DNA from: Blastocatellia bacterium
GTDB taxonomy: Bacteria > Acidobacteriota > Blastocatellia > HR10 > J050
Assembly (NCBI GenBank): GCA_026985075.1
Contig: JALSQX010000025.1
Coordinates: 1-62,222, forward strand
DNA length: 62,222 nucleotides
Direction of reading: 5' to 3'
Shown: positions 1-62,222 of the stretch, piece after piece
Position numbering within the stretch: position 1 is the first letter of the stretch
Layout: each line of letters starts with the position of its first letter
Notes under the pieces: generated by a model
Databases searched by the model: none
What the model was told of the DNA's origin: nothing
Seen by the model: the letters and a program-made list of their open reading frames with translations, nothing else
Translations under genes and position numbers: made by a program

Positions 1-2
1 CC

Positions 3-209
3 TCGGCGGCCAGCCTGGTGGGCCGCCTCACCCTGGAAGAGATGGAACGCACCATGATCGAACAGGCCCTGGAACAAACCGGCTGGAACCAAACCCGCGC
101 CGCCCACCTGCTCGGCATCTCGCGCGACGCCATTCGTTACAAGATCAAGAAGCATAAGATCGAGCGACATGGGATGGTCTCCGCTCCAAGCAGCTTGAAG
201 AGCGCGTGA
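3..209 (+). CDS. C-terminal end of an NtrC-type (sigma-54) response regulator, partial
   Basis: The open frame enters from the left edge of the window, so only the last 68 or so residues are present. They form a Fis-type helix-turn-helix: an acidic helix (LEEMERTMIEQAL) followed by WNQTRAAHLLGISRDAIRYK, the usual DNA-binding end of sigma-54 activators. Two complete activators in this window (ending at 26414 and 60921) finish with closely related helices. The receiver and AAA+ domains lie outside the window. It stops 92 bases before the first multihaem cytochrome and points towards it, so it may regulate that gene. The family call is firm; the target is inference. Confidence 0.85.
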   Translation, partial: SAASLVGRLTLEEMERTMIEQALEQTGWNQTRAAHLLGISRDAIRYKIKKHKIERHGMVSAPSSLKSA

Positions 210-301
210 GTCAGCTCGGAGAGAAGAGATGCCGGTATGCCTCTGGGCGCGGTCGCCGATGGAGGTGGGGAGAGAAAAAACGTTCGGAAGGAGTGGCGCT
301 C

Positions 302-2263
302 ATGGGACGCTGGAGGTGGTTGGCTCTGATCCTCATACTGGCCAGTTCGGCCACGGCGGCCGCCCAACGGCTCACCACAGCAGACTGCCTCGATTGCCAT
401 AAGGAGCCGACGCTGACCGAGGAAGTCGACGGCCAGACCGTCAGCGTGTTCGTCGATCCCGATGTCTTCCGAGACTCGGTGCATGGCCTTCTCGACTGCA
501 CGGATTGCCACGCTGACGTCAACGATTATCCCCACGAGCCGCCCCCACAGCGCGTCACCTGTGCTGCCTGTCATCCCGATGTTCAACAGAGCTACGATCA
601 GGGACTTCACGCTCAGGCCCGCCGTCGCGGAAATACCCACGCGGCCACGTGCTTGGATTGTCATGGTCACGCTCATGGCATCATTTCCCCGGAGGATCCT
701 CACTCGCCCGTGTATCGCACCCATATTCCTCGCACCTGTGGTCGATGTCACAGTCAAAAATTCGTCATGGAACCGGCCGGCCTGAGCACGCAACCCTTCT
801 TCTCGTACCAGGAGAGCGTCCACGGTCGGGCGGTGGCCGCCGGATCGATGAAAGCGGCCGTCTGTACCGATTGTCATCGGAGTCATGACGTTCGTCCACC
901 AGGCGATCCTCAATCCACGATTTTCAAATTCAACGTACCTCGCACCTGCGGCCAGTGCCACGAGAAGATCGCCGCCGAGTTCATGGAGAGCATTCACGGC
1001 CAGGCCATCAGGCGGGGGAATTGGCGAGCGCCCGTCTGCACCGATTGTCACGGGATTCACTCCATCAAATCGCACATTGATCCCAACTCGCCGGTGGCCG
1101 CCCAGCGACTGGCGAGAACGGCCTGCGGCCAGTGCCACGAAGGAGTTCGCCTGTCACAGGAATTCGGCGTCCCGGGCCGTCGCGTGAGCACGTACTACAA
1201 CAGCTACCACGGACTGGCCACGGAGTTGGGCTCCCGAGTGGCCGCGAATTGCGCCAGTTGCCACGGCGTCCATAATATCCTCCCCTCGTCAGATCCGCGA
1301 TCGACGATCAACAAGAGCAACCTGGTCAATACCTGTGGCAAATGCCACCCGGGAGCGAGCGAGAAATTCGTGAGCGGACGCATCCACGCCGACACGCCCA
1401 TCTCAGAGGATACCGGGAGTATCGTCAGCTACTGGGTGAGGAAGATCTATCTCTGGCTGATCGTCCTCATCATCGGGTCTATGGCCGCACATAATGGTCT
1501 GCTGTGGTACAGGAAGGCCGTGGCCCACCGCGACGCTCAAGATCGACCGATCATTCGCATGACGCGCCAGCAGCGCGGACAACACCTCGTCTTGCTGATC
1601 AGTTTCTTCACTCTGGTGCTCACCGGCTTCGCTTTGAAATACCCCGACTCCTGGCTGGCCTGGCTGCTCGGCGAGAGCGAAGCCATCCGGCGCGTCGTGC
1701 ACCGAGCGGCGGGAACGGTGCTCCTCCTGCTGGGAGTCTACCATCTCGTCTATGTCACAGCGACCGAGGAGGGGCGAGAGAGTTGGCGGGCCCTCCGACC
1801 GGTCAGAAAAGATCTCGCCGACGCGATCGACACGCTCAACTATTACATCGGGCGCCGCTCGGCGCGCCCGTTGTTGGGGACCTTCAGCTACGTGGAGAAG
1901 ATCGAATATTGGGCGCTCATCTGGGGCACCCTCGTCATGGGCATCACCGGCCTCATGGCGTGGTTCGAAGTCGACGTGACCCGCTTTCTCCCTCGATGGA
2001 CGGTGGAAGTGGCCCTCACCATCCACTTCTACGAGGCGATCCTGGCGACGCTGGCCATCTTCGTATGGCACTTCTATCATGTCATTTTCGATCCTCACGT
2101 GTATCCCATGAACTGGAGCTGGCTCGATGGCCGGGTCTCTGCCGAGCATTACAGGAGAGAACATCCACTGGCCTACCAGCAGTGGTTACGACAACGAGCG
2201 TCGTCGGGGAATGGAGGGGAAAGACGCCGCGGGCCTCCATCGACGAGCAGGGAAAGTCCTTGA
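302..2263 (+). CDS. 11-haem cytochrome c fused to a cytochrome b561-type membrane domain
   Basis: The 653-residue protein starts at ATG 302, which has GGAAGGAG eight bases upstream and opens a signal peptide (MGRWRWLALILILASSATA). The frame is open further upstream, but that part has no signal sequence. Eleven CXXCH motifs follow (CLDCH, CTDCH, CAACH, CLDCH, CGRCH, CTDCH, CGQCH, CTDCH, CGQCH, CASCH, CGKCH), roughly residues 25-370. Then come about four membrane helices with histidines spaced as in b561/hydrogenase-type cytochrome b domains. A fused periplasmic multihaem and membrane b domain suggests a quinol-linked electron carrier feeding the outer-membrane conduit encoded downstream. The exact partner is unknown. 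Confidence 0.85.
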   Translation: MGRWRWLALILILASSATAAAQRLTTADCLDCHKEPTLTEEVDGQTVSVFVDPDVFRDSVHGLLDCTDCHADVNDYPHEPPPQRVTCAACHPDVQQSYDQGLHAQARRRGNTHAATCLDCHGHAHGIISPEDPHSPVYRTHIPRTCGRCHSQKFVMEPAGLSTQPFFSYQESVHGRAVAAGSMKAAVCTDCHRSHDVRPPGDPQSTIFKFNVPRTCGQCHEKIAAEFMESIHGQAIRRGNWRAPVCTDCHGIHSIKSHIDPNSPVAAQRLARTACGQCHEGVRLSQEFGVPGRRVSTYYNSYHGLATELGSRVAANCASCHGVHNILPSSDPRSTINKSNLVNTCGKCHPGASEKFVSGRIHADTPISEDTGSIVSYWVRKIYLWLIVLIIGSMAAHNGLLWYRKAVAHRDAQDRPIIRMTRQQRGQHLVLLISFFTLVLTGFALKYPDSWLAWLLGESEAIRRVVHRAAGTVLLLLGVYHLVYVTATEEGRESWRALRPVRKDLADAIDTLNYYIGRRSARPLLGTFSYVEKIEYWALIWGTLVMGITGLMAWFEVDVTRFLPRWTVEVALTIHFYEAILATLAIFVWHFYHVIFDPHVYPMNWSWLDGRVSAEHYRREHPLAYQQWLRQRASSGNGGERRRGPPSTSRESP

Positions 2264-2287
2264 CCATTCTCTGCGAAGGAGGAGACG

Positions 2288-2641
2288 ATGAAACAGAAGC
2301 CCATCAAACAACTCGCTCTGGCCATATTGGCGATGCTCGCCCTCATCGTCATCCTGCTTCCTGCGCCTTCGGGAGCAGTGAGCATGGGCGATGAGGCGGC
2401 CAAGCTCTTTCAGGCCAAATGTTCCAAGTGCCACGGCGTCGATGGGAGTGGCACGGCGATGGGGAAGAAATTGAAGGCGCCGGACCTGCGCTCGGACGCC
2501 GTCCAGAAGCTCTCCGACGATGAGCTGTTCCAGGCCATCGCCAAGGGGAAGAAGGCGTTCCACAAATTCGGCACCAAGTTGAGCGAGGAGCAAATCCGGC
2601 AATTGGTGCATCACGTGCGTCAGTTGGCCAAGAAGAAGTGA
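2288..2641 (+). CDS. small class I cytochrome c
   Basis: The 117-residue protein has a signal anchor (about residues 8-30), one haem motif CSKCHGVDGSG and a long Lys-rich C-terminal helix typical of small periplasmic mono-haem carriers. A GGAGGA Shine-Dalgarno lies just before ATG 2288. A methionine-containing axial ligand loop (GTAMGKKLKAPDL) is short, so the distal ligand is uncertain. It follows the 11-haem/b561 gene by 24 bases and is probably co-transcribed, serving as a soluble shuttle between the inner-membrane protein and later carriers. Confidence 0.85.
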   Translation: MKQKPIKQLALAILAMLALIVILLPAPSGAVSMGDEAAKLFQAKCSKCHGVDGSGTAMGKKLKAPDLRSDAVQKLSDDELFQAIAKGKKAFHKFGTKLSEEQIRQLVHHVRQLAKKK

Positions 2642-3022
2642 GTGCCGCGGACGGCTCCTGGCCCATCTCACGACGCGTCGCCAACTTGGGCGAGAGTGGG
2701 AAGGTGCATCCTGGCGCTCACCGCGAACTGGGGGGGGCGGCTCAACTCCGAGAAGCGCCACCTCCGGAGATCGCCTCGGGTGCAGCCAACCCTCGGGCCC
2801 GGACATTGCGGTGAGGAGAACGACGGGCCTCCGGGACGAGAGCCCCGGGGGCGAGGAAGACAAGGCGCGGGCCACGGCGAAGGTCCGAACACATGCTCGG
2901 TCGCGATCCGGCGCCGCGGGTCTCCGTCGCGAGACGCCTGCGCGATGGTGAGCCCCGACTCCTCTCATACCCGGTGTGTCGGACTCCTCACACTCACTAC
3001 ATTGGCGAAAAGGCCAACCCCT
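2642..3022. other. intergenic spacer without a convincing gene
   Basis: Short open frames occur on both strands, but their products are rich in Arg, Pro, Ser and Gly and have no ribosome binding site or recognisable domain. I see no RNA gene or strong terminator. The stretch separates the b561/cytochrome c pair from the sigma-54 controlled omcA-like operon. Confidence 0.5.
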
Positions 3023-3036
3023 GGGTGAAATAGCCC
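3023..3036 (+). promoter_or_regulatory. candidate upstream activator site, GGG-N8-CCC type
   Basis: The string GGGTGAAATAGCCC lies 99 bases before the sigma-54 promoter at 3136. It matches the form shared with sites near 23380, 23397, 28399, 28613, 28731, 31983 and 32000. A GGGG-AAT-CCCC dyad follows at about 3046-3056. A distant site of this kind is expected for an NtrC-type activator. Which activator binds is inference. Confidence 0.5.
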
Positions 3037-3135
3037 ACTCATTGCGGGGAATCCCCCGTCAGTGGGATCACGCAGCTCATCCGGCGCCATTCGTAAGGAA
3101 TTGAACATACAGCGGTTGACAGGGAATTGGCGAAT

Positions 3136-3151
3136 TGGCATACTAGTTGCA
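3136..3151 (+). promoter_or_regulatory. sigma-54 promoter of the omcA-like operon
   Basis: The sequence TGGCATA-CTAG-TTGCA matches the -24/-12 consensus TGGCACG-N4-TTGCW at all but two positions, with the invariant GG and GC ten bases apart. Predicted transcription starts near 3162, about 75 bases before ATG 3237. Confidence 0.75.
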
Positions 3152-3236
3152 AACAAGCCTTTTCAAGATATTGGCTGGGGACCTCGTTCTCTGGCTGAGG
3201 TGATGGCGGGAGAGCGCCTCCCCAAAGGAGGGAGCT

Positions 3237-5240
3237 ATGAGAAAAACGATCAAACTGGCCTCTATTGCCATCGGCGTGCTTTCATTCTTCATGCTCTCCG
3301 ATCTAGGGAGATGGATCGGAGCACAAGAGCAAACGCTGCCCCGCCCGGGGTTGAATGTCCAGATCCTGGATGTCACTATCCCCGAGGAGACGCGGCAACC
3401 GGTCGTCACGTTCCGCATCACCGACGAACGGGGCATGCCGCTCGATAAGGATGGCGTGCTCACCGAAGGGGTGGTTCGACTCCGCTTCATCATCGCTCGC
3501 ATCAAGCCCGGCGAGGACCAGTACACGGCGTACACGGTGCGCCAGCAGACCGGCGATGTGCTGGGCACAGTCGAGCAAGCCAGTTTTGAATCCGACGGCA
3601 CATTCGAGCTGATCGAACCGGGGACCTACCGATACACGTTCCGTACGGTGCTCCCAGAAGATTTCGAGCGTTCGGCGACACACACGGTGGGGATTTACGC
3701 CGACCGGGATTTGACGCACTTTGATGGTCGCGATTATGTCGGGCAAGATACGTTCGATTTCGTTCCCGATGGAAGCGAGGTCCAGGTGGTCCGCGACGTC
3801 GTCAGCGATGCGGCCTGCAACCAGTGTCACAATCCGCTCCAGGCACACGGTGGGTTCCGACGCACGGTGGCATTGTGCGTCCTCTGCCACACGCCGCAGA
3901 CGGCCGATCCGGATACGGGGAATACGGTCGATTTCAAGGTGATGATTCACAAGATTCACCGAGGCGCCGACCTGCCCAGCGTGAAGGCCGGGCAACCCTA
4001 TCAGATCGTGGGCTTCCGGGGACATGTCGCCGATTTCTCTACAGTGGAGTTCCCTCGCGACATCCGAAACTGTCAAACCTGCCACACGGGGGGAAGCCAA
4101 TCAGCACATTATCTGACCGAGCCCTCGCGGGCGGCTTGCGGTTCCTGCCACGATGACGTGAACTTCGACACCGGCGAGAATCACCTGGGTGGTCCTCAAC
4201 CGAATGACAATCTCTGCCAATTCTGTCATCAACCGACGTCGGGACAGGAATTCGATATCTCCGTGGCCGGAGCGCACGTGATTCCCTCCAAGTCCATGCA
4301 GGTGCCGGGAGTGAACTTCGAGATCGTGGATGTGCAGAATACCAATCCGGGCGACCACCTCACCGTCGTGTTCAACATCACGGACGATGCCGGCAACCCC
4401 ATCGCTCCCGCCGACATGGACTTCCTGCGGGCGACGTTCGGCGGGCCGACCACTGATTATGCTGAGTGGTATAACGAAGATGCCCGCGCGGCGACGCCGA
4501 CCGACGACGGCAACTTCAGTTTCACGTTCACGACGCCGATCCCCTCTGAGGCGACCGGCACGTACGCGGTGGGACTGGAAGGATTCCGTAACATCGACAT
4601 CATCACGCCGCTCGGCGAGAAGATCACCGTGCGGGATTCCGGCGACAACGTCGTTCGGCTGTTCGCCGTGACCGGCGATCTCGTTCCCCGGCGCAGAGTG
4701 GTAGACATCAATAAATGCAATGCGTGTCATGATCGGCTCAGCCTGCACGGGAGCATCCGCAGTAACAATGTGCAATATTGCGTCATCTGTCATAACCCGA
4801 ATCAGACCGATATTCGACGGCGCCCCGACGATCAACTTCCGGCAGAGAGCGTGGATTTCAAGTTGATGGTTCATCGTATTCACACCGGCGAAGAGCTGGA
4901 GAGCGAGTATACCGTGTTCGGATTCGGCAATGTGGCGCACATGTTCAATGAAGTGCGCTTCCCGGCCGATCGACGCGACTGTGCCCTCTGTCATCTGCCG
5001 GGGACGCAGTTGATCGGTTCCACGGAAGGACGGCGGCCGACGGTCAATCCGAGGAGCCCGCTCGATCCGACGCCACCAATTTCAACGGCGTGCATTGGCT
5101 GTCACGATAGCGACGCCACGCTCGCTCACGTGGCCTTGAACGCGGCGAGCTTCGGCGAATCGTGCGCCGTCTGTCATGGCGAAGGACGTGATTTCGCCGT
5201 CTCGCGGGTCCACGCCCGGCGGCCCGATGCGCGAGAATGA
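3237..5240 (+). CDS. OmcA/MtrC-family decahaem outer-surface cytochrome
   Basis: The 667-residue exported protein has an AAAGGAGGG Shine-Dalgarno before ATG 3237. Its architecture is two copies of a beta-sandwich plus a five-haem block: beta domain about 30-180, CNQCH, CVLCH, CQTCH, CGSCH, CQFCH, beta domain about 350-480, then CNACH, CVICH, CALCH, CIGCH, CAVCH. The text VDFKVMIHKIHRG between haems is typical of OmcA/MtrC proteins, which reduce extracellular metals or partners. The signal peptide has no lipobox cysteine, unlike Shewanella MtrC and OmcA, so surface attachment must differ. An MtrA-like decahaem and an MtrB-like barrel follow, making a porin-cytochrome conduit. Confidence 0.9.
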   Translation: MRKTIKLASIAIGVLSFFMLSDLGRWIGAQEQTLPRPGLNVQILDVTIPEETRQPVVTFRITDERGMPLDKDGVLTEGVVRLRFIIARIKPGEDQYTAYTVRQQTGDVLGTVEQASFESDGTFELIEPGTYRYTFRTVLPEDFERSATHTVGIYADRDLTHFDGRDYVGQDTFDFVPDGSEVQVVRDVVSDAACNQCHNPLQAHGGFRRTVALCVLCHTPQTADPDTGNTVDFKVMIHKIHRGADLPSVKAGQPYQIVGFRGHVADFSTVEFPRDIRNCQTCHTGGSQSAHYLTEPSRAACGSCHDDVNFDTGENHLGGPQPNDNLCQFCHQPTSGQEFDISVAGAHVIPSKSMQVPGVNFEIVDVQNTNPGDHLTVVFNITDDAGNPIAPADMDFLRATFGGPTTDYAEWYNEDARAATPTDDGNFSFTFTTPIPSEATGTYAVGLEGFRNIDIITPLGEKITVRDSGDNVVRLFAVTGDLVPRRRVVDINKCNACHDRLSLHGSIRSNNVQYCVICHNPNQTDIRRRPDDQLPAESVDFKLMVHRIHTGEELESEYTVFGFGNVAHMFNEVRFPADRRDCALCHLPGTQLIGSTEGRRPTVNPRSPLDPTPPISTACIGCHDSDATLAHVALNAASFGESCAVCHGEGRDFAVSRVHARRPDARE

Positions 5241-5242
5241 GT

Positions 5243-5268
5243 GGAGATGGCGGGAAGTTCGCCTCTCC
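5243..5268 (+). terminator. RNA hairpin just after the omcA-like stop
   Basis: GGAGA-T-GGCG, a seven-base loop and CGCC-TCTCC form a nine-pair stem with one bulge, three bases after the stop codon. There is no T-run behind it, so partial termination or 3'-end protection inside the operon is more likely than full termination. Confidence 0.4.
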
Positions 5269-5516
5269 ATATTCACAAGGGCGTGCACGGTCCTGGATGA
5301 TCGTCCCACCCGGGTCAGGATCGTGCCCCCCATTTCACGCGACGTCGCTCTGGCGGCGGAGAAGAGAAGCAGGCATCCCTTGGCGGGATGAATAAAGGGG
5401 GATATGCTGCGTTCGGTGCGCGGGAGGACGATGGGAGGTACGGGTGAGATGAGATCGCCACGAGTGGTCCAAGACGGAGATGAGGTGAGATGACGATGGA
5501 ATCAGGAGTGCGTGGA

Positions 5517-6473
5517 ATGAGGCCAAGGGCATCCATTCGTTGGAAGTTGAAAGCGAGCGTCGTGCTCCTCGCCTTGGTGCTCGGCGTCTGGGTAGTGGGT
5601 TCGGCGAAAGGAGAAGCCGAGGCGTCCGAGTTCGCCCCACAAGAGTCGGAACAAACTGGCGGCTATGTGGGCTCGGAGACCTGCCAGATTTGTCACGAGG
5701 ACATTTATAACCGATATGCCACCACGGCCCACTTCGTCACCGAATCGTGGAGCGCGCGCAAGCCCGCCGACCGGGGATGCGAAGCCTGTCATGGCCCGGG
5801 ACAGGAACACGTCGACGGGGGTGGGGACCCGGAGAAGATCTTCAATTTCAAGACGCAGCCGCCCAAGGCGGTGAACGCGCACTGCCTCCGCTGCCATGAG
5901 CGCCAGGAAGAGCGCCACAACTTTCGTCAAGGGGAGCATGGACTGAATCGGGTGGCCTGCATTGATTGTCACGATCCGCATCCGGCCAAACCGAAAGAAT
6001 TCCTGGTGGCCAAAGAAGTCCCCACGCTCTGTTATCAGTGCCATGGCGAAGTGCGCCAGCAGTTCAAGCGTCCCTTCCACCACCGGGTCCCGGAAAGAGG
6101 GATGAGTTGCACGACCTGCCACAATCAACATGGTGGATTCAATCTCCGGCAGATGCGGGCCACATCGGGTGGCACCGATCTGATCTGCCTGAAATGTCAC
6201 ACCGAGAAACAAGGTCCCTTCGTCTTCGAACATGCACCGGTCAGGCTGGAGGGATGCACCATCTGTCACGTGCCTCATGGATCGAACAATCCCCGGCTGT
6301 TGAAACGGAGTCTGGTGCGCCAGCTCTGTCTGGAGTGCCACGCCAACACGCCGGGAATTTTCGGGCCCGAGCCGCCGGCGTTTCATAATTTGCGCAATCC
6401 ACGGTTCCAAAATTGCACCGTTTGTCATGTGAAAATTCACGGCTCCAATGCCAGTCCGTTCTTCTTCAAATGA
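5517..6473 (+). CDS. MtrA/DmsE-family periplasmic decahaem cytochrome
   Basis: Ten CXXCH motifs occur in order (CQICH, CEACH, CLRCH, CIDCH, CYQCH, CTTCH, CLKCH, CTICH, CLECH, CTVCH) in an exported protein of 318 residues, the normal size for MtrA/DmsE. ATG 5517 has AGGAG eight bases upstream and leads directly into a Lys/Arg-started signal peptide. An in-frame ATG at 5490 would add nine residues and is a weaker alternative. MtrA-type proteins sit inside an MtrB barrel and carry electrons through the outer membrane. The surface decahaem gene upstream and the barrel gene downstream support that role. Confidence 0.92.
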   Translation: MRPRASIRWKLKASVVLLALVLGVWVVGSAKGEAEASEFAPQESEQTGGYVGSETCQICHEDIYNRYATTAHFVTESWSARKPADRGCEACHGPGQEHVDGGGDPEKIFNFKTQPPKAVNAHCLRCHERQEERHNFRQGEHGLNRVACIDCHDPHPAKPKEFLVAKEVPTLCYQCHGEVRQQFKRPFHHRVPERGMSCTTCHNQHGGFNLRQMRATSGGTDLICLKCHTEKQGPFVFEHAPVRLEGCTICHVPHGSNNPRLLKRSLVRQLCLECHANTPGIFGPEPPAFHNLRNPRFQNCTVCHVKIHGSNASPFFFK

Positions 6474-6502
6474 GAAGACGCGTCACTCATAGGAGAGGAA
6501 CT

Positions 6503-8530
6503 ATGCCCGTACCGAAGGGCCGATGCCGACAGCGATTCAGCGAACGCGCCCGACTGGGGACGGTCCTCGTCCTGATGATGGTGGTCTCCCTCTCCGTCCG
6601 GGCTCAAGAGCAGCCGGAGCCACTGAAATGGGGAGGCATGGTCACCACCGGGTCTCTGGAATTCGGTTTGCGCCAGGCGCTCATCGGCGGGAATCAAGAT
6701 GTGTATCGGAGCCAGGTGAATCTGGGTTCGGGTATTCGCCTCTGGGACGTGTTCATCGAATCCCGCTCGCCGGAGAACACGGGACCGCTCTATGATTATT
6801 TCACCTACAGCATGAGAAGTTGGGGTGGCGACCCTTACAACACGATTCGCCTGCGAGTGGAGCGGCACCGCCGATACCGATTCGACTTTCGCTATTGGCG
6901 GATGGATTACGTCAATTTGCTCCCCACGTTCGCCAATCCCCTCCTGGGAGAGGGGGTGGTCATCAACCAGCACAGCTTTCAACAATCGCGTCGGGTTCAG
7001 AGTTACCGGTTCACGTTGTTTCCCGATACAGGGTATCAGATTCGGTTCGGCTATGACCGGAATTATGCCTTCGGTCAGGCGCTCACCACGTTCACGCTCG
7101 GTCTGGACGAATTCGTACTTCGCGATCCCATTCGCACGACGACCAATGACTATCATCTGGGGGTTGATCTTCGACTGAAGAAGCTCGATCTCACCGTGGA
7201 GCAGGATTTCCGCTCCTTCAAGGACGATATTGCCACTTTTCAGCCAGACGGTCTCGTCAATATCGGCAACAATGCTCAACCGGGGCCGGTGGGGGCGGCC
7301 GAGCCCCAACAGATTCAACTCACGTCATTCCGACGAAACGACGGCGTGCGTGGATTCACGCCGGCCACCCGCCTGGCGCTGCACTCGCACCTGAGCGAGC
7401 GGTTGAGTGTCACAGGACGATTCATTTACAGCGATGGGGATGTTGATTTCAATCGCGATGAAATCCTATCGGGCACCTTATTCGATCTGCAGGCGTTGAG
7501 GTTCGTCACGCGACAATCGACCGCCGTCGTCTCCCATACGTCCAAGCCCCATACGCGGGCCGATGTCAGCGTGCGTTATGAACCGACGCGCCGACTCCAG
7601 ATCACCAATTCCCTTCACTTCACGCATTTCGTCATCGCCAGCGGCAGCCTGGCGCGGACGTTGGAGATTCTGGGCATGGATTTGCAGGGGAATCCGCCAT
7701 CGCCGGAGGAAATCGAGCGAATGGTCACGTCGCTCCTCAATGAGCGCATCTTCTTGAACTCGTTCCGCAATCGACTGGAAGTCAGTTACGATCTCATGCC
7801 CAGCCTCGTTCTCCGCGGCGGCTATCGGTTCACTCGGCGGCGAGCGGTGCTGCATCTCCCCGTGCCCGTCCGCGGTGGTGAAGAGTCCGTGTTGAGAACG
7901 CATACGGGGATGGTCGGATTGAGCTGGCGCCTCGCTCGCCGACTTCGCCTGTTCACCAAATTCGAGCGAGGGTCGGCCGACAATGTGTTCACGCGAGTGG
8001 CCCCATATCATGTGACGCAATTTCATCTGCGCTCGACCATGCAACCGACAGACAAGTGGCAACTGAGTGTACAATACCTGCTCAATGACTCCCGCAATCC
8101 CAACCCGTTCGTCGATAACGTTCAACGCAACCGCGTCTTCAATCTCTCCTCATCGTGGTTTCCTCATCGTCGCTTCGGGTTGGATGTGGGGTACACGCGA
8201 TCGGACATTTCTTCGGTGACTGATATCGTCAACCCGCGGACGATGGAGACGGGACGTTCGGTGTATATCGCCAATGACAATGTCGTGGACGCCGATCTCA
8301 CGGTGATGCCATTTGAGGCCGTCCGCCTGTCCATGGGCTACAGCCTGGTGAATTCCCAGGGCACGTTCCCGTTGAACTATCATCAGCCGCGCGCCGAGGT
8401 GCGATACACATTTCCACGCCGATTCACGTGGATCGTGACCTGGCAGTGGTATGGTTACAACGAAAAAGGTTTAGCGCTTCAGGATTATCGGGGGCATCTG
8501 CTCACCTCGAGATTACAGATCGCCTTCTAG
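6503..8530 (+). CDS. MtrB/PioB-type outer-membrane beta-barrel
   Basis: The 675-residue protein starts at ATG 6503 with AGGAGAGG in front; the signal peptide ends near VRAQEQ. The mature part is full of alternating amphipathic strands, and the protein ends in RLQIAF, the aromatic C-terminal residue needed for barrel assembly. Size and position after an MtrA-type decahaem fit the MtrB/PioB sheath that holds the cytochrome in the outer membrane. I see no CXXC pair near the N-terminus as found in Shewanella MtrB. The MtrB function rests on barrel character plus synteny. Confidence 0.82.
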
Positions 8531-8601
8531 GTTTCGCCCCGGGGTCGGGGAGATATGGGAGATGGTCGCTCGCGTCACACGCGAGAAGGAGGATAACGAT
8601 C

Positions 8602-9039
8602 ATGCCAGAGGTGGAAACACGACGTCGACGGTTCATCAACTTCTTACTGGGAACGAGCTTGGGCGCCACGCTCATCGCCATCACTTATCCGATCATTAAG
8701 TTCCTGGTCCCTCCGCGGGTGGCCGAATCGGCGGCGTCCAGCGTGGTCGCCGGCAAGGTGAGCGAGCTTCCTCCCAATTCGGGGAAGATCTTCAAATTTG
8801 GCTCTCGTCCGGGCATCCTGATTCGAACGCCGACCGGGGAGTTCAGGGCTTTTTCGGCCATCTGCACGCACCTGCAATGCACGGTGCAGTACCGACCGGA
8901 TTTGCGACAGATCTGGTGCGCTTGTCACAATGGTCACTATGATCTGAACGGTCGCAATATTGCCGGCCCACCGCCGCGACCGCTGGAAAAGTACGTTGTC
9001 AATGTCCGTGGTGATGAGATCATCGTCTCCAGGGGGTGA
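8602..9039 (+). CDS. Rieske iron-sulfur protein of a quinol oxidoreductase
   Basis: The 145-residue protein starts at ATG 8602 with GGAGGATAACG upstream. One membrane helix ([20 protein letters not shown]) is followed by a Rieske domain with CTHLQC and CACHNGHYD, which supply the two Cys and two His ligands and the disulfide pair of [2Fe-2S] Rieske centres. Cytochrome b starts three bases after the stop codon, so the two form the core of a bc-type complex. A very similar second copy lies at 47892-48338 without a cytochrome b neighbour. Confidence 0.93.
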
Positions 9040-9042
9040 GCA

Positions 9043-10122
9043 ATGGAAGCGATCAGCAAGCACGGATGGCTGACCTGGCTCAGCGATCGTCTTGGCCTCG
9101 ATCCCCTCATCGCGTTGGCTCGGGAGAAAGAGGTCCCTATTCATCGACATACGATCTGGTACTACTTTGGCGGGATGACGCTGTTCCTGTTCATCGTCCA
9201 AGTGGCGACGGGAGTCCTGCTGCTGCTTTACTATCGCCCCAGCGCTGAGACGGCCTTCGAAAGCGTTCAGTTCATCATGACCGAGGTCTCCTTCGGCTGG
9301 CTGGTGCGATCGATTCACAGTTGGTCGGCGAATCTGATGATCGCCATGCTGTTTGTTCACATGTTCAGCGTGTACCTGCTGAAGGCCTATCGTCCGCCGC
9401 GGGAACTGACGTGGATCACCGGTGTCCTGCTCTTCTTCATCGTCCTCGCCTTTGGATTCAGTGGGTATCTGCTGCCCTGGAATAAGCTGGCCTTCTTTGC
9501 CACCAAGGTGGGGACGGAAATCGCTGGCGTCGTCCCGGTCATCGGTCACTTCTTGCTCCGTTTCCTTCGAGGGGGCGACGAGGTGACTGGAGGAACATTG
9601 ACCCGCTTTTTCGGCTTTCACGTGGCCATTCTCCCCGCGCTGGCCACCTTCGTCCTCACCGTGCACATCTGGTTGGTGCAACGGCATGGGATGAGCGTGC
9701 CGCCGAGCGTGGAGCGACAAGCTCAGAATGTGAAGACGATGAAGTTCTTCCCCAACTTCCTGCTGCGCGATGCCATGGGGTGGCTCATCGCTCTGGGCGC
9801 TCTGGCCGCCCTGGCGGCGCTGTTCCCCTGGGAATTGGGGGAGAAAGCCGATCCGTTCGCGCCCGCGCCGGCGGGCATCAAACCCGAGTGGTACTTCCTG
9901 TTCATGTTCCAGACGCTCCGGTTGCTCCCCTCCCACATTCTGTTCATCGAAGGCGAAGTGTTGGGCGTATTGGCATTCGGTCTGGGAGCCGTGTTCTGGT
10001 TGTTGGTTCCCTTCCTGGACAAAGAGTCAGTTCGTGGCGAGCGCAATGGATTATTCACGCTCATCGGCGTGGTCATCCTCCTCTACATTGCCGTGATGAC
10101 CGTCGTCGGATATCTTTCCTAG
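9043..10122 (+). CDS. cytochrome b of a bc-type quinol oxidoreductase
   Basis: The 359-residue membrane protein has the haem b histidines in [15 protein letters not shown] (helix B) and [17 protein letters not shown] (helix D), and the quinol-site signature [14 protein letters not shown] in the C-terminal half. The length covers cytochrome b6 plus a subunit-IV-like part in one chain. It lies between the Rieske gene and a nonahaem cytochrome, which likely replaces cytochrome c1 as electron acceptor. Together they would oxidise menaquinol and pass electrons to the periplasmic multihaem pool. Confidence 0.93.
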
Positions 10123-10132
10123 GAGCGCACCC

Positions 10133-11542
10133 ATGAATACGAACCAGTTCCAACATCATCGCCGCTGGCGGGCCGGGCGGTCATTGGCGAAGCTGGCCGC
10201 CACGCTGATGTTCGTCTTCTCGCTCATCTTCGTCTGGTCCCCCTCTGCCGAGCCCACCGCATCAGGCACTGACGGCTCGGAGACGCCGTCCGGAGTCAAT
10301 CCCGCGCCTGCTCCCGCTCTCCCGAGCGAGCCAGCCATGCGGACAGAGAGCGGAGAGAAAGAAAAGAAAGACACCTGCGTCCAGTGCCATCTCGAGATGG
10401 GCGATGAGCTCGCCGCCCCAGTCACGGCCATGCAACACGATATCCATGCTCAACGCGGTCTCTCCTGCGCTGATTGTCATGGGGGTGATCCCACAGAAGA
10501 GGACATGGATCGAGCCATGGACCCGCGCCGGGGATTTGTGGGCCGACCGACGCCTGGCGACATTCCCCGATTCTGCGGCAAGTGCCACAGTAATGCCGAG
10601 TTCATGAAGAAATACAACCCTCGGCTGCGCGTCGATCAGGAAGCCGAATACTTCACCAGCATCCATGGAAAACGACTCGTCCAAGGCGACCGGAAGGTGG
10701 CCACATGTATCAGTTGTCATGGGTATCACGGCATTCGTGCGGTCAGCGATCCGCAAGCCCCAGTCTATCCGACTAACGTGGCTCGGACGTGTGGTCGGTG
10801 CCACGCCAATGCCGGCTACCTGCAATCTTACGCCATTCCTCACGATCAACTGGAGAAGTGGCAGGCCAGCGTTCACGCCGAAGCGCTCTTGAAGAAGAAC
10901 GACCTCTCGGCACCCACCTGCAATGATTGCCACGGAAACCATGGCGCCGTTCCTCCAGGCGTCACATCGGTGGCCAATGTGTGCGGAGCTTGTCATACGC
11001 GGCAGGCCGAACTCTTCCGGAAGAGCCCGCACAAGCCGGCGTTCGATGAGATGGGGTTGGGCGAATGTCTCGTCTGCCACGGGAATCACGAGATTCATCA
11101 TCCCAGCGATGAGATGCTCGGCACCGGCGATGAGGCGACCTGCGTGGCCTGTCACAGCGAAGGTGAGCCCGCCTATCAAGCCGCCGAGACCATGCGACGG
11201 ATGATCGATGAAATGGTACAGGAACTCAACCAGGCCGAAGCGCTCGTTGATCGAGCGGCGCGCGCGGGAATGGAAGTCAGCCGAGCCAAGTTCGAGCTCA
11301 ATGACGCCCACGATAAACTGATCAACGCCCGCGTCGTCGTCCACACGTTCTCGGCCAATGAACTCCAGAAGGTCATCGAGCCCGGACTAGAGACGGCCAA
11401 GAAAGCTCATCAAATGGGAGTGGAGGCGCTCAACGAACTTCAGTTTCGGCGGAAAGGACTGGCCGCTTCGCTGGTGGTCATCTTCCTGGCCGTGATGGGA
11501 CTCTATTTGAAGATCCGGCAAATCGAGCGGCCTGGCGCCTGA
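10133..11542 (+). CDS. membrane-anchored nonahaem cytochrome c
   Basis: The 469-residue protein starts 10 bases after cytochrome b with AGGAG before ATG 10133. Nine CXXCH motifs occur (CVQCH, CADCH, CGKCH, CISCH, CGRCH, CNDCH, CGACH, CLVCH, CVACH) between an N-terminal signal or anchor and a long helical C-terminal part (about residues 350-440) that ends in a membrane helix (LAASLVVIFLAVMGLYL). The helical tail with C-terminal anchor resembles multihaem subunits of bc-like complexes in metal-reducing bacteria. Its likely job is to accept electrons from the Rieske/cytochrome b core. Confidence 0.88.
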   Translation: MNTNQFQHHRRWRAGRSLAKLAATLMFVFSLIFVWSPSAEPTASGTDGSETPSGVNPAPAPALPSEPAMRTESGEKEKKDTCVQCHLEMGDELAAPVTAMQHDIHAQRGLSCADCHGGDPTEEDMDRAMDPRRGFVGRPTPGDIPRFCGKCHSNAEFMKKYNPRLRVDQEAEYFTSIHGKRLVQGDRKVATCISCHGYHGIRAVSDPQAPVYPTNVARTCGRCHANAGYLQSYAIPHDQLEKWQASVHAEALLKKNDLSAPTCNDCHGNHGAVPPGVTSVANVCGACHTRQAELFRKSPHKPAFDEMGLGECLVCHGNHEIHHPSDEMLGTGDEATCVACHSEGEPAYQAAETMRRMIDEMVQELNQAEALVDRAARAGMEVSRAKFELNDAHDKLINARVVVHTFSANELQKVIEPGLETAKKAHQMGVEALNELQFRRKGLAASLVVIFLAVMGLYLKIRQIERPGA

Positions 11543-11607
11543 ACTCATCGCGTCGGGAACGCGTGATCGATGATTCTTCACCGAGGATCGATGAGGAGAG
11601 GCGAATC

Positions 11608-12786
11608 ATGATCATGAGACCGACGGTCATCCTCACCGCTCTGTTGACGACCATAGCTATCGGTGGGCTGGCCTGCCGTCGTTCAGAGCCACCCCCGAAG
11701 ATCGAATTCGTCCCCGGGCAATTCGTCTCGGCCAAGAAATGTGGCGCCTGCCACAAGGACATCTATCGCGCCTGGCGGCAATCGTTGCATGCCGCGGCTA
11801 CCGAAGATCCCATTTTCAAACAGTCTTATGAGGACGCTCTGGAGCTGACTCACGGCCAGGCGAAGCGCTTATGCTTGACTTGTCATGCGCCAACGGCGAT
11901 CGTCACTGGCGATTATGATCTCACACAGCCGGTGACGCGCGAAGGCATCAACTGCGATTTTTGTCATTCGCTCAAAGGGACCGATTTCTCCCAGCCCCAG
12001 AGTCCTTTCGTCCTGGATGTTGGCGCCACGAAATATGGTCCCGTCCCCGACGCCGTGTCCACCGGCCATCAGGTGGCCTATTCCCCGTTTCACACCACGG
12101 CTCTTCACTGTGCGGGATGTCATCAATATCGGAATCCCCATGGTGTGGAACTGCTCTCCACATACGCGGAGTGGGAACAATACACCGAGCGCGGAGGAAC
12201 CAAGACCTGCCAGCAGTGTCACATGCCTCAGGTGTTGGCCAACATCGTCGATCCTAAGGTCAAGCGCGTGGAAGGAGCTTTTGTGAATCTTCACCTCATG
12301 CCCGGAGGGCACTCGCGGGATCAACTGGTCAAGTCCCTCCGGCTGCGCATCATGGAAGTGACTCGGACGCCCAAGGGCCTGCGGGTGAAAGTCACGGTGA
12401 AGAACGTCGGTGCCGGTCACATGGTCCCCACTGGCAGTCCGACGCGAAAAGTCATTCTCAATCTGGACGTCTCCACGGGGAGCGGACGACGATTTCATGC
12501 CGATCGTCTCTACCAACGCATCGTCCTGGATGAACGAGGACGTCCCATCCGCAAGGACAGTCGGATGTTCACCGAAGCGCGCCGCATCGAGCGCGATACG
12601 CGATTGGCTCCTGGGGAAGAACGCGTCGAAGAGTTCTTCCTGCCCGTCCCGATCAATGAGAATGCCACGGTGACGGCGACGTTGACTTATTTCTACTCGC
12701 CACACGATCGGCCGGAGACGGAGACGCGGATCGATTTCGTCTCCGAGACGAAGCAACTCCTGGCGCGATGGGAACGTCAACCGTAG
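11608..12786 (+). CDS. pentahaem cytochrome c554-like protein
   Basis: The 392-residue protein starts at ATG 11608 with AGGAGAGG seven bases upstream; the frame is open 15 codons further but without a signal. The N-terminus ends in IGGLACRRSEPPP, a poor lipobox, so a lipoprotein is possible but not certain. CGACHKDIYRAWRQSLH is typical of cytochrome c554/c-552 families; CLTCH, CDFCH, CAGCH and CQQCH follow. The C-terminal third is a beta-rich domain with GAGHMVPTG, seen in several such oxidoreductase-like cytochromes. It is the last gene of the EET cluster. Substrate is unknown. Confidence 0.82.
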   Translation: MIMRPTVILTALLTTIAIGGLACRRSEPPPKIEFVPGQFVSAKKCGACHKDIYRAWRQSLHAAATEDPIFKQSYEDALELTHGQAKRLCLTCHAPTAIVTGDYDLTQPVTREGINCDFCHSLKGTDFSQPQSPFVLDVGATKYGPVPDAVSTGHQVAYSPFHTTALHCAGCHQYRNPHGVELLSTYAEWEQYTERGGTKTCQQCHMPQVLANIVDPKVKRVEGAFVNLHLMPGGHSRDQLVKSLRLRIMEVTRTPKGLRVKVTVKNVGAGHMVPTGSPTRKVILNLDVSTGSGRRFHADRLYQRIVLDERGRPIRKDSRMFTEARRIERDTRLAPGEERVEEFFLPVPINENATVTATLTYFYSPHDRPETETRIDFVSETKQLLARWERQP

Positions 12787-12980
12787 ACGCCTCGCCTATT
12801 CTTTCGGCTCGGTGATTGGACGATGGCCGATGAGTGACGGCGCTTTTCACAATCCTCGCTTGGTGAGGCCGTCTGTCACTCTTCCGGCCGCGCCCCCTCC
12901 ACCATCGCCGAGGCTTGATGCCACCGGGTCATCGCCAACCGAGATGACCACTCCGGGCTCGCGCCGCAACGGACTCGATG

Positions 12981-13009
12981 TTGCTCGTCCACATCAGTAA
13001 AGTTATAAT
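12981..13009 (+). promoter_or_regulatory. sigma-70 type promoter giving a leaderless mRNA
   Basis: TTGCTC (12981-12986), 17 bases, then a perfect TATAAT (13004-13009). The usual start point seven bases downstream is the G of the GTG start codon at 13016, so the transcript would have no 5' leader. Confidence 0.6.
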
Positions 13010-13015
13010 TGACCC

Positions 13016-13732
13016 GTGTATGACACAACGCGCCTAAGTTGCCTCCTCTGCCGCTCCAGGATGGAATGCCTCTTTGCCGACCTGGATGATGCCCGCTTGA
13101 CCGAACTGGACCGGATGCGGCAGACCAGCATGTATCCTGGGGGCGTCATCGTCTTCTCAGAAGGTGATTGGCCATCTGGTGTTCACTGCCTCTGCGCCGG
13201 ACGGGTGAAACTCTCGATCCTCTCCCCGGCTGGGCGAGGCATCATCGTCGGCATGGCCACGGCTGGAGACATCCTCGGTGTGCGAGCGGTGCTCTCGGGA
13301 CAGCCTCATGATCTGACGGCAGTCACACTGGAGCGGAGTCAACTTGGCTTCATCAACAAAAACGATTTCCTCGCCTTTCTCCATCGAAATAGCGACTTGA
13401 GTTTGAGACTGGCCCAGAAGTTGAGTCACGACCTATACGCCGCGTACCGCGGGATTCGGAGCGTAGTACTCAAGCGATCCTGGGAACGACTGACGGAGTT
13501 ACTCCTGGGATTCTGCCGAACGTGTGGTCAGTCAACGCCGGACGGCATCGAGTTGAGTATCAATCTGAGCCAGGAAGAACTGGCCAAGATGATCGGCGTC
13601 TCCAGACGAACGCTCACGCGCGCGCTGAACCAGTTGAAACGCCAGCGCATCATCGAGTGCCGACGTCGTTCCATCATCGTGCGTGATCGCGTCGCCTTGG
13701 AGAAACTCCTGCCCTCTGACCGCTTGTTGTGA
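13016..13732 (+). CDS. Crp/FNR-family regulator with an FNR-like N-terminal cysteine cluster
   Basis: The 238-residue protein has a cyclic-nucleotide-binding type beta roll (about 20-140) and a winged helix with QEELAKMIGVSRRTLTRALNQL (about 180-205). The N-terminus reads CLLCRSRMEC, a C-x2-C-x5-C spacing identical to the [4Fe-4S] ligands of E. coli FNR; another pair of cysteines occurs in HCLCAGR. This suggests oxygen or NO sensing. GTG 13016 is the only start that includes the cluster; no Shine-Dalgarno precedes it, in line with a leaderless mRNA. It may set anaerobic expression of the flanking cytochrome operons. Family certain, ligand inferred. Confidence 0.85.
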   Translation: MYDTTRLSCLLCRSRMECLFADLDDARLTELDRMRQTSMYPGGVIVFSEGDWPSGVHCLCAGRVKLSILSPAGRGIIVGMATAGDILGVRAVLSGQPHDLTAVTLERSQLGFINKNDFLAFLHRNSDLSLRLAQKLSHDLYAAYRGIRSVVLKRSWERLTELLLGFCRTCGQSTPDGIELSINLSQEELAKMIGVSRRTLTRALNQLKRQRIIECRRRSIIVRDRVALEKLLPSDRLL

Positions 13733-13951
13733 TCGTCTGTTTCACCCCACTCCAGTCCATGAGACGTCAACACGCTGGCGTATACGATGTGCCAGACGAA
13801 CGCCAAGCCATAGGGTGTCCCGCGCCCGGAGGTCGGCTTGGGACGCATCTCCCCATTTGAGCTTTTGAGATCATGACCGCCCCGATGTCGTCTGCTCTTC
13901 CCGCCGCTTTTCATGTATTTTTCGCTCCTCTGCGCCCTCTCTCATAAGGGG

Positions 13952-13968
13952 TGAACTCTGAGAGTTCA
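13952..13968. repeat. palindrome, possible operator
   Basis: TGAACTCT-G-AGAGTTCA has perfect eight-base arms around one base. It lies 80 bases upstream of ATG 14048 and is the only strong dyad in this spacer. Confidence 0.45.
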
Positions 13969-14047
13969 AATCCCGATGGTGATGAGCAAAGTGTGAGCAC
14001 TCCATTTATTGGGACACAGGGACCAAATTCAGGCTAAGGAGGACACG

Positions 14048-14770
14048 ATGACAGTCAAAGCGATGAAAATAGTCGGGGTTGTCGGAGTCTTCATGACCAT
14101 GCTCTGGTGGTCTGCGAGCACGGTCAGCGCGCAGAGTCGCGTTTCTTGGGCGTGCCATGAAACGATCCTTCAAGTACCGGAGAATTCCCTGATCACCAGT
14201 GCCGAGACGGATGGGTTCTCCGGCTCGCTCTCCTATACGACGCCGGATGGCGAATCCGGCACTCTCGATTTGTCACTGAATCCCGCTTTCTCTCACTTAT
14301 TCCCCATGGTTGTCCTCGTGGATGGCCAGACGAACGTCATACAAGAGGCGGGACCATTCATCATCGCGGTTGAAAATGGCGGTCGTCTGGAGGACCTGGT
14401 GGGCAAGCAGGTCAAGGAACTCAAGGCGTTGAAACTCGAGTGTGACTATTCTCCCGGCATCGGATGGATTGAAAACTACGGGACGCAATGGCAGCTCAAA
14501 GTGAAGTTCTCAGAACAAACCTCTGGGAGCGGAGGCGGGCACCCCGCGAGTGAGCCCGCGGAAATCGAGGGCTTCATCGTCCAACTCGGCGAGGCCGAGA
14601 TCGAGATTGGAAAGGAGGGGAAAGTCGAAACGCTCACCGTGACGTCCGAAACGAAAATCACGCTGAACGGGGCGGACGCCACTTTGGGCGATCTGCAACT
14701 GGGGGATAAAGCGGCAGCGAGGTTTGACCCTGATACGAAGGAAGCGCTGGAGATCAAGGCCGAGCGATGA
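14048..14770 (+). CDS. secreted protein with a DUF5666-like C-terminal domain
   Basis: The 240-residue protein starts at ATG 14048 with AAGGAGGACAC upstream. A signal peptide (VGVFMTMLWWSASTVSA) precedes a domain of about 130 residues I do not recognise. Residues from about 175 on (EIEGFIVQLGEAEIEIG...) form a small beta domain of the DUF5666 kind, found in many exported proteins of unknown role. It lies directly after the FNR-like gene but has its own spacer of about 315 bases with a palindrome. Function unknown. Confidence 0.72.
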   Translation: MTVKAMKIVGVVGVFMTMLWWSASTVSAQSRVSWACHETILQVPENSLITSAETDGFSGSLSYTTPDGESGTLDLSLNPAFSHLFPMVVLVDGQTNVIQEAGPFIIAVENGGRLEDLVGKQVKELKALKLECDYSPGIGWIENYGTQWQLKVKFSEQTSGSGGGHPASEPAEIEGFIVQLGEAEIEIGKEGKVETLTVTSETKITLNGADATLGDLQLGDKAAARFDPDTKEALEIKAER

Positions 14771-15103
14771 GCCACCGCGCTGCTTGAGCTGTCGAGAGGG
14801 AACGGCTCCCGGGAAGGTCTCCCTCCTCTCAGCCGTGACGAGGCCCGTTCATCTGACCATCGTTCATGAGCGGGAGGGACGATCCCAGCGAGTCCGGGCG
14901 CTGGCGAGTCATTGTTTGCCGAGGCATGTGCGGAGGGGCGGGACTTCTCACGTGAACGCTCAGATGCGCTTTCGCCAGACTCCCTGGATGAGCGCGAGCG
15001 GAGAGCACACTCCCTCTCTCTCGGCATCCGCTTGGGGACCATGCGGAGCGCCGCTCAATTGGTGCGATCAAACTGGGCGTGGGTGTGACGGAGGACTCAC
15101 GTT
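14771..15103. other. convergent spacer without a convincing gene
   Basis: Between the + strand secreted protein and the end of the - strand cytochrome operon only short, low-quality open frames occur. Nothing else is recognised. Confidence 0.5.
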
Positions 15104-15132
15104 GTCCCATGACGCCCGGTCCCTCATGGGAC
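15104..15132 (-). terminator. hairpin at the end of the molybdoenzyme operon
   Basis: GTCCCATGA and TCATGGGAC form a perfect nine-pair stem with an 11-base loop that overlaps the stop codon of the tetrahaem gene. No T-run follows, so it could be a 3' stabiliser or a factor-dependent end. Confidence 0.4.
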
Positions 15133-16350
15133 TCGCCGTCGGGAAATGGAACCTCGAGCCATAGAGCGGATGTAGGTGACCAGGTCGCGCATCTCGTCGT
15201 CATCGAACTTGGGCCAGGGTAGGCCCTTCTCCTGAACCAATCTCTCCATGGTTGGCGCGTGATTCCACATCGCGGCGGCCAGTTCCAGGGGTGACGCGAT
15301 CGCCGTCGACAGCGTCAGATCGGGCCCAATTTTCTCCTCGCCGCCGCCTAATGTATGACAAGCCTCACACCCCTTCTGGGCGAAGAGCCGTCGCCCCTTG
15401 ATCACGTTGCCCGGTGGATCGGTGTAACCAACGAAGTAGAGGTAGGCGATGAGATCGGCCATCTCGTTCTGGGAGAAGGTCGGGCGCGGGATGCCGAGCT
15501 GCTCCATCTTGGCCCACATCTTCGGCCCATGATTCCACATCGCCCCGGCGATCTCGGTGACGCTCCGATGCCACTCTCGCTGCCCCAAATCCGGACCCAC
15601 CCGTCCACCTCTCCCGTTGATGGCGTGGCACCGTCGACAGCCCTTCTGGACGAAGAGCCGCCGACCGACCACCGGGTTTCCCGGAATAGCCAGCCTCGGA
15701 GTGAGGGTTCCGCTGACGGCCCGACCGCGAATGAAAGCCAGCAGGTCAGCCATCTCTTTGCCGCGAAACACCGGCGGGCGGATGCCGCGACGAGCCATCT
15801 CGGCCGTCATTCTCGGCCCATGATTCCACATCGCCTGAGCCATGTAGAGCGGCGAGCCGTACCGCCCCAAGGTATCCAGTCGCGGGCCCACCGTTCCTCC
15901 CAGGCCTCCGACGGCGTGACAGTGGATGCAGCCCTTGGCAGAAAAAAGTTCCCGTCCTCGGTGAGCATCGCCGGGTTCGTTGAAATAATTCAAATAGTAC
16001 AGGTACGTGATGAGATCGCGCATCTGCTCCGGTGTGAACGTGGGCAGGGGCATACCTCGCCGTCGCATCAATTCCAGCATCTTGGGCGAGTGGCTCCACA
16101 GCGCGCCGGCGATTTGCAAGAAGCTCCGTCCCATTCCCACCTGAGTCAGATCGGGCCCGAGCTTGCCGCCCACTCCCCACACGGAGTGACATTTAATGCA
16201 GCCCTTATGGATGAAGAGATCTCGCCCTTTGAGCGGATCGCCCGACAGAGTGACCGGCGCCTGAGCGCTGATGATCTGCCCGCTGATCACCGCAAACAGC
16301 CAGCCGGCCATCAGCCCGCTCACCGCCCACCATCGGCGTCGTCTTGACAT
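15124..16350 (-). CDS. tetrahaem cytochrome c made of four tandem mono-haem domains
   Basis: The 408-residue protein has a signal anchor (about residues 8-30) and four consecutive class I domains of about 90-95 residues. Each starts with GR.LF..KGC..CH and carries a variant of MWNHGPKM, whose methionine may be the distal haem ligand. Haem motifs are CIKCH, CIHCH, CRRCH, CEACH. The four copies are clearly related, so the gene arose by internal quadruplication. A perfect AAGGAGGTCAC precedes ATG 16350. Its start overlaps the end of the TorD-like gene by 31 bases. It is the last gene of the molybdoenzyme operon and likely its electron carrier. Confidence 0.88.
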   Translation of the reverse strand: MSRRRRWWAVSGLMAGWLFAVISGQIISAQAPVTLSGDPLKGRDLFIHKGCIKCHSVWGVGGKLGPDLTQVGMGRSFLQIAGALWSHSPKMLELMRRRGMPLPTFTPEQMRDLITYLYYLNYFNEPGDAHRGRELFSAKGCIHCHAVGGLGGTVGPRLDTLGRYGSPLYMAQAMWNHGPRMTAEMARRGIRPPVFRGKEMADLLAFIRGRAVSGTLTPRLAIPGNPVVGRRLFVQKGCRRCHAINGRGGRVGPDLGQREWHRSVTEIAGAMWNHGPKMWAKMEQLGIPRPTFSQNEMADLIAYLYFVGYTDPPGNVIKGRRLFAQKGCEACHTLGGGEEKIGPDLTLSTAIASPLELAAAMWNHAPTMERLVQEKGLPWPKFDDDEMRDLVTYIRSMARGSISRRRVP

Positions 16351-17033
16351 AGTGACCTCCTTTCTTCAGCGCTGACTGACTGCGCCATCTGGTTCGATTC
16401 CCATCTGAGGAATGCTCCCGTCGCGCGAGCCAGCCAGCGATAGACGTCGCACCGGGTCGCTCGTTCGACCTCGGCTATCAGTTCCGGCATCCAATTCACC
16501 ACGTGGTCCCGGAAGAACGCTCGCTGTTGGCGCCGATATTCACCGGCCAAGGCCGAGTGATGATGCTCCTCGGCCACCGCTTCCCGGTGGCAGAGGACGC
16601 CCATGAATTCAAGCTCAACGGCCACATGATCCGGCAAGTCGCGACATTCGGCGGCCAGCATCAAGCCTTCGCGCCGGTATATCTGCAGGAGCGTCGTGGC
16701 CGCGCGACTCGCCGAGAATGGCTCCTGGTGAAGGAAGATCGATTCGTAGGGGTAGATCTGAGGTGGGAAAGGACCCACAAACAGCCGGTTATACTCGACC
16801 TGAAACTGAAGGAACTGATCGGCTTCGGCTCGCGCCACCTCTGTTTCTAAGAGGCGCATCCAGCGCGTCAGGGCCCCATCTCGCCGAGCGCTCTGAGGTC
16901 CAGGGTTCAGTCTCTCACACGCCCGGCAGAGCCATCCCGCTCGGGCCATGGCCACCCAGCGCTCGGACGGGTAACTGAAATACAAGCTCAATCCCGCATA
17001 GATGGCGCTCCGCGTGTGGGCCCTGTGATTCAC
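16320..17033 (-). CDS. TorD/DmsD-family molybdoenzyme chaperone
   Basis: The 237-residue, mostly helical cytoplasmic protein contains EYNRLFVGPFPPQIYPYESIF, the conserved centre of the TorD family, which guards the Tat-exported catalytic subunit until its cofactor is inserted. It starts with GTG 17033 and overlaps the NrfD stop as GTGA, a sign of translational coupling. Its presence in the operon argues that the linked MopB protein really carries molybdenum or tungsten, unlike the cofactor-free homologues of Qrc and alternative complex III. Confidence 0.85.
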   Translation of the reverse strand: MNHRAHTRSAIYAGLSLYFSYPSERWVAMARAGWLCRACERLNPGPQSARRDGALTRWMRLLETEVARAEADQFLQFQVEYNRLFVGPFPPQIYPYESIFLHQEPFSASRAATTLLQIYRREGLMLAAECRDLPDHVAVELEFMGVLCHREAVAEEHHHSALAGEYRRQQRAFFRDHVVNWMPELIAEVERATRCDVYRWLARATGAFLRWESNQMAQSVSAEERRSLCQDDADGGR

Positions 17034-18430
17034 GATAACACTCCTATACCGACTTCCTCCACCTCCTCTCCGGGGAGGTAGGTCTTAATGCGCTCGGCCG
17101 CCTCCTGGAGCGCCCGCTCTCGCCCTTCGCGAACTTCCCAGATGGAGATGATGGGGAACAGCTTGGTGAAGACGACGTAGAGCAAGATGAACATGGCGAA
17201 GCAGCCAACGGTGATGGCCACCTCCACCCAGGTGGGGGAATAGAGTCCCCGCTCATATGGCAGCCGGGGATTGACCAGAGTGGGAACGACGATGGTGAAC
17301 CGCTCCAACCACATCCCGATAATGACGGCGACAGAGGCGATGACCGTGCCGGTGATGGTCCGCGTGCGGCGACGGCTGAGCAGCGAAAACGGGATGATGA
17401 AACAGCACACGACCATCGCCCAGAATTCGGGCGCATAGCGACCGGTCACCTTCGTCCAAAACACCCGCATGTGTGCCGGCTCCGCACCATAGTAGGAGGT
17501 CAGGTGTTCGGCGAACGTGAAGTAGAGCCACAGCAGCGTCATGACGAGCAACAATACGCCGAGATGATTGAAGTGGATGGGCTTGAGATACTCTTCCAGA
17601 TGATACACTCGACGAATGATGGCCATCGCCAGAATGAGCGCTGCAATACCCGAGAAGATGGCTCCGGTCACAAAATAGGGTCCGAAGATCGTCGAGTGCC
17701 ACATAGGCTGAATGGTCATGGCGAATACCCAGGAGACCACGGTGTGGACGGACACGGCGATGGGAATGACCAGCACGGCCATCACCGAGATGGCGCGATT
17801 CAGGCGTCGTTGCTGTCGCTCGGTTCCAGTCCATCCCAACGCCAGCCAGGCGTATAACCGCCGGCGGAATCGCATGAAGAGAGAGGTGAGGCGACCCTCG
17901 CTCTGGAGCATCTGCAGCTTATCGCGCAACAGCGCCAAATCGGGGATGAGCGGCAGGTAGAGATAGATCGAGCTGGCCGTCAGATACGTCGCCACGCTGG
18001 TCACATCCCAGAGGAGTGGCGAATGGAATTGACCGTGCTTGATGACGTTGAGCACGCGATCGGGGCGACCGAGATCGGCCAGGATGTTGGCTACGCCGAA
18101 GAAGAGGACGAGCACGGTGATCACTTCGGCCGATCGAGTGATCGATCGCCGCCACTCCGCCTGACAGAGGCGAAGAATGGCCGAAACGAGCGTGCCGGCG
18201 TGGCTGATGCCGATGAAGAAGACGAAGTTAGTGATATAAAAGCCCCAATAGACGGGCCGATTCAGTCCCGTGACGCCGAGTCCCCACCGGTATTGCGTGA
18301 GCCAGGCATAGATGCCCCACAGCACGAGCGCCAAGAGCACTCCAACGGTGAGATAGAACGGTCTCCCGGTTTCCAACATGGGCGCAAATAGTTTCGCATC
18401 CGCCTCGTTATGCTCTCTTTCGCGGTCCAT
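17030..18430 (-). CDS. NrfD/PsrC-family quinone-binding membrane subunit
   Basis: The 466-residue integral membrane protein has about ten helices. ATG 18430 has AAGGAG seven bases upstream and begins inside the last codons of the ferredoxin gene (23-base overlap). The region YWGFYITNFVFFIGISHAGT and LADLGRPDRVLN are typical of NrfD/ActC/QrcD proteins, which exchange electrons with menaquinone at the periplasmic side. It should be the membrane anchor for the FeS and molybdopterin subunits. Confidence 0.9.
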   Translation of the reverse strand: MDREREHNEADAKLFAPMLETGRPFYLTVGVLLALVLWGIYAWLTQYRWGLGVTGLNRPVYWGFYITNFVFFIGISHAGTLVSAILRLCQAEWRRSITRSAEVITVLVLFFGVANILADLGRPDRVLNVIKHGQFHSPLLWDVTSVATYLTASSIYLYLPLIPDLALLRDKLQMLQSEGRLTSLFMRFRRRLYAWLALGWTGTERQQRRLNRAISVMAVLVIPIAVSVHTVVSWVFAMTIQPMWHSTIFGPYFVTGAIFSGIAALILAMAIIRRVYHLEEYLKPIHFNHLGVLLLVMTLLWLYFTFAEHLTSYYGAEPAHMRVFWTKVTGRYAPEFWAMVVCCFIIPFSLLSRRRTRTITGTVIASVAVIIGMWLERFTIVVPTLVNPRLPYERGLYSPTWVEVAITVGCFAMFILLYVVFTKLFPIISIWEVREGRERALQEAAERIKTYLPGEEVEEVGIGVLS

Positions 18431-19115
18431 ACCACTCTCCTTCGATGAGATAAATGACCTTCGGTTCGGTCCCCAGGTCATCCAACAATCTGAATGCACG
18501 CGCGCTCCTGGCCAGTTGAGCCACCGTGCTCATGGGATCGTCGAGGTCGCCGAAGAACATGGCTCCGGCCGGACACGATTGCACGCAAGCGGGCACATAG
18601 TCGCCCTCTCGCAACTCCCGCTGCTCGGCGCGGGCCTTCTCTTTGGCCTTCTGAAGGCGATGATGACAGAACGTGCACTTTTCCACCACCCCCTTTGGCC
18701 GCGTGGAGACATCGGGATTGAGGCAGGCTCGCATCTCCTCCGGCCACTGGGGAGCATACCAATTGAAGTACTTCACCGTGTACGGGCAAGCGGCAGTGCA
18801 GTATCGACATCCGATGCACCGGGGGTAGATCTGAGCCACTAATCCCTCCTCGTTCTTGAACGTGGCGTATACCGGACAGACCTTCGTGCAGGGAGGATTA
18901 TCGCACTGCATGCAGGGCCGCGGGATGTAGCGAACGCGGACCCGTGGATACTCGCCCTCGACGATGGGGATGACCTCCATCCAGGAGATCGTCCGCCCCA
19001 TGGCGGCCTGCTCCGGGCTGACAAAGGGAATATTGTTCTCGGCCTTACAAGCAATGACGCAGGCCTGACATCCGGTACATTTATCCAAGTCGATGACCAT
19101 CGCCCAACGAGGCAT
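18408..19115 (-). CDS. four-cluster ferredoxin subunit (DmsB/PsrB/NrfC type)
   Basis: The 235-residue protein contains sixteen cysteines in the pattern for four [4Fe-4S] clusters: CTGCQACVIAC, CMQCDNPPCTKVC, CIGCRYCTAAC, and CTFC with a later CVQSC. It has no signal peptide, as expected for a subunit co-exported with the Tat-dependent catalytic partner. AAGGAGGAG precedes ATG 19115, 12 bases after the molybdoenzyme stop. It links the catalytic and membrane subunits. Confidence 0.93.
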   Translation of the reverse strand: MPRWAMVIDLDKCTGCQACVIACKAENNIPFVSPEQAAMGRTISWMEVIPIVEGEYPRVRVRYIPRPCMQCDNPPCTKVCPVYATFKNEEGLVAQIYPRCIGCRYCTAACPYTVKYFNWYAPQWPEEMRACLNPDVSTRPKGVVEKCTFCHHRLQKAKEKARAEQRELREGDYVPACVQSCPAGAMFFGDLDDPMSTVAQLARSARAFRLLDDLGTEPKVIYLIEGEWYGPRKRA

Positions 19116-19127
19116 CGTCGCTCCTCC

Positions 19128-21593
19128 TTATGCCTTGGAGATCTTCACCCGCGTCGCATATCGTGCCGGCAATCCGCCCAGGCGATCGGCCGCCGGACCA
19201 ATGAGCGCATAGGGATTGACGCCGCGACCACTCGCCCAACGACCGGAGGCTGTATGACCGAGCCCGAGGGGAATGTTCACCACCTCCGGCATAGACCCGG
19301 GATAGAGTTTGGCCCGGATGCGCACCTTCCCATACGGCGATTCCACCCAAACCCAGTCGCCATCGGCGATGCCCAACTTCCGGGCCGTCTCCGGGTGAAT
19401 CTCCAACCAGGAATCCCACTTCACGTGGACGTGAAGTCCGACGATCTCCTGCATCCAGGGGAGATTGGCGCCGCTCCCGGAATTGAGGACCAGCACGTGG
19501 AAGGGATTCAAATGAAATGGGTATTGGCTCTCATCTCCGGCAAACCGAGCGGGTTCATAATGGGGCAAGAAAACCTCATCGCCGCGCGCCGTAATGTTCA
19601 ACTCCTCCAAGAGCGCATCCAGAGGCTGGCCTCGCCGCTCAGCCCGAGCTTCGAGTTCTGCCTTCAGCCGCTGGGAATAGAACTCGAATCTCTTGGATGG
19701 CGTTCGGAAGATGTGTCCCCACTTGCCGTATTCGTGGAAGAGTCCCGACCACCCCCCTCTCTTCACCAGCTCTTCCCAGAACGCCTCGAAGGATGAGAAC
19801 TGGGGAATCCACCATCCCCGCTCTTGCAACTGCCGGATGAAGGCGCCCTCGAAAGATTCGCTGAACACGCGCCCATACCGGGCTTCGTAACATCCCCGGA
19901 CGGAGAACATGAGCACTTCTTTGAAATCCGTCCAGGGGAAGGCGGCGGCCAGCGTCTCGCCCATTCGCCGAGCCAGAGCGAGAATCACATCGCCGGTGTG
20001 CCTGGTCTCATAGAGGGGCTCGATCACCGGTTGAGCTACACCCAATGTCGGAACGCCCGACAACGGCGGCGCCGGCCCATCTTGCCACTTCTCCAGATAG
20101 GTGTGATCGGGCAGAATGAGATCGGCATACGCCGTGCTCTCATCCATGAAGGAAGCGAAACTGACCACCAAAGGAACGCGCTCTAACGCCTCGGCGAAGC
20201 GCGCCGATGTCGGTGTGGAGAAGACCGGATTGCTCGCATAAAGGAAGACAGCCTGTACCTCATAGGGCGTCCCATTCAGGATGCGCTCACCGAGAGCTTC
20301 CAGTGGGAGCGTATCGAGCCAGGGCGCATCCCCCTCGGCCCGATCGAGGCGAGGTCGACGCCGCCCTTCCCGCGCCACCGCATCACTGTTGATCGGCGGC
20401 CAGCGCTTGAAGGGGATCTCCTCCCCGATGAGGACGCCACCGGGCAGATCGAGATTGCCCACCAGCGCATTCAAGGCGTGAATGGCCAGAGCGTTGAACG
20501 CGCCGTTGGAGTGGAGCGTGGCCTCGGCGCCTCCAATGGCCACTGCCGGTCTGGTCGTGGCGAACTGTTTGGCGATCCGAATGAGCGTATCCACCGGGAC
20601 GCCAGTGATGGCCGAGACATTCTCGGGACGATACCTCTCCAGGACCAGGCGTCGGAAGCCCTTGTGGTGCTGGCCTCGGGCATCGGTCCAGTCGTCGAAA
20701 CCGAAGGTATACTGCTCGATGAACCGGCGATCGTAGAGCTCCTCTCGGATCAACACGTAAGCGATGCCCAGAGCCAGAGCGCCTTCGGTTCCCGGGCGAA
20801 TGGGAATCCACTCATCCGATCGCGCCGCCGTGGGCGACAATCGTCGCTCGATCTGGATGAGCTTGGCTCGCGGGCCGGGGCGTTCCTGTCGCAAATAGCC
20901 GTAGGTCCGCGCCAATTGAACCGGCGATCGCCATCCATCCAACAGTTGACAGCCGAAGGAGAGGATGTAGTTGGCGTTCTCCAGATCGTAGCCGAACAGT
21001 TGGTCGAGCCCCTGCATGAACCGATGGGCGATCCGCATCCCATCCGGTTCGTCGGTCGGGAGGTGATTGGGCGTACCGTAGGCTTGACAGAACCTCTCCC
21101 ACAGAGCGCCCATGAGTCCGGTCGGTCGTCCATCGAGGACGATGAGCGAGTGAGGTTGACCGCGTTCTCTCAACTCACCCAGTCGCTCGGCCAACAGATT
21201 GATGGCCTCGTCCCAACCGATGCTCACCCACTGAGTGGACCCTTTCCCTCCGACTCGCTTCATGGGCGTTTTGATCCGGTCCGGATTGTAGACGAGCTGC
21301 AGGCCGGCGTGCCCCAGCGGGCAGAGGCGCCCCCGGTTGACGGGGTGAAGCGGATTCCCCTCCAATTTCACTACATTCCCATCGACGACCCGCGCCATGA
21401 GGCCGCAGCCGCCCGAGCACTGGAGGCACACCGAGGGGACCCACCGCTCAATCCGCTCGGGCCAGTCCGTATAGGCTTGGCCGACCGGGGTCAGCTTGTT
21501 GAACGCGTAACCGGACAGCATCATTCCCGATGTCGCCCCGGCCAGTAATTTGAGAAACTCTCGTCGCTCGATCTTGAATGTCGTCCCATCCAT
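19128..21593 (-). CDS. Tat-exported molybdopterin oxidoreductase, DMSO reductase family
   Basis: The 821-residue catalytic subunit starts at ATG 21593 with GGGAG upstream. A twin-arginine signal (ERREFLKLLAG) is followed by CLQCSGGCG and, about 27 residues on, CPLG, giving a C-x2-C-x3-C-xn-C [4Fe-4S] site. MopB cofactor-binding segments (SFGCQLLDGW, GGAEATLHSNG, LASNPVFSTP-like region) follow, and a C-terminal molydopterin-dinucleotide barrel (LNPFHVLVLNSG onwards). The gene set resembles Psr/Phs, Qrc and alternative complex III; the TorD gene favours an active enzyme. Substrate (polysulfide, thiosulfate, arsenate, selenate or none) cannot be read from the sequence. Confidence 0.88.
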   Translation of the reverse strand: MDGTTFKIERREFLKLLAGATSGMMLSGYAFNKLTPVGQAYTDWPERIERWVPSVCLQCSGGCGLMARVVDGNVVKLEGNPLHPVNRGRLCPLGHAGLQLVYNPDRIKTPMKRVGGKGSTQWVSIGWDEAINLLAERLGELRERGQPHSLIVLDGRPTGLMGALWERFCQAYGTPNHLPTDEPDGMRIAHRFMQGLDQLFGYDLENANYILSFGCQLLDGWRSPVQLARTYGYLRQERPGPRAKLIQIERRLSPTAARSDEWIPIRPGTEGALALGIAYVLIREELYDRRFIEQYTFGFDDWTDARGQHHKGFRRLVLERYRPENVSAITGVPVDTLIRIAKQFATTRPAVAIGGAEATLHSNGAFNALAIHALNALVGNLDLPGGVLIGEEIPFKRWPPINSDAVAREGRRRPRLDRAEGDAPWLDTLPLEALGERILNGTPYEVQAVFLYASNPVFSTPTSARFAEALERVPLVVSFASFMDESTAYADLILPDHTYLEKWQDGPAPPLSGVPTLGVAQPVIEPLYETRHTGDVILALARRMGETLAAAFPWTDFKEVLMFSVRGCYEARYGRVFSESFEGAFIRQLQERGWWIPQFSSFEAFWEELVKRGGWSGLFHEYGKWGHIFRTPSKRFEFYSQRLKAELEARAERRGQPLDALLEELNITARGDEVFLPHYEPARFAGDESQYPFHLNPFHVLVLNSGSGANLPWMQEIVGLHVHVKWDSWLEIHPETARKLGIADGDWVWVESPYGKVRIRAKLYPGSMPEVVNIPLGLGHTASGRWASGRGVNPYALIGPAADRLGGLPARYATRVKISKA

Positions 21594-21634
21594 GGTCGAA
21601 CTCCCACGTTCGATCTCTGACGATCGGGCCCTCC

Positions 21635-22132
21635 TCACCGATGGCAGGCATTGCAATCGGTCGTCACACCATGCTGCCGATGACAGGCGAGACAATCGTT
21701 CATCTTCAACTGGATCTCCGGTCGTGATGGCGGACTGGTGCTCTGACCGATATGACCGTGGCACGTTTGACAGGCGATCCCTCCCAAGACGACGTGCCTC
21801 CGATGCGAGAAATAGACGTGCGCCGGCAACCGCGTGAGCCGCCGCCAGGGGATCTCTTCTCCGCGTTCGGCGTACTGCCGAACTTTCTCTTCCTCGGGAC
21901 TCTCGGTGAGCGGCGTCTCGTGACAGAACAGGCACGTGGTCAGCTTGGGTCGCCCCGCCACCGCCGCTTGCGAGTATCGCTCGTGACACGCTGAGCAGTC
22001 CAGCCCGTTATCGATGTGCACCTTATGATTGAAGGCGATGGGTTGAACGACTTCTGAGAACGGCCTGGCGACCAAATACCCTCCGCCGACGGCCAAGACC
22101 AAGATCACAGTGAAAAGGAGTATTCTGTTCAT
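21635..22132 (-). CDS. membrane-anchored pentahaem cytochrome (c7/c3 type)
   Basis: The 165-residue protein has an N-terminal anchor (ILLFTVILVLAVGGGYLVA) and five CXXCH motifs (CSACH, CLFCH, CQTCH, CLACH, CNACH) with isolated His residues (FNHKVH, YFSHRRH) as probable distal ligands, as in cytochrome c7/c3 and QrcA/ActA-like subunits. It lies 41 bases ahead of the molybdoenzyme and likely passes electrons between the complex and periplasmic carriers. Confidence 0.87.
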   Translation of the reverse strand: MNRILLFTVILVLAVGGGYLVARPFSEVVQPIAFNHKVHIDNGLDCSACHERYSQAAVAGRPKLTTCLFCHETPLTESPEEEKVRQYAERGEEIPWRRLTRLPAHVYFSHRRHVVLGGIACQTCHGHIGQSTSPPSRPEIQLKMNDCLACHRQHGVTTDCNACHR

Positions 22133-22174
22133 TCTGCACTCCCGCTCGATGAGACTCGACTCGGATGAGTCACT

Positions 22175-22552
22175 TCAGCTTCCGGTCAGCGACCGGATGT
22201 AAGCGACCACCGCGCGAAGCTCCCGCTCATTCAGTTTCTTCCTGTAGGGCGGCATGAGCTTGGACTTACCCACCGCGGCGCCCCCATTGGCGATGACGGT
22301 CAGTAATTCCTCATCGGTCTTCTTGGCCATATACGCTCGGTTGGTGAAATCGGGTGGCTTGGTTTTCAAGATCCTGGTGGCCGGACCATCCCCGCGGCCC
22401 TGAGCTCCATGGCATCGAGCGCAGTATTTCTTATAAATTGTCGCCCCCGTCTGGAGGTCGGGCTTATCTTTAGCCTCCGCGCTCCCCCAGTGGAGAGCAT
22501 TTCCCGAGACGACCAGGAGAATGAGAACGGATAAGAGCGTCCATCTTCTCAT
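22175..22552 (-). CDS. mono-haem class I cytochrome c
   Basis: The 125-residue exported protein has a signal peptide, haem motif CARCHGAQGRGDGPA and a methionine ligand in KLMPPYRKKL, all classical for small cytochrome c domains. AAGGAGGATCGC precedes ATG 22552. It is the first structural gene of the molybdoenzyme operon. Confidence 0.92.
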   Translation of the reverse strand: MRRWTLLSVLILLVVSGNALHWGSAEAKDKPDLQTGATIYKKYCARCHGAQGRGDGPATRILKTKPPDFTNRAYMAKKTDEELLTVIANGGAAVGKSKLMPPYRKKLNERELRAVVAYIRSLTGS

Positions 22553-22576
22553 AGCGATCCTCCTTCTGAATTCATC

Positions 22577-22599
22577 GACTTCGGCCTCGGGCCGAAGTC
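22577..22599 (-). other. RNA hairpin between the receiver gene and the cytochrome genes
   Basis: GACTTCGGC-CTCGG-GCCGAAGTC makes a nine-pair stem with a five-base loop between the stop of the receiver gene and the ribosome binding site of the cytochrome gene. Without a T-run it may be an attenuator or processing point that sets different levels for regulator and enzyme. Confidence 0.45.
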
Positions 22600-22633
22600 A
22601 CCTCTCACTCGCGCCGCCGAACATCTCCGATGC

Positions 22634-23029
22634 TCACGGCGCACTGACCTTCCCGGTGGCATCCCGCAGTACGGCCCTCACCTCGGCCATGCTCATTGGC
22701 TTGGAGAGGAAATAAAAAATCTTCCCCCGCCGGACTAATCGCTCCGTCTCCAGCGAATCGCCCTCGGCGACGACGACCACCGGCAGGTCTGGCAATAGCC
22801 GATTGAAAACGCGAATCGAATCGATCCAACGTTGATCATGGGCTCGAACCATGACGATGATGACGTGGAAGCTCCTGGTGGTGAGCTTCTCCACCGCCTT
22901 CAAAGGATCTTCGGCGAGATCGACCTGATACCCATCGCGGGACAACCATTGCCCGAACGACTCGGCTTCCTGAGCATCCGAGCCACAAATCAAAACCTCT
23001 TCAACGGGTCGATGTTCTCGCCTCTCCAT
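22634..23029 (-). CDS. degenerate receiver-domain protein
   Basis: The 131-residue single-domain protein follows the CheY fold pattern: VLICGSD at strand 1, VIIVMVRAHD at strand 3, LPVVVVAEGD at strand 4 and FLSKPM at the conserved Lys. The phospho-acceptor aspartate is missing (M or V at that place), and the acidic pair of strand 1 is reduced to one Asp. It therefore probably signals without phosphorylation. It is the first gene of the molybdoenzyme operon, so it could act on one of the nearby kinases or activators. Family call good, role unknown. Confidence 0.75.
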   Translation of the reverse strand: MERREHRPVEEVLICGSDAQEAESFGQWLSRDGYQVDLAEDPLKAVEKLTTRSFHVIIVMVRAHDQRWIDSIRVFNRLLPDLPVVVVAEGDSLETERLVRRGKIFYFLSKPMSMAEVRAVLRDATGKVSAP

Positions 23030-23054
23030 GACGTCTCACTCCGCCCTCCATCCA

Positions 23055-23070
23055 TGCAAAATCTATTCCT
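23055..23070 (-). promoter_or_regulatory. weak sigma-54 promoter candidate for the receiver/molybdoenzyme operon
   Basis: On the - strand AGGAATA-GATT-TTGCA keeps the GG and GC ten bases apart and a full TTGCA, but the -24 box is poor. It lies 26 bases before ATG 23029. Confidence 0.3.
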
Positions 23071-23137
23071 TCTCGGCTAACGCCTAGAAAAGGAACCACC
23101 TGCGCATTTGGCCGGGTGATGGATGAAGAGCGGGCTG

Positions 23138-23154
23138 CCTGACATTTTGTCAGG
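23138..23154. repeat. palindromic site 1 (CTGACA-TTT-TGTCAG)
   Basis: CTGACATTTTGTCAG is a perfect dyad, extended by one C/G pair at each end. A second copy in the opposite sense is centred 68 bases away. Both are upstream of the receiver/molybdoenzyme operon and of the sigma-54 promoter at 23500. Confidence 0.6.
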
Positions 23155-23206
23155 ACGAGGCGGCGATCCCGGCCTATCCTCTTCTGAATCCGACAGTAGT
23201 CGGATA

Positions 23207-23221
23207 CTGACAAAATGTCAG
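23207..23221. repeat. palindromic site 2 (CTGACA-AAA-TGTCAG)
   Basis: CTGACAAAATGTCAG equals the reverse complement of site 1 exactly. Paired perfect dyads 68 bases apart (about 6.5 helical turns) are typical of operator or enhancer pairs. Confidence 0.6.
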
Positions 23222-23377
23222 AGTGAGATGCTCACCATTCCCCATGCACGCCCCCACGACCCATCACCGAGCCACAGAAGCATGGGGGAGGAATTCCGTC
23301 CTATGGGTGAGAGCGCGATTCTCTCGAGTGTTCGAGAGGTCGTCGCGGCCACGAACGAGTGACGAGGGGGCCTGACT

Positions 23378-23410
23378 GGGGGATTTCACAGCCACCGGGG
23401 TATTTCCCCC
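23378..23410. promoter_or_regulatory. bipartite upstream element, copy 1
   Basis: GGGGGATTTCACA is followed by six bases and GGGGTATTTCCCCC. Read on the other strand the two parts are GGCTGTGAAATCCC and GGGGGAAATACCCC, both of the GGG-N8-CCC type (first with one mismatch). A nearly identical 33-base element is at 31981-32013. It lies 89 bases before the sigma-54 promoter at 23500. Confidence 0.55.
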
Positions 23411-23499
23411 TCGCCACAGTGTTCACTTCCTCCCGACTGAGGCCCGATAACGGTCCAAGGCTCTATGGGATAGCTTCCCCATCGGATATCGGCGTGCTG

Positions 23500-23515
23500 T
23501 GGCACGCTATTTGCT
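23500..23515 (+). promoter_or_regulatory. sigma-54 promoter, perfect consensus
   Basis: TGGCACG-CTAT-TTGCT matches the -24/-12 consensus at every defined position. Transcription should start near 23526, giving a leader of about 180 bases before ATG 23708. Confidence 0.85.
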
Positions 23516-23707
23516 CAGCCGATGGACGGGATGAATGAAATGGGGAGAGGCCGAGATGTCGGGCCATGAGCTTGAGTTTCTGGGCGGCCGTCGTGGCGCT
23601 CCTGCGGCGCGATCTCCGTCGGGCCCGGTCAGCGGTCGAAGCCGGCGGTGGGCGCCGCCGTCCGAGCGTCAGAAACGGTCCGAGGCTGGTCGCATTCTCG
23701 GCTTTCA

Positions 23708-24310
23708 ATGGCGATGACCTCCGCCGAACGACTCAACACGGTATTGCTCGTCGGATTGGTGGCCACCGGGCTCATGGCCGGAGCCTGGTCGGGACGGGCT
23801 CAAGACCACGGCCCCCGGCATTTCCCTCTGACTTGCTTTGACTGTCATTTCTCCCAACCTCCAGCGGAAGATCCCGACTGCTTCAACTGTCATGGATCCG
23901 GAGAGGCCCCCGAGCTCGGCTGTTTCGATTGCCATGGCGAGCATCATCCCGATCGCGCGCCCGATCTCTCCGGACAGAGCAATTGCTTCCGGTGCCACGA
24001 GGTCTCCAGTCCTCAGGAGAACACCACCCTCATGAGGAGAATCCGACCAATGGACGGAACCGCTCGGACCAGAACCCACCACTGGACGAGAGTCTCGCTC
24101 CTGACGAGATCAACCCACCAGGCCACCGACAGCGGCCAGATCATGTTGGAAGCGGGAAGATTCTCCTTCACGGCATGTCCCGATCCTCATCAACCGCGCT
24201 CCTGGTGTGCATTGCCTGGGCGCGGAAGCTGGCCACGAGCGGCGGAACGCCGGCCAGCGCCTCGGAAGGATAGGAAGCGAAACAGTAGGGAGGCCGACCA
24301 CGAGCGATAA
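23708..24310 (+). CDS. small tetrahaem cytochrome c, 3' half apparently decayed
   Basis: ATG 23708 opens a signal peptide (LLVGLVATGLMAGAWSGRAQ) and four close-packed haem motifs CFDCH, CFNCH, CFDCH, CFRCH within about 100 residues. The next 95 residues have no haem motif and odd, Arg-rich composition. Text such as FTACPDPHQPRSW looks like a lost CHDPHQ site, and a neighbouring frame (from about 24020) reads more naturally, so a frameshift or decay is likely. No clear Shine-Dalgarno is present; a start at GTG 23648 is possible. A perfect sigma-54 promoter drives it. Periplasmic electron carrier, perhaps partly inactive. Confidence 0.65.
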   Translation: MAMTSAERLNTVLLVGLVATGLMAGAWSGRAQDHGPRHFPLTCFDCHFSQPPAEDPDCFNCHGSGEAPELGCFDCHGEHHPDRAPDLSGQSNCFRCHEVSSPQENTTLMRRIRPMDGTARTRTHHWTRVSLLTRSTHQATDSGQIMLEAGRFSFTACPDPHQPRSWCALPGRGSWPRAAERRPAPRKDRKRNSREADHER

Positions 24311-24391
24311 AAAGGTCCCCTGGCCCGCCACCAAAGCACCCTCGAACGCTCGGCGACAGGGAAACGAGGACCTCCGCCTCTCACTTCGCGA

Positions 24392-24868
24392 TCACTGGGG
24401 ATCTTCTACGTGAACGTTAACGCCGTAACCTGCCACGGATTCTCCAACGCCATCGCCATCCTTATCGATCCAGAGATAGAGCTTGAAGTGGGCATTTCCC
24501 ACCTCAACATTTCGCCGTCGATCAAGGTGCAGATCGGTGAAGACGAACTCGACGGTGACCGATGTTCCGTCAGGGTTGATGCTCAGCAGCAGACCATCGG
24601 CCGGATCTTTTTTCGATCCCGGCGTGAACCTCTTCAACTCGAATCCCTGGTATGCTGCTCCTCCTGTATCCGCCGTCCAGGTCACGGTCATCGTTATTGG
24701 TGTTCCCACAGCGTAGTCGAGATCTTGGAATGCTGAATCCCAGGTTACAGTCGTCGCCCCCTTGGTTTTCGTACTCTGCTCGGTCACGCTCAGTCCGGCG
24801 AATGCCGATATCCCGAGCGTGAAGAAGGCCGCGACGATCATGAAAAAGACAAGGGATCTTCTCCTCAT
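24392..24868 (-). CDS. secreted protein of unknown function under sigma-54 control
   Basis: The 158-residue protein starts at ATG 24868 with AAAGGAGGGAGG upstream and has a signal peptide (SLVFFMIVAAFFTLGISAFA). The rest is beta-rich. DKDGDGVGES near residue 135 looks like a calcium-binding Asp loop of the dockerin or thrombospondin kind. I do not recognise the family. A sigma-54 promoter 74 bases upstream and the activator gene at 25065 next door suggest that it belongs to the same regulon. Confidence 0.7.
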   Translation of the reverse strand: MRRRSLVFFMIVAAFFTLGISAFAGLSVTEQSTKTKGATTVTWDSAFQDLDYAVGTPITMTVTWTADTGGAAYQGFELKRFTPGSKKDPADGLLLSINPDGTSVTVEFVFTDLHLDRRRNVEVGNAHFKLYLWIDKDGDGVGESVAGYGVNVHVEDPQ

Positions 24869-24941
24869 ACTTCCTCCCTCCTTTTGCGCCGTCTTCCAGT
24901 CGATCTCATCTCGGCCGGTCCCCCACACTTCAGTATTCCCG

Positions 24942-24957
24942 TGCAGCTTACGCGCCA
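24942..24957 (-). promoter_or_regulatory. sigma-54 promoter of the secreted protein gene
   Basis: On the - strand TGGCGCG-TAAG-CTGCA differs from consensus at two positions and keeps GG and GC at the right spacing. Start of transcription is expected near 24931, about 63 bases before ATG 24868. Confidence 0.6.
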
Positions 24958-25064
24958 AAGAAAGCGGGTTGACCAATGAGCGCGTTGATCACCAGAAGAG
25001 GAGAACGGAGGCGGAGCATAGGGCCGGAGCTTCGGAGGTGACGTTCGGGCGTTCCGCGATGTGA

Positions 25065-26414
25065 CTAGAGGCCATACTCCTTGATCTTCCGATAGAGGCT
25101 CCGCTCGCTGATTTTGAGGATCTTCGCCACCCGACTGCGATTCCCCCCATACTCCTTGAGCAACTCGGCGATATACCGCCGTTCGACTTCTTCCAGCGAG
25201 AGATGCTCAGTCTGACCGGACTCGGCGAGGAAAGGGAGCCCCACGCGAAGATTGCTGGGAAGGTCTTGAGCTTCGATGCACTCGCCCTCGGCCAGAATGA
25301 GGGCCCGTTCGATCACGTTCTTGAGTTCCCGAACGTTGCCCGGCCAGTGGTAGTGAAGCAGCAGATTGAGCGCCCCCCTGGAAATTCCCTTCTTCTGCCG
25401 CCCGGGCACGACGCTATGCTCGATGAAGTACCGAACCAGAACCGGTATATCTTCGCGTCGCTCCCGCAATGGAGGTACGGAGATGGTGACCACATTGAGA
25501 CGATAGTAGAGATCTTCGCGAAAGCGTCCAGCGGCCACTTCCTGGGAGAGGTTTTTATTGGTTGCTGCGATGATTCGGACATCAACGCGAATATCTTTCA
25601 CTCCTCCGAGGCGCCGGAAGGTGCCCGTCTCCAGCACGCGCAGCAGCCGCGATTGGAGGCTTATGCTCATATCGCCCACCTCATCGAGAAAGATCGTTCC
25701 CGTGTCGGCGACTTCAAATAACCCGTGCTTCAGCGCCGTCGCCCCGGTGAACGCCCCCTTCTCGTGGCCGAACAGCTCGCTCTGGAGTAACTCTTCGTGA
25801 AGCGAGGTGCAATCGACGACGATGAACGGATTCTCCTTACGCGGACTATGGCGATGAATGGCTCGGGCCACGAGTTCCTTGCCCACGCCGCTCTCCCCTT
25901 GAATGAGCACCGTCGAGTCCGTCGGCGCAATTTTGGCGATCAACTGCAAGATGCGTTGGAGCGCTTTACTCCGGCCAACGAACTCATCGAAGCGATCGCG
26001 CCGGGCCAGTTCCTGGCGCAGGATGATGTTCCGCTGTTGCAGTGCCCGTTTCTCGCCAGCTCGATGGATGATGGCCTCCAGTTCTTCCAATTTACACGGC
26101 TTGGTCAGGTAATCGTAAGCACCCAGCTTGATGGAGCGAATGGCGCTATCAATTGTCCCATAAGCCGTCAGCATGATCACCTCGGTGAGCGGATGAGCTT
26201 GCTTGAGCGCTTTTAACACGGCTATGCCATCCAAGGTGGGCAGTTTCATATCGAGCAGCACGACGTCGTACTCCTGATGCTCAGTCGCGGTCAACGCCTC
26301 TTCGCCACTGGCCACGCCCTCGGCGTCGAATCCCATAGAGGCGAGCTCCCTGACGATGACTCGGCGAAAAGTCGTATCATCGTCCACGACCAACACTTTC
26401 ACCGATTTGGTCAT
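25065..26414 (-). CDS. NtrC-type sigma-54 response regulator, partner of the haem-sensor kinase
   Basis: The 449-residue protein has a receiver (VVDDD, phospho-Asp in VVLLDMKLP, Lys in YLTKPC), an AAA+ domain with Walker A GESGVGKE and the sigma-54 contact loop [11 protein letters not shown], Walker B IFLDEVGD, and a Fis-type helix-turn-helix at the C-terminus ([25 protein letters not shown]). It activates sigma-54 promoters after phosphorylation. The kinase gene ends 13 bases upstream and both share one sigma-54 promoter at 28349, so the system is likely autoregulated. It is the best candidate to bind the GGG-N8-CCC sites. Confidence 0.95.
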
Positions 26415-26427
26415 AGCTGACCCCTCC

Positions 26428-28323
26428 TCACATGTCGGATGAGCCTTCCAATGGAAGGATCACCGTGAATCGCGATCCTTCCCCCGGCGTGCTCTCGACG
26501 TCAATACGCCCTCCCATGCGCCGGATCAAGATGTTGGAGATGAACAATCCCAACCCCGTTCCTCTCCCTGACGGGCGGCGCGAGAAGAAGGGCTCAAACA
26601 GCTTGCCCAGATCTTCTTTGGCGATGCCACAGCCGGTATCTTCGACGGTGATATGAACGTGATCTTTCTCAACAGAGGTGCGCACGGTAATCCGCCCGGC
26701 GCGATCAATAGCCTGCATGGCGTTCAACAGGAGGTTGAGAAACACCTGCCGCAACGCCGAATCGTCAGCTTTGATCGCCGGAATGGTCGGGTCCAGTTCT
26801 TCGATGATGTGAATCTCCCTCTCCCGGGCCTGAAATCGAAGGAGTGAAATCGTCTCCGAAAGGGATTGATTGATGGACACAAGGTAGGTGGGCGATTCGG
26901 ACTTGCGGGCGAGGATGAGCAGCCGATCGGTGATCGACTTGGCTCTCATGGCCTCTTGGTGAATCAGATCGATGTACTCTTTGAGATCTTCGACATCGAT
27001 GGCGCCTTCGCAGCTCTGGTCGGCGTCGATTTTTCGCTTCAACCCCTCGATACACGCTGTGATGGAGGCCAGAGGATTATTAATCTCGTGCGAGATGCCC
27101 GAGGCCAACAATCCCAGGGAGGCGAGTCGCTCCGAGTGGCTCAAATGGGCTTCCAGATATCGCCGCTCGGTGATGTCCCGCCTCACCTCGATGACTTGAA
27201 AGATCCGATTCCCTTCATCGCGCAACGAATAACAGTGAACCTCTACGTACTTCTCATTACCCTCTTCGTCGATGAACCGGTGCAATACTTTTTTCAACCC
27301 TCCATGGCGGAAGACCTCCTGAGCGGGGCACTGTCCCTTGAACGGCTCTCGACAGGGGGCCTTCATCCCTCCAGAGACCAGGTAACAGGGTTGACCGATG
27401 ATGTCCTGTCGCTGGGCGGGAGATCGCCTGAGATAGGCATTGTTGGCCGTCACGATGCAGAGATTCCGATCCACCACCACGATCTCATCCTCGATGCTAT
27501 TGATGACATTCTCCAGATAATCCTTGTGGCGCTGGACTTCCTTCAGCGATTCCTTCAAGCTCGCCGTCATCATGTTGAAGCTCACGGCCAATTCGCTGAT
27601 CTCGTCATGACCTCGAGCGTCGACCCGCTCATCTAAATTTCCCCTGCGGATGGCCAGCGTCGTCCGGGTGAATGCTTTGAGCCGGCGAAGAATCAAGCGA
27701 TTCATCAATCCTCCCAGGGCCACAATGGTCACCACAACCATGATGGCAGCGAGCATGAGCATCTTCTGCAGGCCGGAGGCGAGTTGCCGGTTGGCCTCGG
27801 CCATGGGTAGATCCACGACCAGAATGCCGTTGATTCGTTGACGAGGACCGTGGCATTTGAAGCACTTCGGCCTATTGGTGATCAGAATGATGCTGCGGAA
27901 GATCTGCCCGTGGGAGCTGGTCTGGATGACCGTCGTTTGGGGAAGCCGGTTCAGTTCGTGGCGGTGACAGACTGAACAGGTGGGCTCATCGAGAGTGAAC
28001 ACCCGTCCCTTCATCCGCCCATCGGATGAGATTCTCACTTCCCCTCTCTTGTTGAGGATCATGATCCGTTCCACCCCCGACTGATCGGAGAGTCGCTTGA
28101 CATCGGCTTCGATCAGATGGGGTTCCCCCTCCAGCATTCTCTGTTCCAAGCTGGTCAACGTGAGCTGACTGAGATTCGCCGATGAGGCCTTCAGGCTCTC
28201 GATGAGCTGGCTCTTATGGAAATTGTAGAAAAACAGAAAGAATGGGACGCCGACGACCAACAAGGCCAGCAGCAGACCTAACGTAATGCGAAAGTTCAGC
28301 CGCTGATAGAAGGAGATATTCAT
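26428..28323 (-). CDS. sensor histidine kinase with two periplasmic CXXCH haem motifs
   Basis: The 631-residue protein has a membrane helix at about 13-34, a periplasmic domain with CSVCH (about 116-120) and CFKCH (about 154-158), a second helix at about 187-210, a HAMP linker, a PAS domain (about 270-385) with a cysteine group (PCYLV, APCREPF, GQCPAQ), and a kinase core with SHEINNPLAS (His about 412) and ATP-lid GRGTGLGL. The two motifs should bind covalent c-haem outside the membrane and make it a redox or ligand sensor. AAGGGAG precedes ATG 28323. The cysteine-rich PAS could sense a second signal. Confidence 0.9.
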   Translation of the reverse strand: MNISFYQRLNFRITLGLLLALLVVGVPFFLFFYNFHKSQLIESLKASSANLSQLTLTSLEQRMLEGEPHLIEADVKRLSDQSGVERIMILNKRGEVRISSDGRMKGRVFTLDEPTCSVCHRHELNRLPQTTVIQTSSHGQIFRSIILITNRPKCFKCHGPRQRINGILVVDLPMAEANRQLASGLQKMLMLAAIMVVVTIVALGGLMNRLILRRLKAFTRTTLAIRRGNLDERVDARGHDEISELAVSFNMMTASLKESLKEVQRHKDYLENVINSIEDEIVVVDRNLCIVTANNAYLRRSPAQRQDIIGQPCYLVSGGMKAPCREPFKGQCPAQEVFRHGGLKKVLHRFIDEEGNEKYVEVHCYSLRDEGNRIFQVIEVRRDITERRYLEAHLSHSERLASLGLLASGISHEINNPLASITACIEGLKRKIDADQSCEGAIDVEDLKEYIDLIHQEAMRAKSITDRLLILARKSESPTYLVSINQSLSETISLLRFQAREREIHIIEELDPTIPAIKADDSALRQVFLNLLLNAMQAIDRAGRITVRTSVEKDHVHITVEDTGCGIAKEDLGKLFEPFFSRRPSGRGTGLGLFISNILIRRMGGRIDVESTPGEGSRFTVILPLEGSSDM

Positions 28324-28348
28324 CCCCGCTCCCTTTCACCGAACCAGT

Positions 28349-28364
28349 AGCAAGTTCCGTGCCA
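28349..28364 (-). promoter_or_regulatory. sigma-54 promoter of the haem-sensor two-component operon, perfect consensus
   Basis: On the - strand TGGCACG-GAAC-TTGCT fits the consensus fully. Transcription should begin near 28338, leaving about 15 bases before ATG 28323, enough for its Shine-Dalgarno. The operon encodes a sigma-54 activator, so positive autoregulation is likely. Confidence 0.85.
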
Positions 28365-28398
28365 TTGATGCGCACGCATGGAGTATCAGCTCGCACCT

Positions 28399-28412
28399 GG
28401 GAGTTCTCACCC
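28399..28412 (-). promoter_or_regulatory. GGG-N8-CCC site a in the divergent control region
   Basis: The - strand reads GGGTGAGAACTCCC. It is 35 bases upstream of the kinase operon promoter and one of three such sites between the two divergent sigma-54 promoters. Confidence 0.45.
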
Positions 28413-28612
28413 AGCTCATGACAACATCCGCTCTCCGTTTCCTCGAATGGCCGCGCCCTCTCTCGAATGCCGCCCGTTTCCCATCGATCATGCGTCGGTT
28501 GCCGCTCGTCGTTTGAGCGTCCTCACCGGCGTTGTGGTCCGCCGCCGGTGAATCCTATGCGGATGTGGTCTGGGGACGAGCCACCTCCGATCGATGAAAC
28601 GCCTCATCCATG

Positions 28613-28626
28613 GGGCGAATTCACCC
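28613..28626 (-). promoter_or_regulatory. GGG-N8-CCC site b in the divergent control region
   Basis: The - strand reads GGGTGAATTCGCCC, sharing GGGTGA-N5-CCC with sites a and c and with the omcA-operon site at 3023. Confidence 0.45.
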
Positions 28627-28730
28627 ACCAATGATATGACCGTGAGGCCGAGAGAACAACGATTACGCTCCACATCGCCGCCGACATCCACAAGCGAATG
28701 GCTCAGCCCCCGGTCGCACATCGCTCATGT

Positions 28731-28744
28731 GGGTTAAATCACCC
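28731..28744 (-). promoter_or_regulatory. GGG-N8-CCC site c in the divergent control region
   Basis: The - strand reads GGGTGATTTAACCC. It lies 116 bases upstream of the sigma-54 promoter at 28860, a common enhancer distance. The rest of the 28365-28859 spacer holds no gene that I can support. Confidence 0.5.
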
Positions 28745-28859
28745 GGCCAACGGGCGATAACGCGCGTTCTGTCCGGCGCCGCCCGGAAACACCCTGGCGC
28801 GACTGCTCCAACCTCCACATTCGGGGAGGGTTGCGAACGGGCCGCCAATCAATGACTTA

Positions 28860-28875
28860 TGGTACGTCGGTTGCT
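28860..28875 (+). promoter_or_regulatory. sigma-54 promoter of the small membrane protein genes
   Basis: TGGTACG-TCGG-TTGCT has one mismatch to consensus. Transcription should start near 28886, about 147 bases before ATG 29033. Confidence 0.75.
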
Positions 28876-29032
28876 ATACTTAGAGATGCCGGAAGTCGCT
28901 GCGGAGAGACGGCCGAGGCGTGCCCTGGACGGATGGGCATGGCCCGGCACGAATGGGGGTGGGAAGAGTCCAGAGCGGGGACCGTCGAGTTCCACCGCTG
29001 CGACCGAGTTTGGAACGGGGAGGAAAGCGATC

Positions 29033-29311
29033 ATGGAAAACACCGAGAGAGAGGAGAACAACCTCACTGAAGCGGAACAACAGAAGTCTCTGGGAGTGAT
29101 GCTGTTTGGCTTCTTCGCCGGAATAGGGCTGGCGTTCATCGGGCTCATGCTGGTGTTCACCGGATTGGGCGCCCTGATCGGCGTCGGACTGATCATTCTT
29201 GGCGCCCTGGTGAGCATCTTTTCGGCCATTGTTGGCGAACTCGAAGAGTGGTACCTCCGGCGGAAGGCTGCCAAGCGGTCTAAAACGGCGAAGCCACATT
29301 CAACGGGTTGA
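29033..29311 (+). CDS. small membrane protein with two helices
   Basis: The 92-residue protein starts at ATG 29033 with GGGGAGGAAAG upstream. A charged N-terminus (about 18 residues) precedes two Gly-rich helices (VMLFGFFAGIGLAFIGLMLVF and LIGVGLIILGALVSIFSAIV) and a basic tail. I do not recognise the family. A sigma-54 promoter precedes it and the haem-sensor operon is divergent, so it may be a regulon member or accessory to a membrane complex. Confidence 0.7.
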   Translation: MENTEREENNLTEAEQQKSLGVMLFGFFAGIGLAFIGLMLVFTGLGALIGVGLIILGALVSIFSAIVGELEEWYLRRKAAKRSKTAKPHSTG

Positions 29312-29414
29312 CCGAGAGACAGAGCCCGCGGCCCGGGGAGATGATCGGCACCAGCCATCCTCGCTCCCCCGAACGCGAGCTCCGATGACACACTCTTCGA
29401 GGAGGTGACGAACC

Positions 29415-29501
29415 ATGTATGCTTTGTTGATCCTGCTGGGATTGATCATTCTGCTGGTGGTCATCTTGATCGCCCGTCGCCGGGCCGAGAGAAAGGACTG
29501 A
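29415..29501 (+). CDS. 28-residue single-span membrane peptide
   Basis: ATG 29415 has a near-perfect GGAGGTGA at the right distance. The product MYALLILLGLIILLVVILIA followed by RRRAERKD is one hydrophobic helix with a basic cytoplasmic end, the usual design of tiny bacterial membrane proteins that modulate larger complexes. It follows the 92-residue membrane protein in the same direction, 103 bases on, and may share its sigma-54 transcript. It is too short for standard gene callers. Confidence 0.6.
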   Translation: MYALLILLGLIILLVVILIARRRAERKD

Positions 29502-29677
29502 ACGCACCTTCGTCAACCGCCCCAGGTAGCGATTCCGGGCGCATCACCCGTCATCCACTATCACTTGCGCAAAGAAGAGGCGGGGAAAGAACACCCTCTT
29601 CATTCTCGAAGATGAGATCCGCGTCTCCGAGCTTTCGGGCGACGGAGGAGTCACATCGAGCTCCAGCCCGTCCCGCG

Positions 29678-29742
29678 AAAAAAGCACCCCCTCCCCGCGC
29701 TCGATGAGTCGGCGAAGTCCGCTCCGGCGCGGGGAGAGGGTG
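29678..29742 (-). terminator. intrinsic terminator of the CBS-ccsA operon
   Basis: Arms at 29685-29700 and 29727-29742 pair over 16 positions with one mismatch around a 26-base loop. On the - strand the stem is followed by GC and six T (29683-29678). It lies 17 bases after the ccsA stop. Confidence 0.72.
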
Positions 29743-29758
29743 TGGCGGTGCGGCACGC

Positions 29759-31237
29759 TCAGGCATACGAATGTAAGCCAGGCAGGATGAAACTCACCCC
29801 CAAGTAGGTGAACAGCACGGCCACAAAACCCAGCACGGCGAACAGCGCGCTGCGACGCCCCTTCCATCCGTGAGTGATGCGCATGTGCAGGTAGGCGCCA
29901 TAAATGAGCCACGTGATGAGCGCCCAGGTCTCTTTGGGATCCCATCCCCAGTAGCGTCCCCATGACTCATTGGCCCAGACGGCGCCGGTGATGACCATCA
30001 ACGTCAACAGGGGAAAGGCCACCGTCACGGCCCGATAGGTGAGATTATCCAGGGCCCGCGGCGACGGCAGGGCCTCGATAATCTGATCGCCCCTCCAGCC
30101 GAAGAAGGCGATGAACGCCGTGAGCCCACACGCCGCGGTCACGGCGACGGCGGCGATAGGATCGCTGTGAAACTGGACGTCCATCTGGGCGCCGACCCGC
30201 TGCAGCCACTGGTCGGAGAGGAGTCCTCGCTGTTGAGGATCGAGCCAGGACACGACCGATTGAACCCGCGACACCTGGTAGAAGAGGAGGCCGAGACCGA
30301 CGGCCTCGACGACCAGCGCCCCGCGCACGACCCCATGACCGATGCGCTTGAAGAGGTCCTTGCCGACCATCACATACCCGAGGAACGCTCCGGCAGCGAT
30401 CACGGCCAGCCCGAACGCCAATTGAAAGATCCTTCCCGCATAGGGAATCGTCGCCCGCAGGAACTCTGTGCGCGTCGCATCCAGAGGGATACGCGCCCCA
30501 TGGATGCTCACCGGCAGTGTGAAGACGCCATCAGTCACCACAGTTCCGCCGGAGACGAACGCGTAGGCTCCGACCACGAACAGCATCGCGGGCAATCCCA
30601 CGGCTTCAATGGCCACCCCATCTTTGAGCAAGTAGAGAAGAGCGCTGATACAACTGAGCGCTGCCACGGCATAGCCGCTCATGGCCAACCCGACGTGAAT
30701 GGGCCGCCAGGTGCTTCGCAGCACGGGCGGCAGATCAACCACCTCCCCACCATAGAGCACGGCCCACACCACGAGCAAGGTGGCAATGGGCAGGGTGACG
30801 GCGCCGATGATCTTCTGGTGGTAACGAGTGCTGACCACCAACGCTGACAACGTCGTGCCCCCAGCGAAGATGAGGGCCGTGTCGTAGAGGTTAGACAGGG
30901 GAACCGTCCCGGTGATGACCCATCGCATCCCCCAGGCCGCCAGATTCAGCCCCAATCCCAGACTGCACACGAACAATCCCAATCGCTCCAGGAGCCGTTC
31001 GCGCTGCGCCAGATGGAGGATGAACAGCAGGCTCCCACTCAAGTAACTGATCAGCGTCAACATGACCAGCGGCGTCTCGCTGGTCAGCCTGAGGAATCCC
31101 GTCCGCCACTCGGCGAGGACGAGAATGAGCGCCCCGACCAGGGGTACCACTACCGAACCATATCCAGATCCTCTCACTCGAAGAGACCAGGACGTGGCCG
31201 CGAAAGGATGCATCGGAGAATCAACTTTGGATCTCAT
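29759..31237 (-). CDS. ccsA: CcsA/ResC-type cytochrome c maturation protein (system II)
   Basis: The 492-residue membrane protein has roughly 13 helices and the tryptophan-rich haem-handling segment [26 protein letters not shown] of CcsA/ResC, flanked by conserved His residues (for example [12 protein letters not shown] and ITHGWKG). System II synthetases attach haem to CXXCH proteins at the outer face of the membrane, a need in a genome region with over 60 such motifs. GGAGGT precedes ATG 31237. The ResB/CcsB partner is not in the window. It follows the CBS gene by 78 bases and shares its sigma-54 promoter. Confidence 0.88.
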
Positions 31238-31315
31238 ACCGCACCTCCATCATCTCTGTCGCTCCTTTGTCATCAGAGGATGGTGACACGCGCTGCCCCC
31301 GTTCGTCTCGTCGAC

Positions 31316-31711
31316 TCAAACCGGCCAGGCGGAGAGAAACCGGATGATATCCGAAGCGGTCACCATTCCCACGACAACGTCGTTGCGCATGACGACCAGA
31401 CGGTGAATCCTGGCGCGCGTCATGATATCCATCATTTCAGCCAATGGACAATTCTCGTCGATACAGAGCACCGGACTGGTCATGATCTCTTCAACGGTCA
31501 CCCGTCGGCGTTTCGATGTTCGGGTCTCCTGCTCGGCCACCAGGTGGGCCAGATCGGTCGTCGAAACAATACCCACCAGGTGTCCCTCACGATCCACCAC
31601 CGGCGCCCCGGAAATGGCTTTCTCTCGGAACAACTGAGCCAGATCCCGAACATCCATTTCCGGAGAGACGCAAATCACATCGCGTTGCATGAGATCTCGA
31701 GATCGAATCAT
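31316..31711 (-). CDS. tandem CBS-domain protein
   Basis: The 131-residue protein consists of two CBS motifs (MQRDVICVSPEMDVRDLAQLF... and VEEIMTSPVLCIDENCPLAEMM...), a module that usually binds adenine nucleotides. ATG 31711 has AGGAGGC six bases upstream. An in-frame ATG at 31834, also with AGGAG, would add 41 Trp-rich residues; that start lies only about 12 bases after the predicted sigma-54 transcript start, so both forms are possible. It heads the ccsA operon. Confidence 0.85.
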   Translation of the reverse strand: MIRSRDLMQRDVICVSPEMDVRDLAQLFREKAISGAPVVDREGHLVGIVSTTDLAHLVAEQETRTSKRRRVTVEEIMTSPVLCIDENCPLAEMMDIMTRARIHRLVVMRNDVVVGMVTASDIIRFLSAWPV

Positions 31712-31856
31712 CGAATGCCTCCTCGGCGTCTGGATCGCCCAGTGGTGAATGGGCGGATACCATTCGCCACTCTCCTCAGACCATATCCTCCACGCCTGAT
31801 TCTCCCAATTCCTCATCTGCTCTCTCGATCGCATGTCTCTCTCCTCTCATGCTCCA

Positions 31857-31872
31857 TGCAATTGCTATGCCA
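31857..31872 (-). promoter_or_regulatory. sigma-54 promoter of the CBS-ccsA operon
   Basis: On the - strand TGGCATA-GCAA-TTGCA has the same -24 box as the omcA-operon promoter (TGGCATA) and a full TTGCA. Transcription should start near 31846. Confidence 0.8.
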
Positions 31873-31919
31873 AACGAGAGAAGCACAGGATCATGTGGCG
31901 ATCGCCCGGTGACGAGCGA

Positions 31920-31963
31920 CTTTCCGGGGAAAAGGAGAGCATCGCCTCCCTTTCCCCGGAAAG
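31920..31963. repeat. large inverted repeat upstream of the CBS-ccsA promoter
   Basis: CTTTCCGGGGAAA (31920-31932) and TTTCCCCGGAAAG (31951-31963) are perfect 13-base inverted arms. Each arm is itself nearly palindromic. The position, 48-91 bases upstream of the promoter, suits an activator binding pair. Confidence 0.6.
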
Positions 31964-31980
31964 CCTGGAGGAGCCCCGGC

Positions 31981-32013
31981 GGGGGATTTCACACCCGGTG
32001 GGGATTTTCCCCC
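31981..32013. promoter_or_regulatory. bipartite upstream element, copy 2
   Basis: GGGGGATTTCACA, six bases, then GGGGATTTTCCCCC. On the other strand this gives GGGTGTGAAATCCC and GGGGGAAAATCCCC. It repeats the element at 23378-23410 almost base for base and lies about 110 bases upstream of the sigma-54 promoter at 31857. Confidence 0.55.
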
Positions 32014-32041
32014 AGAAGTGAGAGATGGTGAAGGACTCAGC

Positions 32042-32242
32042 CCGGCTTGGACAACACAGCCGGTCGAGGGCGATGAACAGATCACATCGGAGATGACCAA
32101 TGGAACGATGGGGAGACCTATGTTTTCGAGGACTGGATCGCGGCGCGGACGGCCTGGGCGAGCTCGTGAATTTGATAGGGCTTCCTCATCAATCCCGAAG
32201 CGCCTTCATCGAGGAGCGATTGAGCCGTCGTCTGGGTCGTAT
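32042..32242 (+). repeat. direct repeat copy A, flanking the integron remnant
   Basis: This 201-base stretch matches 34897-35098. The part over the kinase 3' end (about 125 bases) is nearly identical, while the 75 bases beyond the stop codon are about 70 % alike. Confidence 0.8.
32118..32242 (-). pseudogene. orphan 3' fragment of a hybrid-kinase receiver domain
   Basis: The - strand encodes [20 protein letters not shown] and onwards to [18 protein letters not shown] and a stop, the same end as the intact kinase at 34974-37766 (RAALESSKP). The fragment starts abruptly, so it is a left-over of a duplication or rearrangement. Confidence 0.8.
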
Positions 32243-32561
32243 ACGGTCCTATGGGTTGGATTGTAGGCGCTACGTACACATCTGTGATCGAGTTGCAGAT
32301 GGCAACCTATCTTGGCACACCATAGCTCCCGCCTCACGCGCTGGCGATCGGCGGCCGGCAGACCCGATCCGCCACAGCCGCTTGGTAGACGGTAAAGAGA
32401 AGGCGCGCCCGGACGACGGAGGTCGAAGTGCTTGAGGACCCGCTCCTCGGCAGTGTGGTTTCCGGACTCCTGGGTCCGTACTGCTGCCTCGAGACTGTGG
32501 GTCATGCATTGCTTGACTTCTTCGTACCCGAGTATCGTTCAACTCGTCCTTCGCGCACGTC
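32243..32561. other. unassigned stretch, possible truncated cassette
   Basis: Open frames on the - strand give Arg/Pro-rich products without recognisable domains or ribosome binding sites. Its position behind the first attC-like site would fit the remains of a third cassette. Confidence 0.35.
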
Positions 32562-32632
32562 GTCTAATGATAAAGCTCGGCCGCCCGCCGGAGCGCCCAG
32601 CTACAGGCGGTCGACGGAAGCGGATGTTAGGT
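32562..32632 (-). repeat. attC-like recombination site 1
   Basis: On the - strand it begins ACCTAAC (R'' box, fits RYYYAAC) and ends ATTAGAC (R' box, one mismatch to GTTRRRY). Between them an imperfect inverted repeat pairs a CGCTTCCGTCGACCGCC arm with a GGCGGCCGAGCTTTAT arm. The stop codon of the DUF4160 gene overlaps the first box, as in compact integron cassettes. Confidence 0.6.
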
Positions 32633-32887
32633 GAGTGGTGGCAGTTTGTATAATGGCTGGTGGTTCGATGCGAGTTCCCACAATTCCAAAAGCTCCGCCT
32701 GGTGCTGGGAAGCCCATTCGACAACTAGACCCAATGCGCGAGGAGGAAGGTGCCCCCCAATGACCACCAATGTGCGGATATCAATGACGGCTCGGTGCTC
32801 CCCGTACTCCGCATGGAAGTGAGGGGGCAGATGATCCCCAAAATACATCTTGATACTGATGCCAAAGAAACGACAAATCTCAGGCAT
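32627..32887 (-). CDS. DUF4160 protein, putative toxin-antitoxin partner
   Basis: The 86-residue protein has the DUF4160 signature: an N-terminal PEICRFFGISIKMYFGDHLP, then PHFHAEYGEHRAVIDI. DUF4160 genes usually sit beside DUF2442 genes, as here, where the two overlap by eight bases. Such pairs resemble toxin-antitoxin modules and are common integron or plasmid cargo; the biochemical role is not established. Confidence 0.85.
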   Translation of the reverse strand: MPEICRFFGISIKMYFGDHLPPHFHAEYGEHRAVIDIRTLVVIGGHLPPRALGLVVEWASQHQAELLELWELASNHQPLYKLPPLT

Positions 32888-33167
32888 GCCGAACCGCCAA
32901 CTCCCGCAGCTTAGGAAAGAGATCCTCGGGCTTCTTTCCTGTCACCTTGAGGTAAATAGCATCCGGGCATAGATCGATGTCTTCACCCCAGGCAATTTCG
33001 CCGCTCGGCCCAATATGGGCCTTTTGAAATTCTCGATAATCCTCCCAGACGGCAAAAACGCCCTTGCCGACGAACTCGGACAAATCGACCACCCCTTCAA
33101 CACCATCCGAGTACTTGACCCAGATGCGATAGTTTTCCAGTGGTTTGACTTCTATCAATCTTGGCAT
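32880..33167 (-). CDS. DUF2442 protein, partner of DUF4160
   Basis: The 95-residue protein starts at ATG 33167 with AGAGGGGAAAC upstream. VKPLENYRIWVKYSDGVEG, VVDLSEFVGKGVF and the later IAWGEDIDLCPDAIYLKV are typical of DUF2442, a small fold thought to act as regulator or antitoxin. It is translated first and overlaps the DUF4160 gene. A palindrome 36 bases upstream could be its own operator. Confidence 0.85.
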   Translation of the reverse strand: MPRLIEVKPLENYRIWVKYSDGVEGVVDLSEFVGKGVFAVWEDYREFQKAHIGPSGEIAWGEDIDLCPDAIYLKVTGKKPEDLFPKLRELAVRHA

Positions 33168-33202
33168 AGTTTCCCCTCTTGTCATCTCTTGCCTCCTGCC
33201 TA

Positions 33203-33218
33203 TAGGATACATATCCTA
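33203..33218. repeat. palindrome upstream of the DUF2442-DUF4160 pair
   Basis: TAGGATA-CA-TATCCTA is a perfect dyad with seven-base arms, 36 bases before ATG 33167, as expected for autoregulation of a toxin-antitoxin-like pair. Confidence 0.5.
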
Positions 33219-33255
33219 CAGCATTACACTGCCCCTAGGCTACACAATACCGTTT

Positions 33256-33328
33256 GTCTCATGGATTAAGCTCACCCGCCGCTATGGAGCGCAGCGGAAT
33301 AGCGGTCAGATGGAGCGATTTGTTAGCC
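33256..33328 (-). repeat. attC-like recombination site 2
   Basis: On the - strand it begins GGCTAAC and ends ATGAGAC. The inside (CGCTCC-TCTGACCGC and GCGGCGGGTGAGCTTAAT) parallels site 1 closely, and the length differs by two bases. The boxes are degenerate. It starts six bases after the stop of the protease-like gene. Confidence 0.5.
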
Positions 33329-33333
33329 AAGAG

Positions 33334-34062
33334 TTATTCCAATCCTGACACCTCTACCCGCTGATCCGTCTCGATGAATCCCCCTACTCCTACCACAGAT
33401 AAAAATTGAATGATCGCGGCTGGATGATATGCAACTCCAAACTCAATGATACGATTAACCGTTTCCTTGAACTCGCTCTGACCATCCTTGTATTCAAAAA
33501 TTTCATGAGCCAAGATGCGAGATGACCTGTTGCCTATCGCTAGGCCCACCAACTTGGGGCCGTTGTGGTACGTCAGAACTGGACTCCCCGACATACCCTC
33601 CAGGATTGGGAATGGCAACATAAATGACGCCTGATCGACCCCATCTTCGTGCCCGAAGAAGTTAATAATTTTTCCACTGAAGTATCCCTGTTCAACATTG
33701 TTAGGACTGCCCCCGATCGAGAAATATCCGAAAGAGTAAACGTCCTCGCCAATTTTCAGCTGACGAGGTGATAGAATCGGGAAGAACTCGCTCTTGGGGG
33801 ATCTAAAAACATTGGGAAGGTATGCCATATCAACCTTTGGATTCTTCGGCAGGAGTGGAGGCTGATCAATACGAACGAACTTGGAAATAATCGGGTCATA
33901 CACGGCGATTGCATGGCCTTCCGGGATTGAAACATCTATTACATGACGACAAGTGAGGAGACCTCCATCTGGTGCTACTGGAAAAGCTGAACCAATGAAG
34001 GCAGTTGGCAGATTTTTATTATCAACTAAAAAGAGCTTGTAAAAAAACCTATTAATTTCCAT
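33334..34062 (-). CDS. trypsin-like serine protease, cytoplasmic
   Basis: The 242-residue protein has the trypsin-fold triad in order: His in GGLLTCRHVID, Asp in KVDMAYLP and Ser in EGMSGSPVL. No signal peptide is present, so it probably acts inside the cell. Base composition is clearly AT-richer than in flanking genes, and an attC-like site follows, which marks it as a captured cassette. Free-standing intracellular trypsin-like proteins often belong to defence or stress modules, but no partner gene is visible. Confidence 0.78.
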   Translation of the reverse strand: MEINRFFYKLFLVDNKNLPTAFIGSAFPVAPDGGLLTCRHVIDVSIPEGHAIAVYDPIISKFVRIDQPPLLPKNPKVDMAYLPNVFRSPKSEFFPILSPRQLKIGEDVYSFGYFSIGGSPNNVEQGYFSGKIINFFGHEDGVDQASFMLPFPILEGMSGSPVLTYHNGPKLVGLAIGNRSSRILAHEIFEYKDGQSEFKETVNRIIEFGVAYHPAAIIQFLSVVGVGGFIETDQRVEVSGLE

Positions 34063-34216
34063 GTTCTGCTTACCCTTGGCGAACTATTACATGGACATCC
34101 TAAAAGACGCAGAAACTCACACCTTTTAGGCCATATAATCAAGGTTGACGTAAACATACTAGCAGTAAGCCTTACAACAAACGAAGTTTAATTCTACGCC
34201 TGAAACATGTCATGTC

Positions 34217-34849
34217 ATGAATAAGCCGAAACTCCTCGATCAAGTCCAGCAGGCCATCCGCCGCAAGCACTACAGCATCCGGACCGAAGAAGCTCATGTC
34301 CGATGGATCAAGCAATGCTTCTTCCACAAGAACCGCCATCCGGCGGACATGAGCGAACGCGAAGTGAGTGAATATCTCCCCCACCTCGCCATGAATCAGC
34401 ATGCACCGCGTCTACGCAAAATCAAGCGCTCAATGCGCTCCTCTTTCTCTATTGCGATGTGCCCCATCAGCTTGTGGGCTGGATAGATAACATGGAACGC
34501 GCGAAGAAACCCGCTCGGTTGCCTGTGGTGTTCACTCGAGAAGAAGGGCGCGCCGTTCCAGTCCGCCTGGAAGGGTCCAAATAGCTCATGGCCAGCCTGA
34601 TGTATGGCTCGGGTCGGCAATGGATGGAACCTCGCGTTTTGTCCTCGCTGTGGCGCGTTGTGCCGCCTGATGCATGGCTTGAGGCAACAATGGATGGAAT
34701 GCCTCAAGCTTCGGATCAAAGATGGAGACTTCGCCCACAGCCAACTCATCGTGCGTGATGGCAAAAGCCAGAAAGATCGGGCCACCCTGCTGCCACCGCC
34801 TCTCAAGGATACGAAGGCCTGTTCTTCACCACTCACACCACTCGGATAA
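34217..34849 (+). pseudogene. integron-integrase-like tyrosine recombinase, broken
   Basis: The first 60 residues (PKLLDQVQQAIRRKHYS, HVRWIKQCFFHKNRHPADMS) match the N-terminal domain of IntI/XerC-like integrases. The frame then shifts near 34400. A second frame gives STQNQALNALLFLYCDV and WIDNMERAKKPARLPVVFTR, a stop follows near 34582, and a third piece reads LKLRIKDGDF and LIVRDGKSQKDRATLLP. A short stretch (MYGSG... and MHGLR...QWMEC) is duplicated internally. The catalytic His-x-x-Arg and Tyr end is absent. It is inactive. Confidence 0.85.
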
Positions 34850-34896
34850 GCTTTTCTGGACATGATCCGAGCGGATCAGGTTCGAAAAGCCCATAA

Positions 34897-35098
34897 CCGG
34901 CTCTGGATAACATGGCCAGTACAGGATGGCGAACAGAGTGCGCCAAAGATGATCAATGGGGCGAAGGCGGAACCTATGGCTTCGAGGATTCGAGCGCGGC
35001 GCGGACGGCCTGGGCGAGCTCGTGAATTTGATAGGGCTTCCTCATCAATCCCGAAGCTCCTTCATCGAGGAGCGATTGAGCCGTCGTCTGGGTCGTAT
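34897..35098 (+). repeat. direct repeat copy B (intact kinase 3' end and flank)
   Basis: This copy holds the real 3' end of the hybrid kinase and 75 bases beyond it. It matches copy A at 32042-32242 in the same orientation. Confidence 0.8.
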
Positions 35099-37766
35099 CA
35101 TACCCGGTGGCCAGTAATACCCTCACCCCCGGGTTAATGCGCTTCAACTCACGGAAGGTCTCCGGCCCGCCCAACCGCGGCATGACCATGTCCAGAATCA
35201 CCAGCGCGATCTCATCCCGATGTGCCTCATAGGTGGCCAGCGCCTCCAGACCATTTTCTGCCGTCAACACGCGATAGCCGAAGTGCTCCAGAGCCATCTT
35301 GCCCAGTTCGAGCACGCTGGGCTCATCTTCCACGAGCAGGATCGTCTCCGTTCCGCCGGGCGCCTCGGTACGCGCTGTCTCTTCACCAGCGGTCCCCTTC
35401 TCGGCCAGCGGCAACCAGATGTGGACGGTCGTTCCTCGACCGACCTCACTTTGCACCTCGATGGCTCCGCCGTGGTTTTTCACAATGCCATATACGACCG
35501 GCAAACCCAATCCGGTTCCTTTGCCCACTTCTTTAGTGGTGAAGAATGGATCGAAGATGCGGGAGCGGATGTCCTCGGGAATGCCCACTCCCGTGTCGCC
35601 GACGCTCAGTCGGATGTAGCGTCCCGGTTGAAGATCCGGATGCGCTCGACAGAACGCTTCATCGAGACACACCGGGGCCATAGTGATTCGCAATTGCCCC
35701 CCTTCGGGCATCGCATCGCGGGCGTTGACCACCAGGTTCATGATGACTTGTTGAAGCTGGGTGGGGTCGGCATTCACCCACAGCTCCTCGGGCGAGAGTT
35801 CCAGGACGAGCTCGATGTTCTCGGGAATCACCCGCTCGAGAAGCTTGCCCACTTCCTTGAGGAAGGGACGAAGCATGAGTCGTCTCTTCTCTCCCACGTC
35901 CTGCCGACTGAAGGCGAGCAATTGCCGGATCATATCGGCGGCTCGCTCACCGAGCACCTCGATGCGCCCCAAGCCTTCGTAGATGGGGCCCCGCGGCTCC
36001 ACCTGACGCATGAGCAGTTGCGTGAATCCGAGGATGCCGGTGAGCATGTTGTTGAAATCGTGGGCGATGCCCCCCACCAGCGTCCCCAGGCTCTCCAACT
36101 TCTGCGCCTGGAGGAGCTGCGCTTCCAGCTCCCGCTCTCGAGCGATGTCGCGCACCGTGGCGCGACAGCCCGCATAGTTCCCTTCCTCCCATATCGCTTT
36201 GGCATTGATGCGCACGGGGAAGCGCCGGCCCTCTCGACTGATGAGCTCCAGCTCGACATTCTCTAACGCGCCTTGTTCCTGACAGCGCTCCACGAGCCAG
36301 TGATAACGATCTCGACTCTCCGGCGCCAGGAGCTCTTCGAACCGTCGGCGGCCGAGGAGTTCCTCGTGACGGTATCCGAGCCACTTCAACATGGTCGCGT
36401 TCATCTCCGTGATGACGCCATGCGCATCCACGGCGTAGTACCCGTCGGGAGCATTTTCATATAGATCGCGATAGCGCCTCTCGGCTTGACGCGCTCGCTC
36501 ATAGAGGCGCGCCGAATCGATCAATCCCGCCGCCGTGTTGGCAAAAATCGTGAGGGCCCGTCGTTCATTTTCATCGAATGGCTCGTCGCGCCGGAGCAAC
36601 GTGAGGGCGCCCAATACGCGCTCGCCTTTGATGAGCGGAACGGCCACGCCGACGCGCATATTCAAGAGCTCCACATACTTCCGAGATACGCGTGGATCAT
36701 TCATCAGATCGTCGCTCTGCACGAGCGTTCGCTCTCGCACCGCCAGGGGCGCGAGGCCGAGAGAGGCTAAAGGATGCACGCGATGGAGGAGACTCTCGGC
36801 ACGCTCGCCCTCAGCAGCCAAATATCGCAACTCCACGCCTTCTTCATCGAGCAACGGCAGGATGGCCAGGTCGGCGGGCACGATGAGGCGCGCCGCGCGC
36901 AAGATGCCTTGATACAATTGCTCGGCTTCCAGTTCGCCCACCAGTTGACTGGTCTGTTCCTGCAGTTGGGAGAACATCCGCTCGATACGCTTCCGCTCGG
37001 TGACATCCTGCGCGAACAGAATGTATCCGATGCTCGCCCCCGTCTCGTCGCGCATCGGCATCACCACCATGTGGATGATGCGCAGTGCCCCCTGCGGATC
37101 TTTCCATTCCAGATCATACTCCCACCGTCCCTCGCGCTCGATGGTGTGGATGGCGCGAGCGAAGTGCTCCCGTTGACCCTCCTGCCGCAAGTGCACATCC
37201 TGAACCGTTCGTCCAATGACCTCCTGCGCCGTATATCCAAACATGCGCTCCGCCGCGGGGTTATAGTGAATGATGCGGAAGTTCAGATCAGTGGCCGCAA
37301 TGGCATACTCGGTCGCCGAGGTGAGGATGCTGTTCAACATATTGGTGGCTCGACGCAATTCTTCTTCCGCTCGCCGCCGCCGCCGTCGCTCCTGAGCTTC
37401 CTCGAGCGCCCGAGCGACGACGGGCTCGAGGCGGGAGAGCCGATCTTTCAATACATAATCCGTGGCGCCAGCCTTGAGACTCTCGATGGCCTTCTCTTCT
37501 CCCAACGTGCCGGAAATGAGGATGAAGGGCGTATCGGGATCGCGCTGGCGAAAGAGTTTCAGCGCCGTCAACCCGTCAAATGAAGGCAGGTTATAATCGG
37601 CCAGGACGAGATCGACCCTGGCCGTCTCCAGGCGCGCCAGGAACGCCTGACGGGTTTCTACCCGCTCCCATTGGCAGGAGTAGCCCGCTCTCTCCAGGTG
37701 GGCTACGGCCAACTCAGCATCATGAGGATCATCTTCCAGGATGAGGAGTCGCAATTCCCTCGACAT
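34974..37766 (-). CDS. hybrid sensor kinase: receiver-PAS-GAF-PAS-kinase-receiver
   Basis: The 930-residue soluble protein begins with a receiver ([20 protein letters not shown]), followed by a PAS domain (about 145-265), a GAF domain (about 285-430), a second PAS (about 435-555), a kinase core with [17 protein letters not shown] and ATP-binding [13 protein letters not shown] and [13 protein letters not shown], and a C-terminal receiver ([17 protein letters not shown]). No membrane helix is seen. It ends the KaiC operon, 8 bases after the previous kinase. Its 3' end is duplicated at 32042. Probably a cytoplasmic redox or light integrator; signal unknown. Confidence 0.9.
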
Positions 37767-37774
37767 ACGTCACC

Positions 37775-39667
37775 TCACGTCTTTTGCTTGGCTTCCCTCA
37801 ACGTGAAATACAACGTCGCCCCACGATTGACTCGGCCTTCGGCCCAAACGCGGCCACCGTGCCGATGAATGATCCGAGCGACGGTGGCCAGGCCAATACC
37901 CGATCCAGGGAATTCATCCTGCGAATGTAACCGCTGAAAGACGCCGAATACCTTGTCGGCGTATTGTTCATCGAATCCGACGCCATTATCTCGAACGAAG
38001 ACGATGACCTCTCCGGTCTCGTCCCGATGAGCGCCAACTTCGATGCGGGCTTCCCGGCGCGGCCTGGTGAACTTCAGGGCATTGGAGAACACATTGGCGA
38101 GGACGATGCGGAGCAATGTCGGATCAGCTTCCACGGCGGGGAGCGGACCGATTTTCCAAACGACATTGCGATTCGTGATCTCCAGCGCGAACTCCCGTCG
38201 AACGTCCTCCACCAGGTCGCTCAACTCCACGCGCTGGGTTCGCATCTCGGCCCGCCCCATTCGAGAGAAGGTGAGCAGGCCGTCGATCAACCGGCCCATC
38301 TTTTCCGTGGAGGCCGCGATGAGATCGACATACCGGCGGCCAGAGGGACTCAGCCGCTGGCCTTCGTGTGCGATCAGAAGCTGAACGAAGCCAGCAATGT
38401 GTCGCAGAGGCGCGCGCAAATCGTGAGACACCGAGTAACTGAAACTCTCCAGCTCTCGATTGATGGCCTCCAACTGTGCCGTGCGTTCCATAACGCGACG
38501 TTCCAACTCCTCATTGAGTTTTCTGAGTTCTTCTGCCGCCCGTCTACTCTCGGTGATGTCACGGGCGATGCCCAGGAGGGCCGTGGGGCGCCCTTCCCGA
38601 TCGCCGAGCGGCACAGCGTGGACTTCAAGCCAACGACGAGTTCCCTTGAGGCCGACGATTTCCAATTCCAGCGTTCCCGACTCGCCACGAAAAACGGCTT
38701 CAACCAGGGCTTGAAACGCGGGGCGGTGCGGTGGACTCACCAGTGGAGTGATACACCGGCCGATAATCTGGTCCCGAGCGTCCGCCTCGATCATGGCCAG
38801 CCCCGCTCGATTCATCTGGAGTACCGCGCCATCGGCGGCCAACAGCGCCACACATTCCGGCTCGGTTTCGATGATCGTCCGCAACAGCGTCTCGCGCTCA
38901 GCCAACGCTCTCTCGGCCCGGACCCGCTCCGTGATGTCCACCAGCGCTCCCAGAATGGCCGGGCGTCCTTTGTAATCGATGCGCCGCCCGAATACTTCGC
39001 AGTGAACCGATGAACCATCTTTGCGCACCGCCCGCAGGACATAGTGCGCCACATCCGTCTCTCCGCTCAACCGCTGACGAATATGCTCGGCGACCAGAGC
39101 GCGATCATCCGGATGAACGAAGTCCAGCACTTTGGCCGGGGAGCGCCCTGTGATCTCCTCGGGACGATAGCCGAGAATCCCGGCCAAGGCCTCGTTGACG
39201 TAATGAAACGCGCCATCAATGATGAGATAGACGCCCACTATGGACTGCTCTACGAGCGCCCGGAACATGGATTCGCTTCGGCGAGCCAGTTCCTCAGAGT
39301 GCTCTCTGAGACGCAAGAACGTCTCCAGGCGCGCGCGAAGTTCAGCTTTGGTCATTGGTACTCGGAGGACATCATCGAACCCGAATCGGAGCCAGGGCGT
39401 GCTTCCCGCATTCCGGGAAAGAACGATCAACAGCGGCAAGAAGATGGCCTCCGATTGCTGCTTGAGAGCGAGAAGCTTCCTCCCATACCATCGGCCAGCG
39501 AGTTCATCGACGATGATCAAGCTCACATCGCTCCACATCTCGAGCCTGGCAGTCATCAGGTCAGGGGCCCGCACTTTGTGGCCCAGCGAGTCGAGAAAAT
39601 CGCCAAGGAGACGTCGATCCGCCGGATTGGAGAGAAGCAAGCCAATGATATGAACCGGCTCAGTCAT
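37775..39667 (-). CDS. PAS-domain sensor histidine kinase with a pseudo-receiver
   Basis: The 630-residue soluble protein starts with a receiver-like fold (HIIGLLLSNPADRRLL, LIIVDELAG) that keeps an Asp, though the fold is divergent, then two PAS domains (about 130-255 and 260-385), a coiled coil and a kinase core with SYSVSHDLRAPLRHI, of the phytochrome-like HisKA type, and ATP-lid GSGIGLATV. It overlaps the KaiC-like gene by eight bases, so the products are likely made together and may interact. Confidence 0.88.
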   Translation of the reverse strand: MTEPVHIIGLLLSNPADRRLLGDFLDSLGHKVRAPDLMTARLEMWSDVSLIIVDELAGRWYGRKLLALKQQSEAIFLPLLIVLSRNAGSTPWLRFGFDDVLRVPMTKAELRARLETFLRLREHSEELARRSESMFRALVEQSIVGVYLIIDGAFHYVNEALAGILGYRPEEITGRSPAKVLDFVHPDDRALVAEHIRQRLSGETDVAHYVLRAVRKDGSSVHCEVFGRRIDYKGRPAILGALVDITERVRAERALAERETLLRTIIETEPECVALLAADGAVLQMNRAGLAMIEADARDQIIGRCITPLVSPPHRPAFQALVEAVFRGESGTLELEIVGLKGTRRWLEVHAVPLGDREGRPTALLGIARDITESRRAAEELRKLNEELERRVMERTAQLEAINRELESFSYSVSHDLRAPLRHIAGFVQLLIAHEGQRLSPSGRRYVDLIAASTEKMGRLIDGLLTFSRMGRAEMRTQRVELSDLVEDVRREFALEITNRNVVWKIGPLPAVEADPTLLRIVLANVFSNALKFTRPRREARIEVGAHRDETGEVIVFVRDNGVGFDEQYADKVFGVFQRLHSQDEFPGSGIGLATVARIIHRHGGRVWAEGRVNRGATLYFTLREAKQKT

Positions 39668-41129
39668 GCTCCGATTTCTCGCTCACGGGAATGCCGGTGA
39701 GCAACCCTTGCAAGTTCGCCAGCTTGCCCCCGACCCAGATCCCCGCATCGGTGATGCGGAATTCGCGTAGCTCGGGCTGATAGCCGCTGAGCCGCTTCTT
39801 CAAGCAACCGATGACGCGAATGATGCGGCCGAAGAACTCGGCATAACGGAGCAAAATGATATTATCGGCCAGATAACTGACGCCCAACTCGGTTGGAATC
39901 AGATCGCCGGTGACGTGTTCCACCTCGTTGATCAACAGAGCCGTGACGTTGTGCTGCGCGCAGTAATGAGTCAGGTTCTGAATGTGGGCCACCAACGTGC
40001 CGAATTCTTCCATGGCCAACTGATACCCCCGCAGGCTATCCAGCATGATGACCCGATGGTTCTGCTGCTCTACGCCGGTGCGAACGACGGCGAGGAATTC
40101 GTCGGGATAAAGCTGCATGGGATTAATCTTGATGATCCTCAACGTACCCGCCTGATGCATACCCTCTACGGGCATGCCCAGGCCTTGTGAGCGCGTGAGG
40201 ATGGATGGCACTGATTCCTCGAATGTATAGAGCGCCACCCGTTGTCCGGACGCCGCCGCCTGAGCGAGGAATTGCATGCCCAAAGTGCTCTTGCCGATGC
40301 CCGTGGGCCCGGTGATGATCGTCGTCGTGGCCGATTCCAGACCACCAGCCAACAAGTCGTCCAGTTCCTGAATGCCGGAGGGGATTTTCTCCGTGCCCGG
40401 CCAAGTTCCGCCGGGAACCTCGACCCGATGAGGAAAGATGACGATGCCCCGCGACGTGATGCGCAGGGGATGTAATCCCGATACGAAATCCGAACCGCGA
40501 AACTTCTCCACCTGAACGCTTCGCAGCCCGATGACCCGTCCGCGAGAGATGTCCCGCCGCAATCGAATGATGCCATCCACGGCCAGGGCCACCGAGGTTT
40601 CTCGCTCTAACTCGGTCGGCTCGAAGGTGAGCAATGATGTACACTGACTCTCGTTCAAGAATCTCACCATCCCGAGCATATGCTTACGGAATTGGTACTC
40701 GTCGCTGGAGAGATGCCGAAGCTGCGTCGCCGAATCGATCACCAGGCGCTGTGGCCGCTTCTCCTCCACCGCCGAGTAGATGGCCCGCCAGATGGGAATC
40801 CGCTCCACCTCGCTCGGCGGAAAGACCGAATATTCGCTCGCGATGGCGTCTTTCATCTCTCTGCCCGGTGCCAGGTCGATGATCTCGATGTCGTCGAGAG
40901 TCCAACCGAGACTCCGAGCGTTCTGCCGGATGTCACTGGCCGATTCGGCGAGCGTGATGTACAGTCCTCGTTCGCCCTGCTGCAGGCCATCCAACAACCA
41001 CTGCAAGGAAAAGATGGTCTTGCCGGTCCCCGTCGCGCCGACAATCAGATAGGTTCGAGAGGGAACGAACCCTCCATTCAGGATCTCATCCAGCCCGGCG
41101 ACACCCGTGGAAATGCGCTGTTCATTCAC
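39660..41129 (-). CDS. KaiC-like double RecA-fold ATPase
   Basis: The 489-residue protein has two KaiC domains, each starting with a target loop (STGVAGLDEILNGGF and PSGIQELDDLLAGGL) and Walker A motifs GATGTGKT and GPTGIGKS. Walker B strands are RLVIDS and VIMLDS. No KaiA or KaiB genes are near. In non-cyanobacteria, KaiC-like proteins commonly sit with PAS kinases, as here, and act in stress or redox signalling rather than as a clock. It is the first gene of the operon. Confidence 0.9.
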   Translation of the reverse strand: MNEQRISTGVAGLDEILNGGFVPSRTYLIVGATGTGKTIFSLQWLLDGLQQGERGLYITLAESASDIRQNARSLGWTLDDIEIIDLAPGREMKDAIASEYSVFPPSEVERIPIWRAIYSAVEEKRPQRLVIDSATQLRHLSSDEYQFRKHMLGMVRFLNESQCTSLLTFEPTELERETSVALAVDGIIRLRRDISRGRVIGLRSVQVEKFRGSDFVSGLHPLRITSRGIVIFPHRVEVPGGTWPGTEKIPSGIQELDDLLAGGLESATTTIITGPTGIGKSTLGMQFLAQAAASGQRVALYTFEESVPSILTRSQGLGMPVEGMHQAGTLRIIKINPMQLYPDEFLAVVRTGVEQQNHRVIMLDSLRGYQLAMEEFGTLVAHIQNLTHYCAQHNVTALLINEVEHVTGDLIPTELGVSYLADNIILLRYAEFFGRIIRVIGCLKKRLSGYQPELREFRITDAGIWVGGKLANLQGLLTGIPVSEKSEHD

Positions 41130-41202
41130 AATGAGCTCCCCTCAGTCTCTCATTTTACGCTCCTGCTCAACGTCCACTTTTCACAACACGGCTGTTAAGC
41201 AC

Positions 41203-41231
41203 ATTGTACCCGCCCGGTCGTCGTTCGGCAA
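41203..41231 (-). promoter_or_regulatory. sigma-70 promoter of the KaiC-kinase operon
   Basis: On the - strand TTGCCG, 17 bases, TACAAT. The start point near 41196 gives a leader of about 67 bases before ATG 41129. Confidence 0.55.
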
Positions 41232-41586
41232 CTATATGGATTGGAAAAATGCCCATGAAGTCTGGAAAAAATGGCGACGAGTTTGTGAGAGGACTCTCAA
41301 GAGGTAGACTTGGGGGTCTCTCACTGGTTCACGGTGGAAAGATCACCAAGAGGCGTTGGATCGCATTCTCGGACTTCGAGTCACACACCCATCGACCGAC
41401 AGAACCGAAGTGGACCGGCCGAGCGATCGCTCGAAAGTCGGGATGGCGCCTCCCCCTCAACGAGGGATGACAGTCCCTGGCGATGGCACTCACCGTCTCA
41501 GAGTTCGCGCTATCCCCTCCCAACAACCTTTGATGAGAATCCCCGGCCGAATCCTACTCCCATTCGGGACGACGACCCGGGGATCG
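41232..41586. other. spacer between divergent operons, no gene seen
   Basis: Short open frames here are Ser/Arg/Pro-rich and lack ribosome binding sites. Only dyads further right (41587 and 41660) look regulatory. Confidence 0.45.
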
Positions 41587-41613
41587 CTCGCTCATAATCT
41601 GATTGTGAGCGAG
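41587..41613. repeat. inverted repeat in the copper ATPase upstream region
   Basis: CTCGCTCA and TGAGCGAG flank an 11-base centre. It lies about 185 bases before the sigma-54 promoter. Operator role is possible, without further support. Confidence 0.35.
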
Positions 41614-41659
41614 AACCTATATCTCTGACGGACGAAGAAATGACGGGAAATCCGCCACC

Positions 41660-41679
41660 ATTGTTTGAAATCAAACAAT
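41660..41679. repeat. perfect 20-bp palindrome, candidate enhancer site
   Basis: ATTGTTTGA-AA-TCAAACAAT has nine-base perfect arms. It is centred about 135 bases upstream of the sigma-54 promoter at 41799, the typical place for an NtrC-type enhancer. Confidence 0.6.
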
Positions 41680-41798
41680 TCTCGGACTCGATACCAACTT
41701 CAGGAAGAATTCGCTCGAAGTCCCCTGACCGCTTCAACCCCCGCTCTCTCAGCGACATATCGCCGATGATGTGGCGAGCGATCCGTCGTCGTCTACTT

Positions 41799-41814
41799 GG
41801 GCACGGCGCTTGCA
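41799..41814 (+). promoter_or_regulatory. sigma-54 promoter of the copper ATPase cluster
   Basis: GGGCACG-GCGC-TTGCA differs from consensus only in the first base. Transcription should start near 41825, about 175 bases before ATG 42000. Confidence 0.7.
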
Positions 41815-41999
41815 CTCATGATGAACCCTGATGCGACCGACAATCGAACACAAAGAATCGAACCAGAACATGCCCATGCCGACCGGAGGTGGGCGAAGGG
41901 AGCGCACACACGATGTCTGGGACGATCAACGAGGACATCTTCGGAGATCTCGGCCCACGACGAGCCTTCGCCCACGCCGGCGACGAGGAGAGCGGTGAT

Positions 42000-44477
42000 A
42001 TGAAAGATCGCTACTACGCGAGCGCACATCGAAGCGATATCAGCGATCGCACCAGCGGACGGGGTCCCGCGCGCGATCCGGTTTGCGGAATGCCGGTGAG
42101 TCCAGGCGAGGCTTCCGTTCGCTACGAGTATGAGGGAGAAACTTATTTCTTCTGCAGTCCACACTGTCGAGCCACATTCGAGCAGGACCCGACGCGCTTC
42201 GTCAAAGCTCGCACAGGGTCGGAGGAAAAAACTGTTGGCCGTGCAACAGCAGGGACCGTCTACACCTGCCCCATGCATCCAGAGGTTCGCCAGGATCAAC
42301 CGGGGACGTGTCCCCTCTGCGGCATGGCCTTGGAACCGGTGATGGCCACACCGGCGGCAATGCCAACCGAGTGGGTCTGTCCCATGCATCCGGAGATTGT
42401 GCGCGATCAACCGGGGACGTGCCCCCTTTGCGGCATGGCCTTGGAACCTCGCACGCTCACTCCGGAGGAAGAGAATCCCGAACTCGTCGACATGCGGCGG
42501 CGCTTTTGGGTGAGTCTCATCCTCACCATTCCCGTCGTCATCATCGCCATGGGCGATCTCATCCCCGGACGACCATTGGAGCGACTGGGCTCACCACAAC
42601 TCCTCGGCTGGGTGGAGTTCATCGTAGCGACGCCGGTCGTGCTCTGGGGAGGATGGCCCTTCTTCATCCGCGGCTGGCAATCGATAGTGAGCCGCCACCT
42701 TAATATGTTCACGTTGATCGGCCTGGGCGTGAGCGTCGCCTACGTCTACAGCGTGATCGCCAAGCTGTTTCCGGAGGCTTTCCCGGCTTCGTTTCGCACT
42801 GAGGCGGGTCAAGTGCCCGTGTACTTCGAAGCAGCGGCGGTCATCGTCACACTGGTGTTATTGGGGCAGGTGCTGGAACTCAAAGCGCGCAGCCAAACTG
42901 GAGCGGCCATCAAAGCTCTCCTCGGCTTAGCGCCCAAGACGGCCCGCCGCATTCTGAGCGATGGCACCGAGGAAGATATTCCGTTGGATCAGGTTCAACC
43001 CGGCGACCGGCTGCGCGTGCGCCCGGGTGAGAAGATCCCCGTCGATGGTGTAGTCATTGAAGGAACGAGCGCCGTGGACGAATCCATGGTGACCGGTGAA
43101 CCCATCCCGGTGGAAAAACGACCCGGCGATCGGGTCATCGGCGCTACGGTCAATGGCACCGGGACGCTCATCATGCGCGCCGAGCGGGTCGGCGCCGACA
43201 CATTGCTCTCGCAGATCGTTCGCATGGTCGCCGAGGCCCAGCGCAGCCGCGCACCCATTCAGAAACTGGCTGACACCGTCGCCGGCTACTTCGTGCCCGC
43301 CGTGGTTGGGATCGCCATCCTCACGTTCATCGTCTGGGGCATGGTGGGACCAGAACCGCGCCTGGCTCATGCGCTGATCAACGCCGTGGCCGTCCTCATC
43401 ATCGCCTGTCCCTGCGCGCTGGGATTGGCCACGCCGATGTCCATCATGGTGGCCACCGGGAAGGGAGCGCAGATGGGCGTCCTGTTCAAGAACGCCGAGG
43501 CGATTGAGGTCATGCGTCAGGTCGATACGCTCGTCGTGGACAAGACGGGCACATTGACCGAAGGCAAACCCAAACTGGTCGCCATGGTCTCAACAACAGA
43601 TGCAGATGAGCGAACGCTACTCCGGCTCGCCGCCAGCCTGGAACGAGGGAGCGAGCATCCGCTGGCAGCAGCCATTGTGGCCGGAGCTGAAGAGCGAGGA
43701 ATCGAGCTGGCGAATACGGAGGCTTTCGAGTCGATCCCGGGTAAGGGCGTCAAGGGGCGAGTTGATGGACGCCTGATCAGTCTGGGCAATAGCAAGCTCC
43801 TGGAGGATCTGGGCATTCATCCGGGCGATCTCTCCGCTCGTGCCGAGACGCTCCGCGCCGACGGTCAAACGGTGATGTTCGTGGTCGTCGATGGGAAAGC
43901 GGCCGGTTTGCTTGGCGTGGCCGATCCCATCAAGGCCAGCACCCCGGAGGCCATTCATCAACTTCACCAGGAGGGCATCCGGATCGTGATGCTCACCGGC
44001 GACAGTCGTACCACGGCGGAAGCCGTGGCCAAAAAGCTCGACATCGACGACGTGGTCGCCGAAGTGTTGCCCGATCAGAAAGCCGATGTCGTGAAGCGAT
44101 TCCAGAGCGAAGGACGAATCGTCGCCATGGCCGGCGATGGGATCAACGATGCGCCGGCACTGGCGCAAGCCCACGTAGGGATTGCCATGGGAACGGGCAC
44201 CGATGTGGCCATGGAGAGCGCCGGCGTCACGCTGGTGAAAGGGGATCTCCGTGGGATCGTTCGAGCCCGGCGCCTGAGCCGAGCGACCATGCGCAACATC
44301 AAACAGAATCTCTTCTTCGCGTTCGTCTACAACGCCTTGGGCGTGCCCATCGCCGCCGGCGTGCTCTACCCCTTCTTTGGCCTCCTGCTCAGCCCGATCA
44401 TTGCGGCGGCGGCGATGAGTTTCAGTTCGGTGTCCGTGGTGGGCAACGCCTTGCGGCTCCGAAATGTGCGCGTGTGA
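42000..44477 (+). CDS. copA: Cu+-exporting P1B-type ATPase with YHS and two zinc-ribbon-like metal domains
   Basis: The 825-residue protein has a YHS domain ([22 protein letters not shown]), then two copies of a metal-binding domain ([20 protein letters not shown] and [20 protein letters not shown]), eight membrane helices with CPC in [13 protein letters not shown], phosphorylation site [18 protein letters not shown] and [13 protein letters not shown]. The last helices contain [11 protein letters not shown] and [15 protein letters not shown], the Cu+ signature. ATG 42000 has GAGGAG at nine bases; in-frame starts at 41913 (ATG) and 41889 (GTG) exist. It heads a metal-resistance gene group under sigma-54 control. 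Confidence 0.93.
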
Positions 44478-44495
44478 ATGGATGAGGAGCGAAAC

Positions 44496-44780
44496 ATGGA
44501 AGGATTATTGACATTTCTCGCTTTTGCTGGATTGTTCTACCTCATGATGCGTTATGGGTGTGGCGCGCACATGGTCCACGGCCACGGAAGGCAGGGGATG
44601 AATCACCGAGCTCCTGGCTCTCCCTCTCGTGATCCCGTGTGCGGGATGAACGTGGCCCCGACCACGGGATACAGCCGGATGTATCGGGGACGGGAGTATC
44701 GGTTCTGCTCTCGACAGTGCCTGGATCAATTCGATGCCGCGCCGGAACGCTATCTCAGCGAGCAAGGAGAAACACCATGA
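44496..44780 (+). CDS. small membrane YHS-domain protein
   Basis: The 94-residue protein starts at ATG 44496 with GAGGAG upstream; a start at 44478 would add six residues. One helix (LLTFLAFAGLFYLMMRYG) is followed by a His-rich linker (HMVHGHGRQGMNH) and a YHS domain with DPVCGMNV and FCSRQC. YHS domains bind transition metals and often feed P-type ATPases. It follows the copper ATPase directly and may chaperone copper at the membrane. Confidence 0.85.
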   Translation: MEGLLTFLAFAGLFYLMMRYGCGAHMVHGHGRQGMNHRAPGSPSRDPVCGMNVAPTTGYSRMYRGREYRFCSRQCLDQFDAAPERYLSEQGETP

Positions 44781-45043
44781 AACCAGGTCTCTCCATCAAA
44801 GCGGTCGGTCATGCGACCAGCTTGTTCCTGGTCATCACGTTTGTGCTCTGTGTGGGATTCGATCTTCTGTTTCCGGCTCACGCCATGTACGAAGCCTGGC
44901 AGAAGCTGCTCCCTGGGTTCCACTGGATCAGTTGGGGCAGCTTCTTCCTCGGCCTGATCGAGAGTTATGGCTATGGTTGGTACATCGCTTTGATCTGGGT
45001 GCCGATCTACAACGTAGTACTGCTGCGGGAACAGCGCACGTGA
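44777..45043 (+). CDS. DUF5676-family membrane protein
   Basis: The 88-residue protein starts with ATGA overlap at the end of the YHS gene and AAGGAG upstream. SIKAVGHATSLFLVITFVLC and DLLFPAHAMYEAWQKLLPGF are typical of DUF5676, small two- or three-helix proteins that travel with copper P-type ATPases and YHS proteins. Function is not known. Confidence 0.82.
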   Translation: MKPGLSIKAVGHATSLFLVITFVLCVGFDLLFPAHAMYEAWQKLLPGFHWISWGSFFLGLIESYGYGWYIALIWVPIYNVVLLREQRT

Positions 45044-45089
45044 GGCATGAAGGGCGACAAGCTGAGCGCCGAGAAGAGGAGATCACATC

Positions 45090-45293
45090 ATGATGAACAA
45101 CCACCACGCCCATTCTGCTCCCTGGTGGCGCTCGCGCACAGGGCTGGCGCTGCTCGTTTTTCTGGTCGTTGCCGCGTTTTATCTGTGGAGTGAGCACAGG
45201 GCACACCTGTTCGGGATACTACCTTATTTGCTAGCACTTCTCGCTTGTGTGCTGATGTTATGGCTCATCCTTGCCCCATCACAAAGGAGATAA
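45090..45293 (+). CDS. DUF2933-like small membrane protein
   Basis: The 67-residue protein has a His-rich N-terminus (NNHHAHSAPWW) and two helices; SRTGLALLVFLVVAAFYLWSEHRAHLF fits DUF2933, another family linked to copper resistance loci. GAGGAG precedes ATG 45090. Function unknown. Confidence 0.78.
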   Translation: MMNNHHAHSAPWWRSRTGLALLVFLVVAAFYLWSEHRAHLFGILPYLLALLACVLMLWLILAPSQRR

Positions 45294-45295
45294 CA

Positions 45296-45955
45296 ATGCA
45301 CGGCGAATCGGCGTATGGACTCTGGTTCCTGGTCGTGATCAATTCATTGATCTTCATCATCTTTGCCTTCAGCTTCACGCGGCCACGGACCAATCGCGAC
45401 TGGCGCTCCTTCAGTGCCTTCGCGGCGTTTATTGTAGCGCTCTTCACCGAGATGTACGGATTTCCACTGACTATCTACCTGCTGTCCGGGTGGTTGAGCA
45501 GCCGCTTCCCGGAGTTGAACCTTTTCTCCCATGAATCGGGACACCTGTGGCATACGTTGCTGGGCTTGAAGGGCGATCCCCATTTCGATCCGCTCCACAT
45601 TCTCAGCAACATATTCATCTTCGGCGGGTTCATTCTCCTGGCGTCGGCGTGGCAGGTCCTCTACAAGGCGCAGCGAAGCCACCAGCTAGCGACCACCGGG
45701 CCGTATGCCTATATGAGACATCCACAGTATATGGCTTTCATCATCATCATGATCGGATTCCTGCTGCAGTGGCCGACCATCCTGACGCTACTGATGTTTC
45801 CCGTACTGGTCTACATGTATGTGCGTTTGGCGCGGATTGAAGAGCGGGAAGCGATCGCCGAATTTGGTCCAACATATCTGAAGTACTGTGATCGGACGCC
45901 CGCATTCATCCCGAGATTCTCACAAGTGGTGAGGAAACCGAATCCGGGCGTATAG
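45296..45955 (+). CDS. isoprenylcysteine carboxyl methyltransferase-like membrane protein
   Basis: The 219-residue protein starts at ATG 45296 with AAAGGAGATAAC upstream, two bases after the previous stop. It has about five helices and the ICMT/phospholipid methyltransferase signature: TTGPYAYMRHPQYMAF for S-adenosylmethionine binding and a C-terminal EEREAIAEFGPTYLKY. Bacterial members methylate unknown small molecules or lipids and often occur in metal-resistance clusters. Confidence 0.85.
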   Translation: MHGESAYGLWFLVVINSLIFIIFAFSFTRPRTNRDWRSFSAFAAFIVALFTEMYGFPLTIYLLSGWLSSRFPELNLFSHESGHLWHTLLGLKGDPHFDPLHILSNIFIFGGFILLASAWQVLYKAQRSHQLATTGPYAYMRHPQYMAFIIIMIGFLLQWPTILTLLMFPVLVYMYVRLARIEEREAIAEFGPTYLKYCDRTPAFIPRFSQVVRKPNPGV

Positions 45956-45968
45956 GAGACTCTTCAAA

Positions 45969-46637
45969 ATGAAGACACCCACATCCAACCAACAGAGGCG
46001 ACATACCACCTCAGCGGCACACGACCCGTTCACAGGTGTTCAAATCCGCATAGGAGTCATGGGCTCAGCTGGCGGCGCGGCTGAGCCCAATGTGCTGAAG
46101 TTGTGCCGGGGGCTCGGGCGCACTATTGCTGAGAGAGGGTGCTGCCTACTGACCGGGGCCTGTCCAGGAATGCCCCATGAAGCCGTACTCGGAGCCAAAG
46201 AGATGGGCGGGCATGTTATTGGCATATCGCCGGCCATCAACCTGAAGGAACACATTGAAGCCTACGACTCGCCGTATAAGGAGTACGACGTGCTGATTTT
46301 CACAGGACTTGGGTTGATGGGACGCGAATTGATCAATATTCGTAGCAGCGACATTGTCGTGATTGTCGGTGGTCGCTCTGGGACCTTGGGCGAATTTGCC
46401 ATCGCCTATGAAGAAGGCAAGCTCATCGGTGTCTTGACCGGCACAGGAGGTATCACCAGAGGGTTGCCAGCGATCCAAGCCAGCATTGGGAAAACCACCG
46501 GGTCGGAAGTCATCTACGAGTTAGATCCGGAGTATCTGGTAGATCGACTTCTGGAGCGGTATCTGTCAGAGGGCTATGTATGCCCCTGCCATCCGGATAG
46601 ACGGGATGGCGAAAAGCAGACAGAAGGAGGCCATTGA
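45969..46637 (+). CDS. LOG/SLOG-family Rossmann protein
   Basis: The 222-residue protein has RIGVMGSAGGA near residue 30 and VVIVGGRSGTLGEFAIAYEEGK near residue 135, a variant of the nucleotide-binding PGGxGTxxE motif of the LOG and molybdenum-cofactor-carrier-like families. No signal peptide is present. AGGAG precedes ATG 45969. Substrate cannot be inferred; cytokinin-type phosphoribohydrolase activity is only one option. The next gene is translationally coupled. Confidence 0.75.
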   Translation: MKTPTSNQQRRHTTSAAHDPFTGVQIRIGVMGSAGGAAEPNVLKLCRGLGRTIAERGCCLLTGACPGMPHEAVLGAKEMGGHVIGISPAINLKEHIEAYDSPYKEYDVLIFTGLGLMGRELINIRSSDIVVIVGGRSGTLGEFAIAYEEGKLIGVLTGTGGITRGLPAIQASIGKTTGSEVIYELDPEYLVDRLLERYLSEGYVCPCHPDRRDGEKQTEGGH

Positions 46638-47242
46638 TGGATCCAGCAGTTGGACTGGTTCAGGCATACCTGCGAGTCAACGGGTTCTTCACGGTGACGG
46701 AGTATCCAATCATCGCTCGGACGCATCGTGGTACTCTGACGCTGACCGATGTTGATGTGCTGGGAGTGCGCTTTCCTGGAGCCGAGCGCTGGATTTCAGA
46801 GACTGGGAGCCACGGACAAGCTCTACCACCTGACCCTGCGCTGGCTCTTGGAGATGAGTGTATGGAGATGGTCATCGGAGAGGTTAAGGAGGGAAAAGCG
46901 AGATTGAACAGGAAGGCATATTCACCGCTGGTGGTCGAAGCCACCATTCGGCGTTTCGGTTGCTGCGCTCACGACCCGGCAGGCACGGCACGGGCGGTGA
47001 TTAAAAGTGGAGTGGCTACCACGCATCTCAGAATGGATATGCTATGCAGGATTCGGATGATCGTATTTGGTGGCACTGTGGGTGAGGTACAGGGACCATA
47101 TGAAGTGATCTCGCTCAAACACATCATCACCTTCCTGAACCACCATCTCACCCTGTACCGCGATGTTTTGCTCCACACCCAACTCAAAGACGAGGCCTTA
47201 AACCTGATGGCCCTGCTGGTGAAAGTTGGGCTGAAACTATGA
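46637..47242 (+). CDS. protein with a possible PD-(D/E)XK nuclease fold
   Basis: The 201-residue protein starts at ATG 46637, sharing a base with the previous stop (TGATG), with AAGGAGG upstream. TLTDVDVLGVRFPG followed by MVIGEVKEGKARLN gives an Asp and a Glu-x-Lys at the spacing of PD-(D/E)XK enzymes. The family is not recognised further. Coupling to the LOG-like gene suggests a joint function. Confidence 0.6.
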   Translation: MDPAVGLVQAYLRVNGFFTVTEYPIIARTHRGTLTLTDVDVLGVRFPGAERWISETGSHGQALPPDPALALGDECMEMVIGEVKEGKARLNRKAYSPLVVEATIRRFGCCAHDPAGTARAVIKSGVATTHLRMDMLCRIRMIVFGGTVGEVQGPYEVISLKHIITFLNHHLTLYRDVLLHTQLKDEALNLMALLVKVGLKL

Positions 47243-47553
47243 TGGGGAGGCTTGCCACGGTGACTCAAAAGTGGAGAAAGACTCGGATGATTAACCCGCA
47301 CAGGCTAGGATCCGACCGAGGCTTTCCATTTTCACTCGGCAGGTCAGTTAGGCAAAGGCTCTATGAACTCATCCTGATGGAGAGCCAGGTGAGAGAATGC
47401 AACCTGATCATGACAACGCTAGTGGAGGTAGACGGAAATCAACGTGATGGATACGTAGCGGGTGGAATAGCCCACATTAGGTGCTCCCACTTGCTGGAGA
47501 AAAGAAAACGAAATCGTACATCAGACCCGAGAATTGAGTGTAAGGAGGAATGA
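47239..47553 (+). CDS. hypothetical protein, doubtful
   Basis: A 104-codon frame begins by an ATGA overlap with the previous gene. The product is basic, shows no domain, signal or helix and has no proper Shine-Dalgarno. It may be real by coupling but could equally be spacer. Confidence 0.3.
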   Translation: MMGRLATVTQKWRKTRMINPHRLGSDRGFPFSLGRSVRQRLYELILMESQVRECNLIMTTLVEVDGNQRDGYVAGGIAHIRCSHLLEKRKRNRTSDPRIECKEE

Positions 47554-47556
47554 CCC

Positions 47557-47775
47557 ATGCACGGATATGGATGGTGGGGAATGGGCTGGATGTGGATCAT
47601 CTGGTTGCTGATCATCGTCGTGTTGGTTTTTCTCGTTCGATGGCTCATCGTCTCGACGCGCAACAGGAGCGAGTCATCGGAGTCGCCCGAGCAAATCCTG
47701 AAGAGGCGCTACGCTCGGGGAGAAATCGACAGGGAGGAATTCGAGCAGAAGCTCAGGGACCTTCGTGAGCACTGA
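47557..47775 (+). CDS. SHOCT-domain small membrane protein
   Basis: The 72-residue protein has AAGGAGGAATG before ATG 47557. A Trp/Gly-rich start ([15 protein letters not shown]) leads into one membrane helix, followed by the SHOCT motif [25 protein letters not shown] domains are short oligomerisation modules; such proteins are common near copper ATPases. Confidence 0.82.
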
Positions 47776-47891
47776 GCGAAGCCCCGGATAGGGGGGGACT
47801 CGTTCATAGGCTTTCATCCACCATGAAGGACGAAAAGCGAGAGAGCACGAGTCGGCAACTCGCGCCACACCTCTTTTCGGAGGGAAACGAG

Positions 47892-48338
47892 ATGAGCGAA
47901 TCACCCGAACGATCCAGTCGGCGACGGCGTTTCCTCAACTTTCTTCTGGGAACGAGCTGGGGAGCGCTGCTCGTCGCCATTCTTTATCCCATCGTCAAAT
48001 TCCTCATCCCGCCCCCGAGCGTGGAATCATCCCAGTCGAGCGTGGTGGCGGGGACCGTGAAGGAACTCCATCCCAATTCGGGAAAGATCTTCAAGTTCGG
48101 GAGCAAACCCGGCATCCTCATTCGGACGCCGGCCGGAGAGTTTCGGGCCTTTTCGGCGATCTGCACGCACCTGGGATGCATCGTGCAATATCGACCGGAT
48201 TTGCGACACATTTGGTGCGCCTGCCACAACGGGCACTACGATCTCTATGGCCGAAACATCGCCGGACCACCGCCGCGGCCGCTGGAGCGATACCAGGTCA
48301 ATATTCGTGGGAATGAGATCATCGTCTCCAAGGGGTGA
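47892..48338 (+). CDS. second Rieske iron-sulfur protein
   Basis: The 148-residue protein starts at ATG 47892 with GGAGGGAAACG upstream. It closely parallels the Rieske protein at 8602 over its full length: same membrane helix, CTHLGC and CACHNGHYD ligand motifs and the same GPPPRPLE ending. No cytochrome b gene is adjacent here. It could replace the other Rieske subunit under other conditions or serve the flavoprotein encoded two genes downstream. Confidence 0.92.
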
Positions 48339-48425
48339 GCCACCCCTCCGGGCTCTGAGATGGATGCCGGAGGTGCCCTTCACACGGGCTCGACCCCTGG
48401 AGGAACGAAAGGAGGTGAAGACGAC

Positions 48426-48758
48426 GTGGAACTCAGAAAGGTGACGGCCATCATTCGGAGCCATTTGCTCGATAAGGTGGAAGAACACCTGCAGCAGATG
48501 GGCGTGAAGGGCTTGAGCGTCAGCCATGTGAAAGGATATGGCGAGTACGCCAACTTCTTCACGCACAACTGGCTGGTCAGGCATACCAAGATCGAAATTT
48601 TTGCCGAGAAAACGCGGGCCGAGAGCATTGCCCGAGCCATTATGGACGTAGCCCATACCGGCGGGCCCGGCGATGGCCTGATCGCTCTTCAACCGGTGGA
48701 GAAGATTTACCGGATTCGGACCAAGGCCGAGGCTACGCCCGAGGAGATGGAATCATGA
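48426..48758 (+). CDS. PII-like signalling protein with a short T-loop
   Basis: The 110-residue protein starts at GTG 48426, supported by GGAGGTGA seven bases upstream. It has the GlnB fold: LRKVTAIIRSHLLDKVEEHL, GVKGLSVSHVKGYGEY, IEIFAEKTRAESIARAIMDV, TGGPGDGLIALQPVEKIYRI. The T-loop lacks the usual Tyr-51 region, so uridylylation is unlikely. It is coupled to the flavoprotein gene by an ATGA overlap and may control it or a nearby carrier by nucleotide binding. Confidence 0.83.
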   Translation: MELRKVTAIIRSHLLDKVEEHLQQMGVKGLSVSHVKGYGEYANFFTHNWLVRHTKIEIFAEKTRAESIARAIMDVAHTGGPGDGLIALQPVEKIYRIRTKAEATPEEMES

Positions 48759-49903
48759 CCTCGCCCCTGGTGATCTCCGGAGCCGGTCCAGCCGGGCTCG
48801 CTGCGGCCTTAACGATAGCCAGCGCTGGCGGCCACCCCGTCGTCTATGAGCGACAAAGGGACGTGGGTGGACGCTTCCACGGAGATTTCCAGGGCATAGA
48901 AAATTGGACGACACAACAGGATGCACTTGAAGAACTGGCCGCTCTCGGAATCGAACCCACATTTGAGGTCACGCCATTTCGAGAGGCCATGTTTTACGAT
49001 CCAACCGGGCGCGAATATCGTTACCGCTCACCACGCCCTCTTTTTTATCTGGTCCGGCGGGGTCCAGAACCCGGCTCTTTAGATTGGGGACTCAAGCAGC
49101 AAGCCCGCGCGCGTGGCGTGGAGATCCGCTTCAAACAGTCGAGAAATCGTTTACCCGAGGGAGGTATTGTGGCCCAGGGGCCTCGAGGAGCGGACGCCAT
49201 CGCCATTGGCTTTGTCTTCGAGACGGATATGGCCGACGGAGCGTTCGCCGTTTTTTCGGATCGCCTGGCCCCCAAGGGATACTCATACCTGTTGATTCAT
49301 CGCGGACGAGGGACTGTCGCCTCGTGCCTGTTCCGTGATTTTCATCGGGAGAACATCTATCGAGAGCGCACCATAGCGTTCTTCCGCCAAACGGTGGGGT
49401 TGACGATGAAAAATGAGCGACATTTTGGCGGCACAGGGAACTTCGTCTACCCACCCACCGGGAGACGTGGAAGGCTCCTCTTCGTTGGCGAAGCAGCGGG
49501 CTTCCAAGACCCACTGTGGGGATTTGGTCTGCGATACGCCATGCTCTCGGGTCACTTGGCGGCGCTCTCGCTCCTGGAAGGACATCCAGAGCGCTATGAT
49601 GCCCGCTGGAAAAAGCGACTGGGAGGGCTGATGCGAAGCGCCATGGTCAATCGCTACTTATACCAGCGGCTCGGCGACGACGGATACGTCAGGTTGATGC
49701 GCCGTCTCGGACCTGATGATGATGCCCGGGAGTGGTTGCGCGCGCGGTATGCGTGGACCCCCTGGAAATGGCTTCTGTTCCCCATGGCCAAAGCGGCCAT
49801 CCGGTCTCATCGGCGAGAGAAAATATGCGTTCAGGAAGGCTGTGACTGCACCTGGTGCCATTGTCATCGCACGCTGGATATCGAGGGTAAAAAGTGCCGG
49901 TGA
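48755..49903 (+). CDS. FAD-dependent oxidoreductase, geranylgeranyl-reductase-like
   Basis: The 382-residue protein starts with a Rossmann FAD motif (VISGAGPAGLAAALTIASAGG), has a second FAD contact in GRLLFVGEAAGFQDPLWGFGL, and ends in a cysteine-rich tail (CVQEGCDCTWCHCH). There is no signal peptide. The tail contains one CXXCH by chance or as metal site; covalent haem is unlikely in the cytoplasm. Linked to Rieske and PII-like genes, it may pass electrons to the quinone or Rieske system. Substrate unknown. Confidence 0.8.
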   Translation: MTSPLVISGAGPAGLAAALTIASAGGHPVVYERQRDVGGRFHGDFQGIENWTTQQDALEELAALGIEPTFEVTPFREAMFYDPTGREYRYRSPRPLFYLVRRGPEPGSLDWGLKQQARARGVEIRFKQSRNRLPEGGIVAQGPRGADAIAIGFVFETDMADGAFAVFSDRLAPKGYSYLLIHRGRGTVASCLFRDFHRENIYRERTIAFFRQTVGLTMKNERHFGGTGNFVYPPTGRRGRLLFVGEAAGFQDPLWGFGLRYAMLSGHLAALSLLEGHPERYDARWKKRLGGLMRSAMVNRYLYQRLGDDGYVRLMRRLGPDDDAREWLRARYAWTPWKWLLFPMAKAAIRSHRREKICVQEGCDCTWCHCHRTLDIEGKKCR

Positions 49904-50303
49904 ATGCCAAAATATTCGACCATCGCCGTGGAGAATGGCTGAGGAGAGCGTCCATAGAGCTGGTTCCCAGGATGAGGTTTCGATGAGATCGTTGATTGAC
50001 TCATGAAGAAGAGACTTCCTCATCCTGTTCACGGGCCATCTCCTCGGTGCGCTCTCGGTCAGCTAAACTACCCCTGATAAATGGTGAATCGTTCACGCCA
50101 TGGGACATTGGGAGGACGATCCGAGATACCCTCGGGGAAATAAAGAAGGGCGAGAGTATGGGCAGAATGGTTCCGCCCATGAACTGGCCAGTCTCTCGGA
50201 ATCCGGGAGCCTCTTCAGCGCTCATGGCATTTGCGGAGTCGTTGTCGTGGCAATAGGTCACGAGAAGCCCTGTACCGGTGTTTACCACTCGAATGGACCG
50301 CCA
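49904..50303. other. spacer without a supported gene
   Basis: No open frame with a ribosome binding site or recognisable domain is present, and no sigma-54 box is seen. The promoter of the next kinase lies at its right end. Confidence 0.45.
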
Positions 50304-50312
50304 TGCTATAAT
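50304..50312 (+). promoter_or_regulatory. extended -10 promoter next to the kinase start
   Basis: TGCTATAAT is a perfect extended -10 box. The start point about seven bases on leaves only about five bases before ATG 50324, so the mRNA is nearly leaderless. No good -35 box is seen. Confidence 0.5.
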
Positions 50313-50323
50313 GTGAAGCAGTC

Positions 50324-52345
50324 ATGCTGGAATTGGTTTCATCGCTCAACCTGCTCTTCACCCGAACCTTCGAGAACCAGTTTGTCTTCAACCTGTTTCA
50401 GTTCCTCCTCTCTGGCGTCGTGGTGCTGGTCATTCTCAAGGCCCTGACCAAACCCTCACAAACCTTTCCTCAAATTGAGAAGTGGTTGCTCCTTTGCGCC
50501 TTCTCTCTCTTGGGCGTATCGTTCGGCGTCGTGGCCACCTACTCGGGCATCAACTTCTTCTCGCGGGACTCGCTCGATGGAGAATATATCTTCACGCTGG
50601 CTCACTTTTTCAGGACGACAGGGTTGATCTTCTTATCGGCGGGCCTCGTCCCCTCGGCGTCCAAGACGTGGCGCAACCTCACGCCAAAAATTGGGAGTCT
50701 CATCGGAATCACGATGTTCCTCCTGCTCGCCGACGTCCTGCTCGGGCGCACTCACGGTCCAGGCGATGTGGTGTTCGATATCTTCAATGTGGCCGTGATC
50801 ATCTTCACGCTCGTGTTCATCTTGAAGAGGCGAACGCTCGGAGAGAAGGCGAGTCTGCTCGCCCTGCTGCTCTTGTGCTTCTCTTTCATCACCCACATCA
50901 CTCAATCAGTGGTGAGCCGGGAGACCGCTCTTCTGCTCTGGAACGGCGAACAGTGGCTCACCTCCATTTCGCTCCTCGTCTTCGCTCTGGCCATCGGCGA
51001 GCGCAGCGAGGACCTGTTCGACAAGGTTTTCATTCGATTGAATATCACGTTCATCATTCTGGCCAGTTTGATCATGCTCATCATCGTCCAGATGGGGCGA
51101 GCCGAATATTTCAAGATGATTCAAAATCGCAGCCTGAACCTGGCCGAGTTCCTGAGAGGGCACATCATCTACTATCGGAACCAGGGAAAGTCTCTGAAGG
51201 ACATCCTGGAGGGAGAGGATATCCTTCGGCAGGTCGTCGTGGAGTTCGGCAATCTGCCCGAACTGCGCATCGTTCAAATCAAATCCGGTGAGGAACTGGC
51301 TCAGTTCTCCATCGATGATCATGGGGTGATCGACTATCGGCTGGAGCCTCTGTCGCCCTTGCCACGCGGCGCGGCGCTCGCCGAGAACTACCGCCTGGAT
51401 GTACGCCATCCCAATCAATATTTTCACATCCTCTCATTGCCCTTCTCTTCCCTGACGGAGCGAGGGGGAGAGATTCGCCTCTATGGTACGCGGACGTACC
51501 TCAATCACTACATCGCTCAACACATCATCCTGATCTTTTCGCTATTCACCGGCACGGTCGCCCTCTCCACCCTCTTGATCGGCATGGTCATCAATCACGC
51601 CAGCAAGACGATCCAACAACAATCGCGAGAAATCGAACAAACGCAACGACAGCTTCTCCAAGCGGCCAAACTGGCCTCGGTGGGCGAACTGGCCGGAGGC
51701 GTGGCCCACGAGATCAATAACCCCACGACCACCATCCTCTCTCGAGCGAGCTATCTGCTGGAGTCAGCCGAGAGGAAGGGCTACTCCGAGAGCGATCGCG
51801 AAGATCTTCGAGCGATCGTCCAGCAGGCCCAACGCATCGCCAAGATCACGGCTAACCTCCTCACCTTCTCGCGCCAACATGGATTCGAACTGAGCCGCGT
51901 CGACATTAACGAACTGATCGACAAGAGCCTCGCTCTCATCGACTATCGGCTCAGGGGAAGCTCGGTGAAATTGCGCAAATTCTTTCAAGAGGAGATCCCT
52001 CCTATCCTGGGAGACGCCAATCGCCTCATCGAAGTATTCATCAACGTGTTCAATAACGCCATTGACGCCATGCCAGGAGGCGGAACCTTGACCATTCGAA
52101 CTGAACATCGAGTCGGTGAAGAGGCCGTTCGGATTGAGATCATGGACACAGGGATCGGCATTCCCGAAGATCACCTCCAGCGGATTTTCGATCCTTTCTT
52201 CACCACCAAGCCACCGGGGAAAGGAACGGGGTTGGGTCTGGCCATCAGTCACGGTATCATTAAAGATCATCAAGGGCACATCGAAGTGGAGAGTCGAGTG
52301 GGCGTCGGCACCAAAGTGATGATCACGTTTCCTCGAGGGGGATGA
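50324..52345 (+). CDS. membrane sensor histidine kinase (multi-span input domain)
   Basis: The 673-residue protein has about seven membrane helices in residues 20-235, a periplasmic or juxtamembrane sensor part (about 255-400), another helix (about 405-430), a coiled coil and the kinase core with GGVAHEINNPTTTILSRASY and ATP-binding DTGIGIPEDHL and [13 protein letters not shown]. The response regulator gene begins within its stop codon (ATGA). No haem motif is present. Its signal is unknown; the sigma-54 promoter downstream at 54032 is a likely final target of the pair. Confidence 0.9.
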   Translation: MLELVSSLNLLFTRTFENQFVFNLFQFLLSGVVVLVILKALTKPSQTFPQIEKWLLLCAFSLLGVSFGVVATYSGINFFSRDSLDGEYIFTLAHFFRTTGLIFLSAGLVPSASKTWRNLTPKIGSLIGITMFLLLADVLLGRTHGPGDVVFDIFNVAVIIFTLVFILKRRTLGEKASLLALLLLCFSFITHITQSVVSRETALLLWNGEQWLTSISLLVFALAIGERSEDLFDKVFIRLNITFIILASLIMLIIVQMGRAEYFKMIQNRSLNLAEFLRGHIIYYRNQGKSLKDILEGEDILRQVVVEFGNLPELRIVQIKSGEELAQFSIDDHGVIDYRLEPLSPLPRGAALAENYRLDVRHPNQYFHILSLPFSSLTERGGEIRLYGTRTYLNHYIAQHIILIFSLFTGTVALSTLLIGMVINHASKTIQQQSREIEQTQRQLLQAAKLASVGELAGGVAHEINNPTTTILSRASYLLESAERKGYSESDREDLRAIVQQAQRIAKITANLLTFSRQHGFELSRVDINELIDKSLALIDYRLRGSSVKLRKFFQEEIPPILGDANRLIEVFINVFNNAIDAMPGGGTLTIRTEHRVGEEAVRIEIMDTGIGIPEDHLQRIFDPFFTTKPPGKGTGLGLAISHGIIKDHQGHIEVESRVGVGTKVMITFPRGG

Positions 52346-53748
52346 ACATGAGTGGCGAGCGCATCCTGGTCGTCGATGATGAACAAGAAATCCTGGTCAG
52401 TTGCCTCAAGATCCTGCGAGATCGAGGGTACCAGGTCTCAACCTGTGCCGATGGAACCGAGGCGCTCACCTGCCTCAAGCAACACCCCTTCGATCTGTTG
52501 CTCATCGACCTGAAAATGCCGGGCAAAGACGGCATCCAGATCCTGGAAGAAGCCAAAAAGATCGATCCCGAAGCCGAAGTCATTATTTTCACCGGCTATG
52601 CCACCATCGAATCGGCGGTGGCGGCCATCAAGAAAGGGGCCTTCGACTACATCCAGAAGCCCTTCACCGCCGATCAACTGAACATCGCCGTGGAGAAGGC
52701 ATTGGAGCACCGACGGCTGATTCGAGAGAACAACCAATTGCGTCTGCAGGTGGCCGGGACCCACGGCTTCGAGAATATCATCGGTCGGAGTCCACAGATG
52801 CAGTTGGTCATCGAAATGGCCCGGAAGGTGGCCCCCACCGACGCTAATATCCTATTGACGGGCGAGAGCGGGACGGGGAAAGAACTCCTGGCTCGGGCCA
52901 TCCACGCGAGCAGTCGTCGAGCTCACGGTCCCTTCGTGCCCATCGACTGCGCAGCCTTGCCCGAGACGCTCCTGGAAAGTGAGTTGTTCGGATACGAGAA
53001 AGGGGCGTTCACCGGCGCCCACAAGACCAAACGCGGCCTCCTGGAATTGGCCCATACGGGCACCGTCTTCCTCGATGAAATCGGGGAACTCTCACCCTCG
53101 CTTCAAGCCAAGCTATTGCGCACCCTCCAGGAGCGCGAATTCCGCCGCCTGGGTGGCGAGCGGATCATCTCGGTGGACATCCGTCTCATCAGCTCGACCA
53201 ATCGAGACCTGGAACAAGAAGTAGCCAAGGGGCGTTTTCGTGAGGATCTATATTTCCGTCTCAAAGTTGTGGAGATCGAACTTCCTCCCCTGCGGGCTCG
53301 AGCTGGAGACATCCCTCTGTTGGCCGCTCATTTTCTGGAGAAATACCGCTCGCAATATCAGAAACCGGTCCGCGGCCTCGCTCCCGAGGTGCTGGAGGCC
53401 CTGCAAGCCTATAGTTGGCCGGGAAATGTCCGCGAACTGGAGAACACCATCGAACGGGCGGTGGCCCTCGCCGAGCGGGAGATGATCCAGTTGAGCGAGT
53501 TGCCCGATTACATCACCTATCGGTCGAGCGCCCCGCCGATGGACGCCCCGTCAGGGACGCCCCCACTCGATGTCATTCGCCAAAAGAGCGCCGAGGCCGT
53601 CCAGAAACCCTACCTCATCCAACTGCTGCGCCGACACAAGGGCAATGTCTCCGAAGTGGCCAAAGAGGCGGGCACCAACAGGAAGATGATCTATCGCCTG
53701 GCCAAACGATTCTCCATCGATATCGACGCCTTCCGCGAAGAGTCGTAG
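52342..53748 (+). CDS. NtrC-type sigma-54 response regulator
   Basis: The 468-residue protein has a receiver ([26 protein letters not shown]), an AAA+ domain with GESGTGKE and the sigma-54 loop [11 protein letters not shown], Walker B FLDEIGEL, and a Fis-like C-terminal helix-turn-helix ([20 protein letters not shown]). It is translationally coupled to the upstream kinase. The cupredoxin/Cyc2-like operon with a sigma-54 promoter starts about 280 bases downstream and is its most likely target. Confidence 0.94.
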
Positions 53749-54031
53749 CGATACGCCCCCGCTCCTCTCCCCACGACCTCCGTCCCTCCCTCGAAAATCA
53801 CCACAGAGGCGAGAGAGAACACAAAGATCCTCCAACAGGCTCCGTTCATCCCCTCGATGTGGCTCGTGCGCGCCATGGGCGACTCCTGTGACCAACATGT
53901 CCCACAGCCTCCCCACCATGGGACGTCGAAGGAACACGAAGGGGCTCACGAGGCTTCCAGTCCCCTTCGGGGGTAAATTCTATCCATTGAGAGATCAACA
54001 AGTTAGAAGCGGGCGGGGATCAAGCCGAGAT
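53749..54031. other. control region of the cupredoxin/Cyc2-like operon
   Basis: No gene is seen. GTCCCA (53899-53904) and TGGGAC (53919-53924) form a spaced dyad about 110 bases before the sigma-54 promoter, a possible activator site. A small CCCC-TTCG-GGGG hairpin is at 53962-53973. Confidence 0.35.
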
Positions 54032-54047
54032 TGGTACAGGGCTTGCA
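54032..54047 (+). promoter_or_regulatory. sigma-54 promoter of the cupredoxin/Cyc2-like operon
   Basis: TGGTACA-GGGC-TTGCA has two mismatches to consensus and correct spacing. The start point is expected near 54058, only about six bases before ATG 54064. Confidence 0.7.
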
Positions 54048-54063
54048 TATGACATCTTGTACA

Positions 54064-54861
54064 ATGGTGTGGAAGCTCAGGAGACAACAGAATGGGAGAA
54101 GAGCGAACGCCAAGGTCGCAACCATCACCTGGCTGGGAATGATCGCCCTGGCTTCGCTTATACCTCCATCGACATGGCCCGCACTGATGGATGGGACGGG
54201 GACCATCAGAGGAGTGGTCACCGTGGGGAGCAGAGTTGACGGAGTGAACATGAACGAAGTCGTCGTCTCCGTTGAGGACATCGCAGGGGATTTCCATCAC
54301 CTGGTCCCCGAAAAACATGCTGTCATGGATCAGCGAGGGCTCACATTCGTTCCTCACATTCTCCCCATTCTGGTGGGCACGACGGTGGATTTCCCCAATA
54401 GTGATCCCGTATTCCACAACGTCTTTTCCATCTCCGCTCCTAAGCGGTTTAACCTGGGCATGTACCCTACTGGAGTGATCAAATCGATCACCTTTGACAA
54501 GCCGGGTCGCGTCGACGTGCTGTGCAATGTTCACCTGGAGATGCACGCCATCATCCTGGTCAAACCGAATCCTTACTTCACCACCTGCGATGAACGAGGA
54601 GAATTCAGCATCCCTGACGTACCCGCCGGGCGTCATCGGGTACAAGCCTGGCATGAAGCGTTCGAACCCGTGATCCAGGAGGTGGTCGTTCCCGCTCGCG
54701 GAACGGTTCGAATTCACTTCTCCCTGACCGAACGCCTCGCTCAGAGGGGATATGCTCGGCCCCAGGCTGAGTTCGCCTGGATATGGCGGAAGGAGCGAGG
54801 CACCGTCCATGGGGATGCGCACGGAGACTCATCCCAATCAACCAAGGAGGTGAGCTTATGA
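54064..54861 (+). CDS. exported cupredoxin-like protein 1
   Basis: The 265-residue protein has a basic N-terminus and export helix (TITWLGMIALASLIPP). A blue-copper-like domain (about 45-180) shows the ligand set His in DPVFHNVFS and Cys, His, Met in VLCNVHLEM. A carboxypeptidase-regulatory-like beta domain (about 175-235) follows. It is the first gene of an operon that continues with the cytochrome-porin by an ATGA overlap. A periplasmic copper electron carrier is likely. The start at 54064 is chosen because it follows the sigma-54 transcript start; no Shine-Dalgarno is present. Confidence 0.75.
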   Translation: MVWKLRRQQNGRRANAKVATITWLGMIALASLIPPSTWPALMDGTGTIRGVVTVGSRVDGVNMNEVVVSVEDIAGDFHHLVPEKHAVMDQRGLTFVPHILPILVGTTVDFPNSDPVFHNVFSISAPKRFNLGMYPTGVIKSITFDKPGRVDVLCNVHLEMHAIILVKPNPYFTTCDERGEFSIPDVPAGRHRVQAWHEAFEPVIQEVVVPARGTVRIHFSLTERLAQRGYARPQAEFAWIWRKERGTVHGDAHGDSSQSTKEVSL

Positions 54862-56243
54862 GACGGATCGCCATCATCATTCTTTTTTCTCTTGTGCTGG
54901 CCATCGTTTATCTGGCCGCACCGCAGCAGCAGAGTCAGGCCATTCCCGCCTTTGCGCGCAAGTATCGAACCAGTTGCACGACCTGTCACGTGGCCCCGCC
55001 CAAGCTGAACGCTTTCGGTCGCGCCTTCCGGAACCTCGGATATCGCATGCCTAAGGGCGACGAGGAGCTGGTCAAACAGGAAAAAACATCGCTCGGAGCT
55101 CCTGCCTGGAAGCGCGTCTGGCCGAGAGGGATCTGGCCGTCCGATATTCCTGGTGGAACATTCTTTGGCATCGCCCTGAACTCCAATTTCACCGTCAATC
55201 CCAGCGCCAATGTCACCACCGAATTCGACGGCATCGAGGAGATCGGCCTCCTGCTGGGAGGAACGGTCGGAGAGACGTTCTCCTTCTTCGGCGACGTGGA
55301 CCTCTTCGAAGAAGGGAAACCGGGAGGGATTGGTCGATTGTTTGTGAACTATACGCCACGTCGGTATTTCAATGTTCGCGTCGGCCAGTTCGAACCCCGG
55401 GCAGTTCCCTTCTCTAACCACCGGCGACTGACGCGACAGACGTCGTATCTGGCCGATATTTTCCCCACCATCCCGGCGGGGAATTTCTTCGGCTTCTCGC
55501 CCAACCAGCGCGGCATCGAGATCTGGGGTGGCGTCGAAGGTCCGGGGCAGAGAGGGGGGCTCCTCTATGCTTTCGGCGTGGTCAATGGCGGTTTCGGCGG
55601 CGCGGCCGAGACGCTCCGGGAATCGTCGGTAGGAAGCCTCATCACCGAGATCGAAGAGCACGCCGAGGAGGCCGGAGGGGAATTCGATGTGAATTCAGGG
55701 AAGGACGTCTACGTTCAGGCCTCGTACAAAATCGGTGGTCTCGGCGTATTCGGTGGAGGGGCCAAGGAAACGCTCCAGCAGATGAACAACTGGCGCGACG
55801 ATTCCCTCACCCTGGGGGGATACTTCTATCGTGGGACGACTGGTGCCTTCCTCGAACAGGGTGGTGGAGAGGTCTTTCGCAATGACGGCAATCGATTCAT
55901 TCGCACGGGAGCCACGTTCGACTGGTGGTTCAAAGACCTCAATCTGTTTGGTGGTTACCAATTCAACCGGGACACCTTGAAAGATGGTCGTCAGTTCGAT
56001 GCCGGAATCACCACCGTAGAGGCTCATTACGTCACGCCTTGGCCCTGGATCATCCCGGCCGTCCGATTCGAGAACGTGAATCCCACGTTCGGACCGAGTT
56101 TTCATCGCACCTCGCTGTCGACCACGCTCATGTTGCGAGCCAACGTGCTGTTCACGCTGGATGGCGTCGTCAACAGCAACCGCGTCCCCGATCTGCCGCC
56201 GTTCGATGACCGGTTTCGAGTGGGGTTCAGAGTGTATTTCTGA
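54858..56243 (+). CDS. Cyc2-like fused mono-haem cytochrome and outer-membrane porin
   Basis: The 461-residue protein starts at ATG 54858 with a perfect AAGGAGGTGA and has a signal peptide. The mature N-terminus reads AIPAFARKYRTSCTTCH followed by LNAFGRAFRNLGY, closely like the start of Cyc2 fused cytochrome-porins (FAR..G..C..CH, LN.FGR.FK..GY). The remaining 400 residues are beta-barrel strands ending in RVGFRVYF with C-terminal Phe. Cyc2 oxidises Fe(II) at the cell surface. Whether this relative is an iron oxidase or another outer-membrane electron port is not certain. Cupredoxin genes flank it on both sides. Confidence 0.8.
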   Translation: MRRIAIIILFSLVLAIVYLAAPQQQSQAIPAFARKYRTSCTTCHVAPPKLNAFGRAFRNLGYRMPKGDEELVKQEKTSLGAPAWKRVWPRGIWPSDIPGGTFFGIALNSNFTVNPSANVTTEFDGIEEIGLLLGGTVGETFSFFGDVDLFEEGKPGGIGRLFVNYTPRRYFNVRVGQFEPRAVPFSNHRRLTRQTSYLADIFPTIPAGNFFGFSPNQRGIEIWGGVEGPGQRGGLLYAFGVVNGGFGGAAETLRESSVGSLITEIEEHAEEAGGEFDVNSGKDVYVQASYKIGGLGVFGGGAKETLQQMNNWRDDSLTLGGYFYRGTTGAFLEQGGGEVFRNDGNRFIRTGATFDWWFKDLNLFGGYQFNRDTLKDGRQFDAGITTVEAHYVTPWPWIIPAVRFENVNPTFGPSFHRTSLSTTLMLRANVLFTLDGVVNSNRVPDLPPFDDRFRVGFRVYF

Positions 56244-56261
56244 AGGAGGCGCGCTCCTGAT

Positions 56262-56282
56262 GGGAGCGCCGGCTCGGCTCCC
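56262..56282 (+). other. RNA hairpin between cytochrome-porin and cupredoxin 2
   Basis: GGGAGC, a nine-base loop and GCTCCC form a six-pair stem in the 87-base spacer. Probably a processing or partial termination point. Confidence 0.35.
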
Positions 56283-56330
56283 GTAGAGATGGCGACACGG
56301 CGAACATATTCTGAGAGAGGAGGACTGATC

Positions 56331-56918
56331 ATGAAAAGGATTATGATCTGGCTGACCATGCTCATCATCAACACCGTTTCCATACCCACCCTATCGTCTG
56401 CCGCTCGCGATTCGTTGGTGGCACCTGCCCTCCCCAACGGCTGCGTGGTGACGGGGAAAGTTCCAGGGGGCGTCAATCCGAAGAATGCCGTCGTGTACCT
56501 GGAGGGTGTGCCCTTCGCCGGGCGACCGGCGCCGATGCACAAGGAGATGGATCAGAAGAATCTCCGATTCACTCCCCACGTCCTGGCCATCACCGTCGGC
56601 TCGCAGGTGACCTTCCTCAACAGCGACACGGTCAATCACAATGTCTTCGGCGTGGGGGCGGACATGTTCGATCTGGGCACCTGGCCTCCGGGCCGGAGGC
56701 GGACAAAGACGTTCACCCGCCCCGGCGAGGTGGCCATCTTGTGCAACGTCCATCCCGAGATGTCCGCCTATATTCTGGTCTTGAAACACCCCTATTTCGC
56801 TCAACCGGATGCTCTGGGCCGGTACAAGATCGCCGGCGTTCCCCCGGGAACCTACACGCTGGTGATCTATCAACCGGAGAGGAAGCCGATCAAAAAGAAG
56901 ATCCAGGTCGGCTGTTAG
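56331..56918 (+). CDS. exported cupredoxin-like protein 2
   Basis: The 195-residue protein starts at ATG 56331 with GAGAGGAGG upstream and a signal peptide (IMIWLTMLIINTVSIPTLSSA). It repeats the plan of cupredoxin 1: copper ligands His in TVNHNVFGV and Cys, His, Met in ILCNVHPEM, then a small beta domain (GRYKIAGVPPGTYTLVIY). The two proteins are paralogues that bracket the Cyc2-like gene and likely shuttle electrons from it across the periplasm. Confidence 0.82.
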   Translation: MKRIMIWLTMLIINTVSIPTLSSAARDSLVAPALPNGCVVTGKVPGGVNPKNAVVYLEGVPFAGRPAPMHKEMDQKNLRFTPHVLAITVGSQVTFLNSDTVNHNVFGVGADMFDLGTWPPGRRRTKTFTRPGEVAILCNVHPEMSAYILVLKHPYFAQPDALGRYKIAGVPPGTYTLVIYQPERKPIKKKIQVGC

Positions 56919-56924
56919 TTGCCA

Positions 56925-56955
56925 TGGTGGGGAGCCATAAGCCTGCTCCCCACCA
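56925..56955 (+). terminator. strong hairpin after cupredoxin 2
   Basis: TGGTGGGGAGC and GCTCCCCACCA form a perfect 11-pair stem with a nine-base loop, six bases after the stop codon. No T-run follows; it may end part of the transcripts or protect the upstream mRNA. Confidence 0.5.
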
Positions 56956-57063
56956 AACAGGATGGCTCGGGGTCGCCCAATCGTTCCGGATGTCCGCCCG
57001 ACGACAGACACAGCGTCAAAGGAGATTCAACCTCGCGCCTGAACAACCTGGAGGTGATTGGTG

Positions 57064-57951
57064 ATGCCGAAGAAGCCGAAACCATTCTTGAAGAGAGCGG
57101 TGGCCGGAGCATTTCTCATCTGGATCGTGACGCTGTGCGCACACGATGGCCACAGTGCCAATGGGGGTCAGGTCACGCCCGTTTCGGGACCGAGCTGGCT
57201 CAATGCCTTGCGGATCCCATTTGAGTTGAGCTGCATGGGACGTACGGGAAGATGGGGCCCTCCGCCACCCGTGGAGCAAGAGGAGACCAATGGAAATGGT
57301 TCAAACTCTGATCTGTTCATCCTCACCGGAGCAGACCTTTACCGCTACAGTTGTCGAGCTTGTCATCGCCCGTCCGGATTAGGTTGTGGTTCGGAGATCA
57401 AATCGCTCCTCAATCCCGTCCGGACGGCGTCGGCCGATTACGTGCAAAAGATGATGGCCGCGCGAGGGCGGCCCATTCCTCGCGCCTTCGCCGAACGGCT
57501 GGCCGCCCAATCGGCCTCGTCTTTGCTCCAGCGATTACAGCAGGGCGGCGAGAAGATGCCCTCCTTCGGATACCTCCGCGCCGACGAAGTCAATGCCCTG
57601 CTGCATTACCTCCGAAAGCTGGCGGGGTTGCCCCAGACGAGCCGACCAGAGCCTCGGTTGATCGAATCCTGGCCTCGGGTCGGTGAACTCCTGGTGAAAG
57701 GGACCTGCCACATTTGCCATAACGCCACCGATGAGGGGAGCCCGTATGGCCTCATCAATGCTTATGAGCGCATTCCCTCTTTGGCCGAGATCGTCGGCCA
57801 CAGGACAATGCAGGAAGTGATCAATAAGGTTCGGCGAGGGGCTATCGTTCCCGGTGAGCGTCGAGGGAGAATGCCGATCTTCTCCTACTTGACCGAACAG
57901 GAAGTGGCGGCCATTTATCTTTACCTCCAGATGTATCCACCCCAACCCTGA
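57064..57951 (+). CDS. di-haem cytochrome c with two class I domains
   Basis: The 295-residue protein starts at ATG 57064 with GGAGGTGA upstream and a signal peptide. The first domain has CRACHRPSG (about residue 97) and a Met ligand in GEKMPSFGY; the second has CHICHNATDEG (about 217) and GRMPIFSYL. It is the last gene of the cupredoxin/Cyc2-like operon and probably takes electrons from the cupredoxins to an oxidase or reductase. Confidence 0.85.
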   Translation: MPKKPKPFLKRAVAGAFLIWIVTLCAHDGHSANGGQVTPVSGPSWLNALRIPFELSCMGRTGRWGPPPPVEQEETNGNGSNSDLFILTGADLYRYSCRACHRPSGLGCGSEIKSLLNPVRTASADYVQKMMAARGRPIPRAFAERLAAQSASSLLQRLQQGGEKMPSFGYLRADEVNALLHYLRKLAGLPQTSRPEPRLIESWPRVGELLVKGTCHICHNATDEGSPYGLINAYERIPSLAEIVGHRTMQEVINKVRRGAIVPGERRGRMPIFSYLTEQEVAAIYLYLQMYPPQP

Positions 57952-58358
57952 GGGGTCGTCCATGATGCGGTGGCGATGGCGAGCCGGCCGAGAACCGCTC
58001 TCCGTCGATGAATGATGATCGATGAAGGAATCGCCCATGGACTCGCGCTCATCATGAGCGTGAAACGCGCCGCGTCGCGAGCGAGTGGCTGACATTGCCT
58101 CCACCGAAATCGCCCATAGTCCAGCGCGCCATATCATAGGGATAAAATCCCTGCGCGCTCTGACATGACGGGCCCAAGCGATCCTCACCAGAGAGACGAC
58201 CGCCGACGTGGCGGTCAATCAGCATGACCCGTCCATCGGCATTGTCGTACAGCCATCGAGTGAACGTCTTCGCTGTTCTCCGATGCATTCGTTCGCATAG
58301 GCGATAGAATGCCAGCTGTGATAAAATAAGCTTTGATCAATTCTATCTCGACTGGTGG
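57952..58358. other. spacer without a supported gene
   Basis: No domain-bearing frame, strong dyad or sigma-54 box is seen. A TAAAAT box near 58322 could be the -10 of the following kinase gene but lacks a clear -35. Confidence 0.4.
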
Positions 58359-59558
58359 GTGAGCGAGATTCATCCGATGGCTGAAGGGAAAGGATTCGGG
58401 GTGAGCAAAGAGGATGACGCCATGGATCGCCAGAGCGCCAATCGCTGGTTCGTCCCACTTCTGCTCGCGCTCGGCATTGGCGGCGTCACCCTCCTCCACT
58501 TTCGAACGAGCACCGAGCATGTGCTCCTTCACCAGATCTATCAACGACTCTATTACATTCCCATCATCTATGCCGGTTATCGCTATGGCGTGCTCGGTGC
58601 GCTGATTGCGTCTATCTCCAGCGCGGTTCTGTATGCTCCGCACATCTTCCTTCAGTGGGAGCACCGCTACATCTATATGCTCAATCAAAATGTCGAACTC
58701 ATCATGTTTCAAGTCATCGCCTTGGTGACCGGTCTCTTGGCCAATGCCGAGAAGCGAGAACATCGGCGGTATGAACGAGCGGCCCGGGAACTTCGCGAGG
58801 CTTACGACGAACTCAAACAGGCCTACGATCATCTCGTCCGCGCCGACCGGTTGGCTTCGCTCGGGGAAGTCTCGGCGGGCATCGTTCACGAAATCCGTAC
58901 GCCGCTGGCCTCCATCAAGGGAGCGGTCGAAATCCTGGAGAGTCCCACGACCTCGGCCAGCGCCAAGGCCGAGTTTTGTCAGATCATTCGGCGCGAAGTG
59001 GACCGGCTCAATCGATTGGTGGAAGAATTCCTCCAATTTGCGCGCCCGCGCCGCCCCGAGCGGTTGCCGACGGACGTGAACGAGATCGTTCGCGCCGTCA
59101 TCCTCCTTTGCCGAAAACAGGCCACCGAACAGCGGGTGGCGATCGAGACGCACCTCCAGGAACCGCTCCCTTCGGTCCTCATCGATCCAGAACAGATGAA
59201 ACAGGTGCTGCTGAACATCGTCATCAATGGGGTCCAGGCGATGCCTGACGGCGGACTCCTGGAACTGACGACGCGCCAGTCGAATGGCGCCGTCGAAGTG
59301 ATCATTCGAGATCACGGTCCGGGCATTGACCAACTGCATCTGAAAAAAGTATTCGATCCCTTTTTCACCACCAAGCAAAATGGCACCGGTCTGGGGCTTT
59401 CCATCGCTTACCGGCTGGTCAAACAGAACGGGGGCGATATTGACGTATTCAACGCGCCGGGTGGAGGATGCGCGTTCAAGCTCGTCCTTCCCCTCCACGA
59501 CCGAGAACCGAATAGAGACGTGAGTCATGAAAAAGAAACGCATTCTTTTGGTCGATGA
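58359..59558 (+). CDS. membrane sensor histidine kinase (short)
   Basis: The 399-residue protein has about four membrane helices (residues 30-125), a coiled coil and a kinase core with SAGIVHEIRTPLASIKGA and ATP-binding NGTGLGLSIAY. There is no distinct extracytoplasmic sensor. GTG 58359 is the earliest start; ATG 58377 or ATG 58422 (with AGAGGAT upstream) are possible. It overlaps the activator gene by 32 bases and forms a two-component pair with it. Confidence 0.88.
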   Translation: MSEIHPMAEGKGFGVSKEDDAMDRQSANRWFVPLLLALGIGGVTLLHFRTSTEHVLLHQIYQRLYYIPIIYAGYRYGVLGALIASISSAVLYAPHIFLQWEHRYIYMLNQNVELIMFQVIALVTGLLANAEKREHRRYERAARELREAYDELKQAYDHLVRADRLASLGEVSAGIVHEIRTPLASIKGAVEILESPTTSASAKAEFCQIIRREVDRLNRLVEEFLQFARPRRPERLPTDVNEIVRAVILLCRKQATEQRVAIETHLQEPLPSVLIDPEQMKQVLLNIVINGVQAMPDGGLLELTTRQSNGAVEVIIRDHGPGIDQLHLKKVFDPFFTTKQNGTGLGLSIAYRLVKQNGGDIDVFNAPGGGCAFKLVLPLHDREPNRDVSHEKETHSFGR

Positions 59559-60921
59559 TGATAGCTCGCTGCGGCGGGTGCTCGAATATCATTTACGAGA
59601 AGCGGGTTATTCCATCCTCACGGCATCGGATGGACGGGCGGCCTTCGATCTCTTCACCGAAAACGACATCGATCTGGTCATCACCGATATCATGATGCCC
59701 GAGATCAACGGCGTGGAATTGCTTCGCCGGATCAAAGCCATGTCGCCGGAGACGGCGGTCATCGTCATCACAGCTTATGGCTCCATCGAGAATGCCGTCC
59801 AAGCGATGAAACTGGGTGCCTTCGACTACATCACCAAACCGTTCGAGCGTCAGGCGCTCCTGGCCACCGTCGAGAAAGCGCTGGAGATGAGCGAGCTCCT
59901 CCAGGAGAATCGATATCTGAAGCAGTTCATTCAGGATCACTTCACGCTCGAGCATATCGTGGGAACGTCGCGGAAAATGCGCTACGTATTCGAGGTGGTG
60001 AAAAAAGTCGCCGCCACCGACGCGCCCGTGCTCCTTCTCGGCGAGAGCGGGACGGGGAAAGAACTCATCGCCAAGGCCATCCATCAGAATAGCAGTCGGC
60101 GCGATCGCCCCTTTGTCGCGATTAACTGCGCGGCCATCCCCGAAGGGCTTCTGGAATCCGAACTCTTCGGCCACAAGAAAGGAGCATTCACTGGTGCCCA
60201 TGCCGATCAGAAAGGAAAAATTGAAATCGCCGACGGAGGCACGGCCTTCTTCGATGAGATCGCCGAACTCCCCCTCGCGCTGCAGGCGAAACTTCTCCGC
60301 CTCCTGGAGAACGGCGAATACGCGCGCGTGGGAGAATCGTCGCCGCGCCGAGCCGATATTCGCGTGATCGCTGCCACCAATCGAGATATCGAAAAACTCG
60401 TCGAGGATGAGGCGTTCCGCGAGGACCTTTACTACCGCATCAACGTGGTGCCCATCATCCTCCCACCATTGCGCGAGCGACGGGAGGATATTCCCTTGCT
60501 CGCGGATTACTTCCTGCAAGAACTGGCGCAGAAATACAACCGGCCGAACTTGCGCTTCGATAAAGATGTCTTTCACATCTTCAACCATTACTCCTGGCCG
60601 GGAAACGTGCGCGAGCTGAAGAACGTCATCGAACGGATGGTCATCCTCAGTTCCCATGACACCTTGACGGCGGAGCACATTCCTGAACACATTAAGCGTC
60701 CGCCGGCTCACGCCGGAAACGTTCTCATCCAACTTCCCGAAGAAGGCATCGATTTGGAGGAGGTAGAAAAAGACATCATTCGTCGAGCGCTGGAGAAGAA
60801 TCAATGGAATCAAACCAAGACGGCCAGGTACTTGAACATCACGCGCAACACGCTCATCTACCGCATGCAAAAGTTCGATCTTCGAAAGGAGAATGTGGAG
60901 ACCAGCTCGAGAGAGGCCTGA
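59527..60921 (+). CDS. NtrC-type sigma-54 response regulator
   Basis: The 464-residue protein has a receiver ([27 protein letters not shown]), an AAA+ domain with [19 protein letters not shown] and [10 protein letters not shown], and a Fis-type helix-turn-helix ([24 protein letters not shown]). It begins inside the end of the kinase gene. Together with the pair at 50324-53748 it frames the cupredoxin/Cyc2-like operon. Confidence 0.95.
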
Positions 60922-60994
60922 TGAGCACGAGACCCCACGAGACCGGCTGATCCCCATATTCTCACCTCACTCGCCCGCCCGTCGCGTGCAGAAA

Positions 60995-62212
60995 TCAGTG
61001 CTCCCCATGGTGTGGAATTTTTCGCACGCCCTCATACGACAACAACCGGCGCTGCTCGGGACCGAGTTCGCGCAACGCTTCATAGAGCGCGTCAACAGTC
61101 AGTGCCGCTTGAGGTGACCGACTTCTGGCTCGCTCATACAATTCCATCAGGATGCGTCCATCTTCGTCATCTGTTGTGAGCGTGGGGCGCTTCCCTTTGA
61201 CAAATACATTGACGCGGTCTTCCAACCGGTCCAGCCACCATTGGGCCAACTGCTCGGCGGTGATCTTCCGATGACTCCGCAGATTGTAACCGGCCACATC
61301 CGGTTTGAGAATGGTCACGATGGTGAGTTTGGACTCGCCCACCAGGTTCGGCGCGATTTGTACGATCGTTGGCCCCTGAGGACGCGGCTCCCATCGGAAT
61401 AGGGCTTCTGGATCGCGCTTCAAATTCGCGATCGCCTGCCGGAGATTATCCGCGATCGCTTGAGCCCGCTCAATCGTTGAAGGATAAGGTCCTTCGTCCC
61501 GGATGATGAACAGGGCCTGATCGTCAATTCTCACCAATGCATGGGGATGTCCACCGGCAAATCGATCCTCTTTTTCAATTGCTCCCACGCTGAAGCTGAC
61601 GGGAAGGAACTCAGGAGACACGGTGGGAGCTGACGCTCCAGCCTGAGATGGAGACTCAACGGCCGCCTGATCCATCTTCGATTGAGAACCCACCCAGGCG
61701 CGGATGAGGAGAAATCCCAATATCAAGGCGACCACCATCAGCAATCCGATCAAGATGCGCTTAAAGATATTCCGTTCCTCCGGCGTCAACTCGGCAACCT
61801 CCTGACTGGTGGTTCCCGCGTAGCCGCCGAGGGTCAAATCTTGCATCTCGGCGGGCAATGATGCCGCTCTTCCTGTGGGAGGCATATCGGTCTCCGACAA
61901 CCCGGCCGTGCTTCTGGTTGGCGTGGGAGTTGTCCTCACATCTACAGCCGCTCCGCATACATCGCAGAACCGCGCTTGCCGACGCAGCGTGGTCTGACAG
62001 TGAGGGCATTGGCGAGAAGCGGGTGTGGATTCGGGAAACGCCATCGCCGGGGGACGGTCCGGCGGTGCCACGAGTTCTACTCCCTCGCGGGCCCGCTCGG
62101 ATTTTTCGCTCTGACCGGGCTCAACGGTGACTTCTTCGAATTCGCCGCCACAGTATCGGCAGAATCTCCAGGTCGCTTTGGTGGGCGCTCCGCACTGCGG
62201 ACAATAGAGCAT
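60995..62212 (-). CDS. zinc-ribbon membrane protein of unknown function
   Basis: The 405-residue protein starts near the right window edge. Two zinc ribbons (YCPQCGAP-FCRYCGGEF and QCPHCQTTL-FCDVCGAAV) are followed by a Pro/Thr-rich linker, one membrane helix (ILIGLLMVVALILGFLLIRAWV, about 155-175) and a C-terminal domain of about 220 residues I do not recognise. With zinc ribbons inside and the large domain outside the membrane, it may be a signalling or envelope protein. It converges with the last activator gene; only about 70 bases separate them and no terminator is clear. Confidence 0.7.
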   Translation of the reverse strand: MLYCPQCGAPTKATWRFCRYCGGEFEEVTVEPGQSEKSERAREGVELVAPPDRPPAMAFPESTPASRQCPHCQTTLRRQARFCDVCGAAVDVRTTPTPTRSTAGLSETDMPPTGRAASLPAEMQDLTLGGYAGTTSQEVAELTPEERNIFKRILIGLLMVVALILGFLLIRAWVGSQSKMDQAAVESPSQAGASAPTVSPEFLPVSFSVGAIEKEDRFAGGHPHALVRIDDQALFIIRDEGPYPSTIERAQAIADNLRQAIANLKRDPEALFRWEPRPQGPTIVQIAPNLVGESKLTIVTILKPDVAGYNLRSHRKITAEQLAQWWLDRLEDRVNVFVKGKRPTLTTDDEDGRILMELYERARSRSPQAALTVDALYEALRELGPEQRRLLSYEGVRKIPHHGEH

Positions 62213-62222
62213 CCTTTCTCGT

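Follow-up and report, generated by a model that had tools for sequence, protein, structure and literature searches.

A set of four forward-strand genes, at positions 54031-57951 of the window (the whole 62,222-nucleotide stretch analyzed), encodes a Cyc2-type monoheme cytochrome-porin between two secreted cupredoxins, followed by a secreted diheme cytochrome c, all behind a sigma-54 promoter. The genes are probably an operon, read as a single transcript, and could well form an inducible outer-membrane electron conduit that oxidizes Fe(II), a reading that we put close to, if a little short of, an even chance. Surveys of microbial iron oxidation use Cyc2 as a marker, although what most homologs in Clusters 2 and 3 do, those annotated in Acidobacteriota among them, is an acknowledged question in the literature. 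A compact operon, inducible and with its partners and its own regulator defined, puts that question within reach of experiment. If iron is oxidized, a widespread phylum would act in the iron cycle as an oxidizer besides a reducer; if electrons are exported instead, Cyc2-based marker surveys overcount iron oxidizers.

Gene organization

The four-gene set is flanked by two histidine kinase/NtrC-type pairs on the same strand. Upstream are HK1, a membrane sensor histidine kinase of 673 aa (50324..52345; Pfam HisKA and HATPase_c), and RR1, an NtrC-type sigma-54 activator (52342..53748; Response_reg and Sigma54_activat). The first cupredoxin gene, cup1 (54064..54861), matches CarboxypepD_reg (E = 3.6e-8) and Copper-bind (E = 0.045), and its stop codon is overlapped by the start of cyc2 (ATGA; 54858..56243, 461 aa). 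The second, cup2 (56331..56918), matches Copper-bind above the cut-off (E = 1.2e-4); alternative starts would extend the two reading frames to 54031 and 56289, respectively. The cytochrome c gene (57064..57951, 295 aa) has two CxxCH motifs and matches Cytochrome_CBB3 and Cytochrom_C in two stretches; a homolog with 42% identity follows the cyc2-cupredoxin pair in locus L041. Downstream are HK2 (58422..59558; HisKA and HATPase_c) and RR2, another NtrC-type activator (59527..60921; Sigma54_activat). No Rfam matches were found in 50000-62222. The first-pass annotation had described a Cyc2-like porin between paralogous cupredoxins, followed by a diheme cytochrome, and every one of these parts was recovered among the reading frames, motifs, and domains, the two cupredoxins sharing 37% identity over 192 aa (E = 6e-36).

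A Cyc2-type cytochrome-porin of a distinct lineage

The porin protein is Cyc2-type by published motif and fold, in all of the sequence and structure features that could be checked. Its heme region reads AIPAFARKY-RTS-CTTCH-VAP-PKL, with one CxxCH. Thus, the AXPXFAR[Q/K][T/Y] motif that forms part of the published Cyc2 definition (PMC8406198) lies just before the heme motif, and PXL follows shortly after it as PKL. The putative N-terminal signal corresponds to a hydrophobic helix at residues 2 to 20 of the model, with CTTCH at residues 40 to 44. The AlphaFold2 model (pLDDT of 80.8) has the 16 strands of a fused barrel, in a protein well over the minimum of 365 aa, and its structural matches included Omp32 (Z = 24.3) and OprO/OprP (Z = 22.2); an OprO/OprP-type match to a 16-strand porin has also been reported for the Mariprofundus Cyc2. 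Sequence searches of the PDB with the cytochrome-porin gave nothing useful.

For comparison we used six plasmid-borne proteobacterial Cyc2 homologs, none of them experimentally verified. Homology to these was clear for the cytochrome domain (hhalign probability of 99.5%, E = 2e-23) and weak for the barrel (86% probability, E = 5e-6, obtained without a control porin). The fused monoheme porin of the Cyc2 kind proposed at first pass is thus borne out by motif, fold, and cytochrome homology. In the tree, it lies in an Acidobacteriota clade separate from the six unverified homologs (100/100 support). By sequence, then, the protein belongs to a distinct Acidobacteriota lineage relative to these six. 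A conserved linker of ca. 30 residues between cytochrome and barrel (residues 64 to 97, 55047..55148 on the forward strand, MPKGDEELVKQ...LGAPAWKRVWPRGIWPSDIPG; consensus of 27 Acidobacteriota members) is a gap in all six.

Amicyanin-like cupredoxins

Cup1 combines a carboxypeptidase-regulatory-like domain and a C-terminal extension with the copper ligands HNVF...C-x2-H-x2-M, while cup2 has a partial carboxypeptidase-regulatory-like domain and type 1 copper ligands that are invariant across 17 aligned members. The C-x2-H-x2-M loop is found in both and in 36 of the 37 cupredoxins near Cyc2-like genes whose motif was readable. In rusticyanin, the copper loop is C-x4-H-x4-M (Cys138, His143, and Met148), a loop that neither protein has. 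Among the 60 of 97 matches to solved proteins that were listed, the best by sequence were nitrite reductase cupredoxin domains, amicyanin, and plastocyanin, and no rusticyanin appeared. Amicyanin proper (TIGR02657) was also rejected, at 15.0 and 20.1 bits against a curated cut-off of 110.2. Both are accordingly classed, from sequence, as amicyanin-like fold relatives that are neither amicyanin itself nor rusticyanin, and the analogy to rusticyanin drawn in the first-pass annotation is not supported for these relatives of amicyanin and plastocyanin.

Promoter and regulation

A loose first scan for sigma-54 sites gave hundreds of weak matches, and near-consensus sites alone were retained. The one ahead of the operon, the -24/-12 promoter TTGGTACAGGGCTTGCA (54031..54047, forward strand), reads TTGGTACA-GGGC-TTGCA and scores 14.5 of a possible 14.9; among random 380-bp stretches taken from related loci, 0.1% contain a site scoring at least 14. 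It is kept in a 98%-identical relative as TTGGCACG-GGGC-TTGCA, and in loci L002 and L055 it has the form TTGGCACGGGGCTTGCA. The promoter noted at first pass is therefore well founded, and a predicted TGGCAC-N5-TTGC-type site upstream is accompanied by a receiver/AAA+ activator nearby. Elsewhere, a sigma-54-like site scoring at least 13 was located upstream of cyc2 in 8 of 35 rows, some of them near-duplicates, against the 3% expected. Since the first base of the region described at first pass belongs to the promoter, the start of cup1 must be downstream of the TTG at 54031, with ATG 54064 as the likeliest codon.

Two inverted repeats lie farther upstream. GTCCCA-N14-TGGGAC (53899..53924, ca. 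-132 from the sigma-54 site) is a candidate activator site; in L002, both arms are invariant, with equal spacing and at a nearly equal distance. The arms of the second (53938..53968, ca. -93) have changed together, from GAAGGGG...CCCCTTC in the window to GAAGAGG...CCTCTTC in L002. L036, L037, and L039 have an exact TGTC-N10-GACA ahead of their operons, and the window operon has none.

RR1 clusters with 10 regulators adjacent to Cyc2 genes (99/96 support), and 15 paralogs from its own genome fall outside this group; homologs of HK1 adjoin Cyc2-like genes in L004, L036, L037, L039, L044, L052, and L054. Judged by this co-inheritance, RR1 is probably the dedicated regulator of the module. RR2 falls outside the clade, and HK2 is beside the operon solely in the same-genus relative L002, so this pair is probably not a conserved member. 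Both framing pairs of the first-pass annotation are hence real, and the RR1/HK1 pair is the one that belongs.

Distribution in Acidobacteriota

Matches to the Cyc2-type protein had a patchy distribution, in 26% of 396 sampled genomes, and the genome scan returned Acidobacteria only. Of 37 clade members, 34 had a cupredoxin gene as the neighbor, and, by these sequence comparisons, the cyc2-cupredoxin pair is a core that recurs across the phylum. Rieske, cytochrome b, and multiheme genes follow the pair in 13 of the 20 loci that were extended, and 11 of these 13 carry an NAD(P)-oxidoreductase gene as well. Neither the window operon nor its close clade (L003 to L007) has the Rieske/cytochrome b part.

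Comparison with known systems

The Cyc2 family of fused cytochrome-porins (McAllister 2020, Keffer 2021) shares with the window protein a signal peptide, the single CxxCH, AxPxFAR[QK][TY] and PxL, and a fused 16-strand barrel in more than 365 aa; the separate lineage, the linker, and the cupredoxin neighbor set the latter apart. Each of the three published clusters includes at least one Cyc2 protein with reported Fe(II) oxidation, and many homologs of Clusters 2 and 3 are without an assigned function. Cluster 3 has also been assigned an Acidobacteriota homolog encoded by a Katase hot-spring MAG. The Acidithiobacillus rus operon (cyc2-cyc1-cup-cox-rus) likewise combines an outer-membrane cytochrome-porin, copper proteins, and a diheme cytochrome, whereas the window operon has amicyanin-type loops, no oxidase genes, and sigma-54/NtrC control. 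MtrCAB, MtoAB, and PioAB also pass electrons across the outer membrane, but with a separate 26-strand porin and decaheme proteins instead of one fused monoheme 16-strand protein.

The Geobacter extHIJKLMNOPQS cluster resembles the full-operon relatives, which have ExtP/ExtQ-like cytochrome b, Rieske, and ExtS-like multiheme cytochrome genes by the porin gene; in L054 the matches to ExtP, ExtQ, and ExtS (E = 3e-75, 5e-15, and 1e-18) were below curated cut-offs. No such genes (Ext-type Rieske, ExtP/ExtQ, or ExtS-like) are beside the window operon, and in Geobacter the porin ExtI, which affects selenite and tellurite reduction, has no heme motif and no cupredoxin is named (PMC5877670). In the open-access literature we found no paper joining Cyc2 with this cupredoxin module or its control in Acidobacteriota, nor an Fe(II) assay of any Acidobacteriota Cyc2-type member. 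Acidobacteriota Cyc2 homologs have already been annotated, and the module and its control appear to be undescribed.

Direction of electron flow

In the reading that we favor, RR1/HK1 would switch the operon on through sigma-54, and the Cyc2-type protein, modeled as a 16-strand outer-membrane barrel plugged by its monoheme cytochrome, would be reduced by dissolved Fe(II) and in turn pass the electron to the secreted cupredoxins. These and the diheme cytochrome would deliver it to the inner-membrane respiratory chain, and the genome encodes one CtaD-type heme-copper oxidase. RuBisCO was not detected in the genome, so that such an iron route would feed a heterotroph or mixotroph and not Calvin cycle autotrophy. 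Observations in favor of Fe(II) are the full set of checkable Cyc2 features, the Mariprofundus-like fold matches, the homology of the cytochrome domain and, weakly, the barrel to proteobacterial homologs, the Fe(II) oxidation reported in all three Cyc2 clusters, and the oxidase, together with the prevalent cupredoxin neighbor, the co-inherited RR1, and the near-consensus promoter kept in a relative. MAG J050, the sole same-genus relative found, has the same operon, and its name, which is absent from the main text of PMC6759342, would fit the J-numbered MAGs described there from the iron-rich Jinata Onsen spring. Against it stand a lineage apart from six proteobacterial homologs that are themselves unverified, the undetected RuBisCO, and related operons in which a Rieske/cytochrome b module similar to Geobacter Ext proteins comes next.

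A broader proposal, which we consider doubtful but worth stating, is that the linker-bearing porin, amicyanin-type cupredoxin, and co-inherited NtrC-type regulator, in many lineages feeding Rieske, cytochrome b, and NAD(P)-oxidoreductase, constitute an undescribed Acidobacteriota iron oxidation route from outer membrane to NAD(P); the window operon, which has a second cupredoxin and lacks the Rieske/cytochrome b genes, would then be, with the same doubt, its short form.

The main rival, unlikely in our estimation, has electrons leaving the cell: the quinol pool would give them up by way of periplasmic carriers, the cupredoxins, and the Cyc2-type porin, and they would end on a high-potential acceptor outside. 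Candidates for this acceptor are Mn(IV), soluble Fe(III) complexes, selenite/tellurite, humics, and a partner cell. The downstream genes of the extended loci, the Ext-like proteins of L054, and the link of ExtI to selenite/tellurite reduction would suit such export, and in the same genome a similar Rieske/cytochrome b module precedes nosZ, the nitrous oxide reductase gene, a setting that fits quinol oxidation. The MtrCAB-like locus of the window (3237-8530) also has its own Rieske protein (8602-9039) and cytochrome b (9043-10122); this locus, called a reductive route in the first-pass annotation, is real, but with these genes following it "reductive" is an assumption. However, ExtI itself is without a heme motif, the window operon and L003 to L007 lack the Rieske/cytochrome b part, and the verified Cyc2 proteins oxidize Fe(II).

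Improbable, in turn, is a role in metal stress and not respiration, with inducible oxidation or handling of Cu(I) or Fe(II) in the envelope under ZraSR-like control. The NtrC-type kinase/regulator with sigma-54 bears a distant resemblance to ZraSR, with matches that fall far short of the cut-off, the copper proteins are secreted, and the undetected RuBisCO agrees with it, but a Cyc2-type conduit with a diheme cytochrome exceeds the needs of detoxification, and full-operon relatives encode a quinone-linked complex. Least probable is inward flow from another donor, e.g., Mn(II) or reduced humics, for which there is no donor evidence of any sort and no Mn-specific genes were noticed near the operon, although Cyc2 is a candidate in the Mn(II)-oxidizing Ca. 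Manganitrophaceae, a high-potential donor would be well matched by high-potential type 1 copper proteins, and L005, a more distant relative, is named as a MAG of the KW1-S15 series from ferromanganese-nodule sediment.

Operon structure and the cytochrome-porin

The first-pass annotation had placed a Cyc2-like protein between two cupredoxins behind a sigma-54 promoter, and this gene set was confirmed at 54031-57951 on the forward strand: a sigma-54-type site, a cupredoxin (cup1, 54064-54861), a fusion of monohaem cytochrome and porin (cyc2, 54858-56243), a second cupredoxin (cup2, 56331-56918), and a dihaem cytochrome c. The four genes are likely read as a single transcript, since cup1 shares 4 bases with cyc2 and the gaps after cyc2 are ca. 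87 and ca. 145 bases. The genome that holds them is 5.2 Mb and 98.7% complete, and its named relatives place it in the phylum Acidobacteriota.

The cytochrome-porin carries the features by which Cyc2 is defined (AxPxFAR[QK][TY], then a single CxxCH with PxL after it, >365 residues, and a fused barrel; PMC8406198). The protein was modelled with AlphaFold2 from 27 homologues (mean pLDDT of 80.8, <50 just before the haem motif); the model has 16 barrel strands and structural matches to Omp32, OmpC, OprO, and OprP (Z of 22 to 24). No Pfam family was found to cover the whole protein, and Porin_O_P was matched by two members. When aligned to six proteobacterial homologues, the cytochrome part scored 99.5% probability (E of 2e-23) and the barrel alone, more tentatively, 86% (E of 5e-6). 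Compared with those homologues, the Acidobacteriota proteins have an additional conserved segment (linker) between cytochrome and barrel.

Among 38 cupredoxins located near Cyc2-like genes, the ligand motif was readable in 37 and read C-x2-H-x2-M in all but one, which is longer by one residue; the automatic assignment of the first histidine seems shifted in three of them. Profile searches matched nitrite-reductase cupredoxin domains, amicyanins, and plastocyanins. Two cupredoxins are not special to the window, because the arrangement recurs in four related loci (L004, L028, L029, and L037). For the dihaem cytochrome, a homologue of 42% identity follows the cyc2 and cupredoxin genes of a further related locus (L041).

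Phylogeny and distribution

Acidobacteriota homologues of Cyc2 have already been reported: four of six cyc2-bearing MAGs from ferromanganese-nodule sediment are of this phylum, and a protein from a Katase hot-spring MAG was placed in Cluster 3. Descriptions of the pairing with a cupredoxin, of the linker, of an NtrC regulator inherited together with Cyc2, or of the extension by Rieske and cytochrome b genes (see below) were not found in the open-access literature.

At E of 1e-5, 103 of 396 sampled Acidobacteriota genomes matched the cytochrome-porin (26%, a ceiling for genuine family members in this sample, since many matches involve the cytochrome part only). Matches were found in 11 of 162 genomes of the window's own class and, within its order and family, in the same-genus genome only. 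The next-nearest proteins, 60 to 71% identical, belong to other lineages, which suggests horizontal transfer of the gene. A tree of 46 proteins split Acidobacteriota from proteobacterial sequences at 100/100. With long branches converging on the root, the three most distant Acidobacteriota proteins are of unsure position. The window protein fell within a clade of 37 (support 90/92), and a cupredoxin neighbours the gene in 34 of these, a proportion that holds for this clade rather than for all Cyc2 homologues, as the proteins were picked by similarity to the window.

Promoter and regulators

The sigma-54 promoter scored 14.5 of a maximum of 14.9, while a best score of ≥14 occurred in 0.1% of random 380-bp stretches from related loci. 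The same-genus relative (L002) conserves the site, its flanks, and the inverted repeat GTCCCA-N14-TGGGAC at ca. -132; in a second inverted repeat, at -93, it differs by one paired change. Exact TGTC-N10-GACA inverted repeats, absent from the window, lie upstream of the cyc2 operon in L036, L037, and L039, which account for three of the seven found in 420 kb. They resemble the GlrR operator.

Both flanking histidine kinase/NtrC-type pairs proposed in the first-pass annotation are present, and the upstream one (HK1/RR1) can be taken as part of the module. RR1 clusters with ten Cyc2-adjacent regulators (99/96), mostly of other families and classes, in a group that excludes fifteen sigma-54-activator paralogues from its own genome. 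RR1 is also 53 to 58% identical to several Cyc2-adjacent regulators, compared with 45 to 47% for its best full-length matches in its own genome. Of the downstream pair, RR2 is among the excluded paralogues, and RR2/HK2 are probably chance neighbours or a lineage-specific addition. The pairing of Cyc2 with an RR1-type regulator is common but not universal, given that the Cyc2-adjacent regulators of L034, L042, L048, and L050 group elsewhere.

Rieske/cytochrome b extension

In 13 of 20 extended loci compared using L054 as the query (L038, L039, L043 to L051, L053, and L054, with L043 and L044 from one genome), a Rieske protein, two cytochrome b parts, and a multihaem cytochrome adjoin the cyc2 and cupredoxin genes on the same strand; a GltD-like NAD(P) oxidoreductase is also encoded in 11 of them, all except L039 and L044. 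In L054, similarity below curated cut-offs was seen to Geobacter ExtP and ExtQ for the cytochrome b parts and to ExtS for the multihaem cytochrome. None of these Rieske, cytochrome b, multihaem, or GltD-like genes was found in the window operon itself. On contig 48 of the window's genome, a similar set of GltD-like, Rieske, cytochrome b, and pentahaem genes directly precedes Sec-type nosZ and nosD and is a probable electron supply from quinol to N2O. In L003, a 14-haem cytochrome of 1,063 amino acids (11516-14707) lies downstream of the cyc2-cupredoxin pair and a CRP-type regulator.

Predicted function

Computational support covers which genes are present, the fold predicted for the porin, the ligand motifs, the match to a sigma-54 promoter, and the co-inheritance of the partners. 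On the strength of the Cyc2 fold and its partners, the module is very probably an electron conduit across the outer membrane. Inward uptake from Fe(II), for which we infer both direction and donor, is a tentative reading with somewhat less than an even chance. It is favored by an oxidase in the genome, by the Cyc2 proteins with known Fe(II) activity, and by the origin of the same-genus relative, which from its name is probably an iron-rich spring; against a firm claim, RuBisCO was not found in the genome, and the Rieske/cytochrome b modules of this genome and of Geobacter fit a reductive role. That same fit would suit export of electrons through the conduit, a direction we consider rather unlikely. 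Stress handling is improbable, and uptake from a donor other than Fe(II) marginally more so.

Other redox loci in the window

An MtrCAB-type locus at 3237-12783, preceded by a strong sigma-54-like site at 3136, encodes MtrC-like and MtrA-like decahaem cytochromes and an MtrB-like porin (weak Pfam match), and continues with a Rieske protein (8602-9039), a cytochrome b (9043-10122), and 9- and 5-haem cytochromes. By eye, this Rieske protein closely resembles that at 47823-48338, which has no adjoining cytochrome b and is followed by PII-like and FAD-dependent reductase-like genes. On the reverse strand, 15127-21989 holds molybdopterin-oxidoreductase-like, FeS-like, NrfD-like, and multihaem c genes, resembling alternative complex III or a polysulfide-reductase-type complex. 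Further near-consensus sigma-54-like sites occur at 23500 (+), 28364 (-), 28860 (+), and 31872 (-); a tetrahaem cytochrome (23648) follows one of them at ca. 150 bp, and a kinase/NtrC pair (28323) follows another at ca. 40 bp.
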